Shown here: positions 1-58,014 of the stretch, in pieces
Position numbering within the stretch: the stretch's first letter is position 1
Layout of the letters: each line of letters begins with the position of its first letter
Source: Pseudooceanicola lipolyticus
GTDB taxonomy: Bacteria > Pseudomonadota > Alphaproteobacteria > Rhodobacterales > Rhodobacteraceae
Reading direction: 5' to 3'
DNA length: 58,014 bases
Assembly: GCF_002786325.1 (NCBI RefSeq)
Contig: NZ_PGTB01000014.1
Span: 1 to 58,014, forward strand
Program-made: the position numbers and the translations under genes
The notes under the pieces: model-generated
The model's input: only the letters and a program-made list of their open reading frames with translations
What the model was told of the DNA's origin: nothing
The model's database searches: none

Positions 1-496
1 CTAGGGGCGGCCCTTTCCCTGTTTCAGGGAAGGCTGCGCTGTACCCGGGAACCCCTGCCTTCGGCCGGCGTCCGGTGGCGGCCAGGTCACGCTGGAATTC
101 CTGCGATTTCAGCTGGTGGCGGGCGCCGAAATAAAAGGACACGACAATGCCCAGCAGCCACCACAGCGGCTCGGGCACCAGCGCCAGCCCCTGCATCCGC
201 GCCGCGAACCACAGCGGATCGGCCATCGCCGCCACGAACAGGCCCAACGTGCCCAGCGCCAGCGCTGGGCGCGGCAGCCGGTTGACCCCATCCATCACCC
301 GGTCGAACCAGCCGGGGCATGGCCGGGCGAATTCGGCGCCCAGCTGCGCCATCGCCTGCCCCTGCAGCGTGGCGGCGCGGCCTGCGCCGGCCTCGGCGTT
401 TTCGCGAAACACCTGCGCGGTCTCGGCCAGCGCGTTGCGCCCGCCGCCAAAGACCAGCCCCATCAACCCCGCGATCAATCCACTGTTCAGCCCCAT
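1..496 (-). CDS. 3TM-type holin, probable GTA lysis holin (3' end beyond window)
   Basis: The ATG at 496 opens a frame that stays open to base 1, so the C-terminus lies outside the window. About 165 residues are visible. The N-terminal part begins MGLNSGLIAGLMGLVFGGG and is followed by an Ala/Gln-rich helix. Two hydrophobic segments lie near residues 78-95 (LALGTLGLFVAAM) and 106-121 (LWWLLGIVVSFYFGA), and a charged tail follows. This layout matches the 3TM holin family linked to gene-transfer-agent release. The start overlaps the end of the muramidase gene by 10 bases, so the two are translationally coupled as a holin/endolysin cassette. In Rhodobacter capsulatus a holin/endolysin pair unlinked to the structural GTA cluster releases particles; the same role here is inference. 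Confidence 0.75.
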   Translation of the reverse strand, partial: MGLNSGLIAGLMGLVFGGGRNALAETAQVFRENAEAGAGRAATLQGQAMAQLGAEFARPCPGWFDRVMDGVNRLPRPALALGTLGLFVAAMADPLWFAARMQGLALVPEPLWWLLGIVVSFYFGARHQLKSQEFQRDLAATGRRPKAGVPGYSAAFPETGKGPPL

Positions 497-1098
497 GCCG
501 CCACCCTTTCGCGAAACGCTGCCTCGGAGAGGTGAAACCGGGGCGACAGGAACGCCTCGGCCCGGCGGATCCAGCCGCCCTTGCCGCCCGCTTGGCTGCG
601 GGCATATTTGCGGCTGGCCGGACGGGCATCGCCCAGCCGGAAGTAATAGTTGCGCCGTGCCACGCCATAGGCATCGCGCAGCGCCATCGATGCTGGCGCC
701 GCAGCGTCGCGCGCGGCGGCCAGGGTCTGCGGCCCAATCACGCCGTCCACCGTGACCCGATAGCCCATCTCGCACAGCAGTTGCTGCAGGATGCGCACCG
801 CATTGGCCCCGGCATTGACATACATGTCGAACAGGCTGGGTTGCAGCGCGGCGGGCATCTCGCCGATGCGCGGCTTGTCGTAATAATGGGTGATGAAGAT
901 ATCGGCCGCCTGCCCGGCGGTCAGCGCGTGCAGATCGGCCAGCCCAACCGCACCATCGCCGGTCAGGTCCAGTCCCAGCCGCCGCAGCGTGTGCAGGGTG
1001 ACCCCATGTTTGGTCGCCCCGCCCGGATCGTCTGGGTCGTTCACAAAGCCGCCCTCGCGGGCGACGATCTCTTCGGCGATCTGGCGAACGGTCTGCAT
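487..1098 (-). CDS. Glycoside hydrolase family 108 N-acetylmuramidase (endolysin)
   Basis: This 203-residue protein is a predicted peptidoglycan-cleaving muramidase. The GH108 catalytic signature is near the N-terminus: EGGFVNDPDDPGGATKHG at about residues 15-32, with the catalytic Glu in EGG. The C-terminal half carries the peptidoglycan-binding motif VDGVIGPQTL found after GH108 domains. There is no signal peptide, so it needs the overlapping downstream holin to cross the membrane. It lies downstream of ccmE on the same strand after a gap of about 125 bases. No phage structural gene is near, which fits a stand-alone lysis cassette of a gene transfer agent or a domesticated prophage remnant. 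The family call is firm; the GTA role is inferred. Confidence 0.88.
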   Translation of the reverse strand: MQTVRQIAEEIVAREGGFVNDPDDPGGATKHGVTLHTLRRLGLDLTGDGAVGLADLHALTAGQAADIFITHYYDKPRIGEMPAALQPSLFDMYVNAGANAVRILQQLLCEMGYRVTVDGVIGPQTLAAARDAAAPASMALRDAYGVARRNYYFRLGDARPASRKYARSQAGGKGGWIRRAEAFLSPRFHLSEAAFRERVAAWG

Positions 1099-1223
1099 GG
1101 CGACTCACGGCTGACAAGCGTCGCAACCCTGCCGCGTCCGCGGTTAACGCGCCGCCACCGCGGCGCGCGCCGGTCTTTCCGTTTGCTGAACACCGGCCGA
1201 GGGCCGTGCCTCAGACCCGCGCC

Positions 1224-1676
1224 TCAGCTGTCGCCGGGTTCTCTGTACACGCCCTGTTCCTTCAGCGCGTCCACGACTTCCTTCGGCATGTAGGTCTCGT
1301 CATGTTTGGCAAGGATTTCAGTGGCCTGAAACACCCCGTTCACGTAGACCCCGGTGCCGATCATGCCCTCATTCTCGGCAAACAGGTCGGGCAGCACCCC
1401 GGCAAACACCACCGGAATCGACGCGCCGCCATCGGTGACACGGAACCGCACCTCCAGCCCCTCGCCACGCACGATGCTGTCCGCCTCGACCAGCCCGCCC
1501 AGGCGGAACACCTCGTCCGGTGCCGGCGGTTCGGCGATGATCTGGCTGGGCGCGCGGAAAAAATTGATGCCGTCGCGCATCGCATAGCCGATCAGCGCCG
1601 TGCTGACCGCCAGGGCAATGGCGGCCATCACGATCACCTGGATACGGCGTTGCTTTTTCAGTCTATTCAATGCCAC
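1224..1676 (-). CDS. ccmE: Cytochrome c maturation protein CcmE (heme chaperone)
   Basis: This 150-residue heme chaperone receives heme from CcmC/CcmAB and delivers it to the cytochrome c lyase in the periplasm. It has a short basic cytoplasmic N-terminus, one membrane anchor at residues 13-31, and the OB-fold domain. The covalent heme-binding histidine lies in the motif AKHDETYMP (His125), followed by Tyr129, which corresponds to the HDENYTP motif of other CcmE proteins. Its start lies two bases after the argC stop codon, so it is co-transcribed with argC. It is separated from other ccm genes, at least within this window. Confidence 0.97.
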   Translation of the reverse strand: MALNRLKKQRRIQVIVMAAIALAVSTALIGYAMRDGINFFRAPSQIIAEPPAPDEVFRLGGLVEADSIVRGEGLEVRFRVTDGGASIPVVFAGVLPDLFAENEGMIGTGVYVNGVFQATEILAKHDETYMPKEVVDALKEQGVYREPGDS

Positions 1677-1677
1677 C

Positions 1678-2706
1678 TCACGGGAATAGCGGCGCCATCA
1701 TCAAACCCTCGGTCTCGTCCTCACCTAGCATCAGGTTGGCATTCTGCAAGGCTTGGCCGCTGCTACCTTTTGTCAGGTTATCCAGAACCGCGATCACGAT
1801 GGCGCGGCCGTCGATCCGGTCGCCGGCGACACCGATATGAACAAAGTTCGATCCGCGCACATCATGGGTCGAGGGCGCGGTGCCGAAGGGCAGCAGTTCG
1901 ACGAACGGCTCGTCGGCATAGGCCGCGCTGAACGCCTGCCAGATCGCCTGGGCATCGCCACCGACATAGGCGGTGGCCAGGATGCCCCGGTTGGCCGGCA
2001 TCAGGTGCGGGGTGAACTGAACCTTGACCGGCCGGCCGGCCAGCGCCGAAAACTCCTGGTCGAACTCGCCCAGATGCCGGTGCGTGCCGCCGATTGCATA
2101 GGCGTTGTAGCCTTCGGAAAGTTCCGCATGCAGCAGGTTTTCCTTCAGCGACCGCCCCGCCCCGGAGACCGCGCATTTCATGTCGAGGATGATGTCATCG
2201 AGCCCGATCACCCCGGCCGAGATCAGCGGCCGCAGCGCGAATTGCCCGGTGGCAGCGTTGCAGCCGGTTCCAGCCACCAGCCGCGCGCCCTTGATCTGGT
2301 CGCGGTAAAACTCGGTCAGGCCATAGACCGCCTCTTGCTGCATCTCCAACGCGGCGTGATCGTTGCCGTACCACTTTTTATAGGCGGCCGGATCGCGCAG
2401 CCGGAAATCGGCGGACAGGTCGACGATTTTCAGCGTCTTGGGCAGGTCGCGGATGACCTCCTGGCTGGTCTTGTGCGGCAATGCGCAAAAGCACAGGTCG
2501 ATCCCGGCAAAGTCGATCTCTTCGATCTTGCACAGCGCCGGCAGGTCCATGTGGCGCAGATGCGGGAACACCTCGGCCATGGTCATGCCGGCCTTACGTT
2601 CGCCCGACAGCGCCACGATCTCCAGGTTCGGATGCCCGGCGATCAGCCGGACCAGTTCGGCACCGGTATAGCCGCTGGCGCCCAGGATTGCGATTTTATG
2701 GGTCAT
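1678..2706 (-). CDS. argC: N-acetyl-gamma-glutamyl-phosphate reductase
   Basis: This 342-residue enzyme makes N-acetylglutamate semialdehyde in the third step of arginine synthesis. An N-terminal NADP-binding fold shows [15 protein letters not shown] at residues 7-21. The catalytic cysteine is Cys149 in the conserved [11 protein letters not shown] motif, and the conserved histidine motif GTHRHLGE follows near residue 208. The length is typical of the long ArgC type. The gene sits between murI upstream and ccmE downstream, 110 bases after the murI stop. Confidence 0.97.
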
Positions 2707-2816
2707 GTCAGCCCCTTATTCATTGTGTCTTGGCATATCATCACCCGCCTGCCGTAGTCCTGATCTGGACCATGCCGCGGGATCTTAGGCAAATCGGACC
2801 CTCCGCCAACCGGCGG

Positions 2817-3626
2817 TCAGGCCGCTTCGAACTGGATCTGTCGTCGCAGGAACCGGGTTGCCCCGTCGCTGACCCGACGCGGATCGCCGGTGGTCAGGTA
2901 ACCCGGCGCGCCGCTGCCCAGCATGTCGGGGTGGCGCGTCAGATAATCGGCGAGGCTGGAGGCCACCAGGTTGGCCTGGCTGTAGACCTTCACATGCGCG
3001 CCCAGCGCCGCCTGGAACACGTCCTGCATCAGCGGGTAATGGGTACAGCCCAGTACCGCCGCCTCGGGATTGGGCATCTTGCGTTTCAGCGCGTCGACAT
3101 GCGACCGCACCAGCGCCTCGGCCAGGATCATGTCGCCGTCTTCGATGGCATCGACCACGCCACCGCAGGCCTGCGCCTCGACATCCACGCCGATGGCGCG
3201 GAAGGCCAGTTCGCGCTGAAACGCCCGGCTGGCCACGGTCGCGGGTGTCGCGAACAGGGCGACATGTTTCACCTCGACCTCGCGCGGCGGGGAATTGTCG
3301 CCCCATTGCCGCTCGGTCAGCGCCTCGATCAGCGGCACGAAGACACCCAGCACCCGCTTGCCCGGCGGCAGCCCGCCCTCTTGCATCCGGCGCAGCGCAG
3401 CGGCCGAGGCGGTGTTGCAGGCGAGAATCACCAGGTCGCAACCGGCCTGCCACAGCCGCTCTACCGCGACACGGGTCAGCGCGCAGATATCATCGGCGTC
3501 CCGCACCCCATAGGGCGCATGGGCGCTGTCGGCAAAATAGATGAAATCTATCTCCGGCAGGCGCTTTTGCACGGCATCAAGGACGGTCAGGCCGCCCAGG
3601 CCGGAATCGAATACTCCAATTGCCAT
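2817..3626 (-). CDS. murI: Glutamate racemase
   Basis: This 269-residue enzyme supplies D-glutamate for peptidoglycan. The N-terminus [15 protein letters not shown] carries the substrate-binding DSG motif. The two catalytic cysteines are Cys70 in LACNTASA and Cys194 in LGCTHYPL. The start lies 6 bases after the stop of the upstream acyltransferase gene, so the two are probably one transcript. Length and motifs are ordinary for the family. Confidence 0.96.
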
Positions 3627-3632
3627 CTATAC

Positions 3633-4511
3633 TCAGGCGCGATGCCGTTCCTCGAATTCATAACCGATTTCGTCAGCACGAAGCGGTTTCGGAGACAGGT
3701 CATACGTCGCTTTGCGCAGGAAATCCATCATCGCCTTCGAGTCCTTGCGCAAGGGGTCCAGAACCTCGCGCCCGATCGGTTGGCCGACCACGATGTCAAC
3801 CGGTGTATCCACCCGCTTGCGGAACTCCTTGATCAGCAGCCCCATGCGCAGTGTGGTGTGCAGATGGCTGGCGATCTGGAACAGGCGCGAGGTGTGGCCG
3901 TCGAAGAAGACCGGCACCACCACGGCGTCGGATTTGCCGATCATCCGCGCGGTGAAGCCGCGCCAGCCCGGATCCATCGGGGTGGAAAACACCCGCGCTG
4001 AGGTTGAAACGGTGCCGCCGGGAAACACGCCGATCGCACCGCCCTCGCCCAGATAGGTCAGCGCCTCCTTGCGGGTGGCGAGGTTCATCGCCAGCGCCTC
4101 TTTGGTCTCGTCAAAGGCGATGGGCAGGATCACCCGGTTCAGATCCTCGGCCTTGCGAAAGACATGATGCGCAAGAATGCGGAAATCGCCACGCACAAGC
4201 GACAGGATATGCCCCATCATCAGCCCGTCGAGGATGCCATAGGGGTGATTGGCAATCAGGATCACCGGCCCCTGGCGCGGGATATTGTCCAGCGACCCGC
4301 CGGTGACATTCAGGCTCAGCCCGTAACGTTCGACAATCACCGACCAGAAATCGCGGCCAGCGGCAACTTCGGCCTCGTAGCCGCTGGCGCGCCGGATCAG
4401 TTTCAGGCGGCCCGTCGAATTCTCCATCAGGCGGATCACCGCGCGGCCGCCCTTGGTGGCGGCCGAATGAGCATAGGAAATATCCCGTGCGATATGGCGA
4501 CGCGTTGTCAT
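3633..4511 (-). CDS. Lysophospholipid acyltransferase family protein (PlsC-like)
   Basis: This protein is about 292 residues long and belongs to the glycerolipid acyltransferase family. It shows the acyl-transfer motif ANHPYGILDG near residues 87-96 and the phosphate-binding FPGGTVST motif farther on. The spacing of the His and Asp in the first motif (HPYGILD) is slightly wider than the HX4D of classical PlsC. That places it in a side group that may act on non-standard lysolipids; substrate and product cannot be read from sequence. The chosen ATG begins MTTRRHIARD; an ATG at 4535 is an alternative, and neither has a strong ribosome binding site. It leads a minus-strand series with murI, argC and ccmE. 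Confidence 0.85.
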   Translation of the reverse strand: MTTRRHIARDISYAHSAATKGGRAVIRLMENSTGRLKLIRRASGYEAEVAAGRDFWSVIVERYGLSLNVTGGSLDNIPRQGPVILIANHPYGILDGLMMGHILSLVRGDFRILAHHVFRKAEDLNRVILPIAFDETKEALAMNLATRKEALTYLGEGGAIGVFPGGTVSTSARVFSTPMDPGWRGFTARMIGKSDAVVVPVFFDGHTSRLFQIASHLHTTLRMGLLIKEFRKRVDTPVDIVVGQPIGREVLDPLRKDSKAMMDFLRKATYDLSPKPLRADEIGYEFEERHRA

Positions 4512-4591
4512 CTGCGGCGTTCCCAAAGCCTCCATCCGCACTCAGCGGTCAGAATGTTCTGCCGTAATCCTGTTACAAGACCGTGACAAAA

Positions 4592-7500
4592 CTATTCCGC
4601 TGCGCGCGCGGTCTCCGTACCACCGTGCCGGATCACCGCAAGCAGTTCTTCGCGCCGCTTGGCCGCCTTGGTTTCGTTTTTCATCTTCACCGGGCCAAAG
4701 CCGCGGATTTCCAGCGGCAGCCGCGCCAGGGCGAGGATGGCATCCCGCGTCTGGGTGGTCAGCTTCGGCAGGACCTCGGCGAGGTCGCGTTCATACTGCT
4801 TGATCAGCGCCCGCTCCATCCGCCGTTCGGCGGTATAGCCAAACGGGTCCAGCGGCGTGCCGCGCAGCCCCTTCAACCGCGCCAGCAGGCGCAGCGGCCG
4901 TTCCATCCACGGGCCGAATTCGCGTTTTTTCGGCCGACCATCCGTGGTTTTACCACCCAAAACCGGCGGCGCCAGGTGATAGGTCATGCGAAACTCGCCA
5001 TCGAACTCGGCCGCCGCCTTGTCGCGGCTGGACAAAAGCAGCCGCGCCACCTCGTATTCATCCTTGTAGGCCAGCAGCTTGTGATAACCCAGCGCCACCG
5101 CTGCCCTGAGTTCGGCATCGGCGATGCCATCGACCAGCTTGCGATAGCGCTTGGCCAGCCGCTTGCCCTGATAGGTGGTCAGATGCGCGGCACGAAAGGC
5201 GATCTTCTCCTCGGTCGTCTTCGGCAACTGCACCACTTTCGGCGCGAGCAGCTGCGCCGCTTCCTCCGGGTGCAGCACCGCCCAGCGCCCGATCTCGAAG
5301 GCGCGCTGGTTGCGCTCCACCGCCGCGCCGTTCAGATCCAGCGCCTGCATGATCGCCGCATGGCTCAGCGGGATCAGCCCGCGCTGCCAGGCGGCGCCGA
5401 ACAGCATCATGTTGGAAAAGATCGAATCGCCCAGCACCGCCTTGGCCAGGTCGGAGGCGTCGAACAGGTCGACCCGGTCTTTCATCCGCGCTTGAAGGGC
5501 AAGCTCCAAACGGTCGAACGGCAAGGAAAATTCCGTGTTCCGGGTGAAGTCTCCGGTGATGATCTGATGGCTGTTTACCACCGCGCCGGTCTGGCCGGTG
5601 CGGGTCAGGCCCAGCGTCTTGGCGCCGGCGCTGACCACCAGGTCGCCGCCGATCAGCGCATGCGCCTCGCCGGTGGCAACGCGGATGGCGCTGATATCCT
5701 CGGGCGTTTCGGCAATGCGGCAATGGATATGCACCGCGCCACCCTTCTGCGCCAGTCCGGCCATTTCCATCATGCCGGCGCCCTTGCCGTCGATCTGCGC
5801 CGCCTGCGCCATCACCGCGCCGATGGTCACCACGCCGGTGCCGCCGACGCCGGTAATCACCACGTTATGGGTGCCGGTGATGGCGGGCAGTGCGGGCTCC
5901 GGCAGGTCGGGCAGTTCCAGTTCCACCGTCGCCGCCTTTTTCACCTTGGCGCCTTCCAGGGTGACGAAAGACGGGCAAAACCCCTTGAGGCATGAAAAAT
6001 CCTTGTTGCAGGACGATTGGTCGATGGCCCGCTTGCGGCCCAGCTCGGTCTCGGCCGGGACAACGGAGACGCAGTTCGACTGCACCCCGCAATCGCCGCA
6101 GCCCTCGCAGACATCGGTGTTGATGAATACCCGCTTGTCGATATCCGGGAAACTGCCGCGCTTGCGCCTGCGACGCTTTTCCGCCGCGCAGGTCTGGATG
6201 TAAAGGATCGCGGAAACCCCCGGAATCTCGCGATATTTCTTCTGCACCGCATCCATGTCGGCGCGTTCGTGCCATTCCAGCCCCTTGGGAAACCCGTCGC
6301 GCGCCGGTTCTTCCTTTTCGTCATAGACCACGGCGACATGCTGGATGCCCATTGCCTTCAGCTCGCGGGCGATGCGCGGCGCGTCCAGGTCGCCCTCGTT
6401 ATGCTGCCCGCCGGTCATGGCGACGGCATCGTTATAGAGGATCTTGTAGGTGATATTGGTGCCCGCCGCGATGGCGGCGCGGATCGCCTGCACCCCGGAA
6501 TGGTTATAGGTGCCATCGCCCAGGTTCTGGAACACATGCGGCGTTTTCGAAAACGGCGCCTCGCCGATCCAGTTGGCCCCCTCGCCGCCCATATGGGTAA
6601 AGCCCAGGGTGTCGCGGTCCATCCATTGCGCCATGTAGTGACAGCCGATCCCGGCATAGGCGCGCGAGCCATCGGGCACCCGGGTCGAGGTGTTGTGCGG
6701 ACAGCCGGAGCAGAAATAGGGCAACCGTGCCGCCATATCCTCGGCATTGTCATTGCGCCGCGCCTCGGACAGCGCGCGCAGCCCAGCCTGCACCCCCTCG
6801 GTATCGCGCCCCTCTTCGATCAGGATGCCGCCCAGCTTTTCGGCAATCATGATCGGGTCCAGCGCGCCGCGGGTCGGGAACAGCTCGTCCCGGTGCATGC
6901 CGCCGGCGCCGCCCCGGTACCAGCCATAGACCCGCCGGCCGCGGCGATCGTCGAAAATAGCCTCTTTGATCTGCACTTCGATCAGCTTGCGCTTTTCCTC
7001 GACCACCACGATCAGGTCCAGCCCCTCGGCCCAGTCGTGGAAACTGGTCATGTCCAGCGGGAAGGTCTGGCCGATCTTGTAGGTGGTGATGCCCAGGCGC
7101 TCGGCCTCGTTCTCGTCGATGTTCAGCAGCGACATGGCATGGGTCAGGTCCAGCCAGTTCTTGCCGGCGGCAACAAAGCCGATCTTGGCCCCCGGCTTGC
7201 CCCAGACCCGCCGGTCGATGCGGTTGGCGCGGGCGAAGGCCTCGGCCGCGAAGCGCTTGTAATCGATCACGCGGGCCTCTTGCGCGTGTGGCGTATCCAC
7301 CAGCCGGATATTCAAACCACCTTCGGGCATGGCGAATTCCGGGATGGCCAGCGACATCCGCTGCGGATCGCCATCGACCACCGAGGTCGCCTCGACCGTG
7401 TCTTTCATCGTCTTCAGACCAACCCAAAGCCCGGAAAACCGCGACAGGGCAAAGCCGTAGATGCCGTAGTCAAGGATCTCCTGCACCCCGGCGGGGCTGA

Positions 7501-8011
7501 CGATCGGCATATAGGCATCCATCAGCGCCCATTCCGACTGATGCAGCACCGTCGAGCTTTCGCCGGTATGGTCGTCGCCCATCGCCATCAGAACGCCGCC
7601 CAGCGCGCTGCTGCCGGCCATATTGGCATGGCGCACCACATCGCCCGAGCGGTCCACGCCCGGCCCTTTGCCGTACCACAGCCCGAACACGCCGTCGAAC
7701 TTGCCCTCGCCGCGCAGTTCGGCCTGTTGGGCGCCCCAGAGCGCGGTTGCGGCCAGATCCTCGTTCAGCCCGAACTGAAAGGTGACATCATGCGCCGCCA
7801 GATGTTTGGCCGCACGGGTCATCTGCATGTCAACCGCACCCAAGGGCGAGCCGCGATAACCGGTGACCAGCCCGGCGGTGTTATGGCCGGCGGCGCGGTC
7901 GCGCGCCTTCTGCATCAGCATCAGCCGCACCAGCGCCTGCGTCCCGTTCAGCAGGACAGGGCTTTTCTCAAGATCGAAACGGTCGTTGAGCGAGATTTTC
8001 TGAGTGCTCAT
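4592..8011 (-). CDS. Indolepyruvate ferredoxin oxidoreductase family protein, fused alpha/beta(gamma) form
   Basis: This 1139-residue one-piece 2-oxoacid:acceptor oxidoreductase decarboxylates aryl pyruvates such as indolepyruvate to acyl-CoA. The N-terminal pyrimidine-binding domain contains GLVTGYRGSPLG. The thiamine diphosphate half has FCSGCPHNTSTR and YAGIGCHYM. The cysteine cluster VCEGCGDCGVQSNC would hold an iron-sulfur centre, and the C-terminal gamma-type domain has VGGTGVVTIGAV. The ATG at 8011 (MSTQKISL) was preferred over an upstream in-frame start because GGGGAGG lies seven bases before it. The gene is divergent from a LysR regulator with a palindrome between them, so LysR control is likely. 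Aromatic amino acid breakdown is the known family role. Confidence 0.93.
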   Translation of the reverse strand: MSTQKISLNDRFDLEKSPVLLNGTQALVRLMLMQKARDRAAGHNTAGLVTGYRGSPLGAVDMQMTRAAKHLAAHDVTFQFGLNEDLAATALWGAQQAELRGEGKFDGVFGLWYGKGPGVDRSGDVVRHANMAGSSALGGVLMAMGDDHTGESSTVLHQSEWALMDAYMPIVSPAGVQEILDYGIYGFALSRFSGLWVGLKTMKDTVEATSVVDGDPQRMSLAIPEFAMPEGGLNIRLVDTPHAQEARVIDYKRFAAEAFARANRIDRRVWGKPGAKIGFVAAGKNWLDLTHAMSLLNIDENEAERLGITTYKIGQTFPLDMTSFHDWAEGLDLIVVVEEKRKLIEVQIKEAIFDDRRGRRVYGWYRGGAGGMHRDELFPTRGALDPIMIAEKLGGILIEEGRDTEGVQAGLRALSEARRNDNAEDMAARLPYFCSGCPHNTSTRVPDGSRAYAGIGCHYMAQWMDRDTLGFTHMGGEGANWIGEAPFSKTPHVFQNLGDGTYNHSGVQAIRAAIAAGTNITYKILYNDAVAMTGGQHNEGDLDAPRIARELKAMGIQHVAVVYDEKEEPARDGFPKGLEWHERADMDAVQKKYREIPGVSAILYIQTCAAEKRRRRKRGSFPDIDKRVFINTDVCEGCGDCGVQSNCVSVVPAETELGRKRAIDQSSCNKDFSCLKGFCPSFVTLEGAKVKKAATVELELPDLPEPALPAITGTHNVVITGVGGTGVVTIGAVMAQAAQIDGKGAGMMEMAGLAQKGGAVHIHCRIAETPEDISAIRVATGEAHALIGGDLVVSAGAKTLGLTRTGQTGAVVNSHQIITGDFTRNTEFSLPFDRLELALQARMKDRVDLFDASDLAKAVLGDSIFSNMMLFGAAWQRGLIPLSHAAIMQALDLNGAAVERNQRAFEIGRWAVLHPEEAAQLLAPKVVQLPKTTEEKIAFRAAHLTTYQGKRLAKRYRKLVDGIADAELRAAVALGYHKLLAYKDEYEVARLLLSSRDKAAAEFDGEFRMTYHLAPPVLGGKTTDGRPKKREFGPWMERPLRLLARLKGLRGTPLDPFGYTAERRMERALIKQYERDLAEVLPKLTTQTRDAILALARLPLEIRGFGPVKMKNETKAAKRREELLAVIRHGGTETARAAE

Positions 8012-8058
8012 TTGCTGCCTCCCCAGCCGGTTCGGTTGCACAACTTGCGAACAATAAT

Positions 8059-8077
8059 AGGTCAAAATAACTGACCT
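8059..8077. promoter_or_regulatory. Inverted repeat, probable LysR-type operator between iorAB and lysR
   Basis: A perfect dyad AGGTCA-N7-TGACCT lies 48 bases upstream of the oxidoreductase start and 124 bases upstream of the divergent lysR start. It contains the T-N11-A core expected of LysR-type regulator boxes (T8062 and A8074), and a further AGGT half-site follows at about 8082. Binding by the adjacent LysR protein is inferred from position and form. Confidence 0.5.
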
Positions 8078-8200
8078 GCATAGGTAAAAGTTTGAAGTTT
8101 CGCCCCGGACACATCAACAGGTGCATCTCGTCCGTGCCTCGCCTATATAGACCGCAGCTTAGGCAAGCACAGAATTTGGCAAAAGAACGAGATCCAGAAA

Positions 8201-9106
8201 ATGGACTGGGACAAGCTTAGAATCTTCCACGCGGTTGCCGATGCCGGCTCGCTTACCCACGCCGGTGACCGGCTGAACCTGTCGCAATCGGCGGTCAGCC
8301 GTCAAATACGCGCGCTGGAGGAAAGCTTGAACACCACGCTGTTCCACCGGCACGCCCGCGGCCTGATCCTGACCGAACAGGGCGAATTGCTGTTCGACGC
8401 CACGCGCTCGATGACCAAGCGGCTGGATGCCGCCGCCGCCCGCATCCGCGACAGCGAGGACGAGGTGTTCGGCGAGCTGCGCGTCACCACGACCACCGGG
8501 TTTGGCACGCTCTGGCTGGTGCCGCGCCTGCCCAAGCTCTATGAACGCTATCCCGGTCTGAAAATCGACCTGATGCTGGAAGAACGCGTGCTGGACCTGC
8601 CGATGCGCGAGGCCGATGTCGCCATCCGGATGAAAGAGCCCAGCCAGGCCGAACTGATCCGGAAACGCCTGATGACGGTGCAGATGCTGCTCTATGCCTC
8701 GCGCGACTACATCAGCGAAATCGGCGAACCGAAAGAGCTGGAGGATATCACCAGCCACCGGCTGATCTGCCAGAACACGAATTCCGCCCAGGTCGCGGCG
8801 GGCGCCGCGCTGGTACAACATCTCATGACCTACAATCCCGCCTCGCTGCTGACGGTGAACAACTATTTCGGCGTGCTGCAGGGGGTGATCAACAATCTGG
8901 GGATCGGCGTCCTTCCCGATTACCTGGTCGAGGATTTCCCCGAGCTTGTCCGGGTGTTGCCGCAGATCGAATCGGCGGATGTGCCGGTTTTCCTGGCCTA
9001 TCCCGAAGAGCTGCGGCAATCGCGGCGGGTCTCGGTTTTCCGCGATTTCGTGCAGGAAGAGATTATTGCACACCGCAAACAACTGCGGCTGATGGGAAAA
9101 CTCTAG
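8201..9106 (+). CDS. LysR family transcriptional regulator
   Basis: This 301-residue regulator has an N-terminal winged helix-turn-helix (residues 1-60, including AGDRLNLSQSAVSRQIRALE) and a C-terminal periplasmic-binding-protein-like effector domain. It is transcribed divergently from the indolepyruvate oxidoreductase gene. By the usual LysR pattern it controls that gene and itself, with an aryl-pyruvate-type inducer as the likely ligand. A stand-alone role cannot be excluded. It is followed by a probable small RNA and a strong terminator. Confidence 0.92.
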   Translation: MDWDKLRIFHAVADAGSLTHAGDRLNLSQSAVSRQIRALEESLNTTLFHRHARGLILTEQGELLFDATRSMTKRLDAAAARIRDSEDEVFGELRVTTTTGFGTLWLVPRLPKLYERYPGLKIDLMLEERVLDLPMREADVAIRMKEPSQAELIRKRLMTVQMLLYASRDYISEIGEPKELEDITSHRLICQNTNSAQVAAGAALVQHLMTYNPASLLTVNNYFGVLQGVINNLGIGVLPDYLVEDFPELVRVLPQIESADVPVFLAYPEELRQSRRVSVFRDFVQEEIIAHRKQLRLMGKL

Positions 9107-9191
9107 AGTTGCAAAATGAGCATAGCAGAAATGCTGCAACTGCGGCATTTTGGGCCTTGATCAGACAAAGTGCGATCACTAAATCGGCTTT

Positions 9192-9273
9192 TGAAAGCAG
9201 AAGCGCTTAACCGCGCATCACTTTCAACCTCCCTGTTGGACTTAGGCCGAGCTTAGTGCTCGGCCTTTTTTTT
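9192..9273 (+). ncRNA. Candidate small RNA with anti-Shine-Dalgarno hairpin loop
   Basis: Between lysR and purL lies a compact unit without a reading frame. A promoter-like pair TTGATC-N17-TAAATC (9157-9185) precedes it. A small hairpin at 9223-9240 presents CTCCCT in its loop between TTCAAC and GTTGGA arms. A perfect nine-base-pair terminator hairpin with a T run ends it. Alphaproteobacterial trans-acting small RNAs often expose C/U-rich anti-Shine-Dalgarno loops in this way. The start near 9192 is an estimate from the promoter. The terminator could instead simply serve lysR. Confidence 0.42.
9244..9273 (+). terminator. Rho-independent terminator
   Basis: The perfect stem AGGCCGAGC/GCTCGGCCT (9244-9252 and 9258-9266) has a five-base loop and is followed directly by a run of eight T. 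It ends the lysR transcript or the candidate small RNA and insulates purL. Confidence 0.9.
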
Positions 9274-9378
9274 GCCGCGCCACCGGCCTTGCTGGCCGGA
9301 AACCAGGGCTTTGGCCCTTTCCCCGCCCCCGGCCATGTCATACAAGCGGCGGGCAAAGAAGCGGGGATTTCACAGCAG

Positions 9379-11540
<2,162 letters not shown>

Positions 11541-11541
<1 letters not shown>

Positions 11542-12575
11542 TGGCGCAGCGGTTGGTGCTGCATGTCGGCGACTGCAAAACCGGCTCGACCATCCTGCAG
11601 ACCATGCTGGGCAACGGCGACTGCCGCCCCGAACGGCTGTGCCTGTTCACCCCCGGCAACGGCGTGCACGGGGCGTTGGCGCGCAGCTTGGGCGACCGCA
11701 AGTCGCTGTATCCGGCCCGCTGGAAAGGGGCGGCGCGACGGCTGGCCGAGGCCGAATGGGACGTGGCGGTGCTGTCTTCGGAACTGTTCGAGTTCATCGC
11801 GCCGCAGGCCGTGGCCGAGGCGCTGCGCACGCATCTGCCGCAATATTGGGACAGCACCACCGTGGTTGCCTATATCCGCCCGCATATGGGACGGGCGCTG
11901 TCGCAATTTGCCGAGAACGTGAAGCTGGGGCATGAAATCGGAGATTTTCCCGATTTCGTCGCCCGCTTCGAACAGGTCGGGCGACTGAATTATGCCAAAC
12001 GCCTGGCCCGCTGGCGCGATGCCTTCGGCGACCGTCTGGTGGTACGTCCGTTCCTGCGCGACCGGCTGCAACGCCGCGATGTGCGGCACGACTTCCTGTC
12101 GCTGATCCTGAACGGCGACGACTACACGCTGGCCGATAGCGGGCAGGATGACAATGCCTCGCTGCCGCTGGCCGACCTGGCGCTGATGCGGATGATTCAA
12201 CAGCGGTTCCACGCCAGTCCTGACATTCCCGACGACAATCGCGTCACGTTCGGCAAGCAGTTCGGACGCCTGCTGCGCGACCTGCCCTCGCCGCGCCCGG
12301 CGGACAAGCTGCGGCTGCCGCGCGCGGTTTATGACCGGCTGTATGACGATTGCCGCGCCGATGCCGAACGGATGGACGCCGAATGGTTCGGCGGCCCCTG
12401 TTTCCTGCCCGAACTGGAAGCGGCGCGTGACACCGTGACCGACAGTGACCAAAGCCTCGCCGCCGAGGACCATTTCGATCCCGAAACGCTGCGCCTGGTC
12501 ACCGCATGGGCCGAGCTGATCCAGCGCCAGATGCGGGACGAGCCGAAACAGTTCGGCCCGCGCCTGCGCGGGTAG
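11541..12575 (+). CDS. Sulfotransferase-like protein with PAPS-type P-loop
   Basis: This 344-residue protein starts inside the purL stop (TGATG), so it is translationally coupled to purL. The N-terminus LHVGDCKTGSTILQ resembles the 5'-phosphosulfate-binding loop (HxGxxKTGSTxLQ) of bacterial sulfotransferases. A region near VVAYIRPHMGRALSQF resembles the 3'-phosphate-binding segment (RxP...S). No signal peptide or membrane segment is seen. Such proteins often modify surface glycans or small molecules in roseobacters. Acceptor and true donor are unknown, and the coupling to purL probably reflects gene packing rather than a shared pathway. Confidence 0.65.
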
Positions 12576-12595
12576 CGCCTGCGCGGGCGGTCGGG

Positions 12596-13930
12596 TTACA
12601 GGTAATCCGACCGCTGCAGCCCGTATTTCGCCATCTTCTCGTTCAGGGTCCGGCGCGGCAGGCACAGCTCGTCCATCACCGACGCGATCGAGCCCTTGTG
12701 GCGCCGCATGGTATTGTCGATCAGCATCCGCTCGAAGGCTTCCACATATTCCTTCAGCGGCTTGCCCTCGGTGGTCATCACCGGTTGCATCTCTTCGTGA
12801 TCCGACATCAGCAGCGACGCGATGGTGCCCGAGCCGCGCCGCGACTGCAGCACCGCGCGTTCGGCGATGTTGATCAGCTGGCGCACATTGCCCGGCCAGG
12901 GCGCCTGCAGCAGCTGTGCGGCCTCCTGCGCCGAGACCTGCGGCGCGTCGCAGCCATATTCCTCGGCGAATTGTTCGCTGAGGCGGGTGAACAGCGTCAG
13001 GATGTCCTCGCCCCGCTGGCGCAGCGGCGGCACGGTGATGCGCAGCGCCGCCAGGCGGTAGAACAGGTCGGGGCGCAGCGCGTCCTCGCAGGTGCGCCCG
13101 GCCTCCTGCAGGTTGGAAATGGCGATGATCCGGGTCTCGGCCGGGGTGCCCTGTTCGTTGATCACGCTCAGCAGCTTGGCCTGCAGCGTGTCCGACAGCG
13201 CCTCGATATCCTCCAGCACCAGGGTGCCGCCGCGCGCCTCTTCCACCGCGGGCAACTGCCCGTCCTCGGGCCGCATCGGTCCGAACAGGCGGCGCGACAA
13301 CGCGTCTTCCTCGAAGGCGGCGCAGCTGATCAGCACGAATTTCTTGCCCGCGCGGCTGCCCACCGCGTGCAGCGCATGCGCCACCAGCGTCTTGCCAGTG
13401 CCGGTTTCGCCGTCGATCAGCACATGCCCGTCGGCCTGCCCCAGGTCGAGGATATCCTCGCGCAGCCGCTCCATCACCGGGCTGGCGCCGATCAGCTTTT
13501 TCATGATCTGGGTGCCGCCCGACATCTCCTGGCGCAGCGCCCGGTTGTCCATGGTCAGCCGCCGCGCGCCGGTGGCGCGCTTGGCCAGTTCTGACATCCG
13601 GTCGGGGTTGAACGGCTTTTCCAGGAAATCGAAGGCACCGACGCGCATCGCCTCGACCGCCATCGGCACGTCGCCGTGACCGGTGATCATGATCACCGGC
13701 AGCGCGCTATCCGAGCCCATCAGCTTTTTCAGGAACTGCATCCCGTCCATGCCGGGCATCTTGATATCCGAGATGACGATGCCGGGATAATCCGGCCCCA
13801 GCACCTTCAGCGCGTCCTCGGCGCTGGAAAAGGTTTCGGTATCGTATCCGGACAGTGCAAGCCACTGGCTGATCGACTGGCGCATGTCCTGTTCGTCATC
13901 GACAATCGCGATCTTCATCGCCTGAGCCAT
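12596..13930 (-). CDS. dctD: DctD-like NtrC-family response regulator lacking the GAFTGA loop
   Basis: This 444-residue response regulator pairs with the sensor kinase encoded just upstream. The receiver domain (about 5-120) has phospho-acceptor Asp55 and Lys105. The AAA+ domain has a Walker A GETGTGKT at 174-181. The C-terminal Fis-type HTH ends with LPRRTLNEKMAKYGL. Where sigma-54 activators carry GAFTGA (about 217-224), this protein reads LFGPMRPEDGQLP. The Walker B region reads GGTLVLEDIE instead of the usual LDEI. It is therefore unlikely to activate sigma-54 polymerase and may work with the housekeeping sigma factor, as R. capsulatus NtrC does. C4-dicarboxylate transport control is the family role; no dct transporter is in the window. 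Start supported by GAGGTGA. Confidence 0.85.
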   Translation of the reverse strand: MAQAMKIAIVDDEQDMRQSISQWLALSGYDTETFSSAEDALKVLGPDYPGIVISDIKMPGMDGMQFLKKLMGSDSALPVIMITGHGDVPMAVEAMRVGAFDFLEKPFNPDRMSELAKRATGARRLTMDNRALRQEMSGGTQIMKKLIGASPVMERLREDILDLGQADGHVLIDGETGTGKTLVAHALHAVGSRAGKKFVLISCAAFEEDALSRRLFGPMRPEDGQLPAVEEARGGTLVLEDIEALSDTLQAKLLSVINEQGTPAETRIIAISNLQEAGRTCEDALRPDLFYRLAALRITVPPLRQRGEDILTLFTRLSEQFAEEYGCDAPQVSAQEAAQLLQAPWPGNVRQLINIAERAVLQSRRGSGTIASLLMSDHEEMQPVMTTEGKPLKEYVEAFERMLIDNTMRRHKGSIASVMDELCLPRRTLNEKMAKYGLQRSDYL

Positions 13931-13946
13931 TTTGCGTCACCTCATG

Positions 13947-15719
13947 TCATTCGGCGGCTTCCAGGCCGCCTTCCAGTATCGGCAGCTGCATTTCGAACAC
14001 CGCCCCGCCGCTGCGCCCGTTGCGGGCGGTCAGACGGCCTCCGTGGTCGTTCACGATCCCCGAGGAAATGGCAAGCCCCAGGCCAACGCCGTCACCCGGC
14101 TGCTTGGTGGTGTAGAACGGTTCGAAAAGCGACTCCAAATCCTCGATGCCTTCGCCATTGTCACGCACGGTCAACGTCACCGTCTGCCCCGCGGCGAGTA
14201 TGATCTCGACCTCCGGGTCATTCACTGATTTGGTGGCGTCCAGCGCATTGCGCAAGAGGTTCACCATCACCTGCTCCAGCCGCATCCTGTCGCCCATCAC
14301 CAGCGCCGGTTCATCCGGCAGGATCCGGGTGATGTGCACCTGCCGCTGGCGCAGTTGCGGCTCCATCATGCCAAGCGCCGAAGCCAGCGCATCGCCCATG
14401 TTTACAGGGGCAAATTTCTCGCCGCCCTTGCGGGCATAGCTTTTCAGCTGGCGGGTGATGGCGCCCATTCTTTCAATTAGATCGTCAATGCGCCCGAACG
14501 AGGCCAGCGCCTCTTCCGGCCGGTTCCGGCGCAGCAGCAGGCGGGCCCCGGCGAGGTAGGTTTTCATCGCCGCCAGCGGCTGGTTCAGCTCGTGGCTGAC
14601 GGCCGCCGACATCTCGCCCAGCGCCGCCAGTTTCGAGCTTTGCGCCAGGCTCTGTTCGGTCACCGCGAGGGTCTCCTGGACCCGTTCACGTTCGGCGATT
14701 TCCCGCTGCAGACGGACGTTTAGTGCGCGAAGTTCTGCCGACTCGCGCTGGAACAGCGCCATGCGCAGCGCGGTCTTGCGGCTGAGCGCGTAGAAGGCCA
14801 GCGCCAGCAGGATGGCAAATCCCATGATCTCCAGCGCCAGCACCCCGTTCACACGCTCGCGGATCGAGTTGTAGGTGGTGAACGAGGTCATCTTCCAGCC
14901 GCGGAAGGGAATCCGCGTCTCCATCCGCATCACCGCCTCGCCCTGGATATAGGTATCGGGTGGCAGGTTGGTCCAGTCGGCCGTGGCCTGGATCGCCCGC
15001 TCGATGGCGTTCTGCGGCGTGTGGCGCACCAGCGCCGCCTCTTCGGTCAGCCCGCGCCAGCGCGGTTCGGTGGCCAGCACGATATGCCCGGTGCTGTCGA
15101 CCACCAGCACCGCGTCGGAAATCCCCGCCCAGGCGCGTTCGAACTTGGCCAGGTCGACCTCGGCCACGATTACGCCGGGGGCCGCGTTCGCGCCTTCCAT
15201 GCGCCGGGAATAGGTAAAGCGATAGCCACCGGATTCGCGCGGAATAACCGAAAACACCGTGGAACTCGACCGGATAGCATTGACGAAATAGGGCTCGCTG
15301 CGGTGGATCGACCCCAGCCGGTTGCGATCGGTTGCCGCCACCGTGCGCCCGTCGCCATCCAGCAGCATCAGCGAGGCGGCGCTGATCTCTTCGACAAACG
15401 AGATCAGCCGCTGGGTCGACTGGCTGTAATCGTTCGAGTTCAACGCGCCGATCAGCGCCGGATCACGCGCCAGCAGCTGCGGCACGATGGCGTTGCGGCG
15501 CAATTCGCTGACCAGGTTGCCGCCATAGAGCGCCAGCCGCAGCTCGGCGCGGTTGCGGGTGCTTTCGGTGAACCGGTCGGTCAGCATCCGGTTGGTGGTC
15601 CAGACCGTCACCACCGCCGCCACCAGCAACACAAGCAGGGCCAGCCGCACCCGCCAACTGAGGGTGTCGGTGCGCGGCCAGATCAGGCTGGACGGTTTGT
15701 TGTTTCGCGGCTCCTGCAT
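13947..15719 (-). CDS. dctB: DctB-like membrane sensor histidine kinase
   Basis: This protein of about 590 residues has a short cytoplasmic N-terminus, a first membrane segment (about 24-42), a large periplasmic sensor domain of the dCache type, a second membrane segment near residue 300, a coiled coil, and the kinase core. The phosphorylated histidine lies in AAVSHELNQPLAAMK (about residue 374). The ATP-binding boxes include NLLRNALDA, VRDNGEGIE and GVGLGLAIS. It is followed on the same strand by the partner regulator gene 16 bases downstream. DctB proteins sense C4-dicarboxylates. The ATG at 15719 was chosen; a TTG two codons upstream is possible. Confidence 0.88.
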   Translation of the reverse strand: MQEPRNNKPSSLIWPRTDTLSWRVRLALLVLLVAAVVTVWTTNRMLTDRFTESTRNRAELRLALYGGNLVSELRRNAIVPQLLARDPALIGALNSNDYSQSTQRLISFVEEISAASLMLLDGDGRTVAATDRNRLGSIHRSEPYFVNAIRSSSTVFSVIPRESGGYRFTYSRRMEGANAAPGVIVAEVDLAKFERAWAGISDAVLVVDSTGHIVLATEPRWRGLTEEAALVRHTPQNAIERAIQATADWTNLPPDTYIQGEAVMRMETRIPFRGWKMTSFTTYNSIRERVNGVLALEIMGFAILLALAFYALSRKTALRMALFQRESAELRALNVRLQREIAERERVQETLAVTEQSLAQSSKLAALGEMSAAVSHELNQPLAAMKTYLAGARLLLRRNRPEEALASFGRIDDLIERMGAITRQLKSYARKGGEKFAPVNMGDALASALGMMEPQLRQRQVHITRILPDEPALVMGDRMRLEQVMVNLLRNALDATKSVNDPEVEIILAAGQTVTLTVRDNGEGIEDLESLFEPFYTTKQPGDGVGLGLAISSGIVNDHGGRLTARNGRSGGAVFEMQLPILEGGLEAAE

Positions 15720-15755
15720 AAGCAAAGGCTACGCCTGCGCGCGCCCGGGCTCAAG

Positions 15756-16424
15756 TCATGCCGGTGCAAGCACCCCGGTCAATGCGCGGAACATCGCGGC
15801 CCCATCGGTGCCGCCATGGCCCGCATCCGCCGCCCGTTCCGGGTGCGGCATCATCCCCAGCACCCGCCGGTTGGCCGACAGGATGCCGGCGATATCGTCC
15901 CGCGACCCGTTGGGATTTTCGGTATAGGTGAAGGCCACCCGGTCTTCGCCCTTCAGCCGCGCGATGGTGTCGTCATCGGCAAAATAGTTGCCGTCGTGAT
16001 GGGCGATCGGGATGCCCAGAACATCGCCGGCATTGTAGCCCTCGGTAAAGGCGCTGGCCGAGGTTTCCACCTTCAGGCCGACTGTCTTGCAGATGTATTT
16101 CAGATTGGCGTTGCGCAGCAATGCGCCGGGCAGGATGCCGGTTTCGGTCAGCACCTGAAAGCCGTTGCAGATGCCCATGGCATAGCCGCCGCGTTCGGCA
16201 TGGGCCACCACCGCCTGGCAGATCGGCGAGCGGGCGGCAATCGCGCCGCATCGGAGATAGTCGCCAAACGAGAACCCACCGGGAATGCCGACAATATCGA
16301 TGTCCTTGGGCAGGTCGCTGTCCTTGTGCCAGACCATGGTCACATCGGCGCCTGCGGCCTCGAAGGCCACCGCCAGATCCCGGTCGCAATTCGACCCCGG
16401 AAACACCACCACTGCTGCTTTCAT
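15756..16424 (-). CDS. purQ: Phosphoribosylformylglycinamidine synthase, glutamine amidotransferase subunit
   Basis: This 222-residue subunit releases ammonia from glutamine for PurL. It is a class I amidotransferase: the nucleophile Cys86 lies in [11 protein letters not shown], and the His-Glu pair lies in MMPHPERA near the C-terminus. It lies downstream of purS on the same strand across a 178-base gap in which no convincing gene or terminator is visible. Confidence 0.97.
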
Positions 16425-16602
16425 GCCTGCTCCTTCTCGGATCGCGGCCCTCGGCGCCCGGACTGCGCCTCTGCGCTTGGGCCTGCGGGGGCGGGATGAC
16501 CGGCAGAAACCACAATCATTGCGACGAGTCCAGCCAAGCTTGGCCGCCCTGCCCGGCCCAGACCGGTCGAACGCTCACCACGTTGCAAGTTGCGGCGCGG
16601 CC

Positions 16603-16833
16603 TCAGCCCATCTCGACGCTGTAGCTTTCGATCACCGTGTTGGCGAGCAGCTTCTCGCACATCTCGGTCACCTGCGCCTCGGTGGCGCCCTCGGCGAGGT
16701 CCAGCTCGATCACCTTGCCCTGCCGCACGCCGTTGACGCCGTCAAAGCCCAAGGCCCCCAGCGCGTGGCGCACCGCCTCGCCCTGCGGGTCCAGAACCCC
16801 GTCTTTCAGCATCACCCTGACAGTTGCGCGCAT
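16603..16833 (-). CDS. purS: Phosphoribosylformylglycinamidine synthase subunit PurS
   Basis: This 76-residue structural subunit bridges PurL and PurQ. It shows the typical MRATVRVMLKDGVLDPQG N-terminus and the segment GKVIELDLAEG. The ATG at 16833 is preceded by AAGGGGG. A longer in-frame start upstream lacks family support. It follows purC on the same strand by 99 bases, giving the order purC-purS-purQ. Confidence 0.96.
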   Translation of the reverse strand: MRATVRVMLKDGVLDPQGEAVRHALGALGFDGVNGVRQGKVIELDLAEGATEAQVTEMCEKLLANTVIESYSVEMG

Positions 16834-16932
16834 GATTGGCCCCCTTCGCTTCGGGCTGTGGATTGCGCAGGGGCGGCTTGAAGTCAAGCCGCGCCGGCGC
16901 AGATTGGGTTCGGATACGGGCCGGCGGCGGCC

Positions 16933-17694
16933 TCAGTTGATCAGCTTGGGCTTGGCCATGTGGGTCGCGTTCTTGGGCATCACGCCGAGGCGGCGGGCCA
17001 CCTCGGAATACGCATCGGTCAGGTTGCCCAGGTCGCGGCGGAACACGTCCTTGTCCAGCTTGCGGCCGGATTCGATGTCCCACAGGCGGCAACTGTCCGG
17101 GCTGATCTCGTCGGCCACGATCAGGCGCATGAAATCGCCGTCATAGACGCGGCCGATCTCGATCTTGAAATCGATCAGCCGGATGCCCACCGCCAGCATC
17201 ACGCCGGAGAGGAAATCGTTGACGCGCAGCGCCAGGCTGAGGATGTCGTCCATATCCTGCTGGCTGGCCCAGCCGAAGGCGGCGATATGTTCCTCGGTGA
17301 CCAGCGGGTCGCCCAGCTTGTCATCCTTGTAGCAATATTCGACGATCGGGCGCGGCAGTTGCGTGCCCTCCTCGATCCCCAGCCGCTTGGAAAACGAGCC
17401 GGCGGCATAGTTGCGCACGATCACTTCCAGCGGAATAATCTCGCAGCTGCGCACCAACTGCTCGCGCATGTTCAGACGCTTGAGAAAATGCGTCGGCACG
17501 CCGATCTGGTTCAGCCCGGACATGAAAAACTCGCTCAGGCGGTTGTTCAACACGCCCTTGCCTTCGATCACGTCCTTTTTCTGAGCATTGAACGCGGTGG
17601 CATCGTCCTTGAAATATTGGACGATGGTTCCCGGCTCGGGCCCTTCATACAGGATCTTGGCCTTGCCTTCGTATATTTTCTTGCGCCGCGCCAT
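16933..17694 (-). CDS. purC: Phosphoribosylaminoimidazole-succinocarboxamide synthase
   Basis: This 253-residue SAICAR synthetase joins CAIR and aspartate in purine synthesis. It has the N-terminal nucleotide-binding motif [18 protein letters not shown], the substrate-binding [12 protein letters not shown], and [12 protein letters not shown] near residue 200. The ATG at 17694 ([10 protein letters not shown]) matches homologues. The upstream in-frame extension is judged non-coding. Confidence 0.97.
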
Positions 17695-17858
17695 GAAACA
17701 CCCTTCTAGGATCGCGGGCAGGGATGAGTCCCTGGCACCAGTGGAGCCGCTATAGATGAAGGTCCGCAGTGTCGCAAGCCGAGTACCGCCTCTTGCGTCC
17801 GGGGCGACGGACCTGCATATCTGTTTCCAACCACCGGTTATCAAAAAGGGCGGGAGTT

Positions 17859-18176
17859 ATGTCCACATTCAACGATCGCGAAAACGCCTTCGAAAACAAG
17901 TTCGCGCATGACGAAGAGATGATGTTCAAGGCCGTCGCGCGCCGCAACAAGCTGCTGGGGCTCTGGGCCGCCGAATTGCTGGGCAAAACCGGCGACGAGG
18001 CGACGGATTACGCAAAATCCGTCGTGCTGGCCGATTTCGAGGAGGCCGGGCACGAGGATGTCGTGCGCAAGGTCGTCAAGGATCTGGGCGGCAAGGCGGA
18101 TGCCGACGTGGTCCGCGCCAAGATGGAGGCGCTGATGCCCGAGGCGAAGGCGCAGATCCTGGCCGAGATCGGCTGA
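17859..18176 (+). CDS. DUF1476 protein, zeta-type inhibitor subunit of alphaproteobacterial F1-ATPase
   Basis: This 105-residue, largely helical protein starts MSTFNDRENAFENKFAHDEE. This N-terminus is the conserved inhibitory segment of the zeta subunit first described in Paracoccus denitrificans, which blocks ATP hydrolysis by F1. The ATG at 17859 is preceded by CGGGAG. It is divergent from purC and not near atp genes, as is usual for this family. Confidence 0.9.
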   Translation: MSTFNDRENAFENKFAHDEEMMFKAVARRNKLLGLWAAELLGKTGDEATDYAKSVVLADFEEAGHEDVVRKVVKDLGGKADADVVRAKMEALMPEAKAQILAEIG

Positions 18177-18214
18177 CGGGCCGCAGTCGCGGCAGACGTC
18201 CAACACCACTTACC

Positions 18215-18241
18215 CGGCCCGCCCGCACACCGGGCGGGCCG
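18215..18241 (+). terminator. GC-rich hairpin between zeta subunit and bmt
   Basis: A perfect 11-base-pair stem CGGCCCGCCCG/CGGGCGGGCCG with a five-base loop lies 38 bases after the zeta-subunit stop. There is no T run, so it may be a weak or Rho-assisted terminator, or a leader structure of bmt, which starts 32 bases later. Confidence 0.4.
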
Positions 18242-18273
18242 CTTGCCACGGGGCCCGAGCGAGGAGCTGAGCC

Positions 18274-19293
18274 ATGACCAACGCGCTGCGCGACATGCTG
18301 GACAGCCATGACGTGATCCTGGCCGATGGCGCCACCGGCACCACCCTGTTCAACATGGGGCTGGCTGCGGGCGAGGCGCCCGAGCTGTGGAACACCGAAC
18401 AGCCGAAGAAGATCACCGCGCTGTACCAGGGCGCGGTCGATGCCGGCAGCGACCTGTTCCTGACCAACACCTTCGGCGGCACCGCCGCGCGGCTGAAGCT
18501 GCACGGCGCCGAGAAGCGGGTGCATGAATTGTCGCGCGTCGGCGCCGAGCTGGGCCGCGAGGTCGCCGACCGCGCCGGGCGCAAGGTCATCGTGGCCGGC
18601 TCGGTCGGGCCGACCGGCGAGATCATGGAGCCGGTGGGCAGCCTGAGCCACGCGCTGGCGGTGGAAATGTTCCACGAACAGGCCGACGGGCTGAAGGAAG
18701 GCGGCGCCGACGTGCTGTGGCTGGAAACCATCAGCGCGCCGGAGGAATACCGCGCCGCCGCCGAGGCCTTTGCCCTGGCCGGCCTGCCCTGGTGCGGCAC
18801 CATGAGCTTTGACACCGCCGGGCGCACCATGATGGGCGTCACCTCGGCCGATATGGCCAAGATGGTCGAGGATCTGGACCCGGCCCCGCTGGCCTATGGC
18901 GCCAATTGCGGCGTTGGCGCCTCGGACCTGCTGCGCACCGTGCTGGGGTTTGCCGCGCAGGGCGGCGACCGGCCGATCATCGCCAAGGGCAATGCCGGGA
19001 TCCCGAAATATGTCGACGGGCATATCCATTACGACGGCACGCCCGAACTGATGGGTGAATATGCGGTGATGGCGCGCAACAGCGGCGCCAAGATCATTGG
19101 CGGCTGCTGTGGCACCCTGCCGGTGCATCTGGAACAGATGCGCGAGGCCCTGGACACCCGCCCGCGTGGCGCGGCGCCGACCTTGGAAGAAATCGCCGCG
19201 ATGCTGGGCGCGTTTTCCTCGGCCAGCGACGGCACCGGCGACGACGCGCCGGGCAACGACCGGCGCAGCCGTGGGCGCCGTCGGCGCGGCTGA
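18274..19293 (+). CDS. bmt: Betaine-homocysteine S-methyltransferase
   Basis: This 339-residue enzyme moves a methyl group from glycine betaine to homocysteine to give methionine and dimethylglycine. The N-terminal ILADGATGTTLFNMG motif and the zinc ligands Cys212 (GANCGVG), Cys278 and Cys279 (GGCCGTLP) are all present. The C-terminus is a charged, probably disordered Arg-rich tail. It is close to a corrinoid protein and a DUF1638 gene, a common Rhodobacteraceae one-carbon grouping. A GGAGCTGAG sequence precedes the start. The 200 bases after it (19294-19493) hold no recognisable gene. Confidence 0.93.
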   Translation: MTNALRDMLDSHDVILADGATGTTLFNMGLAAGEAPELWNTEQPKKITALYQGAVDAGSDLFLTNTFGGTAARLKLHGAEKRVHELSRVGAELGREVADRAGRKVIVAGSVGPTGEIMEPVGSLSHALAVEMFHEQADGLKEGGADVLWLETISAPEEYRAAAEAFALAGLPWCGTMSFDTAGRTMMGVTSADMAKMVEDLDPAPLAYGANCGVGASDLLRTVLGFAAQGGDRPIIAKGNAGIPKYVDGHIHYDGTPELMGEYAVMARNSGAKIIGGCCGTLPVHLEQMREALDTRPRGAAPTLEEIAAMLGAFSSASDGTGDDAPGNDRRSRGRRRRG

Positions 19294-19493
19294 GGCGCGG
19301 AAAGGACATGCTGACCGGTGGCGCGGGCGGCGATATCACCGAAGAAATGGTGCTGATTTAGGAACGCAGGGGCTGGGGCATATACCGGAACGCCGAGTGA
19401 AGGATCCGCCCCAGCCAGGGCCCGGCCTCGGCCCGGCTCCGGTCACACGAGCGGCAAGCCACTAAAAATTTTAATTTTCAAACCAGCCTCCGA

Positions 19494-20591
19494 TCAAAAC
19501 AGCGACAGCTGGTCGCCCCGTTCCACCGGCACCCGGAACAGATCGCATCTCAGCTTGGGCTGCGGCGCATCCAGGCCCAGCCGCCGGGCCGCGCGCCGGA
19601 ATCGTTGCTGCACCATCTCGGCATATTGCCCCTCGCCCCGCATCCGGTGGCCCCAGCGGGCGTCGTAATCCTTGCCGCCATGCATCTCGCGCAGCCGCGC
19701 CATGATGCGCCCGGCGCGGCCCGGCGCGTGTTCGGCCAGCCATTCCTGCCACAGCGGCGACACCTCCAGCGGCAGGCGCAGCATGATCCAGCTGGCCGAG
19801 CTTGCCCCCGCCGCCTGCCCGGCCTGCAACAGCGCCTCGAGCTCGTGATCGGTCAGCCCCGGCACCAGGGGCGAGGTCATCACCCGCACCGGCACCCCCG
19901 CCGCGCTCAGCCGCCGGATCATCTGCAGCCGTCGCGCCGGGGATGGTGCGCGCGGCTCCATCCGGCGGCTCAGATCGGCGTCCAGCGTGGTCAGCGAGAT
20001 ACCGACGCGCAGCAGCCCCTGCTCCGCCATCGGCGCCAGGATGTCCAGGTCCCGCTCGATCAGCGCGCCCTTGGTGACGATGGCCACCGGATGCTGGAAC
20101 GCCTGCAACACCTCCAGGCAGGACCGGGTGACGCGCCACTCCTTCTCGATCGGCTGGTACGGGTCGGTATTGGTGCCGATGGCAATCGGCGCCACCTGAT
20201 ACTTCCGCGATCGCAGCTCGCGCCGCAGCACCTGCGCCGCCTCGGGCCGCGCCACCAGCCGGGTTTCGAAATCCAGCCCCGGCGACAGGCCCAGATAGGC
20301 ATGGGTTGGTCGGGCAAAACAATAGATGCAGCCATGTTCACAGCCGCGATAAGGGTTGATCGAGCGGTCAAAGGGCAGATCGGGCGAACTGTTATAGGTG
20401 ATCAGGCTGCGCGGCGCTTCGGCGCGCACCTCGGTACGGAACCCCGGACGCGCCTCGGGGATGTCCCAGCCATCGCCCTCCTCGCTGCGCGCCGGTTCAA
20501 AGCGGCCGGCGGCATTGCTGACCGCCCCGCGGCCACGGCGGCGCGCCTTGTCGATGGGAAGATCCGAGTCCATCTGCCCGATATAGAACAT
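19494..20591 (-). CDS. PA0069-family radical SAM protein (spore photoproduct lyase-like)
   Basis: This protein of up to 365 residues has the radical SAM cluster motif CEHGCIYC (Cys84, Cys88, Cys91), preceded by SINPYRGCEHG, which is typical of the PA0069/SplB-like group. The C-terminus ends KLRCDLFRVPVERGDQLSLF. A LexA-type operator GTTC-N7-GTTC overlaps the very start of the gene, so it is probably induced by DNA damage and may act on damaged DNA. No substrate is proven for this family. The start is uncertain: the first ATG at 20591 lies inside the operator, and a second ATG at 20573 (MDSDLPID) may be the true start. Confidence 0.82.
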   Translation of the reverse strand: MFYIGQMDSDLPIDKARRRGRGAVSNAAGRFEPARSEEGDGWDIPEARPGFRTEVRAEAPRSLITYNSSPDLPFDRSINPYRGCEHGCIYCFARPTHAYLGLSPGLDFETRLVARPEAAQVLRRELRSRKYQVAPIAIGTNTDPYQPIEKEWRVTRSCLEVLQAFQHPVAIVTKGALIERDLDILAPMAEQGLLRVGISLTTLDADLSRRMEPRAPSPARRLQMIRRLSAAGVPVRVMTSPLVPGLTDHELEALLQAGQAAGASSASWIMLRLPLEVSPLWQEWLAEHAPGRAGRIMARLREMHGGKDYDARWGHRMRGEGQYAEMVQQRFRRAARRLGLDAPQPKLRCDLFRVPVERGDQLSLF

Positions 20592-20600
20592 AACGGGAAC
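20586..20600 (-). promoter_or_regulatory. LexA (SOS) box, GTTC-N7-GTTC
   Basis: On the minus strand the sequence reads GTTCCCGTTATGTTC, an exact match to the direct-repeat LexA operator used in alphaproteobacteria. It lies 13 bases before the second possible start of the radical SAM gene and covers the first one. LexA repression of the gene is the expected consequence. Confidence 0.72.
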
Positions 20601-20776
20601 ATGTGCAATTGTCGGCCGTTCGGTCGCTGAAATCGGCAGTGCCGGACCCGGTCAATCTGAGCGAAGCGTCGGTACAGGCACGGCCAGTGTCGCAAATTTC
20701 CTAGTGGGGCGGCAGCGGACAGGTCAAAAGGATCTTCAGGAAGGCCACCGCCCCGCCCGGACAAGGAAGCGCGCGC

Positions 20777-21475
20777 ATGTCGGAAGAAGACGAGATCATC
20801 CTGTCGGAACTGGACGACGAGGAACTGGTCCAGCAAATGTTCGACGACCTCTATGACGGTCTCAAGGAAGAGATCGAAGAGGGCGTGAACATCCTGCTGG
20901 AACGCGGCTGGGCGCCCTACGACGTGCTGACCAAGGCGCTGGTCGGCGGCATGACCATCGTCGGCCAGGATTTCCGCGACGGCATTCTCTTCGTGCCCGA
21001 AGTGCTGCTGGCCGCCAATGCAATGAAGGCCGGCATGGCCATTCTCAAGCCGCTGCTGGCCGAAACCGGCGCGCCGCGCGTCGGCAAGATGGTGATCGGC
21101 ACCGTCAAGGGCGACATCCACGACATCGGCAAGAACCTGGTCTCGATGATGATGGAGGGGGCCGGTTTCGAGATTGTCGACCTGGGCATCAACAACCCGG
21201 TGGAAAACTACCTCGAGGCGCTGAAGCGCGAAGATGCCGACATCCTCGGCATGTCCGCCCTGCTGACCACCACCATGCCCTACATGAAGGTGGTGATCGA
21301 CACGATGGTCGAAATGGGCATCCGCGATGACTATATCGTGCTGGTGGGCGGCGCGCCGCTGAACGAGGAATTCGGCCGCGCTATCGGCGCCGATGCCTAT
21401 TGCCGCGATGCCGCGGTGGCGGTGGAGACGGCGAAAAGCTTTGTCGCCCGCAAGCACAACCAGATGAGCGCCTGA
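20777..21475 (+). CDS. Corrinoid (B12-binding) methyltransferase protein, MtbC/MtmC-like
   Basis: This 232-residue corrinoid carrier for methyl transfer has an N-terminal helical cap domain (about 15-95, with the NAMKAGMAIL segment) and a Rossmann-type B12 domain. The lower axial ligand His115 lies in GDIHDIGKN, and a GGAPL motif follows near residue 196. Such proteins shuttle a methyl group between a substrate-specific methyltransferase (MttB/MtbB type) and an acceptor. No MttB homologue is in the window, so the donor is unknown. The linked bmt and DUF1638 suggest a role in methylated amine or betaine use. It is followed by DUF1638 after 35 bases. Confidence 0.9.
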   Translation: MSEEDEIILSELDDEELVQQMFDDLYDGLKEEIEEGVNILLERGWAPYDVLTKALVGGMTIVGQDFRDGILFVPEVLLAANAMKAGMAILKPLLAETGAPRVGKMVIGTVKGDIHDIGKNLVSMMMEGAGFEIVDLGINNPVENYLEALKREDADILGMSALLTTTMPYMKVVIDTMVEMGIRDDYIVLVGGAPLNEEFGRAIGADAYCRDAAVAVETAKSFVARKHNQMSA

Positions 21476-21510
21476 CCCGGGCCGTCCGGCAGGCGCCGAG
21501 CGGTGGGCCG

Positions 21511-22155
21511 ATGACCCTGCCCGACGACGACCTTCTGACCGAACGCGGCCTGGCCCCGGCCGGCCGGGGCCGGGTGTTGCTGATCGCCTGCGGTGCGCTG
21601 GCGCGCGAGATCCTGCTGTTGAAGGCGCGCGGCGGCTGGGAGCATCTGGACCTGACCTGCCTGCCGGCGATCCTGCACAACCACCCGGAAAAGATCACCG
21701 CCGCGGTGCGGGCGGCGGTGGAGAAACACCGCCAGGCCTATCGCGCCATCTATGTCGCCTATGCCGATTGCGGCACCGGCGGCCAGTTGCAGGCCGCCTG
21801 CGCCGCGCTGGGGGTCGAGATGGTCGCAGGCCCGCATTGCTATTCCTTCTTCGAGGGAAATCAACGCTTTGCCGAGCATGGCGAAAGTGAAATCACCGCC
21901 TTTTACCTGACCGATTTCCTAGCCCGGCAGTTCGACGCCTTTGTCTGGACGCCGCTGGGGCTGGACCGTCATCCAGAGCTGGCGGCAATGTATTTCGGCA
22001 ACTACGACAAGCTGGTCTACCTGGCCCAGACCGAGGATGCGGCGCTGACCGCCAAGGCGCAGGACTGCGCCCGCCGGCTGGGCCTGGATTTCGAACGCCG
22101 CCTGACCGGCTATGGCGATCTGGCCGGATTCGTCGAGCGCGCGGCGCGGGCCTGA
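21511..22155 (+). CDS. DUF1638 domain protein
   Basis: This 214-residue protein of unknown function recurs next to corrinoid proteins. Visible conserved parts are LLIACGALAREIL near the N-terminus, the Cys-containing VAYADCGTGGQL, AGPHCYSFFEGN, and a C-terminal helix. The conserved Cys and His residues suggest metal or cofactor binding, which is inference. It is co-directional with the corrinoid gene, and its stop is immediately followed by the stop codon of convergent sufE. Confidence 0.85.
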   Translation: MTLPDDDLLTERGLAPAGRGRVLLIACGALAREILLLKARGGWEHLDLTCLPAILHNHPEKITAAVRAAVEKHRQAYRAIYVAYADCGTGGQLQAACAALGVEMVAGPHCYSFFEGNQRFAEHGESEITAFYLTDFLARQFDAFVWTPLGLDRHPELAAMYFGNYDKLVYLAQTEDAALTAKAQDCARRLGLDFERRLTGYGDLAGFVERAARA

Positions 22156-22566
22156 TCAGGCCGCCTCGGCGGCGACATCGGAAATCCGCCGGATCATCGC
22201 CCGCAGCCCGTTCGAGCGCTGCGCCGACAGGTGATCGTTCAGGCCCAGACGCGCCAATTCGCCCTGGGCATCGACCTTGGGCACCTCGGCGACCGGCAGG
22301 TCGTTATACAGCGCACGCAGCACCGCGATCAGCCCGCGCACGATCATCGCGTCGCTTTCGCCGTCAAAGCGGAACCGGCCCGCCTCGATCTGCGGGTGCA
22401 GCCAGACCTGGCTGGCGCAGCCGTTTACCTTGGTGGCGGGCACCTTCAGCGCGTCGGGCAGCGGCTCCATCGCCTTGCCCTTTTCGATGACATAGCGATA
22501 GCGGTCTTCCCAGTCCTCCAGGAACTCGAAATCCTCGACAATTTCTTCGAAGGCGGCGCTGGCCAT
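22156..22566 (-). CDS. sufE: SufE family cysteine desulfuration protein
   Basis: This 136-residue sulfur acceptor enhances the cysteine desulfurase SufS in iron-sulfur cluster assembly. The persulfide-carrying Cys50 lies in KVNGCASQVW. It is convergent with the DUF1638 gene with no intergenic space. It is not linked to other suf genes in the window, as is common for roseobacter sufE. Confidence 0.95.
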   Translation of the reverse strand: MASAAFEEIVEDFEFLEDWEDRYRYVIEKGKAMEPLPDALKVPATKVNGCASQVWLHPQIEAGRFRFDGESDAMIVRGLIAVLRALYNDLPVAEVPKVDAQGELARLGLNDHLSAQRSNGLRAMIRRISDVAAEAA

Positions 22567-22697
22567 GCCGGTATCCTCGGAACTTCTCTGGCCTTGACCT
22601 ATGTCGCCCCTCCCCGCCTGTCCAGCCCCGCTTGCCGCTTTTCAAGGCCGGTTCGATACGGTAACCCCGAGGAAACAAAAACAGGACCCGGCCTGCC

Positions 22698-23213
22698 ATG
22701 CGCAAATCCATTTCCCTGATCCTGATCGCCAGCCTGATCACCGCAAGCTGCGGCTGGCGCGATTCGCGGGTCAATCCGCGCAACTGGTTCGGCAACAGCC
22801 GCGACGTGCCGGTCGAAGTGGTCGATGCCGAGGCCAACCCGCTGATCCCGCGGCAGCGCCGTGGCGCCCTGGCGCGCGAGGAGCGCCCCGATGCCAGCGT
22901 GCCGATCGCAAGCGTGATCGAACTGAATGTCGAGCCCACCACCTCGGGCGCAATTGTGCATGCCACCGGCATTGCCGAGCGGCAGGGTGCTTTCCAGGCG
23001 CGGCTGGTGCCCGACAATCCCGAGCTGGAGCCCACCGACGGGGTGCTCAGCTTTTCCTTCCGGGTGCTCTATCCCAATCAGGCGACACCGGTGGGCAGCG
23101 AGTTTTCCCGCACCATCCATGAGGCTTACAGCCTGACGCTGGATGAACTGGCGCGGATCCGGGTGATCCGGGTGGTCGCCGCCGGCAACGCGCGAGAGAC
23201 CCGCCGCCGCTGA
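22698..23213 (+). CDS. Conserved hypothetical lipoprotein
   Basis: This 171-residue protein has a lipoprotein signal peptide: a basic start (MRKS), a hydrophobic stretch, and a lipobox ending ITAS before Cys19. It is therefore probably attached to the inner or outer membrane. The mature part is Arg-rich early and then predicted mainly beta. No known domain is recognised. It is flanked by divergent sufE and convergent rnd, so it is probably a single-gene unit. Confidence 0.8.
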   Translation: MRKSISLILIASLITASCGWRDSRVNPRNWFGNSRDVPVEVVDAEANPLIPRQRRGALAREERPDASVPIASVIELNVEPTTSGAIVHATGIAERQGAFQARLVPDNPELEPTDGVLSFSFRVLYPNQATPVGSEFSRTIHEAYSLTLDELARIRVIRVVAAGNARETRRR

Positions 23214-23251
23214 GTTGCGCCCCGGACCCGAACCCGGGTCCGGGTCCCCCG

Positions 23252-24409
23252 CTACAGCCCGACCGTGACCACCGACGAGCCGTTGGCCGCAAGTGCGATC
23301 TTGCCGTCGCAGAGTTTCAGCGCGTCGTCGCCGAACACCTCGCGGCGCCAGCCGCTCAGCGCCGGCAGGTCGCGTTCGCCCGCGGCAATCGCATCGAGAT
23401 CGGCGCTGGAGGCGATCAGCCGCGGCGCCACGTCCGAGCTTTCGGCCTTGGCCTTCAGCAGCACCCGCAGCAGATCGGCCAGCGCCGGGTTCACCTGCAA
23501 CCGCTCGCGGCTGCGGTCGGGTTTCGGCAACTCGTCGGGCGGGCAGTTCAGCCCACGCTCGACCGCCGCCAGGATGCCATCGGCAATCGGCCCGCGCCGC
23601 GCCTCGCGCAGCAACAGCCGCAACCCGCCCAGGTCGGCGGGCTGGCGCGGTTTGGCCGAGGCCAGTTCCAGCAGCGCGTCATCCTTGTAAACCCGGCTGC
23701 GCGGCACGTTGGCCTCTTGTGCGTGGCTTTCGCGGAAGGCCGCCAGTTCCCGCACCACCGCCAGGAAGCGCGGCGAATTGGTGCGCGTCTTGACCCGCTG
23801 CCAGGCCTCGTGCGGCAGCACGCTGTAAGTGGCGGGATTGGTCAGCGTCTGCAGCTCTTCCTCGACCCAGCGTTTGCGGTTGGACTTTTCCAACTCGGCA
23901 TTCAGGTATTCGTAGATCTTGCGCAGATGGGTGACATCGGCCAGCGCATAGGCTTTCTGTGCCTCCGACAGCGGCCGGCGCGACCAGTCGGTGAACCGCG
24001 AGGTCTTGTCGACCGAGGCGCGGGCGATCTTGCGCACCAGGGTTTCATAGCCCACCTGCTCACCAAAGCCGCAGACCATCGCCGCCACCTGGGTGTCGAA
24101 CAGCGGCTCGGGGAACACCTGGGCATCGACCCAGAAGATTTCCAGATCCTGCCGCGCGGCATGGAACACCTTCACCACGTCGCGGTTGCGGAACAGCTGA
24201 TACAGCGGGTCCAGCGACAGCTCGCCCGCCAGCGGATCGACCAGCACCGCGTTGTCATCGCCCTCGCCCGGCAAGGCCAGCTGCACCAGGCAGAGTTTCG
24301 AATAATAGGTCCGTTCGCGCAGAAATTCGGTATCGACGGTCACATAGGGGGCCTCGGCCGCCGCGGCGCAGAATGCCGCCAGCTCGTCCGTCGTCGTCAA
24401 AGTTTTCAT
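23252..24409 (-). CDS. rnd: Ribonuclease D
   Basis: This 385-residue 3'-5' exoribonuclease matures tRNA and other stable RNA. The DEDDy exonuclease motifs are present: VDTEFLRERTYY (Exo I), KVFHAARQDLEIFW (Exo II), and YALADVTHLRKIYEY (Exo III with the Tyr variant). An HRDC domain follows (about 200-290). The ATG at 24409 (MKTLTTTDEL) matches homologues; the longer upstream frame is rejected. Confidence 0.96.
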   Translation of the reverse strand: MKTLTTTDELAAFCAAAAEAPYVTVDTEFLRERTYYSKLCLVQLALPGEGDDNAVLVDPLAGELSLDPLYQLFRNRDVVKVFHAARQDLEIFWVDAQVFPEPLFDTQVAAMVCGFGEQVGYETLVRKIARASVDKTSRFTDWSRRPLSEAQKAYALADVTHLRKIYEYLNAELEKSNRKRWVEEELQTLTNPATYSVLPHEAWQRVKTRTNSPRFLAVVRELAAFRESHAQEANVPRSRVYKDDALLELASAKPRQPADLGGLRLLLREARRGPIADGILAAVERGLNCPPDELPKPDRSRERLQVNPALADLLRVLLKAKAESSDVAPRLIASSADLDAIAAGERDLPALSGWRREVFGDDALKLCDGKIALAANGSSVVTVGL

Positions 24410-24571
24410 TCGGGTTCTGGCCTGTCGTTTCTTGCTGTCGCGCCGCGTTATCCGGGCAAGGTTACTGCAATCGCGCCCGGTAGGAAAGCGGGCGCCCGGC
24501 ACTCTTTGGTTTGACCGGTGTGGCCCGCGGCGCGAGGTGTCGGCGCGGTGTGGCGCCAAAGGCCCGACGCG

Positions 24572-25171
24572 TCAGACCAGGTCCAGCATCTCGCGCTGAC
24601 CCAGGGCAAAGCGTTTCAGCACCGCCGGGTACAGCCGGTGTTCCTGTTCCAGCACCCGCGCGGCCAGCGTCTCGGGGGTGTCGCCGGCCCGCACCGGCAC
24701 CCGTGCCTGGCCCAGGATCGGGCCGTCATCCAATCGCGCGGTCACCTCGTGCACGGTGCAGCCATGTTCGGCATCGCCGGCCTCCAACGCGCGGGCATGG
24801 GTGTGCAGCCCCTTGTATTTCGGCAAAAGCGACGGGTGGATGTTCAGCATCCGCCCCTGCCAATGCGACACGAACCCATCGGTCAGCACCCGCATGAAGC
24901 CGGCCAGGCACAGGATGTCGGGCTGCGCCGCCAGCAGCGGTTTGATCAACTCGGCCTCGAATGCCGCGCGGTCGCCCTTGAACGGCCGGTGATCCACCGC
25001 CGCCGTTGCCACGCCGCGCGCGGCGGCGCGCGCCAGCCCCGAGGCCCCGGGATTGTTCGACAGCACCAGGCAGGGTTCGGCCGGATGATCGGCGGCCTGC
25101 ATGCTGTCGACCAGCGCCAGCATGTTCGACCCGCCGCCCGAGATCAGGATCGCGACGCGCTTGCGGCTCAC
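24572..25171 (-). CDS. purN: Phosphoribosylglycinamide formyltransferase
   Basis: This 199-residue GAR transformylase uses 10-formyl-tetrahydrofolate in purine synthesis. It has the phosphate-binding ISGGGSNM, catalytic Asn110 and His112 in [12 protein letters not shown], and catalytic Asp148 in ARLDDGP. Its start overlaps the purM stop by four bases (ATGA), so purM-purN is one translationally coupled unit. Confidence 0.97.
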
Positions 25172-26217
25172 GCGACCTGCCCGTCATAGCGGACGCCTGT
25201 CCCGGCCTCGACCTCGCCGATGCGACAGACGGTTTCGCCCGCCTCGGTCAACAGCGCGGTCAGCGCGTCGGCGCGGTCCGGCGCGCAGACCACGATCATG
25301 CCGATGCCGCAATTGAAGGTCTTCAGCAATTCCGCCTGCGCCATGCCGCCGGTCTCGGCCAGCCAGCGGAACACCGGTGGCAATTCCCAGGACGCCAGGT
25401 CGATCCGTGCGCCCAGCCCCTCGGGCAGCACCCGCGGCAGGTTCTCGGTCAGCCCGCCGCCGGTGATATGGGCCAGCGCATGTACGCCCCCCGCCTTCAC
25501 CGCCTTCAGCACCGGGCGGACATACAGCCGCGTCGGCGCCAGCAGCGCCGCGCCCAGCGACCCGCCGCCAAACGGGCTGTCGGCCTCCCAGCCCAGCCCC
25601 GAGGTCTCGACCAGCCGGCGCACCAGCGAATAGCCGTTGGAATGCACCCCGTTGCTGGTCAGCCCCAGCAGCACGTCGCCCGCGGCCACCCCGGCGGGCA
25701 GTTCGCTGCCACGTTCCATCGCGCCGACGGCAAAGCCCGCCAGGTCGAAATCGCCGGCCGGGTACATGCCCGGCATCTCGGCGGTTTCGCCGCCGATTAG
25801 CGCACAGCCGGATTCGGCGCAGCCGGTGGCAATGCCCTCGATCACCCGCGCGGCGCTGTCGATATCCAGCTTGCCGGTGGCGAAATAGTCCAGGAAGAAC
25901 AGCGGCTCGGCCCCCTGGCAGACCAGGTCGTTCACGCACATGGCAACCAGGTCGATGCCGACGCCATCCACATGACCGGTATCGATGGCGATGCGCAGCT
26001 TGGTGCCCACGCCATCGGTTGCCGCCACCAGCACCGGGTCGGCAAATCCCGCCGCCTTCAGGTCGAACAGCGCGCCGAACCCGCCCAGCCCGCTCATCGT
26101 GCCGGGGCGCTGGGTGCGCGCCGCTGCCGGCTTGATCCGGTCCACCAGCGCGTTGCCCGCGTCGATATCGACTCCGGCCTCAGCATAGGTCATGCCGTTC
26201 TTGCGCGCGTCGCTCAT
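25168..26217 (-). CDS. purM: Phosphoribosylformylglycinamidine cyclo-ligase
   Basis: This 349-residue AIR synthetase closes the imidazole ring in purine synthesis. The N-terminal [14 protein letters not shown] motif, the ATP-binding [10 protein letters not shown] segment, and the [12 protein letters not shown] motif are conserved. It is first in the purM-purN unit and ends within the purN start codon region (ATGA overlap). Confidence 0.97.
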
Positions 26218-26342
26218 ATCTGCCTCCGATCCGTGCCCGCCCCCGATAGAGCAGGTCGCAGGCGGAGTCCACGCCCCGGAACACGCGGCCCGCGCATCGC
26301 GCTTGACCGCCCGCGCGCGCTTGCGTAGTCAGAGCGCCGGGC

Positions 26343-26419
26343 GGGCCTGTAGCTCAATTGGTTAGAGCAGAGCGCTCATAACGCTTTGGTTGCGGGTTCA
26401 AGTCCTGCCGGGCCTACCA
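26343..26419 (+). tRNA. tRNA with CAU anticodon, probably Ile2 (else elongator Met)
   Basis: A 77-base cloverleaf has a seven-base acceptor stem (GGGCCTG with CGGGCCT, starting with a G-U pair), a D arm AGCTCAATTGGTTAGAGC, anticodon loop CTCATAA, a T arm with GGTTCAAGTCC, and an encoded 3' CCA. The C4-G69 and C5-G68 acceptor pairs resemble E. coli tRNA-Ile2, whose CAU is modified to lysidine. Elongator tRNA-Met also has CAU, and the two cannot be told apart safely by eye. Confidence 0.9.
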
Positions 26420-26601
26420 GACTAACCCTTCCCATGACGCAGACAGTCAAAGTGCGCAATCTTTGGTTGATCGTGATTCTACCCCAAGACAATAATAGAA
26501 TTTTACATGTGAATATTTAGCCCCGCATCCCAGTGAATTCAGTAGATCACTTCGACAGAATCGCGATAATCTCATTTCTGGGAAGTTAATGGGGACCAAT
26601 C

Positions 26602-27492
26602 ATGAAAGCCTTTTGGGCTATTTCCTTTATCTGCGCCACTACGAACGTAAACGCAGCAACACTTCACTTCGACGACCTGAAAAAGCAGTACATCGAAGCC
26701 TTTCCCACTGATAGGTCTGATGAGTGGCCCGAAGGCTGGAATTGGCAGTACAGAGAAAACGGCTACTCTGTCACACCATCTTTGTCTCATCCAGAATACG
26801 CGCAGTTCTATGACGAAGATGGCTCCCTGGTTCTCTTCGCATTTACCTACGGGACCAGCGAGAATTTCAAAGCAGCAAAGTTCGAACGAGACGACGGCGC
26901 AAGTTTTTCATTGCAAGAGTTCGATTTGGAGCTCTCAAACTCCCAAGATTTTACATACTACCGTTATCCGCGCGTCGGCAACGACCCTTATTCAGATCCT
27001 TCTCCGCAAACGCTTTACGGATTGTGGGACATGCTGTTTCTGGTAGGTGAGACTACAGATGGAAATACGGTATCCAGCACTATTTCAATCACATCCGTCA
27101 CGCAAAAACAACTCAGGACCCAGGTCAGCGATGCCGATCTCGGATACAAGTTCAACGACTTGAAATCGCTGACCTTCTACATGCCTGATAGCAATAACCC
27201 GACTTGGAGCTCTGACACCTGCCGTCCCGAGCATATTCAGGCTTTGTCTTTTGCTGCCCAGCTTGACCCCAATTCCTGCGATACCCCGACCAGTCCAATA
27301 AAATATCTAAACGGCAACCCCGCCTACTACGTCAATCATGACTATTCGGAAACGGCACAGGGCATCGCAAAAATCCACTCCGTCACGCTGGGCGCCCCGA
27401 TGCCAGTGCCGGTCCCGCTCCCTGCCGGTGGCGTGCTGCTGCTGGGGGCGCTCGGGGTACTCGGTGTGCGGCGGCGCCTCAACTCACGCTGA
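26602..27492 (+). CDS. Secreted VPLPA-CTERM surface-sorting protein
   Basis: This 296-residue exported protein has an N-terminal signal peptide (MKAFWAISFICATTNVNA) and a predicted beta-rich body without a known domain. The C-terminal sorting signal is PVPLPAGGVLLLGALGVLGV followed by Arg residues, the VPLPA-CTERM signal characteristic of Rhodobacteraceae. It should be processed by a rhombosortase/exosortase-like system and shown at the cell surface or exported with polysaccharide. The body is clearly AT-richer than its neighbours, while the sorting tail from about 27390 is very GC-rich. The last 14 bases overlap the convergent beta-helix gene. The 182 bases before it (26420-26601) are AT-rich and hold only its promoter region and a GGGGA site. 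Confidence 0.85.
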   Translation: MKAFWAISFICATTNVNAATLHFDDLKKQYIEAFPTDRSDEWPEGWNWQYRENGYSVTPSLSHPEYAQFYDEDGSLVLFAFTYGTSENFKAAKFERDDGASFSLQEFDLELSNSQDFTYYRYPRVGNDPYSDPSPQTLYGLWDMLFLVGETTDGNTVSSTISITSVTQKQLRTQVSDADLGYKFNDLKSLTFYMPDSNNPTWSSDTCRPEHIQALSFAAQLDPNSCDTPTSPIKYLNGNPAYYVNHDYSETAQGIAKIHSVTLGAPMPVPVPLPAGGVLLLGALGVLGVRRRLNSR

Positions 27493-29710
27493 TCCCCGCC
27501 GTCTCCGACCACAACCCATGGCCCGCCGCGTTCCAGAGCCGGGTCTGAACCTGCATCGCGCCGGCCGGGAGCGACACGCTGTCGCCCTCGGCCACATCGC
27601 CCAGCACGGTCCAGCTTCCGGCATGGCCGCTGGCGGAATAGCGCAGGTCGCGGCGGCTATAGGCGGTGCCGCCCTGTGCGACCTGCCTGGGCGACATCAG
27701 CGTGGGTTCGCGGATGCTGTCGATCCGCACCTGTCCGCCGCCCAGCGCGGTCAGCGCCGGCGCCTTGGCCTTCATCGGCACATGCGGCAGGTTGCGGAAC
27801 GCCCCGCCGGGGGTCAGCGCGCCGCGTCCGTTCAGGTCGGACCGGGGGGTCAGCGCCGCCTGCTGCGCCGCCGCCCCCTGCACCGCGCCCGGTCCGGTAA
27901 AGTCCGCATAGTCAAGCGGATAAGCGCTGTTGATCAGCTCCAACTCGAAGCTGGCGGCGTTGGGCTGGGGCGGTGAAATCTGATCGCCCAGGATCAGTTC
28001 CACGAACAAGCTGTCCTTGACCAAAACCTGGCCCGTCGCGTCATAGATGCGCAGCGCGGTATTGCCGCCGCCGAGGTTCGAATTGCACAGGATCTGCCGC
28101 TCGATCAGCACGCCGTCGGCGCCATCCTCCATCGAGATGCCGTGGGTATTGCCGCGCGGTGTCCACAGGTTCTCGACATAGCCGACATTCACCAGCTTCG
28201 ATTGCGCCAGCCCGGCCTGCACGTTGATGCCGCGATAGTGGCCGGGGGCAAAGCGGTTCTGGTAGAACAGCAGATTGCGCACCGCCGGGCGCGCACCCTC
28301 GGCGGAATTGAAGATCTGGGTGATATCGGGATGCGGCGAGGCGCTGTCGATCTCCTCGTATCGGCCGATGCAGCTGCCAAAATCGTTATAGGCCACCAGC
28401 GCGTCACCCTCGACATAATAGTCTTCGGGACAGCCCAGAATGCGCAGGCAATCGAAATACCAGCGTTCGACGGTATTGCCGATGACCTCCCAATTGTCGC
28501 TGGCATTCATGCCGTTGCACAGCTCGTAACAATCTTCGACATGGCAATATCGAATTTTATTCGAATGCGAATTGCGATTGCGAAAGCGGGTAAAGCGCAC
28601 CAGATGGAATCCGTAATTGGCATCCTTGGTGGTGTCGTTCAGATCGCCCGGAGTCGGCCCGGAGGCGCTGACAAATTCGACCGTGATATGCGAACAGCTT
28701 TCCTCGACCCCGCCATTCACGCCGCCGTCGAAAAACCAGCCGGGATAATTCTTGGTCATGTTGCCGGCGTTTTCCACCCGGATGTTGCGCCAGGTGACGT
28801 GATGGCACCCGGCCATGTCCTGCTGGGCGCTGTAAAATACCGGGGGGTTGTCCGGGTCCTGCGCCTGGATCGTCAGCGGATCACCGGTGAAATCCTTGAC
28901 TGGCGCGGCTTGCAGAAGGTGCCGCCAGCCCGCCGCGGCCGTGCAGGTCATGTCCGGAAGCAGGATGTTGCGGGCGCCATCGGAAATTGCCGCGTAGAAT
29001 TCGGCGGGCGTGGTGACAACGGTGCCGGCAGGCGCCGCCTGCGTGGTGATCGGTGTGGTGACCACATCGGAATATTGCGCCCCGTCGCGATGCACCACAT
29101 GAACAAAATAGCCGGTCTCGGCTGCCAGACCCGACGGCGCAAAAGCGGGCTGCGTCCCCGCCTGCGTGACCGCGACAGAGCCGCTGTAGACGCCGCCGCC
29201 GGCGGCCACCTCGGCCCCGGAATGTGCCGCCACCTGATCAACCAGGACAAATCCCGTCCCCTGCGCCGTATCGGTCGACCAAGGCACGTTCAGCGAGGTG
29301 ACATTGACGCCGATCTGGCCCACCGTGATCGCCGGATCCTGGGTGTTCGTCACGGTGACCTGCTTGAAATAAGAGGTCACGGAATAGCCGCCCGCAGCGT
29401 CGCGCAGGCGCAGCCAAACCTTGATCGCCACGCCGGTCGGCACCGCATGCGGGTTCACGAACAGCCCCGGCCCGGTGAGCGAGGTGGCCTCCCAGGGTTC
29501 GTTCACCGACCCGGCGCGCATGTCGACATCCAGGCCCTCGGGCAGATCGAAAATCTCGATCTCGAAATTGTTGTTGGCGGCGCTGTTGCGCACGGTCCAG
29601 GCCGCCGGGGAAAGTTCCGCCGGGCTGCCGGTCGCGGCGGTGGGCGGCGCCAGCGGGATACAGGTGCTGCCCAAAAAGGATTTGCCGAGAGTGTCACCGA
29701 GAATGCTCAT
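27479..29710 (-). CDS. Right-handed beta-helix (spike/fibre-like) protein
   Basis: This 743-residue protein has no signal peptide. The N-terminal part (about 1-220) contains beta-sandwich-like segments rich in Thr, Val and Gly. The central part (about 230-560) has repeated Asn/Ile-rich turns such as ITVEFVS, NKIRYCHVEDC, NWEVIGNTVERW and LLFYQNRF, which suggest a pectate-lyase-type parallel beta-helix. A beta-rich C-terminal domain follows. Such proteins occur as phage or gene-transfer-agent spikes that bind or cut capsule polysaccharide. It is last in a six-gene minus-strand cassette and 28 bases after the fibre-like gene. Enzymatic activity is unproven. Confidence 0.65.
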   Translation of the reverse strand: MSILGDTLGKSFLGSTCIPLAPPTAATGSPAELSPAAWTVRNSAANNNFEIEIFDLPEGLDVDMRAGSVNEPWEATSLTGPGLFVNPHAVPTGVAIKVWLRLRDAAGGYSVTSYFKQVTVTNTQDPAITVGQIGVNVTSLNVPWSTDTAQGTGFVLVDQVAAHSGAEVAAGGGVYSGSVAVTQAGTQPAFAPSGLAAETGYFVHVVHRDGAQYSDVVTTPITTQAAPAGTVVTTPAEFYAAISDGARNILLPDMTCTAAAGWRHLLQAAPVKDFTGDPLTIQAQDPDNPPVFYSAQQDMAGCHHVTWRNIRVENAGNMTKNYPGWFFDGGVNGGVEESCSHITVEFVSASGPTPGDLNDTTKDANYGFHLVRFTRFRNRNSHSNKIRYCHVEDCYELCNGMNASDNWEVIGNTVERWYFDCLRILGCPEDYYVEGDALVAYNDFGSCIGRYEEIDSASPHPDITQIFNSAEGARPAVRNLLFYQNRFAPGHYRGINVQAGLAQSKLVNVGYVENLWTPRGNTHGISMEDGADGVLIERQILCNSNLGGGNTALRIYDATGQVLVKDSLFVELILGDQISPPQPNAASFELELINSAYPLDYADFTGPGAVQGAAAQQAALTPRSDLNGRGALTPGGAFRNLPHVPMKAKAPALTALGGGQVRIDSIREPTLMSPRQVAQGGTAYSRRDLRYSASGHAGSWTVLGDVAEGDSVSLPAGAMQVQTRLWNAAGHGLWSETAGISVS

Positions 29711-29738
29711 GAGGGGCCTCGCAGGTGCTGAATTGGGG

Positions 29739-30860
29739 TCAGGCGTTGCCGGAATGCGCGGTGATAGCGAGATAGCTCTGCCCGCCGATCACCGTGACCA
29801 CGCAGAGAAAGCGGTTGCCCGGCGTGCTGTCCAGCGTCGCGCCGGTCACGCTGTCCCATCCCGTCAGGGTGACCGCCCCGGCCGAGGCGCCATTGGCCAG
29901 TTCCAACGTGATCCGCCCCTCGCCCGTGGAGGGCGGCGCCAGGGCGAAGGCGCCGCCATTGGTCAGGCGCTGCTGGCGCGCGGCGGAAAAGACCAGCGTT
30001 TCGGTGCCCGAGCTTCGCGTGCCCAGATCACCCGAGTTGCCGAGATCCAGCAGGACATCGGCCAGCGTCCGGGCTGCCGGCGCATGGTCGGCCGAGGCAT
30101 CGCCGAACAGCAGCAGGTCGGCGCCGGTGAGCGCCTCGCCCGTGCCCAGCGCCCCGATCGGCCGGCCCTCGGCACGGATATTGACGAAGAGCACGCCGTC
30201 GGTCGGATCCGACGTGACCACCCGGGCCACCTCCTGCACCGCCGCATCCACCGGGGCGGTGTCGGTCAGGCCGCCGGTCGACCCGACATAAAGCGGTGCG
30301 CCAACCGCCCAGGCGGCGCTGTCGACGGCGGTGATCATGCCATAGCTGATCACGTCGCCGCTGGCCGCATCGGCGATATCGGCCGCGGCCACGCCGATAC
30401 AGGGCAGCCTGTCGGTTTTATCCGCCTCGGACACCGCGATCGCCAGCGCCGCGCCGTCCAGGCAGACCGGCGTCAACCTGGCAATCTGCGCGCCGGTGGC
30501 ATTCGCCCCGGCAAAGCCGATGCCGAAACCGTTCAATCGCATGTCGGTCCCCAGATTGCCGCCACCGCCCACCACCTGCGCGGCAATGGCATGGGCGATG
30601 CGCTGAGCGGTGACCTGACGCACCGCCGTGCTGGCTCCTGCCTCGGCCTCGGCCTGGGACATCACCGGCACCTGGCTGTCATAGGCGCCCTGTACCTCTT
30701 CGGGGGTCATGTCGGCGGTTGCGCCCGTTTCCTGCCCCGCCAGTTTGGCCTTGTCGGCATCGGTAAAGGCGTTGGTGTTCTCGTTGGCCTCGTAGCGCAG
30801 CTTGAAGGCAATATTCAGGCTGCCGGCGCCGCCGGGATTCAGTTCGATGGTGTCGGGCAT
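29739..30860 (-). CDS. Phage-tail-fibre-like structural protein
   Basis: This 373-residue Ala/Gly-rich protein starts MPDTIELNPGGAGSLNIAFK after a GGAGATCGG site. An early NAFTDADKAKLAG segment is common in phage tail-fibre and base proteins. The middle resembles DUF2190-like capsid-decoration folds (YVGSTGGLTDTAP, VARVVTSDPTDGVLFVN), and the C-terminus is predicted beta. The likely role is a virion or GTA appendage subunit. No portal, capsid or terminase gene lies nearby. The domain match is from general pattern only. Confidence 0.6.
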   Translation of the reverse strand: MPDTIELNPGGAGSLNIAFKLRYEANENTNAFTDADKAKLAGQETGATADMTPEEVQGAYDSQVPVMSQAEAEAGASTAVRQVTAQRIAHAIAAQVVGGGGNLGTDMRLNGFGIGFAGANATGAQIARLTPVCLDGAALAIAVSEADKTDRLPCIGVAAADIADAASGDVISYGMITAVDSAAWAVGAPLYVGSTGGLTDTAPVDAAVQEVARVVTSDPTDGVLFVNIRAEGRPIGALGTGEALTGADLLLFGDASADHAPAARTLADVLLDLGNSGDLGTRSSGTETLVFSAARQQRLTNGGAFALAPPSTGEGRITLELANGASAGAVTLTGWDSVTGATLDSTPGNRFLCVVTVIGGQSYLAITAHSGNA

Positions 30861-30876
30861 ATCCGATCTCCGCAGG

Positions 30877-31077
30877 CTATTCGGTGATGGTGAAAACCAG
30901 CGGCACGCCGTCAAAAACCAGCGTGTCGCCGTCAAAGCTCAGTGCATTCTCGGGCAGGTCGGGTGCAATCGCCCGCTGTCCCATGGCAAAGACCCGCACC
31001 CGGCCCTTGGACGAGACCACGCGAACCCGGCAGGCCAGCACATCGCCGCCCTGCATCACGGTGTCGAGCGTTGCCAT
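30877..31077 (-). CDS. Small hypothetical protein in fibre cassette
   Basis: This 66-residue, beta-rich protein begins MATLDTVMQGGDVLACRV. Its start overlaps the stop of the SGNH hydrolase gene by one base (TGATG), which supports it as real and translationally coupled. Its C-terminus (DTLVFDGVPLVFTITE) resembles the short repeats of tail-associated proteins. No known family is recognised. Confidence 0.6.
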   Translation of the reverse strand: MATLDTVMQGGDVLACRVRVVSSKGRVRVFAMGQRAIAPDLPENALSFDGDTLVFDGVPLVFTITE

Positions 31078-32285
31078 CAGGCCCAGCCCAGCGCCGTCAT
31101 CTTGGCGTCGATCGCGTCCTTGACCACGCCATAGCCGGTGCCGTTCAGATGCAGCGCATCGGCGCGATAGGCGGCCGGCACATGCCCGCCGGGATCGGTG
31201 GCCAGCACCGCGTAGAGATCGCAGACCAACGGGCCATAGGTGGCGTGGGCCGCGAGGCTGGCATTGACCGAGGGCAGCGCCGCCGCCACCTCGCCCGGCG
31301 TGAACCAGTCCTCCGACGGGAGCAGGTTGCAGATGAGGGTCCTGGCGCCCGGCGCGCGAAAGGCGAACAGGCGCTCCAACTGGGTCAGCATCGTGCCCCA
31401 CCACAGCGCCGCATCGCCGGTGGCGTCGTTGGTGCCGGCCCACAGGATCAGGTCCCAGTGCCGCCCCGCCACCGGATCGTCCAGCACCCGGTCGATCACC
31501 TTCTCGATCTTCTGTCCGCCCAGCCCGGTGTTCAGCAGCGGCCGCCCCGGCCGCTGCTGGCCCAGCAACGTCACCCAGTCATCGGTGCCAGTGGTCGCCC
31601 CGGTGCCCTCGGTCAGGCTGTCACCGGCACAATAGGTGGCCGTCGGCGCGGCGTAATTTACCCCGTCCGGTCCGTGCGACAGCATCTCGATGGTGAGATC
31701 CAGCAGCTCGGCGCATTCGCCTTCGGAAATCGCGATCTGCAGTTCGATCTCGAAGGCGCTGGCAAAATCGATCAGCACGGTTTCCACCGTCGGCGGCGCG
31801 CTATAGCTGGCAAAGGCCGGCCCCGCCGTCTGACCGCGCGGCGACAGATTGACCGGCAGGTTGTTGCTTTCGACCTTGTAGAGCGAATGAATCCCGGCCG
31901 AGAGCGAGCCTTCGCCGAATATCGCCGGCGTGCGCGACTTGGCAAAGGCCCATTTGCGGTCATAGGACAGCTTGAGATCGGTGGCGAAGGGGATATGGCT
32001 GCGCGTCGCGTCCATATAGGCGGTCAGCACGTTGACCGATGCCGCCCCCTGGATGAAGCGGAGGCGGAAATTCCAGCCTGCCGTCGCCGCCAACTTGGCC
32101 AGAAGCCCGGAGATCCGCAGCGACGCCGCCGGATAGACGGTGCCCCCCGCCACCGGAATGGTGGTGACGGTGACGAAAGGCTTGCCGTTTTGCCCGTAGA
32201 ACCGCCCGGTCCGTCCGGCCGACGCGATCACCCGGCTATAGGCACGGTCGCGTATATAGGTTTCGTAAGCTGAGGTGCCGGCCAT
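31077..32285 (-). CDS. SGNH/GDSL hydrolase, virion-type
   Basis: This 402-residue protein has a C-terminal SGNH hydrolase domain. Block I is CAGDSLTEG (nucleophile Ser223), block III is WAGTNDATG (Asn286), and block V is ADALHLN (Asp376, His379). The N-terminal 200 residues form a separate, probably beta-rich domain typical of fibre attachment. These enzymes remove acetyl groups from surface polysaccharide. In a fibre cassette this suggests that the particle trims capsule or O-antigen during attachment. The start overlaps the preceding stop by one base, so it is coupled to its neighbours. Confidence 0.8.
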   Translation of the reverse strand: MAGTSAYETYIRDRAYSRVIASAGRTGRFYGQNGKPFVTVTTIPVAGGTVYPAASLRISGLLAKLAATAGWNFRLRFIQGAASVNVLTAYMDATRSHIPFATDLKLSYDRKWAFAKSRTPAIFGEGSLSAGIHSLYKVESNNLPVNLSPRGQTAGPAFASYSAPPTVETVLIDFASAFEIELQIAISEGECAELLDLTIEMLSHGPDGVNYAAPTATYCAGDSLTEGTGATTGTDDWVTLLGQQRPGRPLLNTGLGGQKIEKVIDRVLDDPVAGRHWDLILWAGTNDATGDAALWWGTMLTQLERLFAFRAPGARTLICNLLPSEDWFTPGEVAAALPSVNASLAAHATYGPLVCDLYAVLATDPGGHVPAAYRADALHLNGTGYGVVKDAIDAKMTALGWA

Positions 32286-32656
32286 CACGTTGCCCTTTCA
32301 ACAAGATAGGTGCCATCCGGCGCGGTCAGGAACGCGCCCCCCGGCGCGGTGAGAAAGGCAAATCCCGCCGGCGCCTGGGTAAAGGGCGAATCCTCACTAG
32401 CCCAGGCGGCGCCGTTCAGACTCCATTCCCGGATCACGTCGAGGATGCTGTCCTCGGGGTCGCCCTGAACCGTGTAATTCGCGGCATCGAGGCTGAAGGC
32501 CGGGAAGGCCGCGGCCAGGGGGGCACCTGCCTCGGGCCCGCTCATCACCGGCGCCACCGCCGCCGTTATCCAGCTGCCCTCGGCCCGGCGCCCCGAAAAC
32601 CGCCCCCCCTGGAACCGCCCGGCAAGATAGCGGCCGGCCCGCATCCCGGCGATCAT
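32285..32656 (-). CDS. Hypothetical protein in fibre cassette
   Basis: This 123-residue protein starts MIAGMRAGRYLAGRFQGGRF and has a Gly/Arg-rich head. A region with short repeated AFLTAPGG and TAPDGTYLV segments follows near the C-terminus. The ATG forms an ATGA overlap with the upstream gene, and its stop overlaps the next start, so it belongs to one tightly packed unit. No known domain is recognised; a small virion or assembly component is a guess from context. Confidence 0.6.
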   Translation of the reverse strand: MIAGMRAGRYLAGRFQGGRFSGRRAEGSWITAAVAPVMSGPEAGAPLAAAFPAFSLDAANYTVQGDPEDSILDVIREWSLNGAAWASEDSPFTQAPAGFAFLTAPGGAFLTAPDGTYLVERAT

Positions 32657-32919
32657 GGCGCCAGCACACCCAGCGTGACCACGGTGCGCCCGGCCAGCCA
32701 CAGCCGCTCGCCCGCCCTCAGCGTCATCGCCCGGCTGGTCCCCGGCTGCACCGGATGGCCCTGCCCCACCGTGATCGCGGGCGCGGTGTCATCCGCGGTC
32801 ACGTCAAAATGCGCGGTATCGCCGCCCGCGTTGCTGATCAGCACGTCGACATCGCCGGGCGCCGTGTAACGCGCCCCGGCAGACCATTGCCCGGTCGGGC
32901 TGTAGACGGTCGATGACAT
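32653..32919 (-). CDS. Small beta-rich hypothetical protein heading the fibre cassette
   Basis: This 88-residue protein (MSSTVYSPTGQWSAGARYTA) is mainly predicted beta and ends LWLAGRTVVTLGVLAP. A strong ribosome binding site (GGAAAGGA) precedes it, and it is the first gene of the six-gene minus-strand cassette. It resembles small phage head- or tail-decoration proteins only in size and composition. The 172 bases upstream (32920-33091) contain no further gene. Confidence 0.6.
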   Translation of the reverse strand: MSSTVYSPTGQWSAGARYTAPGDVDVLISNAGGDTAHFDVTADDTAPAITVGQGHPVQPGTSRAMTLRAGERLWLAGRTVVTLGVLAP

Positions 32920-33091
32920 GGCGAGGATCCTTTCCGCACGTGACGCGCCCCGGCACTCCCCCGTCCGTGCGGGCGCTCCGGGATCGGAGCGGCCGGCAGA
33001 TGGGACAGATCGGGACGACGGTTCAGATACGGATCAACCTAGGCTGTTGCGGCTCAAGAACCGATTAAGCCGCCGTACGGTGGTCCGGGCA

Positions 33092-34408
33092 CTATCGCGC
33101 GATCACGATATCGGCGCAGAGACCGCCCAGATCCTCGCTCTGGCTCAGCCGCAGCACACCGCCATGGGCGCGGGCCACATCGTTGACGATGGCCAGGCCC
33201 AGCCCGACACCGCCACCCAGGTTCTGGTTGCGCGCCGGATCCAGCCGGGTGAACGGTTTCACCGCCTCCTCGCGCCGGTCGGCGGGAATGCCCGGCCCGT
33301 CATCCTCGACCCGGATGCGCAGCGACTTGTCGGTCAGGATCACCGACACCCGCGCCTGCGTGCCATAGCGCACCGCGTTGCCCAGCAGGTTCTCGACCGC
33401 GCGGCGCATCGACAGCGGGCGCAGCATGACCGTGCCTTCGCCCTGCATCGCCGCCAGCGTGACGGCCCGCCCCCCGCGCCGGGCATCTTCGACGGCCTGT
33501 TCCACCAGCGCGCCGGGATCCACCTCTTCCGGCTCGCCCTCGGCCACCCCGCGCGAGAAATCCAAAAAGGCGTCCAGCAGGCGCTGCATCTCGTCGACGT
33601 CGCGCAGCAGCGGTTCGGCCTCGTCTTCATCGATCATCGCCAGGCCCAGCTTCATCCGGGTCAGCGGCGTGCGCAGGTCATGGCTGACCCCCGACAGCAT
33701 CTGCGTGCGCTGCTCGATCTGGCGCTCGATCCGCGCCCGCATGTCCAGGAACGCGCCGCCGGCGGCGCGCACCTCGGTGGCGCCCGCCGGGGTATAGGGG
33801 ACCACCCGGCCCCGGCCAAAGGCCTGCGCCGCGCGCGCCAGCCGGGTGATCGGCCGCAGCTGGTTGCGCAGGTACAGGAAGGCGATCACCGTCATCAGCA
33901 GCCCGAAGAACACCATCGTCACGATCAGCTGATGCGGCGCCGTCACCGTCACCCGCCGGCGGTTGAAGCTGATCTCGGCCGGACCGAATTTCGACGGCAG
34001 AAAAACCTCGATCTCCTTGTTGTCCAACAGCAGCACCGCAAGGGTTTCGGGCCGGTACAACCGGATCACCCGGCGCACCACGCTGCCGGAAAAATCGTCC
34101 CAGCCGATCAGATCCTGCGCCGGCACCGCCCCGGGCCCGGGAAATTCCAGCGACATCCCGAACACCGACAGCGTCGGCGCCGCCAGCGCCTGCGCCTGCG
34201 CTTCGCTTTCCGCCTCCGCGACACGTTGCATCGCCACCTCGATGGCGCTGACCGCGTTGAAGGTCATCTGCGTCGTGACATCCTCCAGGTGGTTGCGGAT
34301 GAACAGGAAGGACACGACCAGCTGGACCGCGACCACCGGCAGCACCAGGATCAGCGCGGCGCGGCCGTAAAGGCTGCGCGGCATATAGTGTTTGAGCCAC
34401 ATGAACAT
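33092..34408 (-). CDS. EnvZ-like membrane sensor histidine kinase (orphan)
   Basis: This 438-residue kinase has two membrane segments (about 15-37 and 161-180) enclosing a short periplasmic domain, a HAMP domain, and a kinase core. The H-box SGVSHDLRTPLTRMK holds phospho-acceptor His243. The N-box (ENLLGNAVRYG) and G-boxes (VEDDGPGI, GVGLGLAIV) are intact. It is EnvZ-like in layout, but no OmpR-type regulator is adjacent: the divergent neighbour is an MBL hydrolase. Its partner and signal are unknown. Confidence 0.9.
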   Translation of the reverse strand: MFMWLKHYMPRSLYGRAALILVLPVVAVQLVVSFLFIRNHLEDVTTQMTFNAVSAIEVAMQRVAEAESEAQAQALAAPTLSVFGMSLEFPGPGAVPAQDLIGWDDFSGSVVRRVIRLYRPETLAVLLLDNKEIEVFLPSKFGPAEISFNRRRVTVTAPHQLIVTMVFFGLLMTVIAFLYLRNQLRPITRLARAAQAFGRGRVVPYTPAGATEVRAAGGAFLDMRARIERQIEQRTQMLSGVSHDLRTPLTRMKLGLAMIDEDEAEPLLRDVDEMQRLLDAFLDFSRGVAEGEPEEVDPGALVEQAVEDARRGGRAVTLAAMQGEGTVMLRPLSMRRAVENLLGNAVRYGTQARVSVILTDKSLRIRVEDDGPGIPADRREEAVKPFTRLDPARNQNLGGGVGLGLAIVNDVARAHGGVLRLSQSEDLGGLCADIVIAR

Positions 34409-34451
34409 CTTGCGCTAAGCCTAGCGGGCGCATCACAGAAGAGGAAGCAGG

Positions 34452-35369
34452 ATGACCCAGCCGCCCGACGATTTCGACCCGCCGCCGGGTCAGCCCGTCA
34501 CCCTGGCCCCCGGCCTGCGCCGCATCGTCGCGCCCAACCCCGCGCCGATGACCTATCGCGGCACGAATACCTATCTTGTCGGCACCGGCGAACTGGCGGT
34601 GATCGATCCCGGCCCCGACAGCCCCGCGCATCTCGAGTCGATCCTCGCCGCGCTGGCCCCGGGCCAGCGGATCAGCCATATCATCGTCACCCATTCCCAT
34701 CTCGACCATTCTCCGCTGGCCGCGCTGCTGGCCGCCCGCACCGGTGCGCCGGTCTATGCCTTTGGCGGCCCCCATGCCGGGCGCAGCGCGGTGATGCAGG
34801 CGCTGGCCGCCGGCGGGCTCAGCGGCGGCGGCGAAGGTATCGACCTGGGTTTCGCACCGGATATCACCCTGGCCGATGGTGCGCGGATCGAGGGCGATGG
34901 CTGGGAACTGGAGGTGATCCACACCCCCGGGCATCTGGGCAATCACATCGCCCTGGCCTGGGGCGCGGCCTGCTTTACCGCCGATCACGTCATGGGCTGG
35001 GCCTCGTCGCTGGTCTCGCCGCCCGATGGCGACCTCACCGATTTCATGGCCTCCTGCCGCAAGCTGCGCGCCCGCCCCTGGCAGGTCTTCCACCCCGGCC
35101 ACGGCGCGCCGGTGACCGACCCGGCGGCGCGGCTCGACTGGCTGATCGGCCACCGCCTGGCCCGCGAATCCGCCATTCTCGCCGCGCTCGACGCCGGCCC
35201 GGCCACCGCGCGCCACCTGGCCGAACGCATCTACTCCGACACCCCCGCCGCGCTGCTGCCCGCGGCCGAGCGCAATGTCTTCGCGCATCTGATTGATCTG
35301 ACAGGCAAATCCGAAGTCGCCCCCGAAGGTCCCCTGGCGGCCACCGCCCGCTTCGCCCGCACCGGCTGA
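34452..35369 (+). CDS. MBL-fold metallohydrolase
   Basis: This 305-residue metallo-beta-lactamase-fold hydrolase has the metal-binding motif THSHLDH (His81, His83, Asp85, His86). A further HTPGHLGNH motif follows near residue 158, and the C-terminal helical domain is like that of LACTB2/glyoxalase-II-like proteins. The LACTB2 group includes single-stranded RNA endonucleases, but the substrate here is unknown. It is divergent from the EnvZ-like kinase and is the last core gene before tRNA-Asn. Confidence 0.88.
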   Translation: MTQPPDDFDPPPGQPVTLAPGLRRIVAPNPAPMTYRGTNTYLVGTGELAVIDPGPDSPAHLESILAALAPGQRISHIIVTHSHLDHSPLAALLAARTGAPVYAFGGPHAGRSAVMQALAAGGLSGGGEGIDLGFAPDITLADGARIEGDGWELEVIHTPGHLGNHIALAWGAACFTADHVMGWASSLVSPPDGDLTDFMASCRKLRARPWQVFHPGHGAPVTDPAARLDWLIGHRLARESAILAALDAGPATARHLAERIYSDTPAALLPAAERNVFAHLIDLTGKSEVAPEGPLAATARFARTG

Positions 35370-35448
35370 CCCCATCCCGGTTTTTCCGCCTGCAGCCGAA
35401 AAACCCACTGGACGCCAGAAAACCGGATTGCTATAGGACCGGGACCGT

Positions 35449-35523
35449 TCCGGCGTAGCTCAGCGGTAGAGCAGTTGACTGTTAATCAATTGGTCGTAGG
35501 TTCGATCCCTACCGCCGGAGCCA
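35449..35523 (+). tRNA. tRNA-Asn (anticodon GTT), integration site of the island
   Basis: A 75-base cloverleaf has the acceptor stem TCCGGCG/CGCCGGA, a D arm GCTCAGCGGTAGAGC, anticodon loop CTGTTAA (GTT), a T arm GGTTCGATCCC, discriminator G, and encoded CCA. A tyrosine recombinase gene starts 153 bases downstream on the same strand, the usual layout of a genomic island inserted in a tRNA 3' end. The tRNA is intact, so the attL copy restores it. Confidence 0.97.
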
Positions 35524-35597
35524 AAATCCCCTAAGCGGTTGATTTCATTGGTTGAGCCCCGACCGGAGTCGGAGCCACGCGTGCACGTGCACAAGTT

Positions 35598-35635
35598 GGT
35601 GCACAAACGCGTGCCCGGACCGGTGCACAAACGCG
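35598..35635 (+). repeat. Direct repeats between tRNA-Asn and integrase (putative arm-type sites)
   Basis: Two copies of GGTGCACAAACGCG lie at 35598-35611 and 35622-35635, one per 24 bases. They are preceded by the palindrome GTGCACGTGCAC (35581-35592). An 8-base echo of the tRNA end, CGGAGCCA, recurs at 35570-35577. These repeats between the attachment site and int resemble arm-type binding sites for the integrase or an excision factor. That function is inferred from position. Confidence 0.5.
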
Positions 35636-35675
35636 ACTCCCGGATGCCCTGAAACCTGTTTCGGAGGCTTCCCGC

Positions 35676-37949
35676 ATGGCCGGAGTCGCACACACCCCCC
35701 ATCTCGAAAAACGCCCCTCGGGCTACTTCTTCCGGCGCCGTCTGCCGAAGGCCTGGGTCGAGATATCGAACCCTGGTCAAAGTTCGGCCATCTGCCTCAG
35801 CCTTCGGACCGACGTCCTCTCCGAAGCGACATGCCGCGTCCGCGCCCTCACGGCGCTCACGGACCTGGCCGTCGCGCTGACGACGGAGAGACCGGTGGAT
35901 CATCTGAGCCCCGAGCACGTGACATTGCTGACCGAATTGGCGCGCTGCCAGATCGCCGCCCACGAGGCCCTGCGGGCGTCGGCCGAACCGCGTTCCGAGG
36001 CGGCGGCGAACTTTGCGGCGCAGACCGAGCGCGCGACCCAGGACATGCTGCGCCGGGCCCTGGCGCTCGGTGATCGGTCCCCGGTCACGGACCCCTTGCG
36101 CGAGATGGCGAGGCAGTTCGGCGTGACCCTCGACGAGACCAGCTCGGACTGGCGTGCCCTCGCCTTCGAGGCTCTGCGGGTGATGCTGGACGTGTCGCGC
36201 GAACGGGAGAAACGCGAGGTCGGGACCTACGAAGAACCAACCCCGATCTTCCGGTCGGTCATGGCAAGCCAGTCGGCCTCCGCGACCGCCGCCCTACCCG
36301 TGGCTGCCTCTCGATCGTCCGCCCCCGCTCCGGCCATCCCGGCAGTAGCCGCGCCAGTCGCGATTTCCGTGCCGGTGTCGACCATCCCGTCGGCGACCGC
36401 CCCTGCCGAGCCACTGGTGGCCTCTCCGGCTCAGACCCCGGCCGAGGACGCTCCCGCCACGCCGAAGACGGCGGAAACGGGTGTCGCGGACACTGTGTCC
36501 AGCCGACCGCCCAGCCACTATTGCGAACCCGAACCTATCGTTGCGTCGCCCGAGTCGGCGCCGAAGGCTCCCGCCATGCCGCGCGAAGAACCCCGGATCC
36601 TGATCGATCAGTCGCTCCTCTCCGACAAGGCACGCGCGGCCCTGGCGAAAGGCCCCAATATCGAGTTCCGAGAGGCGTTCGACCTGTATTTTGAGCTGAA
36701 AGAACTCGGCTATGGCGACAATTTCGAAGCACGTCAGAAGAGTTTTCCGGACAAGGGTCGGAACTGGGTTCGGTCCTCGAGGGGCAACGCAAGGAAAGCC
36801 CGCGATATCTGGGTCGATGTCCTGGGCAACCAACCGTTCCACCAGATCGACTGGACCGAGGTCGACGGTGTCCTGAATGTCATTCGCCGGATCCCCAAAT
36901 ACCACGGCAAGAAGAAGAACCTTCTCAATACGAAAGGTTTCCGCGATCTCGTCGAGCGTGCGGACGAGCAGGAACTCGCAACGGCGATCGCAGCGAAGGA
37001 AGTTCTGGCAGCAAGAGGCAAGGTGACGCCGGCCGAACTCGAACGCGCGGCCCTCGACGCGAAGATCCCGCGGCTGCGTGTCGCGACCTTCCTCCGCCAC
37101 GGCCGAATGGCGAACCGGGTCGGCAAGATGCTGAAGGCCATGAAGCTCATCGAGAAGAATCCGTTCGAGATCTGTTCCTGGACCAACGACGAGGAGAAGG
37201 ACATGAAGGCGCACGAGGAAGATCGCTCGCGCATGCTCTGGGACGACAAGATCCAGAAGCTCTTCGCCTCTCCGGTCTATCAGGGACGATGCGAGGAGAA
37301 GGACTACCCGCTGTTCTGGGGCCCCCTCATCGCGCGCCTTGCCGGCTGTCGCGCCGAGGAAATCCTGCAACTCGCACCAGAGGATTTCGGGTCGGAGAAC
37401 GGCATTGCCTATTTCACGGTGCGCAACGTGACCGGCAACCACGTGAAGTCCACCGCCGGGGAACGTCGCATCGCTGTGCACCCGAAGCTCGTCGAGCTCG
37501 GACTTCTTAACTTCGTGGAGATGCGGCGGCGGCAGAAGCAGTCGCGCCTGTTCCCGAACCTCAACCGCGGCCAGACCAAGGACACGTTCTCCGAACTCTA
37601 CAGCAAGGCCTTTGGCTACTACCGCAAGACGAACGACTGCTACTGGCCCGGGCTCGACTTCCATGCGTTCCGCACGACATTCCACAACGACCTCGGCAAC
37701 CTGCTCTGCCCCGACATGGTGCGCCGGCGCCTGATGGGGCACGAGAAGCCGGTCGACGAGGGTGACGGGTCCTACACGCGCGAGATCTGGGTAAAGACGC
37801 TCCACGAGGTCATCAGCCGTATCGAGCTGGATATCTCGAGGATCAAGAGCCCATTCGCCGCGCCCAAGGCCGCAGCTCCGAAGGCCGTGCCGACTGAGGC
37901 AAAGGACAATCACTGCAATGTCGTCGGGTTCCGCCGCCGGCCGGCCTGA
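35676..37949 (+). CDS. Tyrosine recombinase (island integrase)
   Basis: This 757-residue integrase probably moves the island at tRNA-Asn. The N-terminus (HLEKRPSGYFFRRRLPKAW) is the DUF6538-type head seen in long integrases. Residues about 195-300 form a Pro/Ala-rich linker. The C-terminal catalytic core shows the first Arg in GCRAEEILQL, a Lys in HVKSTAGERR, the HxxR box in FHAFRTTFHN, a His in LMGHEK, and the nucleophilic Tyr in DGSYTREI. All catalytic residues appear present. The start is supported by CGGAGG. It is followed by a paralogue on the same strand. Confidence 0.9.
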   Translation: MAGVAHTPHLEKRPSGYFFRRRLPKAWVEISNPGQSSAICLSLRTDVLSEATCRVRALTALTDLAVALTTERPVDHLSPEHVTLLTELARCQIAAHEALRASAEPRSEAAANFAAQTERATQDMLRRALALGDRSPVTDPLREMARQFGVTLDETSSDWRALAFEALRVMLDVSREREKREVGTYEEPTPIFRSVMASQSASATAALPVAASRSSAPAPAIPAVAAPVAISVPVSTIPSATAPAEPLVASPAQTPAEDAPATPKTAETGVADTVSSRPPSHYCEPEPIVASPESAPKAPAMPREEPRILIDQSLLSDKARAALAKGPNIEFREAFDLYFELKELGYGDNFEARQKSFPDKGRNWVRSSRGNARKARDIWVDVLGNQPFHQIDWTEVDGVLNVIRRIPKYHGKKKNLLNTKGFRDLVERADEQELATAIAAKEVLAARGKVTPAELERAALDAKIPRLRVATFLRHGRMANRVGKMLKAMKLIEKNPFEICSWTNDEEKDMKAHEEDRSRMLWDDKIQKLFASPVYQGRCEEKDYPLFWGPLIARLAGCRAEEILQLAPEDFGSENGIAYFTVRNVTGNHVKSTAGERRIAVHPKLVELGLLNFVEMRRRQKQSRLFPNLNRGQTKDTFSELYSKAFGYYRKTNDCYWPGLDFHAFRTTFHNDLGNLLCPDMVRRRLMGHEKPVDEGDGSYTREIWVKTLHEVISRIELDISRIKSPFAAPKAAAPKAVPTEAKDNHCNVVGFRRRPA

Positions 37950-38106
37950 AATTCAGAGCCGGCACTGCCCACCGCGGAGTCATTCGACCTCACGAAGGCG
38001 TGATACGTCGCCAGAGATAACGAACCGAAATTTTGACTCAGATCAACTGTTTCCCGCGAATCCGAGTCATAGGGGCAGCATTCCCACACGAACGGAGAGT
38101 CAGGAA

Positions 38107-39300
38107 ATGCGCGATATCCTCGCAAACGAAATTGAAGCAACGATCCGCCGGGAAACGGCCGATCGATGCGCCACCAGGCACCTTCTCGAAGCGGCCGATC
38201 TCACTGAACAATCGAAGGCGATGCTTGCAGGCGAACTGCAGATCTGCCTCGAGACAGCCTTCGACCTCTATATAGAGGCGCGGTCGGTGGGCTATCGTCC
38301 CGGTATCCGACGACCCGATGCCACTCGTGGTGAACACTGGCGCCGGACCAGCGGTGCGAATACCCAGAGCGCGAAGCGAGCTTGGACGCGAGCCCTGGGA
38401 AATCCGTTCTTCTCCGACATCGAGCGGGAAGATGTCATCCTCGCGCTGGAAAAGATCCGGAATCTGCCGAAAGGCCACGGGAAACGCCCGAATAGCGCCG
38501 CCGAAAACGGCGACCGGACTTCTCCTGACCGCATTGGGGTCACGACATTTCTGAGGATTGGGCGGACGGCGCGCCAGGTTGGAGATTTTCTTGTCGAATT
38601 GAATCTCGAAGACGCGAACCCGTTCGACATCTGTTCCTGGTCGACGGCCGAGGAGGCCTGTCTGCGGCAACAGGAGCGCCCATCCGAGACCCGTGAATGG
38701 TCTGAGGCAGTCGAGAGCTACCTGTCCTCGCCGATATTCAAGGGAGACATGAGGGATACCGGGGACCCGCTGTTCTGGATCCCGCTCTTGATGCGCTTCG
38801 GGGGCCTGCGGCTCGACGAAGCCGTCCACCTCACGATCCGGGATCTGCAATATCGTGACGGTATGCCGGTCATCTGCATTGATCGTTACGGGAAGACACC
38901 AGCGGCCCGCCGGGAGATCCCTGTCACTCGGAGGCTGCAGGATCTTGGCCTCGTCGATCTGTTCGAGCTGCGGCGCGACCAGAAGGAGACACTGCTGTTC
39001 CCGCAACTTGCGGAAGGTCGGCCCGGGTCGGGCAGCACGCGGTTCCGGAAGGATTTCATTCGCTACTGCGAGACGCACGGGATCGATGCTTCGGCCCTTC
39101 ACGCTCACGATTTCCGGAGAGCCTTGCATCATACACTGCTCGAACAGGAATGCCCGGATCCCGTGGTCAGAAGCGCCATGGGTCAGATGCCTCGAGATAC
39201 GTCCGGCAAGTTTCTCGATGACAACCGGCTTCAAACCGTCCAGCAGGCGCTATCCGAGGCTGGCGCGGGCCTTCCGGATATCGTCGGCCCGAACCGCTGA
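38107..39300 (+). CDS. Tyrosine-recombinase paralogue lacking the catalytic tyrosine
   Basis: This 397-residue protein is related to the upstream integrase in its core: it shares the sequence NPFDICSW and the same motif order. The first Arg (FGGLRLDEAVHL) and the HxxR box (AHDFRRALHH) are present. The expected LMGH His reads AMGQ, and no Tyr occurs between the HxxR box and the C-terminus. It is therefore probably unable to cut DNA and may bind att sites as a regulator or directionality partner. The start was set at 38107 because of GGAGAGTCAGGAA before it; the upstream frame is not family-like. A perfect terminator follows. Confidence 0.8.
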   Translation: MRDILANEIEATIRRETADRCATRHLLEAADLTEQSKAMLAGELQICLETAFDLYIEARSVGYRPGIRRPDATRGEHWRRTSGANTQSAKRAWTRALGNPFFSDIEREDVILALEKIRNLPKGHGKRPNSAAENGDRTSPDRIGVTTFLRIGRTARQVGDFLVELNLEDANPFDICSWSTAEEACLRQQERPSETREWSEAVESYLSSPIFKGDMRDTGDPLFWIPLLMRFGGLRLDEAVHLTIRDLQYRDGMPVICIDRYGKTPAARREIPVTRRLQDLGLVDLFELRRDQKETLLFPQLAEGRPGSGSTRFRKDFIRYCETHGIDASALHAHDFRRALHHTLLEQECPDPVVRSAMGQMPRDTSGKFLDDNRLQTVQQALSEAGAGLPDIVGPNR

Positions 39301-39312
39301 ACGATAGTGAGG

Positions 39313-39343
39313 AGAAGGCCCGGGCACCTGCCCCGGGCCTTCT
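39313..39343. terminator. Strong hairpin terminator between convergent genes
   Basis: A perfect 12-base-pair stem AGAAGGCCCGGG/CCCGGGCCTTCT with a seven-base loop lies 12 bases after the paralogue integrase stop and 14 bases before the stop of the convergent small gene. The T run is weak, so it may work in both directions with Rho help. Confidence 0.7.
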
Positions 39344-39356
39344 GCATGTTTCCGCA

Positions 39357-39746
39357 TTATTTCCGTCTTCGGCAACTCCTTGGCGCGACGAGCCCCCTGC
39401 TCCGAAGACAGGCCAAGGCGCGTAGGGTCTCATGTGCGGAAAGCCGCCGCGCGAAAATGAAGGCGGTTGGATACCGGGCATACCATCTTGCCGGCGCTTC
39501 GAGATAGCCAAGCGTGCCGAGCGCCTCGAGCGCCGTCACCCGAACGACACCGCACTCAAAATACCACTCGGTTTCCTCGATACCAGGCTCCACCCCGAAG
39601 CGACCATCCCCGAGATCGAAAACACCCGCGACGAGGGTGAATGGCTTGAGATCGCGATGGATATGTTCGCACCATGCCCAGGCCATGCCCAGATCGTCGG
39701 CAATCCTGCGGCGGTCTCCGGTGAACGGGTCATTCCTACTCACCAT
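39357..39746 (-). CDS. Hypothetical island protein
   Basis: This 129-residue protein of unknown function starts MVSRNDPFTGDRRRIADDLG. It contains an acidic, aromatic middle (EETEWYFECGVVRVTALEALG) and a Cys/Arg-rich tail. A GAGAG sequence precedes the ATG. It is last in a set of three small minus-strand genes that separate the two recombination modules. No domain is recognised. Confidence 0.55.
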   Translation of the reverse strand: MVSRNDPFTGDRRRIADDLGMAWAWCEHIHRDLKPFTLVAGVFDLGDGRFGVEPGIEETEWYFECGVVRVTALEALGTLGYLEAPARWYARYPTAFIFARRLSAHETLRALACLRSRGLVAPRSCRRRK

Positions 39747-39816
39747 GGGAACTCTCGCCGAACCCCGAGGCGATAAGGAAAGCGGAGACGCGCTGTCGTG
39801 CTGTCACCGTGATGCA

Positions 39817-40260
39817 TCAGCCCGCGAACCGGCGATTGACCATCCGCTCGCCACAGAGACGCGCGTTGAGAACCTGCATCATGCGCGCGAGGTAAAGAAG
39901 CTTGTTGGACCAAGCCTCGATCGCTTCCCCGCGCTCCGAGAGAACCCGGTGCCTGTAGACCGCACCAGCGGCTCCGTATTCGGGGTCATTCTCCCCCTCG
40001 AACACATCCTCGTAGCCGAGCGTCTCCGTCTCGCGTTCCGCGCGGAGAATGTCCACGAGCATATCGACGGACTGCAGCGCACGCGGACCAGCTGGATCAT
40101 CGCCAGAGATGTCGTTCAGCAGGCCGCGGATATGACGATGCTGATGTGCATCTGCGGACAGTAGGTTCACGGGCAGGTCCTCGGCAAGAGCCCTGCAGGC
40201 CACGATTGTCCGCGCGGCAAGCTCTTCGATTGGCATTACATAGAGTTGTATGTCGTTCAT
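39817..40260 (-). CDS. Hypothetical island protein
   Basis: This 147-residue, mostly helical acidic protein starts MNDIQLYVMPIEELAARTIV, with GGAGAG before the ATG. A His-rich DAHQHRHIRG segment sits near residue 42. A longer in-frame start exists upstream, but that part has unusual Arg/Cys-rich composition and no ribosome binding site. Function unknown; it lies between two other unknown genes on the same strand. Confidence 0.55.
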   Translation of the reverse strand: MNDIQLYVMPIEELAARTIVACRALAEDLPVNLLSADAHQHRHIRGLLNDISGDDPAGPRALQSVDMLVDILRAERETETLGYEDVFEGENDPEYGAAGAVYRHRVLSERGEAIEAWSNKLLYLARMMQVLNARLCGERMVNRRFAG

Positions 40261-40340
40261 CCAGTCTCTCCAGAAATCGGTCTGTGGCACTACACGTCGC
40301 GGTGCCTTCAAGAGCCGGCCCAGAGGGCCAGAGGGAGAGA

Positions 40341-40751
40341 TCAGGCGGCAACGCGGGCACCTTTCGCGGCCAACGGTGTTGCCGCAGGCGCCGACGCGTC
40401 CGGCAGAGAACACAGAACCTCGGTCATTGCGGCCGCAAGGCGGCAAATTCCGGTGACCACGAGATCGTCGGGACGGATGTCGCAGAAGTGGCCAGGATCG
40501 GTCGCATCCGGATCGCCAACCAGCTCGAGGGTCAGCACCCCATGGAGCCAGCGAATCTCGCGCCGCAGGTGGGGCCCGAGTCCGGACGCGTGTCGAAGCC
40601 GTGAGACCAGGCGCAGAAATCGGCGCTGCGCCGCCGGCCCGCCGAGCAGCAGTGATGCCTCCGAGAGGCCTGCGAAGTGCTCGGCGACAAACCTCCGTAT
40701 TGACCAGAGGGCAATTGCACCTGCAGACTGGGCGGGGGTGATGTTGGGCAT
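40341..40751 (-). CDS. Hypothetical island protein
   Basis: This 136-residue helical protein (MPNITPAQSAGAIALWSIRR) has AAGGAAC before the ATG. It has no recognised domain. It is first of three small minus-strand genes, 80 bases before the next start, so the three may share a transcript. A regulatory or accessory role to the neighbouring recombinases is possible but unsupported. Confidence 0.5.
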   Translation of the reverse strand: MPNITPAQSAGAIALWSIRRFVAEHFAGLSEASLLLGGPAAQRRFLRLVSRLRHASGLGPHLRREIRWLHGVLTLELVGDPDATDPGHFCDIRPDDLVVTGICRLAAAMTEVLCSLPDASAPAATPLAAKGARVAA

Positions 40752-41194
40752 GGGTGAGTTCCTTCTGTCACGGACAGTCCGTGTCCGCTTCAAGCGCCCT
40801 GATCTCTCCTTTCGTCGGGGCGGGTTGCGGGGCTCGACGCTCCTCTCGGTAGCAGCCAGGAGAGTGATAGTTGTGTCGAACCCGTCGTCTCTCGTTTTGG
40901 CGCACGAGGCGTCGGCGGCGCGCCCTCACGCAGAGGGGCGCGCAGTCCGACGGCTCGTGCACGAATATCTTGCTGCGTATTGTCACGCGCTGAACCTGCG
41001 GGGCTGCCATGCGAGACCATTCGTATCGCGTCTCGTGCTGCAGCTTTCATGCCGATCGGCCTCATTCGAAGAGGCGGGAAATTCCTAACCACGGCCGGGT
41101 GATCCATCCGATCAGCCTCGTCGATCGCGGCCTCAACCGGCTGGCCGCGATCGATCGGGGCCGATCCCCTTTTCCAATTCTTCCGCGCTTGCCG
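40752..41194. other. 443-base stretch without a supported gene
   Basis: Frames in this stretch are short, Arg/Pro-rich and lack ribosome binding sites. It probably holds the promoter of the small-gene set and the 3' region of the second recombination module. No repeat, tRNA or clear terminator is seen. Confidence 0.4.
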
Positions 41195-42598
41195 TCAGGC
41201 AGACACCGTCGCGAAGCTACAGATGCGTCGCGCGGGCCCGAGTCTTGCGCTTGCCGATTGATTTTTTGACTGCGCCGCAATGGTCTTTCGCGCCACTTGC
41301 CAGATCGCCTCCCCCGCCGCCCCTTCGCACTCGGCACGATAAGCCTTGCCGGCTTTTCGCGTGCCATGCCCCAGGTGGGTCGCAATGACATCGGCGGCAC
41401 GTGCCGGGTCGTGACGACGCATGTAGTCCGCGGCAAGGGTCCTCAGATCGTGTGAGGGGACACCAATCGCAGCCTTTGTAAGTTCGGTCGGAAGATTCCG
41501 GTAGGGCTGGCTGTGATCGAGCGACAACCAGTTGCTGCCGACAAGCTCCTGGTATCGGAAATGAACGAGGCGATCGGGTCGCCCGTCGAGGATCCACTCG
41601 TCGATGGTGTCGCAGATCTCGGGCCAGATCGCACCCGTTTCCGTCTCGGCCCGGGTCTTCTCCTGCGGCCACTCCGCGCGCCAGGTTCCGTCGACTTCAC
41701 GGACGATCTGATGGCCGAAGCGCCACGATACGAGATCGCCCTTGCGCGGCGGCTTGTTCATGATGACCGCGCAGACGACGGCCTGCTGCATGCAGCGGCG
41801 CCGCGCTGCGCTATGTGCCGGCAGGGCATGAGCGCGTTCCCTGAGTTCGCGGATCCTGTCGGCGACATGAGCATAGCCTCCGCGTTCCATGAGTCGCGAT
41901 AACCTTTCATACTTGTTCTTCTCCGCCAGCTCGGCCTGGTCCCGGAGGTCGCGCGAGATGACCCGCATGGCGGTCAGGCTCTCGTTCGCAACCCCACCTT
42001 TCGCGCCCAAGGCAATCAGGCCGTCGAGGTAGTTCGCGGCCGAGACCGGCTTCACGCGCCGTTCCGGGTCGGGGTGGAACAGGAACGCTTCCGACAGTTC
42101 GCACGCCGCGACGAAGCCGTGCACGTCGGATGCGAGACCTTCCGCGACGATCGTGGCGCATCGATCAATGCTGGCGATGTAGCGCTGCCTGCTGCTGGCC
42201 TTGATACGTGCGTCGTCGAGGTCCGACTTCATCCGCCGCCACGTCTCGGGCCAAGCCGCGCCGATGGTCGTCTCAACGGTCGGCGCGACCTTCGCGGCCG
42301 GCTTCGGTCGCCGGGCATACCATTCCGCGCTGACGACCTTGGCCAAGGCGGTCGACACATGCGGCGCGTATCGCGCGAGCGCGCGCAGCAGACACCGAAA
42401 TGTCGATTCTGAAGCGGCCGCGTCCCGGTATGCCTCGGTGGGCGGCATGGCGAGACTGCCCTTGCCTGCCCGGACCGCCGACCAGAAACGACCCATCACC
42501 TGCGCCGCACCCGGCTCGAGTTGCGGCGCGTCTTCCAGCATGGCACGGCGGATCGCGGCCGGCACATCTTTCAGTATCTCGTCGGGCCTGCTCTTCAT
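41195..42598 (-). CDS. Tyrosine-recombinase-like protein, second module
   Basis: This 467-residue protein has a long N-terminal helical DNA-binding part and a C-terminal recombinase core. The first Arg lies in KPPRKGDLVSWRFG, the HxxR box in PSHDLRTLAADYM, the His in THLGHGTRK, and the Tyr in AGKAYRAE. All catalytic positions seem filled. It starts one base after the stop of the larger recombinase-like gene, so the two are translated together. It is not closely similar to the integrases at 35.7-39.3 kb. Confidence 0.75.
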   Translation of the reverse strand: MKSRPDEILKDVPAAIRRAMLEDAPQLEPGAAQVMGRFWSAVRAGKGSLAMPPTEAYRDAAASESTFRCLLRALARYAPHVSTALAKVVSAEWYARRPKPAAKVAPTVETTIGAAWPETWRRMKSDLDDARIKASSRQRYIASIDRCATIVAEGLASDVHGFVAACELSEAFLFHPDPERRVKPVSAANYLDGLIALGAKGGVANESLTAMRVISRDLRDQAELAEKNKYERLSRLMERGGYAHVADRIRELRERAHALPAHSAARRRCMQQAVVCAVIMNKPPRKGDLVSWRFGHQIVREVDGTWRAEWPQEKTRAETETGAIWPEICDTIDEWILDGRPDRLVHFRYQELVGSNWLSLDHSQPYRNLPTELTKAAIGVPSHDLRTLAADYMRRHDPARAADVIATHLGHGTRKAGKAYRAECEGAAGEAIWQVARKTIAAQSKNQSASARLGPARRICSFATVSA

Positions 42599-42599
42599 G

Positions 42600-44525
42600 T
42601 CATGTCCTCCGTTGCATGCGCGAAAAAATATCCGGGTGCCGCTCAAGCAGTGCGGCGCGCACGGCCACGGCCGCCGCTTCACCGCTGTCCTTTCCGTAGT
42701 GCCGTTTCGCGACCTGTTCCGTGTTCGCGAGAACCGAGGCCACGGTTGCGAATGCGCCGGGGTTCACGGCCAGCAACAGGGTCGCAAGCGCGTGCCGGCA
42801 CTGATGCGGCGTCAGCCCCAGCCCGAGCTGCCGGTCACCGAGATCCCACAGCTCCAGGATCGATGCGACGGACATGCAGCCACTGGGAAGGTTGAGCGCT
42901 GATTTCCGCAACCGGGGTGCGGCTGCGCCCGGAAACAGGTAGGGCGAGTCATCGAGGCCGCGGAGCTTCATCAGCTTGGGCCGGTCGACTTTGTCCCACT
43001 GCCAGAGCACCCTGGCGTCGTCTCCGAGCACGTTGACGACCAGAGTTTCCCCGTTCTTAACCTCGCCTCCGGAAAACCGGATCTCGGCATGCTCCCGGTC
43101 CGCAATCCATGTCAGATTGCGCGGGCAGCCCGGCGTCGCCCGGCGACGGGTCATGAACAGGTTGGCCGGCCGCAGCGCCCGGCTGACCTGGATCGCGTAG
43201 GCAGCGGCGCAGGCGGAGAGCCGGAGCGCACGATCCTTTGCGAAGTCGGTCGATGCCGCCGCGAGTTCATTGGTCGAGATGTCGCCGAGCCGGGCGGGGG
43301 CGTTCACGAAGGCCGCTGCGAGATGCGGGGACTTTCGCAGACGGTTGCAGATCGCCTCCGCGTCTGCGGTCATTTCGATCGGCGACAACACGTAGTCCGC
43401 ATGGAACAGCCGCACGAGGCGGATCCGCGCGAGGATCTCGGGATCGCGCAGACCGTGCCGCGCGATCGTCGTGAGATTGGTGAACCGAGACCACAGCGTC
43501 GAGCTTTCGTCCGAATCCTTCAGCGTAGGAGACGCCGCGCTCCGCGCAATCTGCGCGGCGCAGGCCGCTTCCAGCGCGTCGGTGGTGAACGCGTCGCGCA
43601 ACGTCCCGAGGCCCGCGAACCCGGTCTCCGGCGCATGGCTCTCGCGCAGGAGCCATGTCGTGGCCTGCCGGTAGCCAGCCAGCGCGGTCTCAATGTTCTT
43701 GGGCAGCTTTTTCTTCTTGTCACCGACGCGCGCGGCAATCTCCGCGTCGATCTCGATGGCCGACCGGCCAAGTCGCATCTGCTCCTTGGCCCATTCTTTC
43801 ATGTCGGCTGGCTGGCGCAGGGTCTGGCGTAACACCTCCTCCGCATCTGCACGGAAATCGGCAGGCAGCGACTTCCAGAGAATGCGGCGCGCCCGGTCGG
43901 AGGCGGCCGGCACGACGAGAGCCTGGCGTGGCAGCAGGTCCGCAAGCTCCGGCCAGCGATTGTGTCCGCGTCGCAGCTCGACAATGCGCTGCGCAAACTT
44001 CCGAAGCGACTTGCGACCATCCGGCGTCGCGTCGAGCCAGAGCCGGTCGAATTCTGCCTGGTCGAGGTCCGGCAGGGCAAGGCGAGCCCGTGCCCGAACC
44101 AGGAGAAACGGCCTGTGGGTGCTGGTGGTGAAAAGCGCGCCGCTGTCGACGAACCCCTCGTTCTCGACGATGAACTTGATGGCCTTGTCGTAGCTCGCGC
44201 GGGCGCCCGTGTCCGGGGTGTCATGTCCGCGCGCCAAAAGAAATCGCTGTAGAGCGGAGCGGACACGGGAATTCCCGCGCTTGCGCGCCGTGTCGAGATT
44301 CTTCGAGCGGGAGACGGCCCCATAGGCGGATACGGCGATCACCTTTTCGAAGTAACCGAGGTCAGCCGGAACGAGATCCAATTCCTCTTCAGTCAGGTCG
44401 AGCCGCGCAGCGACCTTCTCGATCTCATAGACGGTGTCGCGGCTCTCGCCGGTCTCCTTCGCCCAGTCCAGAAAGTCCGGGAACATCGGGGGGGCGGCGT
44501 TGGTCAATGTTCTGTCGTGTTTCAT
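42600..44525 (-). CDS. Large divergent tyrosine-recombinase-like protein
   Basis: This 641-residue protein has a C-terminal part that carries recombinase features: an Arg in SRALRPANLF, a HxxR box in TPHQCRHALATL, and a Tyr in AKRHYGKD. The usual LGH box reads LANT. The N-terminal 350 residues are helical and novel. The ATG at 44525 has GGAG ten bases before it; an in-frame GTG lies upstream. With the 467-residue partner it forms a two-recombinase unit, as in Tn554-like or RIT-like elements, but only two members are seen. Whether it cuts DNA or acts as a helper is unknown. Confidence 0.65.
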   Translation of the reverse strand: MKHDRTLTNAAPPMFPDFLDWAKETGESRDTVYEIEKVAARLDLTEEELDLVPADLGYFEKVIAVSAYGAVSRSKNLDTARKRGNSRVRSALQRFLLARGHDTPDTGARASYDKAIKFIVENEGFVDSGALFTTSTHRPFLLVRARARLALPDLDQAEFDRLWLDATPDGRKSLRKFAQRIVELRRGHNRWPELADLLPRQALVVPAASDRARRILWKSLPADFRADAEEVLRQTLRQPADMKEWAKEQMRLGRSAIEIDAEIAARVGDKKKKLPKNIETALAGYRQATTWLLRESHAPETGFAGLGTLRDAFTTDALEAACAAQIARSAASPTLKDSDESSTLWSRFTNLTTIARHGLRDPEILARIRLVRLFHADYVLSPIEMTADAEAICNRLRKSPHLAAAFVNAPARLGDISTNELAAASTDFAKDRALRLSACAAAYAIQVSRALRPANLFMTRRRATPGCPRNLTWIADREHAEIRFSGGEVKNGETLVVNVLGDDARVLWQWDKVDRPKLMKLRGLDDSPYLFPGAAAPRLRKSALNLPSGCMSVASILELWDLGDRQLGLGLTPHQCRHALATLLLAVNPGAFATVASVLANTEQVAKRHYGKDSGEAAAVAVRAALLERHPDIFSRMQRRT

Positions 44526-44793
44526 CTTTTCGATCTCCACGGTTGGGGCCTCTCGGGCCGCCTTCACGCAGAAAGGCGGCTCGTGCGGCCCAGGCCACGG
44601 ACCTCATTCGGTCCCTTCAGGAGATCGCGCCCGGCGGGGCGTCTCGCACAATCTGTCGTGATTTTCCCGCGTTTTGCAGGATCGCCCCCGAGCATAACAC
44701 CAATTTATGTTCGGGGACGGATGTGCGACGGGCGGCGCCATCCCGCTCGTGTCGGAATGGTCCCGGTCGCACTTGTGCTACGCGGACGCGGTG

Positions 44794-45162
44794 TCATTTC
44801 CACCAGCCGTGAGGAAGATCGACACCCCGCAGCTCCAGCCAATCGGTGGCGTCATGCGGGTTGAAGCGGACCGCCCCGAAGACGTTACGCGTGGGCATCC
44901 CGTCATCGATCCACCGCTCGACGGTGCGAACGCTGACCCGGAGCGCTCCGGCTATGACCTTCTTGCCAAGCAAATTGTCTTGGTAGCGTCGGATCAGCGC
45001 ACGCTTCGGCATCGGTCCGTCTTCGCACGCCCAGACATCCGGCCAAACCATGCGATAGACGCGACCGATGCGGGTCGCTTCGATCTCACCTGCCCGGATC
45101 TTGCGCCGGACCGTGTCCGGTCGCAGGCCGAAATGGTTAGCAACTTCTTCAACTGACAACAT
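44794..45162 (-). CDS. Tandem helix-turn-helix protein (excisionase-like)
   Basis: This 122-residue protein has two MerR/excisionase-type DNA-binding units. The first is SVEEVANHFGLRPDTVRRKI near the N-terminus. The second is VIAGALRVSVRTVERWIDDG near residue 75, followed by VRFNPHDATDWL. Two such units in one small protein are unusual for excisionases, which have one. The ATG at 45162 has GAGGAAAAA before it. It lies upstream of the two recombinase-like genes across a 268-base gap with no clear gene, and divergent from the helicase-type gene. Confidence 0.75.
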   Translation of the reverse strand: MLSVEEVANHFGLRPDTVRRKIRAGEIEATRIGRVYRMVWPDVWACEDGPMPKRALIRRYQDNLLGKKVIAGALRVSVRTVERWIDDGMPTRNVFGAVRFNPHDATDWLELRGVDLPHGWWK

Positions 45163-45238
45163 TTTTTCCTCATCAGGTTGTTCCTGAAAAGGAATTAGTC
45201 CCCGCGTTCGTGGTTCTGAAACGCACGGAGACAACCCC

Positions 45239-45287
45239 AATGGTGTCATGCCTCAATTAGAAGGATCAATTGGGCAGCGACACCATT
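45239..45287. repeat. Nested inverted repeat between divergent HTH and helicase-type genes
   Basis: Outer arms AATGGTGTC (45239-45247) and GACACCATT (45279-45287) enclose inner arms GCCTCAATT and AATTGGGC, which pair with one bulged base. The loop is nine bases, giving about 17 paired positions. The element could be an operator of the tandem-HTH protein, a leader hairpin or a replication/transfer structure. A smaller TTCCTGAAAAGGAA dyad lies at 45181-45194. Confidence 0.6.
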
Positions 45288-45375
45288 GCTGTCGCGCCAG
45301 TCCTCACGCAGCTGTGACCGGACGCATTTCTGCGCGACAACATGGGCGCCCAGTTCCTCCGAAAGGAGGCAGCAG

Positions 45376-47556
45376 ATGAAACACGAAAAGACCCTGGACG
45401 CGATAGGGACTGTCCCAACATGGCACACACCCGCAGACGCGCGCGCCAAGCTCTCCGAGATCATCTGCGGGTTCGTCAAAACGGCCACGTCCGCTCCGGA
45501 AACGTCCGAGGAAGATTGCGCCGTGCTCGCTCTCAAGGTGACGGCCGGTCTTGGCAAGACAGCAACCACGCTTCGCGCGATCGCACGCCATGGGGAGGCG
45601 CTGCTCGCGCGCGGTCACGTGCTCTTCTACGTTCCGACGCTCGATCTCGCGGAGCGGGCCCACAGCGAGTTCTTGAGACTGGCACCCGATATTCCGAGCC
45701 GTGTGATCCGCGGCCGTGAGGCCCTTCGCCCGTACGACAAATCAAAGCAGATGTGCGAAAATGCCGATCTGGCAAAAAAGATTGCCGGATTTGTCCCGTC
45801 CGTGACGCAAGCACTATGTCGCGGAGTGGATGCCGATGAAAATTTCGTCGAGTCGTCCTGCGCATCGGAGTGTCCGTATCTTGCGCAAAAAGATGTCAGC
45901 GGACCGCATGTCGTCTTCCTTTCGCACGCATATCTGACAGTGCGCCCCCCGATCGACGGCGATTTCCCGGTCGTGCTGCGGGTCGTGGATGAAAAGGTCT
46001 GGCCGACCCTGACACGGATATCCCACATTTCCGTCGAGGATTTCATGCGTGCTCCGCCCGCAGGTGTCGAGGAGGAGCTCATCAATGCCCTATCCAGGGC
46101 CAAGGGCCTCGTGGTCGACGGTCTCCAACGAGATCTGCCGCTCTACGAACATCTGCGGCGAGATGGACTCACAACCGACAGCATCAGCCGTCTCGCCGAC
46201 ATGGAGCGCAAGTCGCGGAAGCATCTGGAGCTCAGCCCGGCACAGAATCTGGCGTCGAAGAAATTCCGGGTGTCCACTTTTGATAGCAGAGCTTTCCTGG
46301 CCTCCCGGCGCCGGCAGCGCATCTTTTCGCTGTTGTCAGAAAAGGACGTCGGGCACTGCAACATCCTGCGGCTGGCGGAGACGACCGTCGATGGCGCATC
46401 AAGGCAGTCGATCGAAATATTCACCACCGAGGACGTCCCCCGCGACGCGCCGATGCTGCTGCTCGATGCCGACGCAGACCGGGAGATCACAGAACGGGTT
46501 GTCCCGGGAGCGGAGGTGATCGCCATCGAGTCTCCCCCGGACGCGGACATAGTCCAGATCAAGGACCTTACACTCTCCAACACGTGGATGCTCGACGAAG
46601 AAAAGGGCGCGGGGCGGCGCGCTGCCGTGCTGAAAATAATCAAACGTGAAGTCAGCCGGGCCGCCGGAGCAGGCGTGCTCGTTGTCGCCACGAAAGCGGT
46701 TCTCGGGGCGCTCCATACAGACGCCTCCGGTGTCACTCCTACGGATGAGGCCGGGCTGAAACAACCGCTCCTCGGTGCAGTGCCTCGATGGTTCGGGCCG
46801 CGAACGCAAGGGGTCAACGATTTCGAGGACTTCGCCGCAATCGTCGTGGTAGGTCGCTTGCAGCCCCATATTGCCGATGTGGAAGCTTCCGCTCGTGCAA
46901 TTTTCGGAAAGGATCTCCTTCCTATCGCCTCGCATGACGGTGGTCCCCTCCCGGCGCTGAAATCCTTCCACCTGATGAGCGACGGCTCACATCCTCCTCC
47001 GGCAAGATGCCACACGCACCCCGATCCCCGAGTCCACGCCGTCATTGCGCAGACACGCGAGTGCGGGACGCTCCAGGCGATCGCCAGGCTGCGCCTCGTT
47101 GCCCCGATGCGGAGCAAACGGGTCGTGATTCTGAGCAGCTTGCCTCTGCCAGGCTTTCCGGTCACCCGGCTTGTCGCGTTCAATCAACTCGCCCGCGGAC
47201 TCGAACACGAGCCTGATCCGGCAGGCTTCATCCGGATGGAATCTGCCCTGAGGGCGTTACGTCGGCAGCCTGTTTGCGGCACGCGCCTGTCCGCCGGCGG
47301 ATTGGCCTCTGACCTTCCGCGCGATTTCGAGACGGACGACCAGGCGAAAGGCTTTCGGCGCGGCCGAGCGACCAATCACGTTGTCGCGCTCTGCAGACGT
47401 GTTGCCAAACGGAATGGCTGGCCGCTGACTCTGCTTGCGCTCCGTAAGCCCGGCGGCGGCCATTCCATTCCGGCAGTCGTGCTATCGTCGCCCGAAGACG
47501 CGTTGAAACAGGCAGAGCGGCTATGGCCGGACATGCAAGCATCCTGCGGCACCTGA
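45376..47556 (+). CDS. XPD/DinG-like Fe-S helicase-type ATPase
   Basis: This 726-residue protein has Walker A AGLGKT at 57-62 and a DExx box VVDEKVW near Asp205. Four cysteines lie between these motifs (Cys127, Cys148, Cys162, Cys166, the last two as SCASEC), placed as in the iron-sulfur domain of XPD/DinG helicases. They are followed by FLSHAYLT, like the NHxLL segment of that family. A late QAIARLRLV segment resembles motif VI. DEKV in place of DEAH is unusual. It may unwind DNA for island replication or transfer. AAGGAGG precedes the start. It is followed by a KfrA-like gene. Confidence 0.6.
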   Translation: MKHEKTLDAIGTVPTWHTPADARAKLSEIICGFVKTATSAPETSEEDCAVLALKVTAGLGKTATTLRAIARHGEALLARGHVLFYVPTLDLAERAHSEFLRLAPDIPSRVIRGREALRPYDKSKQMCENADLAKKIAGFVPSVTQALCRGVDADENFVESSCASECPYLAQKDVSGPHVVFLSHAYLTVRPPIDGDFPVVLRVVDEKVWPTLTRISHISVEDFMRAPPAGVEEELINALSRAKGLVVDGLQRDLPLYEHLRRDGLTTDSISRLADMERKSRKHLELSPAQNLASKKFRVSTFDSRAFLASRRRQRIFSLLSEKDVGHCNILRLAETTVDGASRQSIEIFTTEDVPRDAPMLLLDADADREITERVVPGAEVIAIESPPDADIVQIKDLTLSNTWMLDEEKGAGRRAAVLKIIKREVSRAAGAGVLVVATKAVLGALHTDASGVTPTDEAGLKQPLLGAVPRWFGPRTQGVNDFEDFAAIVVVGRLQPHIADVEASARAIFGKDLLPIASHDGGPLPALKSFHLMSDGSHPPPARCHTHPDPRVHAVIAQTRECGTLQAIARLRLVAPMRSKRVVILSSLPLPGFPVTRLVAFNQLARGLEHEPDPAGFIRMESALRALRRQPVCGTRLSAGGLASDLPRDFETDDQAKGFRRGRATNHVVALCRRVAKRNGWPLTLLALRKPGGGHSIPAVVLSSPEDALKQAERLWPDMQASCGT

Positions 47557-47639
47557 AATCCGCCCGAGTTTTTCTTTTTCGACGCGCCCGAAGAACCAAC
47601 ATCCTCTTCAGCCGCCAGCGGCGCCTTTGACAAACACCC

Positions 47640-47660
47640 TTTCGCAAAGTCTTTGCGAAA
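47640..47660 (+). promoter_or_regulatory. Perfect palindrome upstream of the KfrA-like gene (probable operator)
   Basis: TTTCGCAAA-GTC-TTTGCGAAA, a nine-base perfect dyad with a three-base spacer, ends 16 bases before the start codon of the KfrA-like protein. KfrA proteins repress their own gene by binding inverted repeats at its promoter, so autoregulation is the natural reading. Confidence 0.6.
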
Positions 47661-47676
47661 CCAAAGAGGAAAAACA

Positions 47677-48291
47677 ATGACCGAGAAGAAGACCGGCCGC
47701 CCCCCGAAATACACCGAGGCGCAGGTTCTTGAAGGCATCGGGATCGTCGAGGAGAACGGCGACACCCCGACCGGCGAGACTGTGAAGAGAGCGATGTGCG
47801 TCCACCTCGGCGTGCCGCCTGGGATCAACTCTCAGAGCCTCGACAAGGAGGTCCAGCGGCTTCTCGATGAGCGGGAACGTCAGCAATCCGCGCGTCTGAT
47901 CGTGGCCTTGCCTGAAACAAGCCGAAATGCAGTCCGAGAGATCAGCCGAACCGTGGAGTCTGCGATCTTGCTTCATCTGGGCCGCGAACATGGTGAACTC
48001 CGTCGTATCAACGAACAGAAGGTCACGCAGAAGGACATGGATCTGGCGCACCAGCGTGCGCAAATCCGCGAGCTACTGATGAAACTCGATCAACAGGCGG
48101 AAGAGGTTGCCGCGCTCGAAGAAGCGGCGCGAGCCATGCAAGACCAACTCCTTCAGTCGCAGGAGCGGAATTCGGCCCTGTTGACACGCATAACAGAGTT
48201 CGAAAAACGTCAGGACTTCAGGGAGGAAATGTTCGCGTTTATGAAGGAGACGCTTGCTCAGCATGCTCCTCATCTGCCCGAGAAGGAATAG
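47677..48291 (+). CDS. KfrA-like DNA-binding coiled-coil protein
   Basis: This 204-residue protein has an N-terminal KfrA-type DNA-binding domain (GRPPKYTEAQVLEGIGIVEE through about residue 70) and a long coiled coil (about 110-185, Gln/Glu/Leu-rich). KfrA proteins act in plasmid maintenance and transcription control. Here it suggests that the island has a plasmid-like stability function. A perfect palindrome upstream supports autoregulation. AGAGGAAAAAC precedes the start. It is convergent with the defence block. Confidence 0.8.
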   Translation: MTEKKTGRPPKYTEAQVLEGIGIVEENGDTPTGETVKRAMCVHLGVPPGINSQSLDKEVQRLLDERERQQSARLIVALPETSRNAVREISRTVESAILLHLGREHGELRRINEQKVTQKDMDLAHQRAQIRELLMKLDQQAEEVAALEEAARAMQDQLLQSQERNSALLTRITEFEKRQDFREEMFAFMKETLAQHAPHLPEKE

Positions 48292-48382
48292 GCGAAGCCA
48301 ATTCTGCTGCTATCCGACACAATGGTCAAATCAAGGGGGCCGGCTTGGCAGAAATCCCATCCGCCAGACCGGTCAATGGCAA

Positions 48383-50404
48383 TCAGACAAGGTCTTCAAG
48401 GAATTCCGAGACGCGGCCCGCACCGGAAACCCACAAACGCTCTCTGGCCCGAGTGGTGGCGACATATAGAAGATGGCGTTCCGTCGCCATGATTTCCTCG
48501 ATCATCGCCTCGTCTCTTGCTTCGAGGAGGCGATCCTCCTTGGGGATTACATCTTCGTCACATGCCATGACTGCCACGGCGCGATATTCGGATCCCTTCG
48601 CATCGTGCATGACGCGAACTTCCGGTCCTTCGTTCAGGCCAGATAGCGATCGGAAGGTGTCCCGGACGGCCTTGGCACGTGGAAGCTCGTCCTCGCTGCG
48701 AACCAAGAGTGCAACCTCCCGCTCTGTGAAACCCTCATGAGCCAAGCCGGCGAGCCAACCGGCGACAGCCTTGATCTCTGCATCAGCATCCGGGAATTCG
48801 GCGATTTCCGGTGCCGGGCCGTCGAAAAGCGACACGACACCGGTGCGCCGATCCTCGTTGCCGTCCGCCTCAGTCAAGCTTGGGGGCAGCAGGCGGTCGG
48901 ACTGGATTCGGATCTGTTGCGACGTCCGATAGTTGACCTTTAGGCTGCGCGATCGTCCCCGCACGTCCACTCCGGCAGCCTTCCACGGGAATGGCGCACG
49001 AAAGATCCGCTGGCCGATGTCACCGGCGAAGAACAAACCGTTCGGCAGGTCTCCGGCAATGGCCGACAGGAAATGCAATTCCGGCACAGAAATGTCTTGT
49101 GCCTCGTCCACCACCGCATGGGTAAACGGCCGCCGCGCGCCTGCACGATAATGTACCGCGAGAGCGTGGAGCATCTGGGCGCGGGTTCGCTTGCCCTGCC
49201 CCTCCAAAGCGGCGCGCGCATCGGAGAAGACGTCCCACAGCGCATCCCGGCGCGACGCCGCCATGCGCGTGAGTCGACCCAGGCGCGGCAGATCTCGGTA
49301 TGCATCGCGGTCGGCCACCGCCCAGGCATCCACGACGAGACGCCATTCGTCCTGCAGGAAGCCAGGGTCCACGCTCACCTCTGCCGCTGCGGCGGCGTCG
49401 GCCAGTGCCTTGGCGACATCATCGGACGCTGCCTCCTCGACCGGGCCGAAGGCCTCGACGTAAAAATCGTGTGCCAGTTCCCCCAACGCGCGGGTCGTGA
49501 CACGGTCTCGAACTGCCGTGTCCGGCAGCAGCATGGGCAGCTTGGCCGAAAGCCCATCGGCGAGCCGCCGGTTGAACGTGGTGAGCAAGATGCGCGCCTC
49601 GGCATCTTCTCGGGCCAGCCGGGCCGCCCTGTGCAAAGCAACGACCGTCTTGCCGGTCCCGGCCGAGCCGATCACTCGGGCCGGACCGTTGAAGTCCCGG
49701 TCCACGAATTCTTTCTGCGCCGGGTGCAGCCAGACAGCCCATCTCTCCCAAGGCGCCTCGAGCGCGGCGGCCAGATCGGCCTCGGTGGTCGTGAGGCGGA
49801 AGCGACGCACGGCGTCGGGATGTTCGTAGGGATCCTCGGCGTGCGGCGCGGGCGCAGGCCGCTCGCCGGTGGCTGCCTGCAACAATGCCTCGCCCGCCTC
49901 CGCCGGAAGGTGGCTGGCGATGTCCAGCACCGTATCCTCGGTGGCATCGCGCACCGTTTCGATCCAATCCTCGGGTACGCCCCAGGACAGCAGCGTGTCA
50001 TCGTCCTCGTCGGCGAAGAGACGAGGTTTCTTCACGGCCTCCTCGACGTAGCGCTGGATGATAACGTCTTCGACGGTCTCACGGATTTCGACGATCTGCG
50101 CCGCCCCCGTTCTCGGATGCACGTCGATCCGGCGCCGCTCGGCCCAGCGGTAGGCGTCATCATGGTGGCCGACCCACGCAAGTAGCGTGGCGCCGTCCTT
50201 CTTGTGCAGGACAAGCCGGACATCGCGATTCACCCGCGCGGTCCAGAAATGCGGGTCCTTGGCCCGGTCGACGCGGTGCATTTGGAGGCCCGGGTTGTCG
50301 GGGTTCATCTGCGCGTCGAAGGCCGCGGTCTTCGCGGCCCTTTGCTCCTGACCGGATAGCTTGGTGAGCGCGTCGGAGAAGGTGTCGGCGATGCGGAAGG
50401 TCAT
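48383..50404 (-). CDS. RelE-like domain fused to UvrD/Rep-type SF1 helicase
   Basis: This 673-residue protein begins with a RelE/ParE-fold-like domain (residues 1-92; VNRDVRLVLHKKDG and WVGHHDDAYRWAERR are typical of RelE toxins). A linker follows, then an SF1A helicase: Q-motif WLHPAQKEFV at 225-234, Walker A GSAGTGKT at 246-253, DEAQ at 433-436, then GDIGQRI, VNYRTSQQIR and the VATTRARERL motif VI. The 1B/2B insertions are short. The start overlaps the upstream small gene by four bases (ATGA). It is the last gene of a co-directional type III restriction block, which suggests a defence or DNA-processing role. Whether the RelE part is toxic or only binds RNA or ribosomes is unknown. Confidence 0.85.
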   Translation of the reverse strand: MTFRIADTFSDALTKLSGQEQRAAKTAAFDAQMNPDNPGLQMHRVDRAKDPHFWTARVNRDVRLVLHKKDGATLLAWVGHHDDAYRWAERRRIDVHPRTGAAQIVEIRETVEDVIIQRYVEEAVKKPRLFADEDDDTLLSWGVPEDWIETVRDATEDTVLDIASHLPAEAGEALLQAATGERPAPAPHAEDPYEHPDAVRRFRLTTTEADLAAALEAPWERWAVWLHPAQKEFVDRDFNGPARVIGSAGTGKTVVALHRAARLAREDAEARILLTTFNRRLADGLSAKLPMLLPDTAVRDRVTTRALGELAHDFYVEAFGPVEEAASDDVAKALADAAAAAEVSVDPGFLQDEWRLVVDAWAVADRDAYRDLPRLGRLTRMAASRRDALWDVFSDARAALEGQGKRTRAQMLHALAVHYRAGARRPFTHAVVDEAQDISVPELHFLSAIAGDLPNGLFFAGDIGQRIFRAPFPWKAAGVDVRGRSRSLKVNYRTSQQIRIQSDRLLPPSLTEADGNEDRRTGVVSLFDGPAPEIAEFPDADAEIKAVAGWLAGLAHEGFTEREVALLVRSEDELPRAKAVRDTFRSLSGLNEGPEVRVMHDAKGSEYRAVAVMACDEDVIPKEDRLLEARDEAMIEEIMATERHLLYVATTRARERLWVSGAGRVSEFLEDLV

Positions 50405-50748
50405 GTATCCCTGCGTTCCTTCATGGCCTTGACGAAGTTGACGTATGCTTCGCGGCGCTTCTCTTCTTTATTTTGCAACCGGGCACGTCCACGTTCCACC
50501 GACGCTTGCCGGGATCGAAAAACCTTCTGCATCACTTTCTGACGATCCTCGACTGACAACACGTGCAAACCCGGCGCGTCATCGCCAAACGCCGCCTTTT
50601 TCTTTTTCTGTTTAGCTCCAGGTTTCACCCCTGACCGACGGTCGTCTATGACGTCTTCGATCCGATCACTTCTTTCTCTCGGAGAGCTCTTCGAGCCTTT
50701 TCCGGCGCGGAACACTGTAGAACCGCCGCGATAACCTCCACCGCTCAT
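50401..50748 (-). CDS. Small basic protein of the restriction block
   Basis: This 115-residue, strongly basic protein starts MSGGGYRGGSTVFRAGKG. It contains a Lys-rich patch (KQKKKKAAFG) and a C-terminal charged helix rich in Arg, Lys and Glu. No domain is recognised. It starts three bases after the mod stop and overlaps the helicase gene start (ATGA), so it is translated between them. It may bind nucleic acid or link Mod to the helicase; that is inference. Confidence 0.7.
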   Translation of the reverse strand: MSGGGYRGGSTVFRAGKGSKSSPRERSDRIEDVIDDRRSGVKPGAKQKKKKAAFGDDAPGLHVLSVEDRQKVMQKVFRSRQASVERGRARLQNKEEKRREAYVNFVKAMKERRDT

Positions 50749-50751
50749 GTC

Positions 50752-53649
50752 CTACACCCCTATCACCTTCATCACCTCGTCTCCGAGGTGGTTAATTACC
50801 TTGACCGCGATCCGTCCGGATTTCGGCCGCGCGAAGGCGCGGGACTCGGTCCGTTTCAGGCTCTCCCAAGCTTCTTCGTCGATCTCGGCCTTCAGCGTTG
50901 TTTTGAGCTGCTTGTAAGGGATCTCCGCCCCCGGGAAATACGCGTGGCGAACGAAGAAGCTCTGCTCGTCGTAATCCGTGTCGATGAACCAACAGGCGAT
51001 CTCATCGGGGTCGGAGGATGACACCTCGCCGGTGGCGGGGCGGAAGATGTCGACGCCCAGAAGGCGCACGCGCAGCCGGTCGCCCTCTTCCACGATCTCG
51101 ATGTCGGGCTCGCCGAAGACCACGAAGAGGTTGCCTCCACCCGCCTTCAGGTCTCCCGCCATGTGCAGGTCGGCGTTCATGCGGGCCTGCAGGACGGTGA
51201 TGCGGCCAAGCTTCTGGAACTCGGCCGTATGGGCGTCGAAGTTGAAGGCGCAGGCGATCACCAAGTCGAACCCGGCATCCGCCGCCTCGCGCGCGGCCGC
51301 CACGAGGTCGGCGCGCTGGAGGGTGCCGTATTCTGGGCCGATGAGGATGCCGGCGCGACGTTCGGTCTCGCCCTCCATGTAGCGGCCCTCCGCGGCGAGC
51401 CATTCGCCGGGCCAGGCGGAGAGCGAGGTGAAATCGATGCGGTCCTCGCGCCCGGCCTGCTGCACCCCGGCTTTGGCGAGATTTTCAAGGATCGCGGTGC
51501 GGTAGTTCTCGGCCTCCTGCTCTCCTGCTCCGCGCTTGCCACTGGCGGCGTCATGCTCGTCGATCAGCTCGCCGTGTTCGTTGACCGCCTGGGTGCGGTG
51601 GGGCGACAGGCTCTCGACGGTGAAGGGCCCGGCGACGCGGACGCGCTTCTTGTCCTCGTAGGGCTTGTCGTAAAGGTATTCGTGATCGGCCTTGGCGGCG
51701 ATGCTGGCATCGATCTCCTTCTGGCGGGCGATGCGGGCCTCCCAGAACGCGTGCAACGCCGTCTTGGCCGCGTCGGGCCAGCCCTCGGGCGCATCACGGG
51801 GGATCTCCCACTCCATGAAGCCGTTCGCCGGGGCCATCTCTCCGCTGGGCAATTCGACCTCGCCGGAGGCGGTGAAGTCGATCTTCTCACCCTTGCGGCC
51901 GCCGGTTTCGACCTCGAAGGGCGCGGGATGGCCCTGCAGGGCGGCGTTGAGCGCGGCACGGGCTTCTTCGACGGCGGGCTGCAGCGCCTCCCAGATCGTG
52001 TCGATCTCGGTGTTGTTGGCGATGCTTTTCAGCGTGATGTGCGGCACGCGCTGGTAGACGAAGCCGTGGCGGATGTCGTTGTAGGTTTCAGCGGTCGAGG
52101 GGCTTCGCCGCGTGACCTCGGCCTCCTTCCTCTGACCCTCGGCGGAGTCCTTGAGCAGATACCAGGGGTATTTTGCGCCCATGATCCGCGCGCGGGCGAG
52201 CGCGAGGGCCACGCGGGAGGTGTCGATGGTGATCCAGCGCCGCCCCCATTGCTCGGCCACATAGGCGGTGGTGCCGGAGCCGCAGGTGGGATCGAGCACG
52301 AGGTCGCCGGGATCGGTGGTCATGAGTAGGCAACGTTGGACGATTGTTGAGCTTGTCTGCACAACATAAGTCATGTCTGAAGCGCCGCGAGTATCTGTCC
52401 AGACGTTCATCATTGGAGTGTATGGAAAATCGTCAAAGAAGCGTTTGTAAATTCTAAGGCCTTCTTGCTGCTGCAGGCGCCCGATCTTCCAGAGCTTTTT
52501 GGTGCCTTCAACGCCAACTGACCAATGCCGACGTGATCCACATTTTAGAGTGAAATCCTTACCAAAAGCGGACACCGGAATGTCTGCAGAACCTCCCTCA
52601 CTTCCGCCAGCGGAGACTATCGGGCCAGTTGCATAAACCCGTGCACCTTCCGGCAAACGGTCATTGTTAAAGAGCTCTTCGTCGGTGATGTTCCATGGCC
52701 TCTTTATCAATCCCGGCAACTCGACATATCGGTGTTCGACTGAACCTTCGCCGCCGAGCTTTTTCTCAGTGTATGGCTGCCGGAACTTGAGGAATTTCTT
52801 GTTCTTCCCATAATGCAGAATGAAATCGGACGCGGAAGGCAAATAGTTCGTTTTTGTTTGCCCGCTGGTCTTTGAAAAGGAAATCTGCGCAGCAAAATTG
52901 TCCTCCCCAAACACCTCATCCATCAGCGCCCGCACCCTGTGGACGTTCTCGTCTCCGATCTGGACGAAGCACGACCCGCTCTCGGTCAGCAGTTCGCGCG
53001 CCACCACCAGACGGTCGCGCAGGTATTGCAGGTAGGAATGGATGCCGTCGCGCCAGGTGTCGCGAAAGGCCTTCACCTGCTCGGGCTCGCGGGTCAGATG
53101 CTCCAGCTTGCCGTCCTTCACATCGCGCGACGTGGTGGACCACTGGAAGTTGGAGTTGAACTTGATGCCATAGGGCGGGTCGATGTAGATCGCCTGCACC
53201 TGCCCCTTGAGCCCTTCGCGTTCCGCGAGGCTCGCCATGACCTGCAACCCGTCGCCCAGGATCATCCGGTTCGACCACTTGCGGTGGTGGCGGTAGAACT
53301 CGATCTCCGCCTCGCGGTCGTCGTCGGTGATGCCGAAATGATCGAAGAGGTCCGCGCCGCCGCCCTCGCCGTTGCGCTGGCCCCCCGCCCTCAGGTCCTC
53401 GATGATCGCCTTTGGGTGGACCTGTTCCTGTAGGTAGATCGGCGGCGCGTCGACGGTGATCTCGGTCTGGTCGATGTCCTTGCCGCGCCAGATCAGCTGC
53501 GGGTCGAGATCGGGGTTGCGCTGTGCGTAGGCGACCTTGATCGGCCGGGCATCGTCCGGGTCCATCATGGGGGCGAGTTCCGGCGTGGGGATGTTCACGC
53601 GCTGGTCGTCGTGGGTGATGGGGTCGATCTGGGTTTTCTTGTCGGTCAT
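50752..53649 (-). CDS. Type III restriction-modification Mod: site-specific DNA methyltransferase
   Basis: This 965-residue beta-class N6-adenine methyltransferase has motif IV IDPPYGIKF at 157-160 (DPPY) and motif I VLDPTCGSGTT near residue 450, the order expected for type III Mod. Between them (about 246-442) lies the target-recognition region. Its coding sequence (about 52323-52910) is visibly AT-richer and uses different codons from the rest. A long C-terminal extension follows. The start overlaps the DUF4268 gene by four bases (ATGA), and the small basic gene follows after three bases. It would set the site methylated and, with Res, the site cut. Confidence 0.93.
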   Translation of the reverse strand: MTDKKTQIDPITHDDQRVNIPTPELAPMMDPDDARPIKVAYAQRNPDLDPQLIWRGKDIDQTEITVDAPPIYLQEQVHPKAIIEDLRAGGQRNGEGGGADLFDHFGITDDDREAEIEFYRHHRKWSNRMILGDGLQVMASLAEREGLKGQVQAIYIDPPYGIKFNSNFQWSTTSRDVKDGKLEHLTREPEQVKAFRDTWRDGIHSYLQYLRDRLVVARELLTESGSCFVQIGDENVHRVRALMDEVFGEDNFAAQISFSKTSGQTKTNYLPSASDFILHYGKNKKFLKFRQPYTEKKLGGEGSVEHRYVELPGLIKRPWNITDEELFNNDRLPEGARVYATGPIVSAGGSEGGSADIPVSAFGKDFTLKCGSRRHWSVGVEGTKKLWKIGRLQQQEGLRIYKRFFDDFPYTPMMNVWTDTRGASDMTYVVQTSSTIVQRCLLMTTDPGDLVLDPTCGSGTTAYVAEQWGRRWITIDTSRVALALARARIMGAKYPWYLLKDSAEGQRKEAEVTRRSPSTAETYNDIRHGFVYQRVPHITLKSIANNTEIDTIWEALQPAVEEARAALNAALQGHPAPFEVETGGRKGEKIDFTASGEVELPSGEMAPANGFMEWEIPRDAPEGWPDAAKTALHAFWEARIARQKEIDASIAAKADHEYLYDKPYEDKKRVRVAGPFTVESLSPHRTQAVNEHGELIDEHDAASGKRGAGEQEAENYRTAILENLAKAGVQQAGREDRIDFTSLSAWPGEWLAAEGRYMEGETERRAGILIGPEYGTLQRADLVAAAREAADAGFDLVIACAFNFDAHTAEFQKLGRITVLQARMNADLHMAGDLKAGGGNLFVVFGEPDIEIVEEGDRLRVRLLGVDIFRPATGEVSSSDPDEIACWFIDTDYDEQSFFVRHAYFPGAEIPYKQLKTTLKAEIDEEAWESLKRTESRAFARPKSGRIAVKVINHLGDEVMKVIGV

Positions 53650-54572
53650 TGCTCTGCCTCGATGGCTTCCGAGATCGCCGCGACGTAGAGCTTTCGACGC
53701 TCTTCCATCCAGTCGATGATCTCGGGCCAGTTGCTTTCGTCTTGGTAGGATTTCGGGAGGCGTTCCCCGAACAGGTGCCCGTTGGGCTCCGGGTTATATG
53801 TGTCGAACCCGAGTTTCCGCGCCAGGATGTCGGCGTGTCGACCAAGCCGATCCGCCGCCGAGTGCTTGCGTTCTCCCCATCCGCCCCGGACGTAGATGCC
53901 GGCGGTTTTTTCGCCGATCCAGACCGATATCAGGACATCGCCATCGGCAAGTCGAGTATATCTGTTCCAGCCGCGTTGGACCTTGATACCTTCGGCTTCG
54001 GCCTCGGGGTGGCGTTCGAGGTATCGGGTCCAGAACGCAGTTCTCACGTCGCTGAACGCATCCTTTCCGGTCTCTGCATCCTTCCGGGTCTGGGTCAGTG
54101 ACCGTTCCCATGCAGATGGCTTTTCAATCACCTCGAAGATTGGCGCGTAGGGGCTGTCGCCGATGCGGACGACGCGGGCCTTGATCGCGAAGAATGAGAA
54201 GCCGTCCGAGGTGTGTTCGTTCAGCCAGCGAATTGCAGAAAGGTGAGGTTCGCGGAACGCGGGCGCGATCCAAATGACGGTCTGCGCCTCGAGCCCCGCA
54301 AGGTATGTCATGATCTGGCCGAGATGGGTGTGATCCGTCTGCTCCAGCTGGTTCTCAATCAGGACGACGTTGCCGTCGAGGTCACGGGCGAGAATGTCGG
54401 CCGAGAAGGTCTCGACAGCGACCTCGGTGCCGGTCAGCTCCAGTTGGACACCGATGGCCTCGGAGAGGTGTTCGATGTTCTCCGCAAGCCACGGAGTGAA
54501 CTGGAGAGCTTCATGCTTCCAGGCTTCGCGCAGAGGCAGGTCTTCGAGGCGGCCGAACTTGATATCCGTCAT
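53646..54572 (-). CDS. DUF4268 protein with PD-(D/E)XK nuclease-like core
   Basis: This 308-residue protein has an N-terminal half with the layout of a PD-(D/E)XK nuclease: Asp59 in SADILARD, then LIENQLEQTDHTHLGQ with Glu73 and Gln75 in an E-x-Q form, followed by YLAGLEAQTVIWIAP. The C-terminal half is the DUF4268 domain. Both ends overlap its neighbours by ATGA (res before it, mod after it), so it is an integral, translationally coupled member of the locus. A guiding or auxiliary nuclease role is likely but unproven. Confidence 0.82.
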   Translation of the reverse strand: MTDIKFGRLEDLPLREAWKHEALQFTPWLAENIEHLSEAIGVQLELTGTEVAVETFSADILARDLDGNVVLIENQLEQTDHTHLGQIMTYLAGLEAQTVIWIAPAFREPHLSAIRWLNEHTSDGFSFFAIKARVVRIGDSPYAPIFEVIEKPSAWERSLTQTRKDAETGKDAFSDVRTAFWTRYLERHPEAEAEGIKVQRGWNRYTRLADGDVLISVWIGEKTAGIYVRGGWGERKHSAADRLGRHADILARKLGFDTYNPEPNGHLFGERLPKSYQDESNWPEIIDWMEERRKLYVAAISEAIEAEQ

Positions 54573-57500
54573 GCAGGCACTCCGACGGTCTCTCCGATCA
54601 GCCGGTCGAGATCCTCGGCGTAGCTGTAGGGGTCGAGGAGCTCGGCATAGGCCCAGCGACCGTAGCGGCCCAGCGTGTTGACGCCGGGCACCCACTGGTG
54701 TCGCGTGGTCTCGGCCTTCAGCCGGTCCTTGGCATCGCGGAAGCCCTTGGCCTCGATGATCAGGGTGGTGGGTTCGGGTGTGTCCAGCGCGACCAGGAAA
54801 TCGGGGCGGTAGTGTTTGGGCTCGCCCTCCACGAGGTAGGGAATCTCGAAGCCGAGGTTATGGTTCTTGGCATAGGCCCGGGTCATCGGGTGGTCCTCGA
54901 TGACCTTCGCCAGTTTCGCCTCCCAATCGCTGTCGGTGACGATCCAGTTGATGTGCGACCGGTCGGGGCGTGGCCAGAAGCGCGTGGCCTTGGAGGTGTT
55001 GAAGGACACATCCATGGTCGACCCGCTGGGGCTATAGGGCTCCAGAACGGCGCGAATTATGGCATCGCCCTCGCGACCGACCGTGAGGGCGTGAAGGATC
55101 GTATCGCAGACCTCGTCGGCGATCTGCTTGTAGGTCAGCTGCGCCTTCTGGGTGCCACCGGTGAGGATCAGGCGGTCACTGTCGAGCCATTGGCGCACGA
55201 TGCGCTTGGCGCGCGGGAAGAGGTGGGTCTTCGGCGCCTCGCCCGCGTCGCGGAGCTTGTGCATGACGAGATGCGAGGCGATCTTGGTGGCGATCTCGGA
55301 CGGGCGCATCTGCCCGAGATGCGCGAGGGTGATATGGGCCGGCTCGCCCACGATGCCCTGCATGGTGACCTCGGTCGCTCCGGCCTTGGCCGGCGTCAGC
55401 TCGTAGGGTTCGACCCTGGAGAAATCGACGGCAAGCCTGTCGTTGGGCAGGTCCGTCCGGTAGCCCTCGACCCGCGGGAAGACGATCTCGAGGTGGTCGC
55501 GCTCGGGCGAGACGGCACGCACCTGCACGACCTCGCGCGGCGGCGTGGGTGGCGCGACGCGGGGGCCGTCAGAGAAGTTGAGCCCGTCGATGCCCATGAT
55601 GTCGGCGTATTCGGTGGTGAAGAGCCCCTCTTCGTTCACATCGTAGGACAGGCGGCGCAGGGCGCGCCCGACGACCTGTTCGCAGATGAGCCGCGTGCCG
55701 AAGGCGCGCAGGCCCAGGATGTGGGTGACGTTGTTGGCGTCCCAGCCTTCGGTCAACATCGAGACGGAGACAACGCAGCGCACCTGTTCGCCGAGCTTGC
55801 CCTTCTTGCCGACGGTGTTCATCACCTCGCGCAGGATCTCGGACTCGTCGATCTGGTCCGCGCCTTCGCCGCGCGCGGCCTTTTCCCGGCGAAATGCCTC
55901 GATCTCGGCGGCATGGGCCTCGCGGAAGCCCTTGTCGACCTCGCCGCCGGATTCGATGGCCGAGCTGTCGATCAGGATCGTGCGCGGCCGGTCGAGCCGC
56001 TCGCCGTCGTCGGCATGGTTGCGAAACAGCGCGCAGCGGCCCTGAACGGTGTCGATCACACCATTCTCGTCCTCGCGTTCGAACCCGGCAATGTAATCCC
56101 GGACCAGTTCGGAATTCGTGGTGTTGTTGCAGACCACGATGAAGACCGGAGGAATGCCGACCTCGGCTTTTTCCCATTCCCGGTAGGTCTTCTCGTAGTG
56201 GCCGTAGAGCGCGTCGATGGCGGTCTGCAGTTCCAGAGGCAGCTTCAGAGGGTCAGGCTTCTTCTCGCCGCGCGCCTTCTTCGGCATCTTCTTCCCGATG
56301 GCCTTCCAGAGGTTGCGATAGAGCGGTTCCGGCTGGCCTGCGACGTTGTCGGAGACCGGGACTCGAGGCAGCTTCACGATCCCGCATTCGATGGCATCCA
56401 TGAGGGAGAAGTCGCTGGCCACCCAGGGAAAGAGCGTGCCCTCCACCCAACCGGAACCGGACAGGAAGAAGGGTGTCGCGGACAGATCATAGACAGTCCG
56501 GATGCCCAGATGGCGCTTGGCCGCCTCGAGGCCCGAGATCCAGAGCCTCGCCGCTTCGCTGTTTTCCTCCGCCTCTTTCCTCGCGTCTCCGGTCAACTTC
56601 TCCTGATCCGCGTCAGGACGTTCCCGATAGCAGTGATGCGCCTCGTCGTTGATCACCGTGATCGGGCCGGAGGACATCAGTTCGGGCATCACGCGGGCGA
56701 GCATCTGCCCTTCGGTTTCGAGCGTCCGCGGACCCTCTCCATGGCCGGACAGCGCGGCCCGTGTGCCCTTGGCCAGGGTCACCTTCTCGCGGAGCTTGAA
56801 GGCATGATAATTCGTGATGACGATCTTGGCAGTCTGCATGTCCGTCATCAGATCGGACGGAACAAGATTCAGCCGGCCATAGTAGTTGTCCGGCTCCGAC
56901 GGCTTGAGAACACGCAAGCGGTCACGGATCGTGATGCCCGGCGCGACGATCAGGAAGCCCTTCCCGAAGCTCTTCGACGAGGGTGAGCGCGCGGCATTGA
57001 GAACCTGCCAGGCCATCAGCATGGCCATGACCGTGGTCTTGCCTGCCCCGGTCGCGAGTTTGAGCGCGATGCGGAACAGGTCCGGATTGGCCGCCGCATT
57101 CGACGCCTTCAGCCATTCGAGGAAGCGCTTGCCGCGCTTGCCGTCCTTCGGGGCCACTTCGGATAGCCAGATCGCGACCTCTACCGCTTCAAGCTGACAG
57201 AAAAAGGGCCGGATCGGAACGGTCTCGTCCGCCTGAATCGCCCGCCAATGCTGCAAGAGCCTCTGGGTGACGGGAGAAACGCGCCATTGCGCCGGGTTGG
57301 GCAGGTTGCGCCACGTGTCGACGGCATCCCGCAATTCGTTGATGTAGGGTGTCGGGTTGTAATCCACGTCCCCCGTCGACAGGTCATCGAAAGTCAGGCT
57401 CGTCTGTTTGCCGGCCTTCGCCTTCGCTCCCGGCATGGCCGAAATCAGATCTGACTTTCTTCGCCGCTCGATGATGCGGTCGGTCGGACGACCATCCTTG

Positions 57501-57574
57501 TCCAATTCCCAATTCCGCTCCGGAACGCGGTAGGGCGAATTCAGAATTGGGGCGTCGAAAAAGCTCTGCGACAT
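54569..57574 (-). CDS. Type III restriction-modification Res: DEAD/DEAH helicase-endonuclease
   Basis: This 1001-residue SF2 helicase has Walker A LATGAGKTT (about 173-181), NDEAHHC (DEAH at 310-313), and the DLSATPF motif III near 363-369. Motif VI lies in EQVVGRALRR. At the C-terminus a PD-(D/E)XK nuclease domain shows YRPDFLV (Asp925) and LIIEAKG (Glu941, Lys943). The chosen ATG at 57574 has GGAGT seven bases before it. It heads the res-DUF4268-mod-basic-helicase block. All catalytic motifs look intact, so the enzyme is probably active. Confidence 0.93.
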   Translation of the reverse strand: MSQSFFDAPILNSPYRVPERNWELDKDGRPTDRIIERRRKSDLISAMPGAKAKAGKQTSLTFDDLSTGDVDYNPTPYINELRDAVDTWRNLPNPAQWRVSPVTQRLLQHWRAIQADETVPIRPFFCQLEAVEVAIWLSEVAPKDGKRGKRFLEWLKASNAAANPDLFRIALKLATGAGKTTVMAMLMAWQVLNAARSPSSKSFGKGFLIVAPGITIRDRLRVLKPSEPDNYYGRLNLVPSDLMTDMQTAKIVITNYHAFKLREKVTLAKGTRAALSGHGEGPRTLETEGQMLARVMPELMSSGPITVINDEAHHCYRERPDADQEKLTGDARKEAEENSEAARLWISGLEAAKRHLGIRTVYDLSATPFFLSGSGWVEGTLFPWVASDFSLMDAIECGIVKLPRVPVSDNVAGQPEPLYRNLWKAIGKKMPKKARGEKKPDPLKLPLELQTAIDALYGHYEKTYREWEKAEVGIPPVFIVVCNNTTNSELVRDYIAGFEREDENGVIDTVQGRCALFRNHADDGERLDRPRTILIDSSAIESGGEVDKGFREAHAAEIEAFRREKAARGEGADQIDESEILREVMNTVGKKGKLGEQVRCVVSVSMLTEGWDANNVTHILGLRAFGTRLICEQVVGRALRRLSYDVNEEGLFTTEYADIMGIDGLNFSDGPRVAPPTPPREVVQVRAVSPERDHLEIVFPRVEGYRTDLPNDRLAVDFSRVEPYELTPAKAGATEVTMQGIVGEPAHITLAHLGQMRPSEIATKIASHLVMHKLRDAGEAPKTHLFPRAKRIVRQWLDSDRLILTGGTQKAQLTYKQIADEVCDTILHALTVGREGDAIIRAVLEPYSPSGSTMDVSFNTSKATRFWPRPDRSHINWIVTDSDWEAKLAKVIEDHPMTRAYAKNHNLGFEIPYLVEGEPKHYRPDFLVALDTPEPTTLIIEAKGFRDAKDRLKAETTRHQWVPGVNTLGRYGRWAYAELLDPYSYAEDLDRLIGETVGVPA

Positions 57575-57597
57575 CAATGGACTCCTATTCAGAATTG
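57539..57597. repeat. Direct repeat of a short dyad around the res start
   Basis: ATTCAGAATTG occurs at 57539-57549 and 57587-57597. Each copy contains the dyad ATTC-A-GAAT. The two copies flank the res start codon and may be an operator pair. The repeat is short and may be chance. Confidence 0.3.
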
Positions 57598-57655
57598 CAC
57601 ACTATCAGCGTAATCAGGCGGGGGAAGGAAAAGGTCTCTGTCATCAGCAACCAAC

Positions 57656-58014
57656 TCACTCCATTTCAACGACATGCAGGTCAGGAATCACCTCGCGCCC
57701 CAAGTCGACGAGGTGGCGGTGATGGGTGAACATTATCGCCTGTCCGGTCCGCCCCATCTCTGCGGTCAGAGACAGGGCTGCGGCCGCGCGGGTGTCGTCG
57801 AAAGTTTCCAGGATGTCGTCGGTCAGGAACGGAAGCGCCCCGAAGCGGGCGGTAAAATCGGCATGGCCGGCCACCCGCAGTGCAAGGTAGAGCTGGCCGC
57901 GCGTGCCGGTGGACATGGCCTCGGCAGCGACCGGCTGGCCGTTGCGGATGCCGACGAGCCGCTCGCCCGCCCCCGTCGGCTGCGCCTCCAACCGCGGCCA
58001 TTCCCCGCCGGTCA
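57656..58014 (-). CDS. YhaN-like SMC-type AAA ATPase, C-terminal part (5' end beyond window)
   Basis: The frame is open to the right edge, and about 119 C-terminal residues are visible. An ABC-type signature lies in AMSTGTRGQLYLALR, Walker B in LPFLTDDILETFDD, and the H-loop in IMFTHHRHLVDL. This is the C-terminal nucleotide-binding lobe of YhaN-like large ATPases, relatives of SbcC/Rad50 that usually pair with a metallophosphoesterase nuclease encoded next to them. It lies 81 bases upstream of res on the same strand and may be part of the same defence block. Confidence 0.82.
   Translation of the reverse strand, partial: TGGEWPRLEAQPTGAGERLVGIRNGQPVAAEAMSTGTRGQLYLALRVAGHADFTARFGALPFLTDDILETFDDTRAAAALSLTAEMGRTGQAIMFTHHRHLVDLGREVIPDLHVVEME

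Follow-up and report, generated by a model that had tools for sequence, protein, structure and literature searches.

The locus examined here raises the question of why Res and Mod subunits resembling those of type III restriction-modification (R-M) systems are joined to three further genes, and which of these genes belong to the same system. It lies in the window, the whole 58014-base stretch of Pseudooceanicola lipolyticus DNA analysed, which is an entire contig (G000:C55) with its end 0.4 kb upstream of Res. All five genes are on the minus strand, and direct reading of the junctions confirmed the coupling described in an earlier note: ATGA overlaps are present at the Res/gene 2, gene 2/Mod and basic gene/helicase junctions, three bases separate the Mod stop from the ATG of the basic gene, and 81 bases separate the stop of an upstream ATPase fragment (57656) from the Res start, an ATG at 57574 preceded by AGGAG (the ORF tool had placed a TTG start at 57577). 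We propose, with a probability of about 0.58 and from sequence comparison, that the locus is a type III-like R-M operon that has a third core gene as well as two slots for cargo. The features are listed in Table 1.

Table 1. Coordinates in the window of the genes and domains of the five-gene locus.
Feature	Positions	Strand	Description
Res	54569..57574	-	Type III-like restriction subunit, BPTD_3080 family; chassis gene 1
Slot-1 gene PDC-S11 (DUF4268-like)	53646..54572	-	EndoMS/NucS-like N-terminal nuclease domain and hypervariable C-terminal domain
Mod	50752..53649	-	Type III-like beta-class amino-methyltransferase; chassis gene 2
Mod recognition-domain region, swappable	52336..52884	-	About residues 256-438; putative function, from position and variability
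Slot-2 gene, basic protein	50401..50748	-	115 aa, orphan; no family match
UvrD-type SF1 helicase with YoeB/RelE-like head (ArmD-like)	48383..50404	-	Chassis gene 3
YoeB/RelE-like N-terminal domain of helicase gene	50075..50404	-	Residues 1-110

Res belongs to NCBIfam NF046055 (1193.8 bits against a cut-off of 800), a family on which our literature search returned nothing, and it also matches Pfam ResIII. It combines an SF2 helicase with a C-terminal PD-(D/E)XK motif, PDF..IIEAKG; in the locus alignment the G, G, K and T of its Walker A motif are invariant (90/90 each), as are the P, D and E of the nuclease motif (94/94 each), and the K is kept in 92/94. The PADLOC models for type III Res fit it weakly (21.6 bits), and a PDB sequence search gave no relative. 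Mod is assigned to MTase_III by PADLOC (1132.8 bits) and to N6_N4_Mtase by Pfam, with the motifs DPPY and DPTCGSGTT in beta-class order; DPPYG is present in 98/98 aligned Mods, and the type III Mods 6k0w and 4zcf (EcoP15I) are among its top PDB chains by sequence. In the family and motif order of Mod, and in the SF2 and PD-(D/E)XK motifs of Res, the locus agrees with type III R-M.

The last gene of the operon had been described as a helicase with a RelE-like head. The helicase part holds, since Pfam assigns UvrD-helicase and UvrD_C to it, and in a Foldseek search its predicted structure (pLDDT 84.4, pTM 0.70) has a UvrD/PcrA-like fold, with UvrD 4c30 as top match (E 8.8e-19). The head aligns by hhalign to E. 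coli YoeB (probability 82%, E 1.1e-5, over 31 columns), with no match to RelE, YafQ or the antitoxin DinJ, but it has no Pfam match and no meaningful match in a PDB sequence search. Conserved letters are R57 (102/103), R63 (104/104) and H81 (104/104) in the locus alignment, and R63, H81, D82, A84, Y85 and W87 are common to 8/8 remote relatives, R57 and H80 to 7/8; R57, R63 and H81 may correspond to catalytic residues of YoeB. On this one profile match, the conserved residues and the secondary structure we call the head YoeB/RelE-like. A helicase of UvrD/PcrA fold could also be a repair or self-protection factor that deals with host-chromosome breaks caused by Res, with no direct anti-phage role, as a restriction enzyme can harm unmethylated host DNA. 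We consider this improbable, because it is not obvious what a YoeB-like head would do in repair and because ArmD, the similar helicase of ARMADA type II, is required for phage defence, with an essential Walker A, according to the available text of that report (PMC12458937).

Is this helicase a constant part of the system? Res is over the cut-off in 27 of 398 genomes of the phylum, and a strong RelE-UvrD helicase, scored with two candidates per genome, is found in 19 (18 above 900 bits and the broken copy of G175); 18 of these 19 carriers have Res (Fisher p 1.3e-23 over the 398 genomes). Among 61 relatives searched, six have the helicase and five of those six have Res. We also examined 80 named loci, the best 80 of at least 452 relatives ranked by helicase similarity, a set that is biased toward linkage because the ranking profile was built from R-M loci, and in which many members are MAGs and several are identical with loci in the genome samples. 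Mod lies upstream of the helicase in 72 of these best 80 (of at least 452), the other eight having less than 1.8 kb of upstream sequence, and where at least 9 kb is available upstream (51 of the best 80) Mod is found on the same strand in 51/51 and Res in 47/51. The suggestion that the locus goes beyond two-gene type III restriction is thus supported, with the helicase as the constant third gene in these best 80 of at least 452 helicase-ranked loci. The three genes also vary together, with Spearman coefficients of 0.89 for Res and helicase, 0.91 for Res and Mod outside the recognition region, and 0.87 for helicase and Mod (69 loci and 2346 pairs, which are not independent and rest on automatic gene calls). 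Comparison of the loci therefore shows that Res, Mod and the UvrD helicase with its putative YoeB/RelE head remain linked and co-diverge.

The helicase stands without Res in G004 (at a contig edge), in G420, where a 3' half at 50% identity lies near a contig start and no Res is detected at 1e-100, on plasmid L273, and on viral contig L300, where 5.5 kb of upstream sequence contains no Mod. In the phylum sample, nine genomes with Res have no strong helicase match: G253 and G123 have the Mod-Res order; G185, G117, G157 and G189 carry Res on a short or cut contig, and a genome-wide search found no helicase elsewhere; for G125, G105 and G065 we have no explanation. The Mod-Res order group comprises 19 loci (Res about 31-35% identical) in which no helicase lies within the fetched stretch, and the gap between genes is at most 124 bases in 17 of the 19. 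The Res-positive genomes fetched at length exclude those with short or cut contigs, G065 and G539.

Defence genes cluster, and tyrosine-recombinase-like genes adjoin the locus (translations judged by eye), as they might in an ordinary defence island where five unrelated genes had become chance neighbours. This we regard as very unlikely, given that the same chassis order (Res, Mod, helicase) recurs across eight broad bacterial groups, that the chassis genes co-diverge, and that the borders of the intervening positions are gene-precise. The conserved order speaks against a chance neighbourhood for the three chassis genes; for the cargo it is possible.

The positions between the chassis genes behave differently. 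We call slot 1 the position between Res and Mod, and slot 2 that between Mod and the helicase, and compared 118 distinct loci, six duplicates (L138, L217, L194, L157, L159 and L175) having been dropped from the alignment, recognition-region and distinct-locus counts; slot counts omit the loci of Mod-Res order and L087 (Tistrella, also Mod-Res, with a convergent helicase), genes shorter than 75 aa, and slot-2 gaps of 9 kb or more, which were not called. When distinct loci whose chassis are 80-99% identical are paired, the slot-1 genes are homologous in 11/53 pairs and the slot-2 genes in 4/38 (12/58 and 4/41 with the six duplicates kept). These pair counts, like the family scans of the cargo, take in the slot genes of the window. 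The 221 non-redundant slot genes, which do not include those of the window, fall into 39 slot-1 and 99 slot-2 clusters, with families such as NYN, PIN, HepT, Bro-N and GmrSD in slot 1 and SIR2, HNH and IetA in slot 2. The Mod recognition region is likewise only 20-48% identical for all listed pairs of distinct loci whose chassis are at least 82% identical, in contrast to the rest of Mod (75-98% in those pairs), and has no correlation with Res (Spearman 0.06 over the 69 loci and 2346 pairs). On these comparisons, both slots as well as the recognition region of Mod are shown to change independently of the chassis.

The exchanges respect gene borders. Nucleotide-level reading of five closely related operons gave the same junctions for every slot content, an ATGA at the end of Res and another at the start of both Mod and the helicase, which allows translation of the cargo to be coupled to that of the chassis; the slot borders are gene-precise, and no short repeats were noticed there by eye in these five operons. 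This retained start/stop coupling, together with the observation that most close pairs differ in the slots as well as in the recognition region, would also be expected if the slot genes were true but diversified R-M subunits, acting as nuclease or specificity helpers and exchanged along with the recognition region of Mod. We find that reading unlikely: no gene of at least 75 aa is present in slot 1 of 31/98 and slot 2 of 23/100 distinct loci; the cargo families are unrelated, some resembling known systems or parts (IetA with subtilase, SIR2, PIN with VapB, HepT); and the 11 listed pairs with recognition regions more than 50% alike (maximum 83%, L218/L231) include none with a homologous slot, although in several of these pairs a slot is empty or not visible. 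The view that the five genes together make up a single composite system is not supported, as the occupants of the DUF4268-like and basic positions are exchanged or missing in relatives. The gene order does recur beyond this strain, as the order Res, PDC-S11, Mod, one gene, helicase is found exactly in seven other loci (L075, L141, L143, L156, L160, L189 and L197). With three genes constant and two positions swapped gene-precisely, the operon resembles a reusable vehicle for an exchangeable set of anti-phage weapons.

In the window, slot 1 holds a full-length PADLOC PDC-S11 protein (311.8 bits; residues 1-305 on model positions 1-313 of 318), whose Pfam match to DUF4268 is sub-threshold (E 0.013). 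Its N-terminal domain is an EndoMS/NucS-like nuclease with the motif D59..E73-N74-Q75, which bears out the nuclease fold ascribed to it earlier. PDC systems are presented as unvalidated candidates in the available part of their description. The basic protein of slot 2 has no family match in Pfam, PADLOC or NCBIfam and no relative in the genome contigs (pattern scan), the plasmids or the collected loci; one weak, stop-broken match was found in 198 genomes of the family. We had considered that it might serve the RelE-like head as antitoxin or as a conserved partner, and rejected this because in L143, with a helicase 95% identical, the slot-2 protein is non-homologous, so that basic protein and head do not co-vary. 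The L143 slot-2 protein appears GIY-YIG-like by eye, and that of L002 (the locus on Gemmobacter fulvus plasmid p6), from a different cluster, has a sub-threshold GIY-YIG match (E 0.015).

How does the operon relate to systems already described? Its Mod and Res families and its DPPY, Walker and PD-(D/E)XK motifs are like those of EcoP15I-like and m4C type III systems, and it departs from the two-gene mod/res organisation in that a third gene goes with Res and Mod in this subgroup. A third, conserved gene for a helicase-like ATPase, with SF2 helicase motifs and located 5' of mod, is carried by some m4C type III systems in more than 500 genomes, according to the available text of Murray et al. 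2021 (PMC8259958); in contrast, the window has Res before Mod, two cargo slots between the genes, and at the 3' end an SF1 UvrD helicase with a YoeB-like head. Since that text counts third-gene systems as type III, we treat the window locus as a type III variant. In the literature searched, where subscription papers and preprints are thinly covered, we came upon no account of type III operons that contain a RelE-UvrD gene.

The UvrD helicase with its putative RelE-like head resembles ArmD, a likeness of described architecture and gene neighbourhood: plasmid relatives of the window helicase (about 31-38% identity) adjoin DruE/YprA-like genes. Unlike ARMADA type II (ArmA-D), the nine window proteins scanned with PADLOC include no YprA-like ArmC, BrxHII-like ArmA or PglX-like ArmB, and the partner is a type III-like Res/Mod pair. 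The best-scoring PADLOC family for the helicase is GajB of Gabija, a weak and partial match (61.6 bits), but GajA is absent from the same nine proteins and the helicase has a YoeB-like head. Embedding of defence genes in R-M loci is a known concept: in the accessible portions of the respective reports, PrrC is embedded in a type IC R-M locus (PMC12707154) and DarTG2 sits between hsdS and hsdR (PMC12255303), and PDC-S11 is itself a catalogued embedded candidate ('guilt-by-embedding'). The window differs in its host, a type III-like operon in which the helicase gene is constant and the slots are fixed at two positions, and this combination of a constant ArmD-like third gene with two fixed slots looks like a new type III R-M variant.

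In the operon as we read it, Mod would mark host sites, and Res, directed by Mod, would translocate on and cut unmarked phage DNA; the helicase may then be loaded at the ends so produced, or at stalled complexes, and unwind the DNA to complete its destruction, while its YoeB-like head could cut mRNA or test nucleic acid only as long as the helicase is engaged. The slot genes would form a second line against phages escaping restriction, in the window the NucS-like nuclease PDC-S11, whose variable C-terminal domain probably senses the target. More tentatively, and at somewhat less than even odds, the operon could represent a widespread three-component class of type III-like R-M, with an ArmD-like YoeB-headed helicase as obligate effector shared with ARMADA-type immunity and a built-in cartridge holder; if so, the two slots and the swappable recognition region would let target and secondary weapon change while the machine stays constant. 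The comparison identifies a constant third gene in a large set of type III-like systems, and its relation to an essential ARMADA component makes the role of the RelE-headed helicase testable in a simple operon. The two slots offer a ready catalogue of candidate defence genes, each inside a restriction operon.

The YhaN-like ATPase upstream, which had been suggested as a possible SbcCD-like arm, is represented by its C-terminal 118 aa, the contig ending within the gene, and Pfam, PADLOC and NCBIfam scans gave this piece no family name. Its plasmid relatives, on 224 plasmid records, are annotated 'AAA family ATPase'. Among the 314 collected loci the piece matches none beyond the window's own stretches, a count that C-termini lying outside the stretches would escape, and we therefore rejected a YhaN/SbcCD arm as a conserved neighbour of the unit. 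A YhaN/exonuclease pair does lie about 4 kb from Res on one Sphingomonas plasmid (L314), the single such case.

In the window, which is an entire contig of 58,014 bases, the genes for Res, a PDC-S11 protein, Mod (50752-53649), a 115-aa basic protein and the UvrD helicase all lie on the minus strand, and direct reading of the sequence shows that ATGA overlaps couple them, except for a three-base gap at one junction. Family scans of the window proteins back the Res, Mod, PDC-S11 and UvrD assignments and gave no family match for the 115-aa protein, and the ATPase fragment upstream of the operon is interrupted by the contig end. Res belongs to the family named after BPTD_3080, a locus tag that we take to be from Bordetella pertussis. 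Together with Mod and the helicase, which bears a YoeB/RelE-like head, it forms what we call the chassis; the genes between Res and Mod (slot 1) and between Mod and the helicase (slot 2) are the cargo. The sequences show the gene content and its coupling, the conservation of the chassis and the exchange of other parts of the operon.

Res exceeded the cut-off in 27/398 genomes of a phylum sample, 22/385 of a class sample and 28/395 of a family sample (the samples overlap), to which we added loci from plasmid records, 80 named loci from a helicase-profile search and 34 viral-collection contigs, some of which duplicate loci already in other samples (L299 and G849:C40 are of equal length). Mod lies upstream of the helicase in 72 of the 80 named loci, the best 80 of at least 452 helicase relatives, and the other eight have less than 1.8 kb of upstream sequence; where at least 9 kb is available (51 of these best 80), Mod was found in 51/51 and Res in 47/51. 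Since the search profile was made from R-M loci and the best 80 of at least 452 were taken, this set is biased towards linkage. The phylum sample gives a less biased view: a strong helicase match is present in 19 of the 398 genomes, 18 of them scoring more than 900 bits and the other, G175, having a broken copy, and Res exceeds the cut-off in 18 of these 19. Six of 61 relatives have the helicase and five of these also Res, the sixth (G420) having a partial helicase copy close to the contig start. In the viral collection, Mod is upstream in 22/26 strong helicase matches against 0/8 weak ones; the four strong matches without it have less than 0.9 kb (L294, L296, L301) or 5.5 kb (L300) upstream. 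According to record titles, full Res-Mod-helicase sets occur in Acidobacteria (L166), Planctomycetota (L184), Clostridiales (L172), Chryseolinea (L195), Acidimicrobiales (L198), Chloroflexi (L214), Desulfobulbaceae (L171) and many Pseudomonadota, many of these loci being MAGs.

Three single loci deserve mention. The operon copy of G175 (L068) is decaying, with an internal stop in Res and a split helicase. A Sphingomonas aliaeris plasmid (L314) has the same order (Res, DUF3883 gene, Mod, 119-aa gene, helicase), its Mod being unannotated in the record and located by this analysis, and a YhaN/exonuclease pair lies ~4 kb upstream. On a Qipengyuania plasmid (L273), a strong-clade RelE-UvrD gene (975 bits) without Res or Mod adjoins DUF4011 and TM0106-like nuclease genes.

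A set of 118 distinct loci served to test the slots and co-divergence; all three chassis genes are present in 77 of them. In 2346 pairs from 69 distinct loci, identity in Res correlates with that in the helicase (0.89) and in Mod outside its recognition region (0.91), and shows no correlation with that in the recognition region (0.06), the variable part of Mod at about residues 256-438. Recognition regions 78-83% identical were found in chassis only 53-71% identical, where the slots are non-homologous. The recognition region and the slots thus move independently of the chassis. In the pair L218/L231, recognition regions 83% identical accompany chassis 71% identical and non-homologous slots.

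When the window is aligned in gene orientation with its closest relatives, identity stays high throughout Res, the helicase and the greater part of Mod, and it collapses at three places, namely the two slots and, between them, the recognition region of Mod. Compared with the relative L143, the chassis is ~92% identical in DNA, slot 2 is unrelated, and different sequence stands in the recognition region and in the C-terminal half of PDC-S11; another locus, L142, has an NYN-domain gene in place of PDC-S11. In five operons inspected, each slot runs from the stop codon of a chassis gene to the start codon of the chassis gene that follows, and in all of them Res ends, and Mod and the helicase begin, with ATGA. 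Slot 1 is filled in 67/98 distinct loci and slot 2 in 77/100, and the non-redundant genes fall into 39 clusters for slot 1 (85 genes) and 99 for slot 2 (136 genes). Among distinct pairs at 80-99% chassis identity (80 pairs, 51 loci), doubly occupied slots are homologous in 11/53 pairs for slot 1 and 4/38 for slot 2. Homologous pairs number 183 in slot 1, 67 in slot 2 and 5 across the slots; each slot thus tends to draw on a pool of its own. The slot-1 Bro-N/PDC-S13-type genes of five operons (L062, L136, L188, L213, L230) are 75-84% identical in chassis only 53-71% identical, which points to recent movement between operons within the same slot.

Among 86 slot-1 proteins, window included, Pfam gave NYN (9), Bro-N (7), PIN (6), GmrSD_N (4), HepT (3) and others, and PADLOC gave PDC-S11 (13), NYN (9), PDC-S13 (7), HEC-06 (4) and HEC-05 (4). 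For slot 2 (137 proteins), the 25 families listed first, out of 84 in Pfam and 600 in PADLOC, include SIR2_2 (4), HNH_2 (4), subtilase (3), SNF2 (3), IetA (3) and DrmD (3). Where a family has a name, it is thus mostly nuclease-, toxin- or defence-like; several slot proteins scanned singly gave no family match.

We propose that Res and Mod would carry out restriction, that the helicase would process DNA after Res action and that the cargo may be a second line of defence. The helicase head could be a conditional RNase or a sensor, which is the weakest step of this proposal.

Remoter helicase relatives (~31-38% identity) adjoin DruE/YprA-like genes on an E. coli IncY plasmid (L242) and an Allomeiothermus plasmid (L243). 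The latter also carries DrmD/BrxHII-like genes and DrmMI/type IIG-like genes, which makes an ARMADA II-like set in a host other than E. coli. In ARMADA type II, whose helicase ArmD is a RelE-UvrD protein, loss of any of the four genes, or a change in the ArmD Walker A motif, abolishes protection (PMC12458937). Likened to ArmD by description and neighbourhood, the window helicase is thus ArmD-like and sits in another kind of system, a type III-like one. Another source describes a third ATPase gene in some type III systems, with SF2 motifs and 5' of mod, and lists Bpe564I, an m4C type III system of B. pertussis (PMC8259958). Type III R-M, RelE-UvrD fusions in ARMADA, embedded defence genes and PDC-S11 are already known; the literature searched gave no account of this helicase as constant partner of type III-like Res and Mod, or of the two-slot organisation.

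In 19 loci with a more distant Res (~31-35% identity) the gene order is Mod-Res, and no helicase was seen in the fetched stretch of any of them; these represent a different Res branch and serve as a comparison group, not a matched control. Their intergenic gap is at most 124 bases in 17/19 and ~1.5 kb in L095 and L131. A Tistrella locus (L087) shows a third arrangement, Mod-Res with a convergent helicase.

Genes flanking the operon in the window
Feature	Coordinates	Position	Basis
Two tyrosine-recombinase-like genes and an excisionase-like HTH gene	41195-44567, 44794-45249	beside operon	recombinases by eye from translation; HTH TIGR01764
ResIII-like helicase gene and KfrA-like gene	45286-48291	downstream, opposite strand to operon	ResIII E 7e-5; KfrA by eye (no family match in scans)

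This flank is shared by L143, with 95.8% identity over 42008-44204 and 89.5% over 46995-48400; the two blocks are adjacent there, ~2.8 kb (44204-46995) being missing or inserted.
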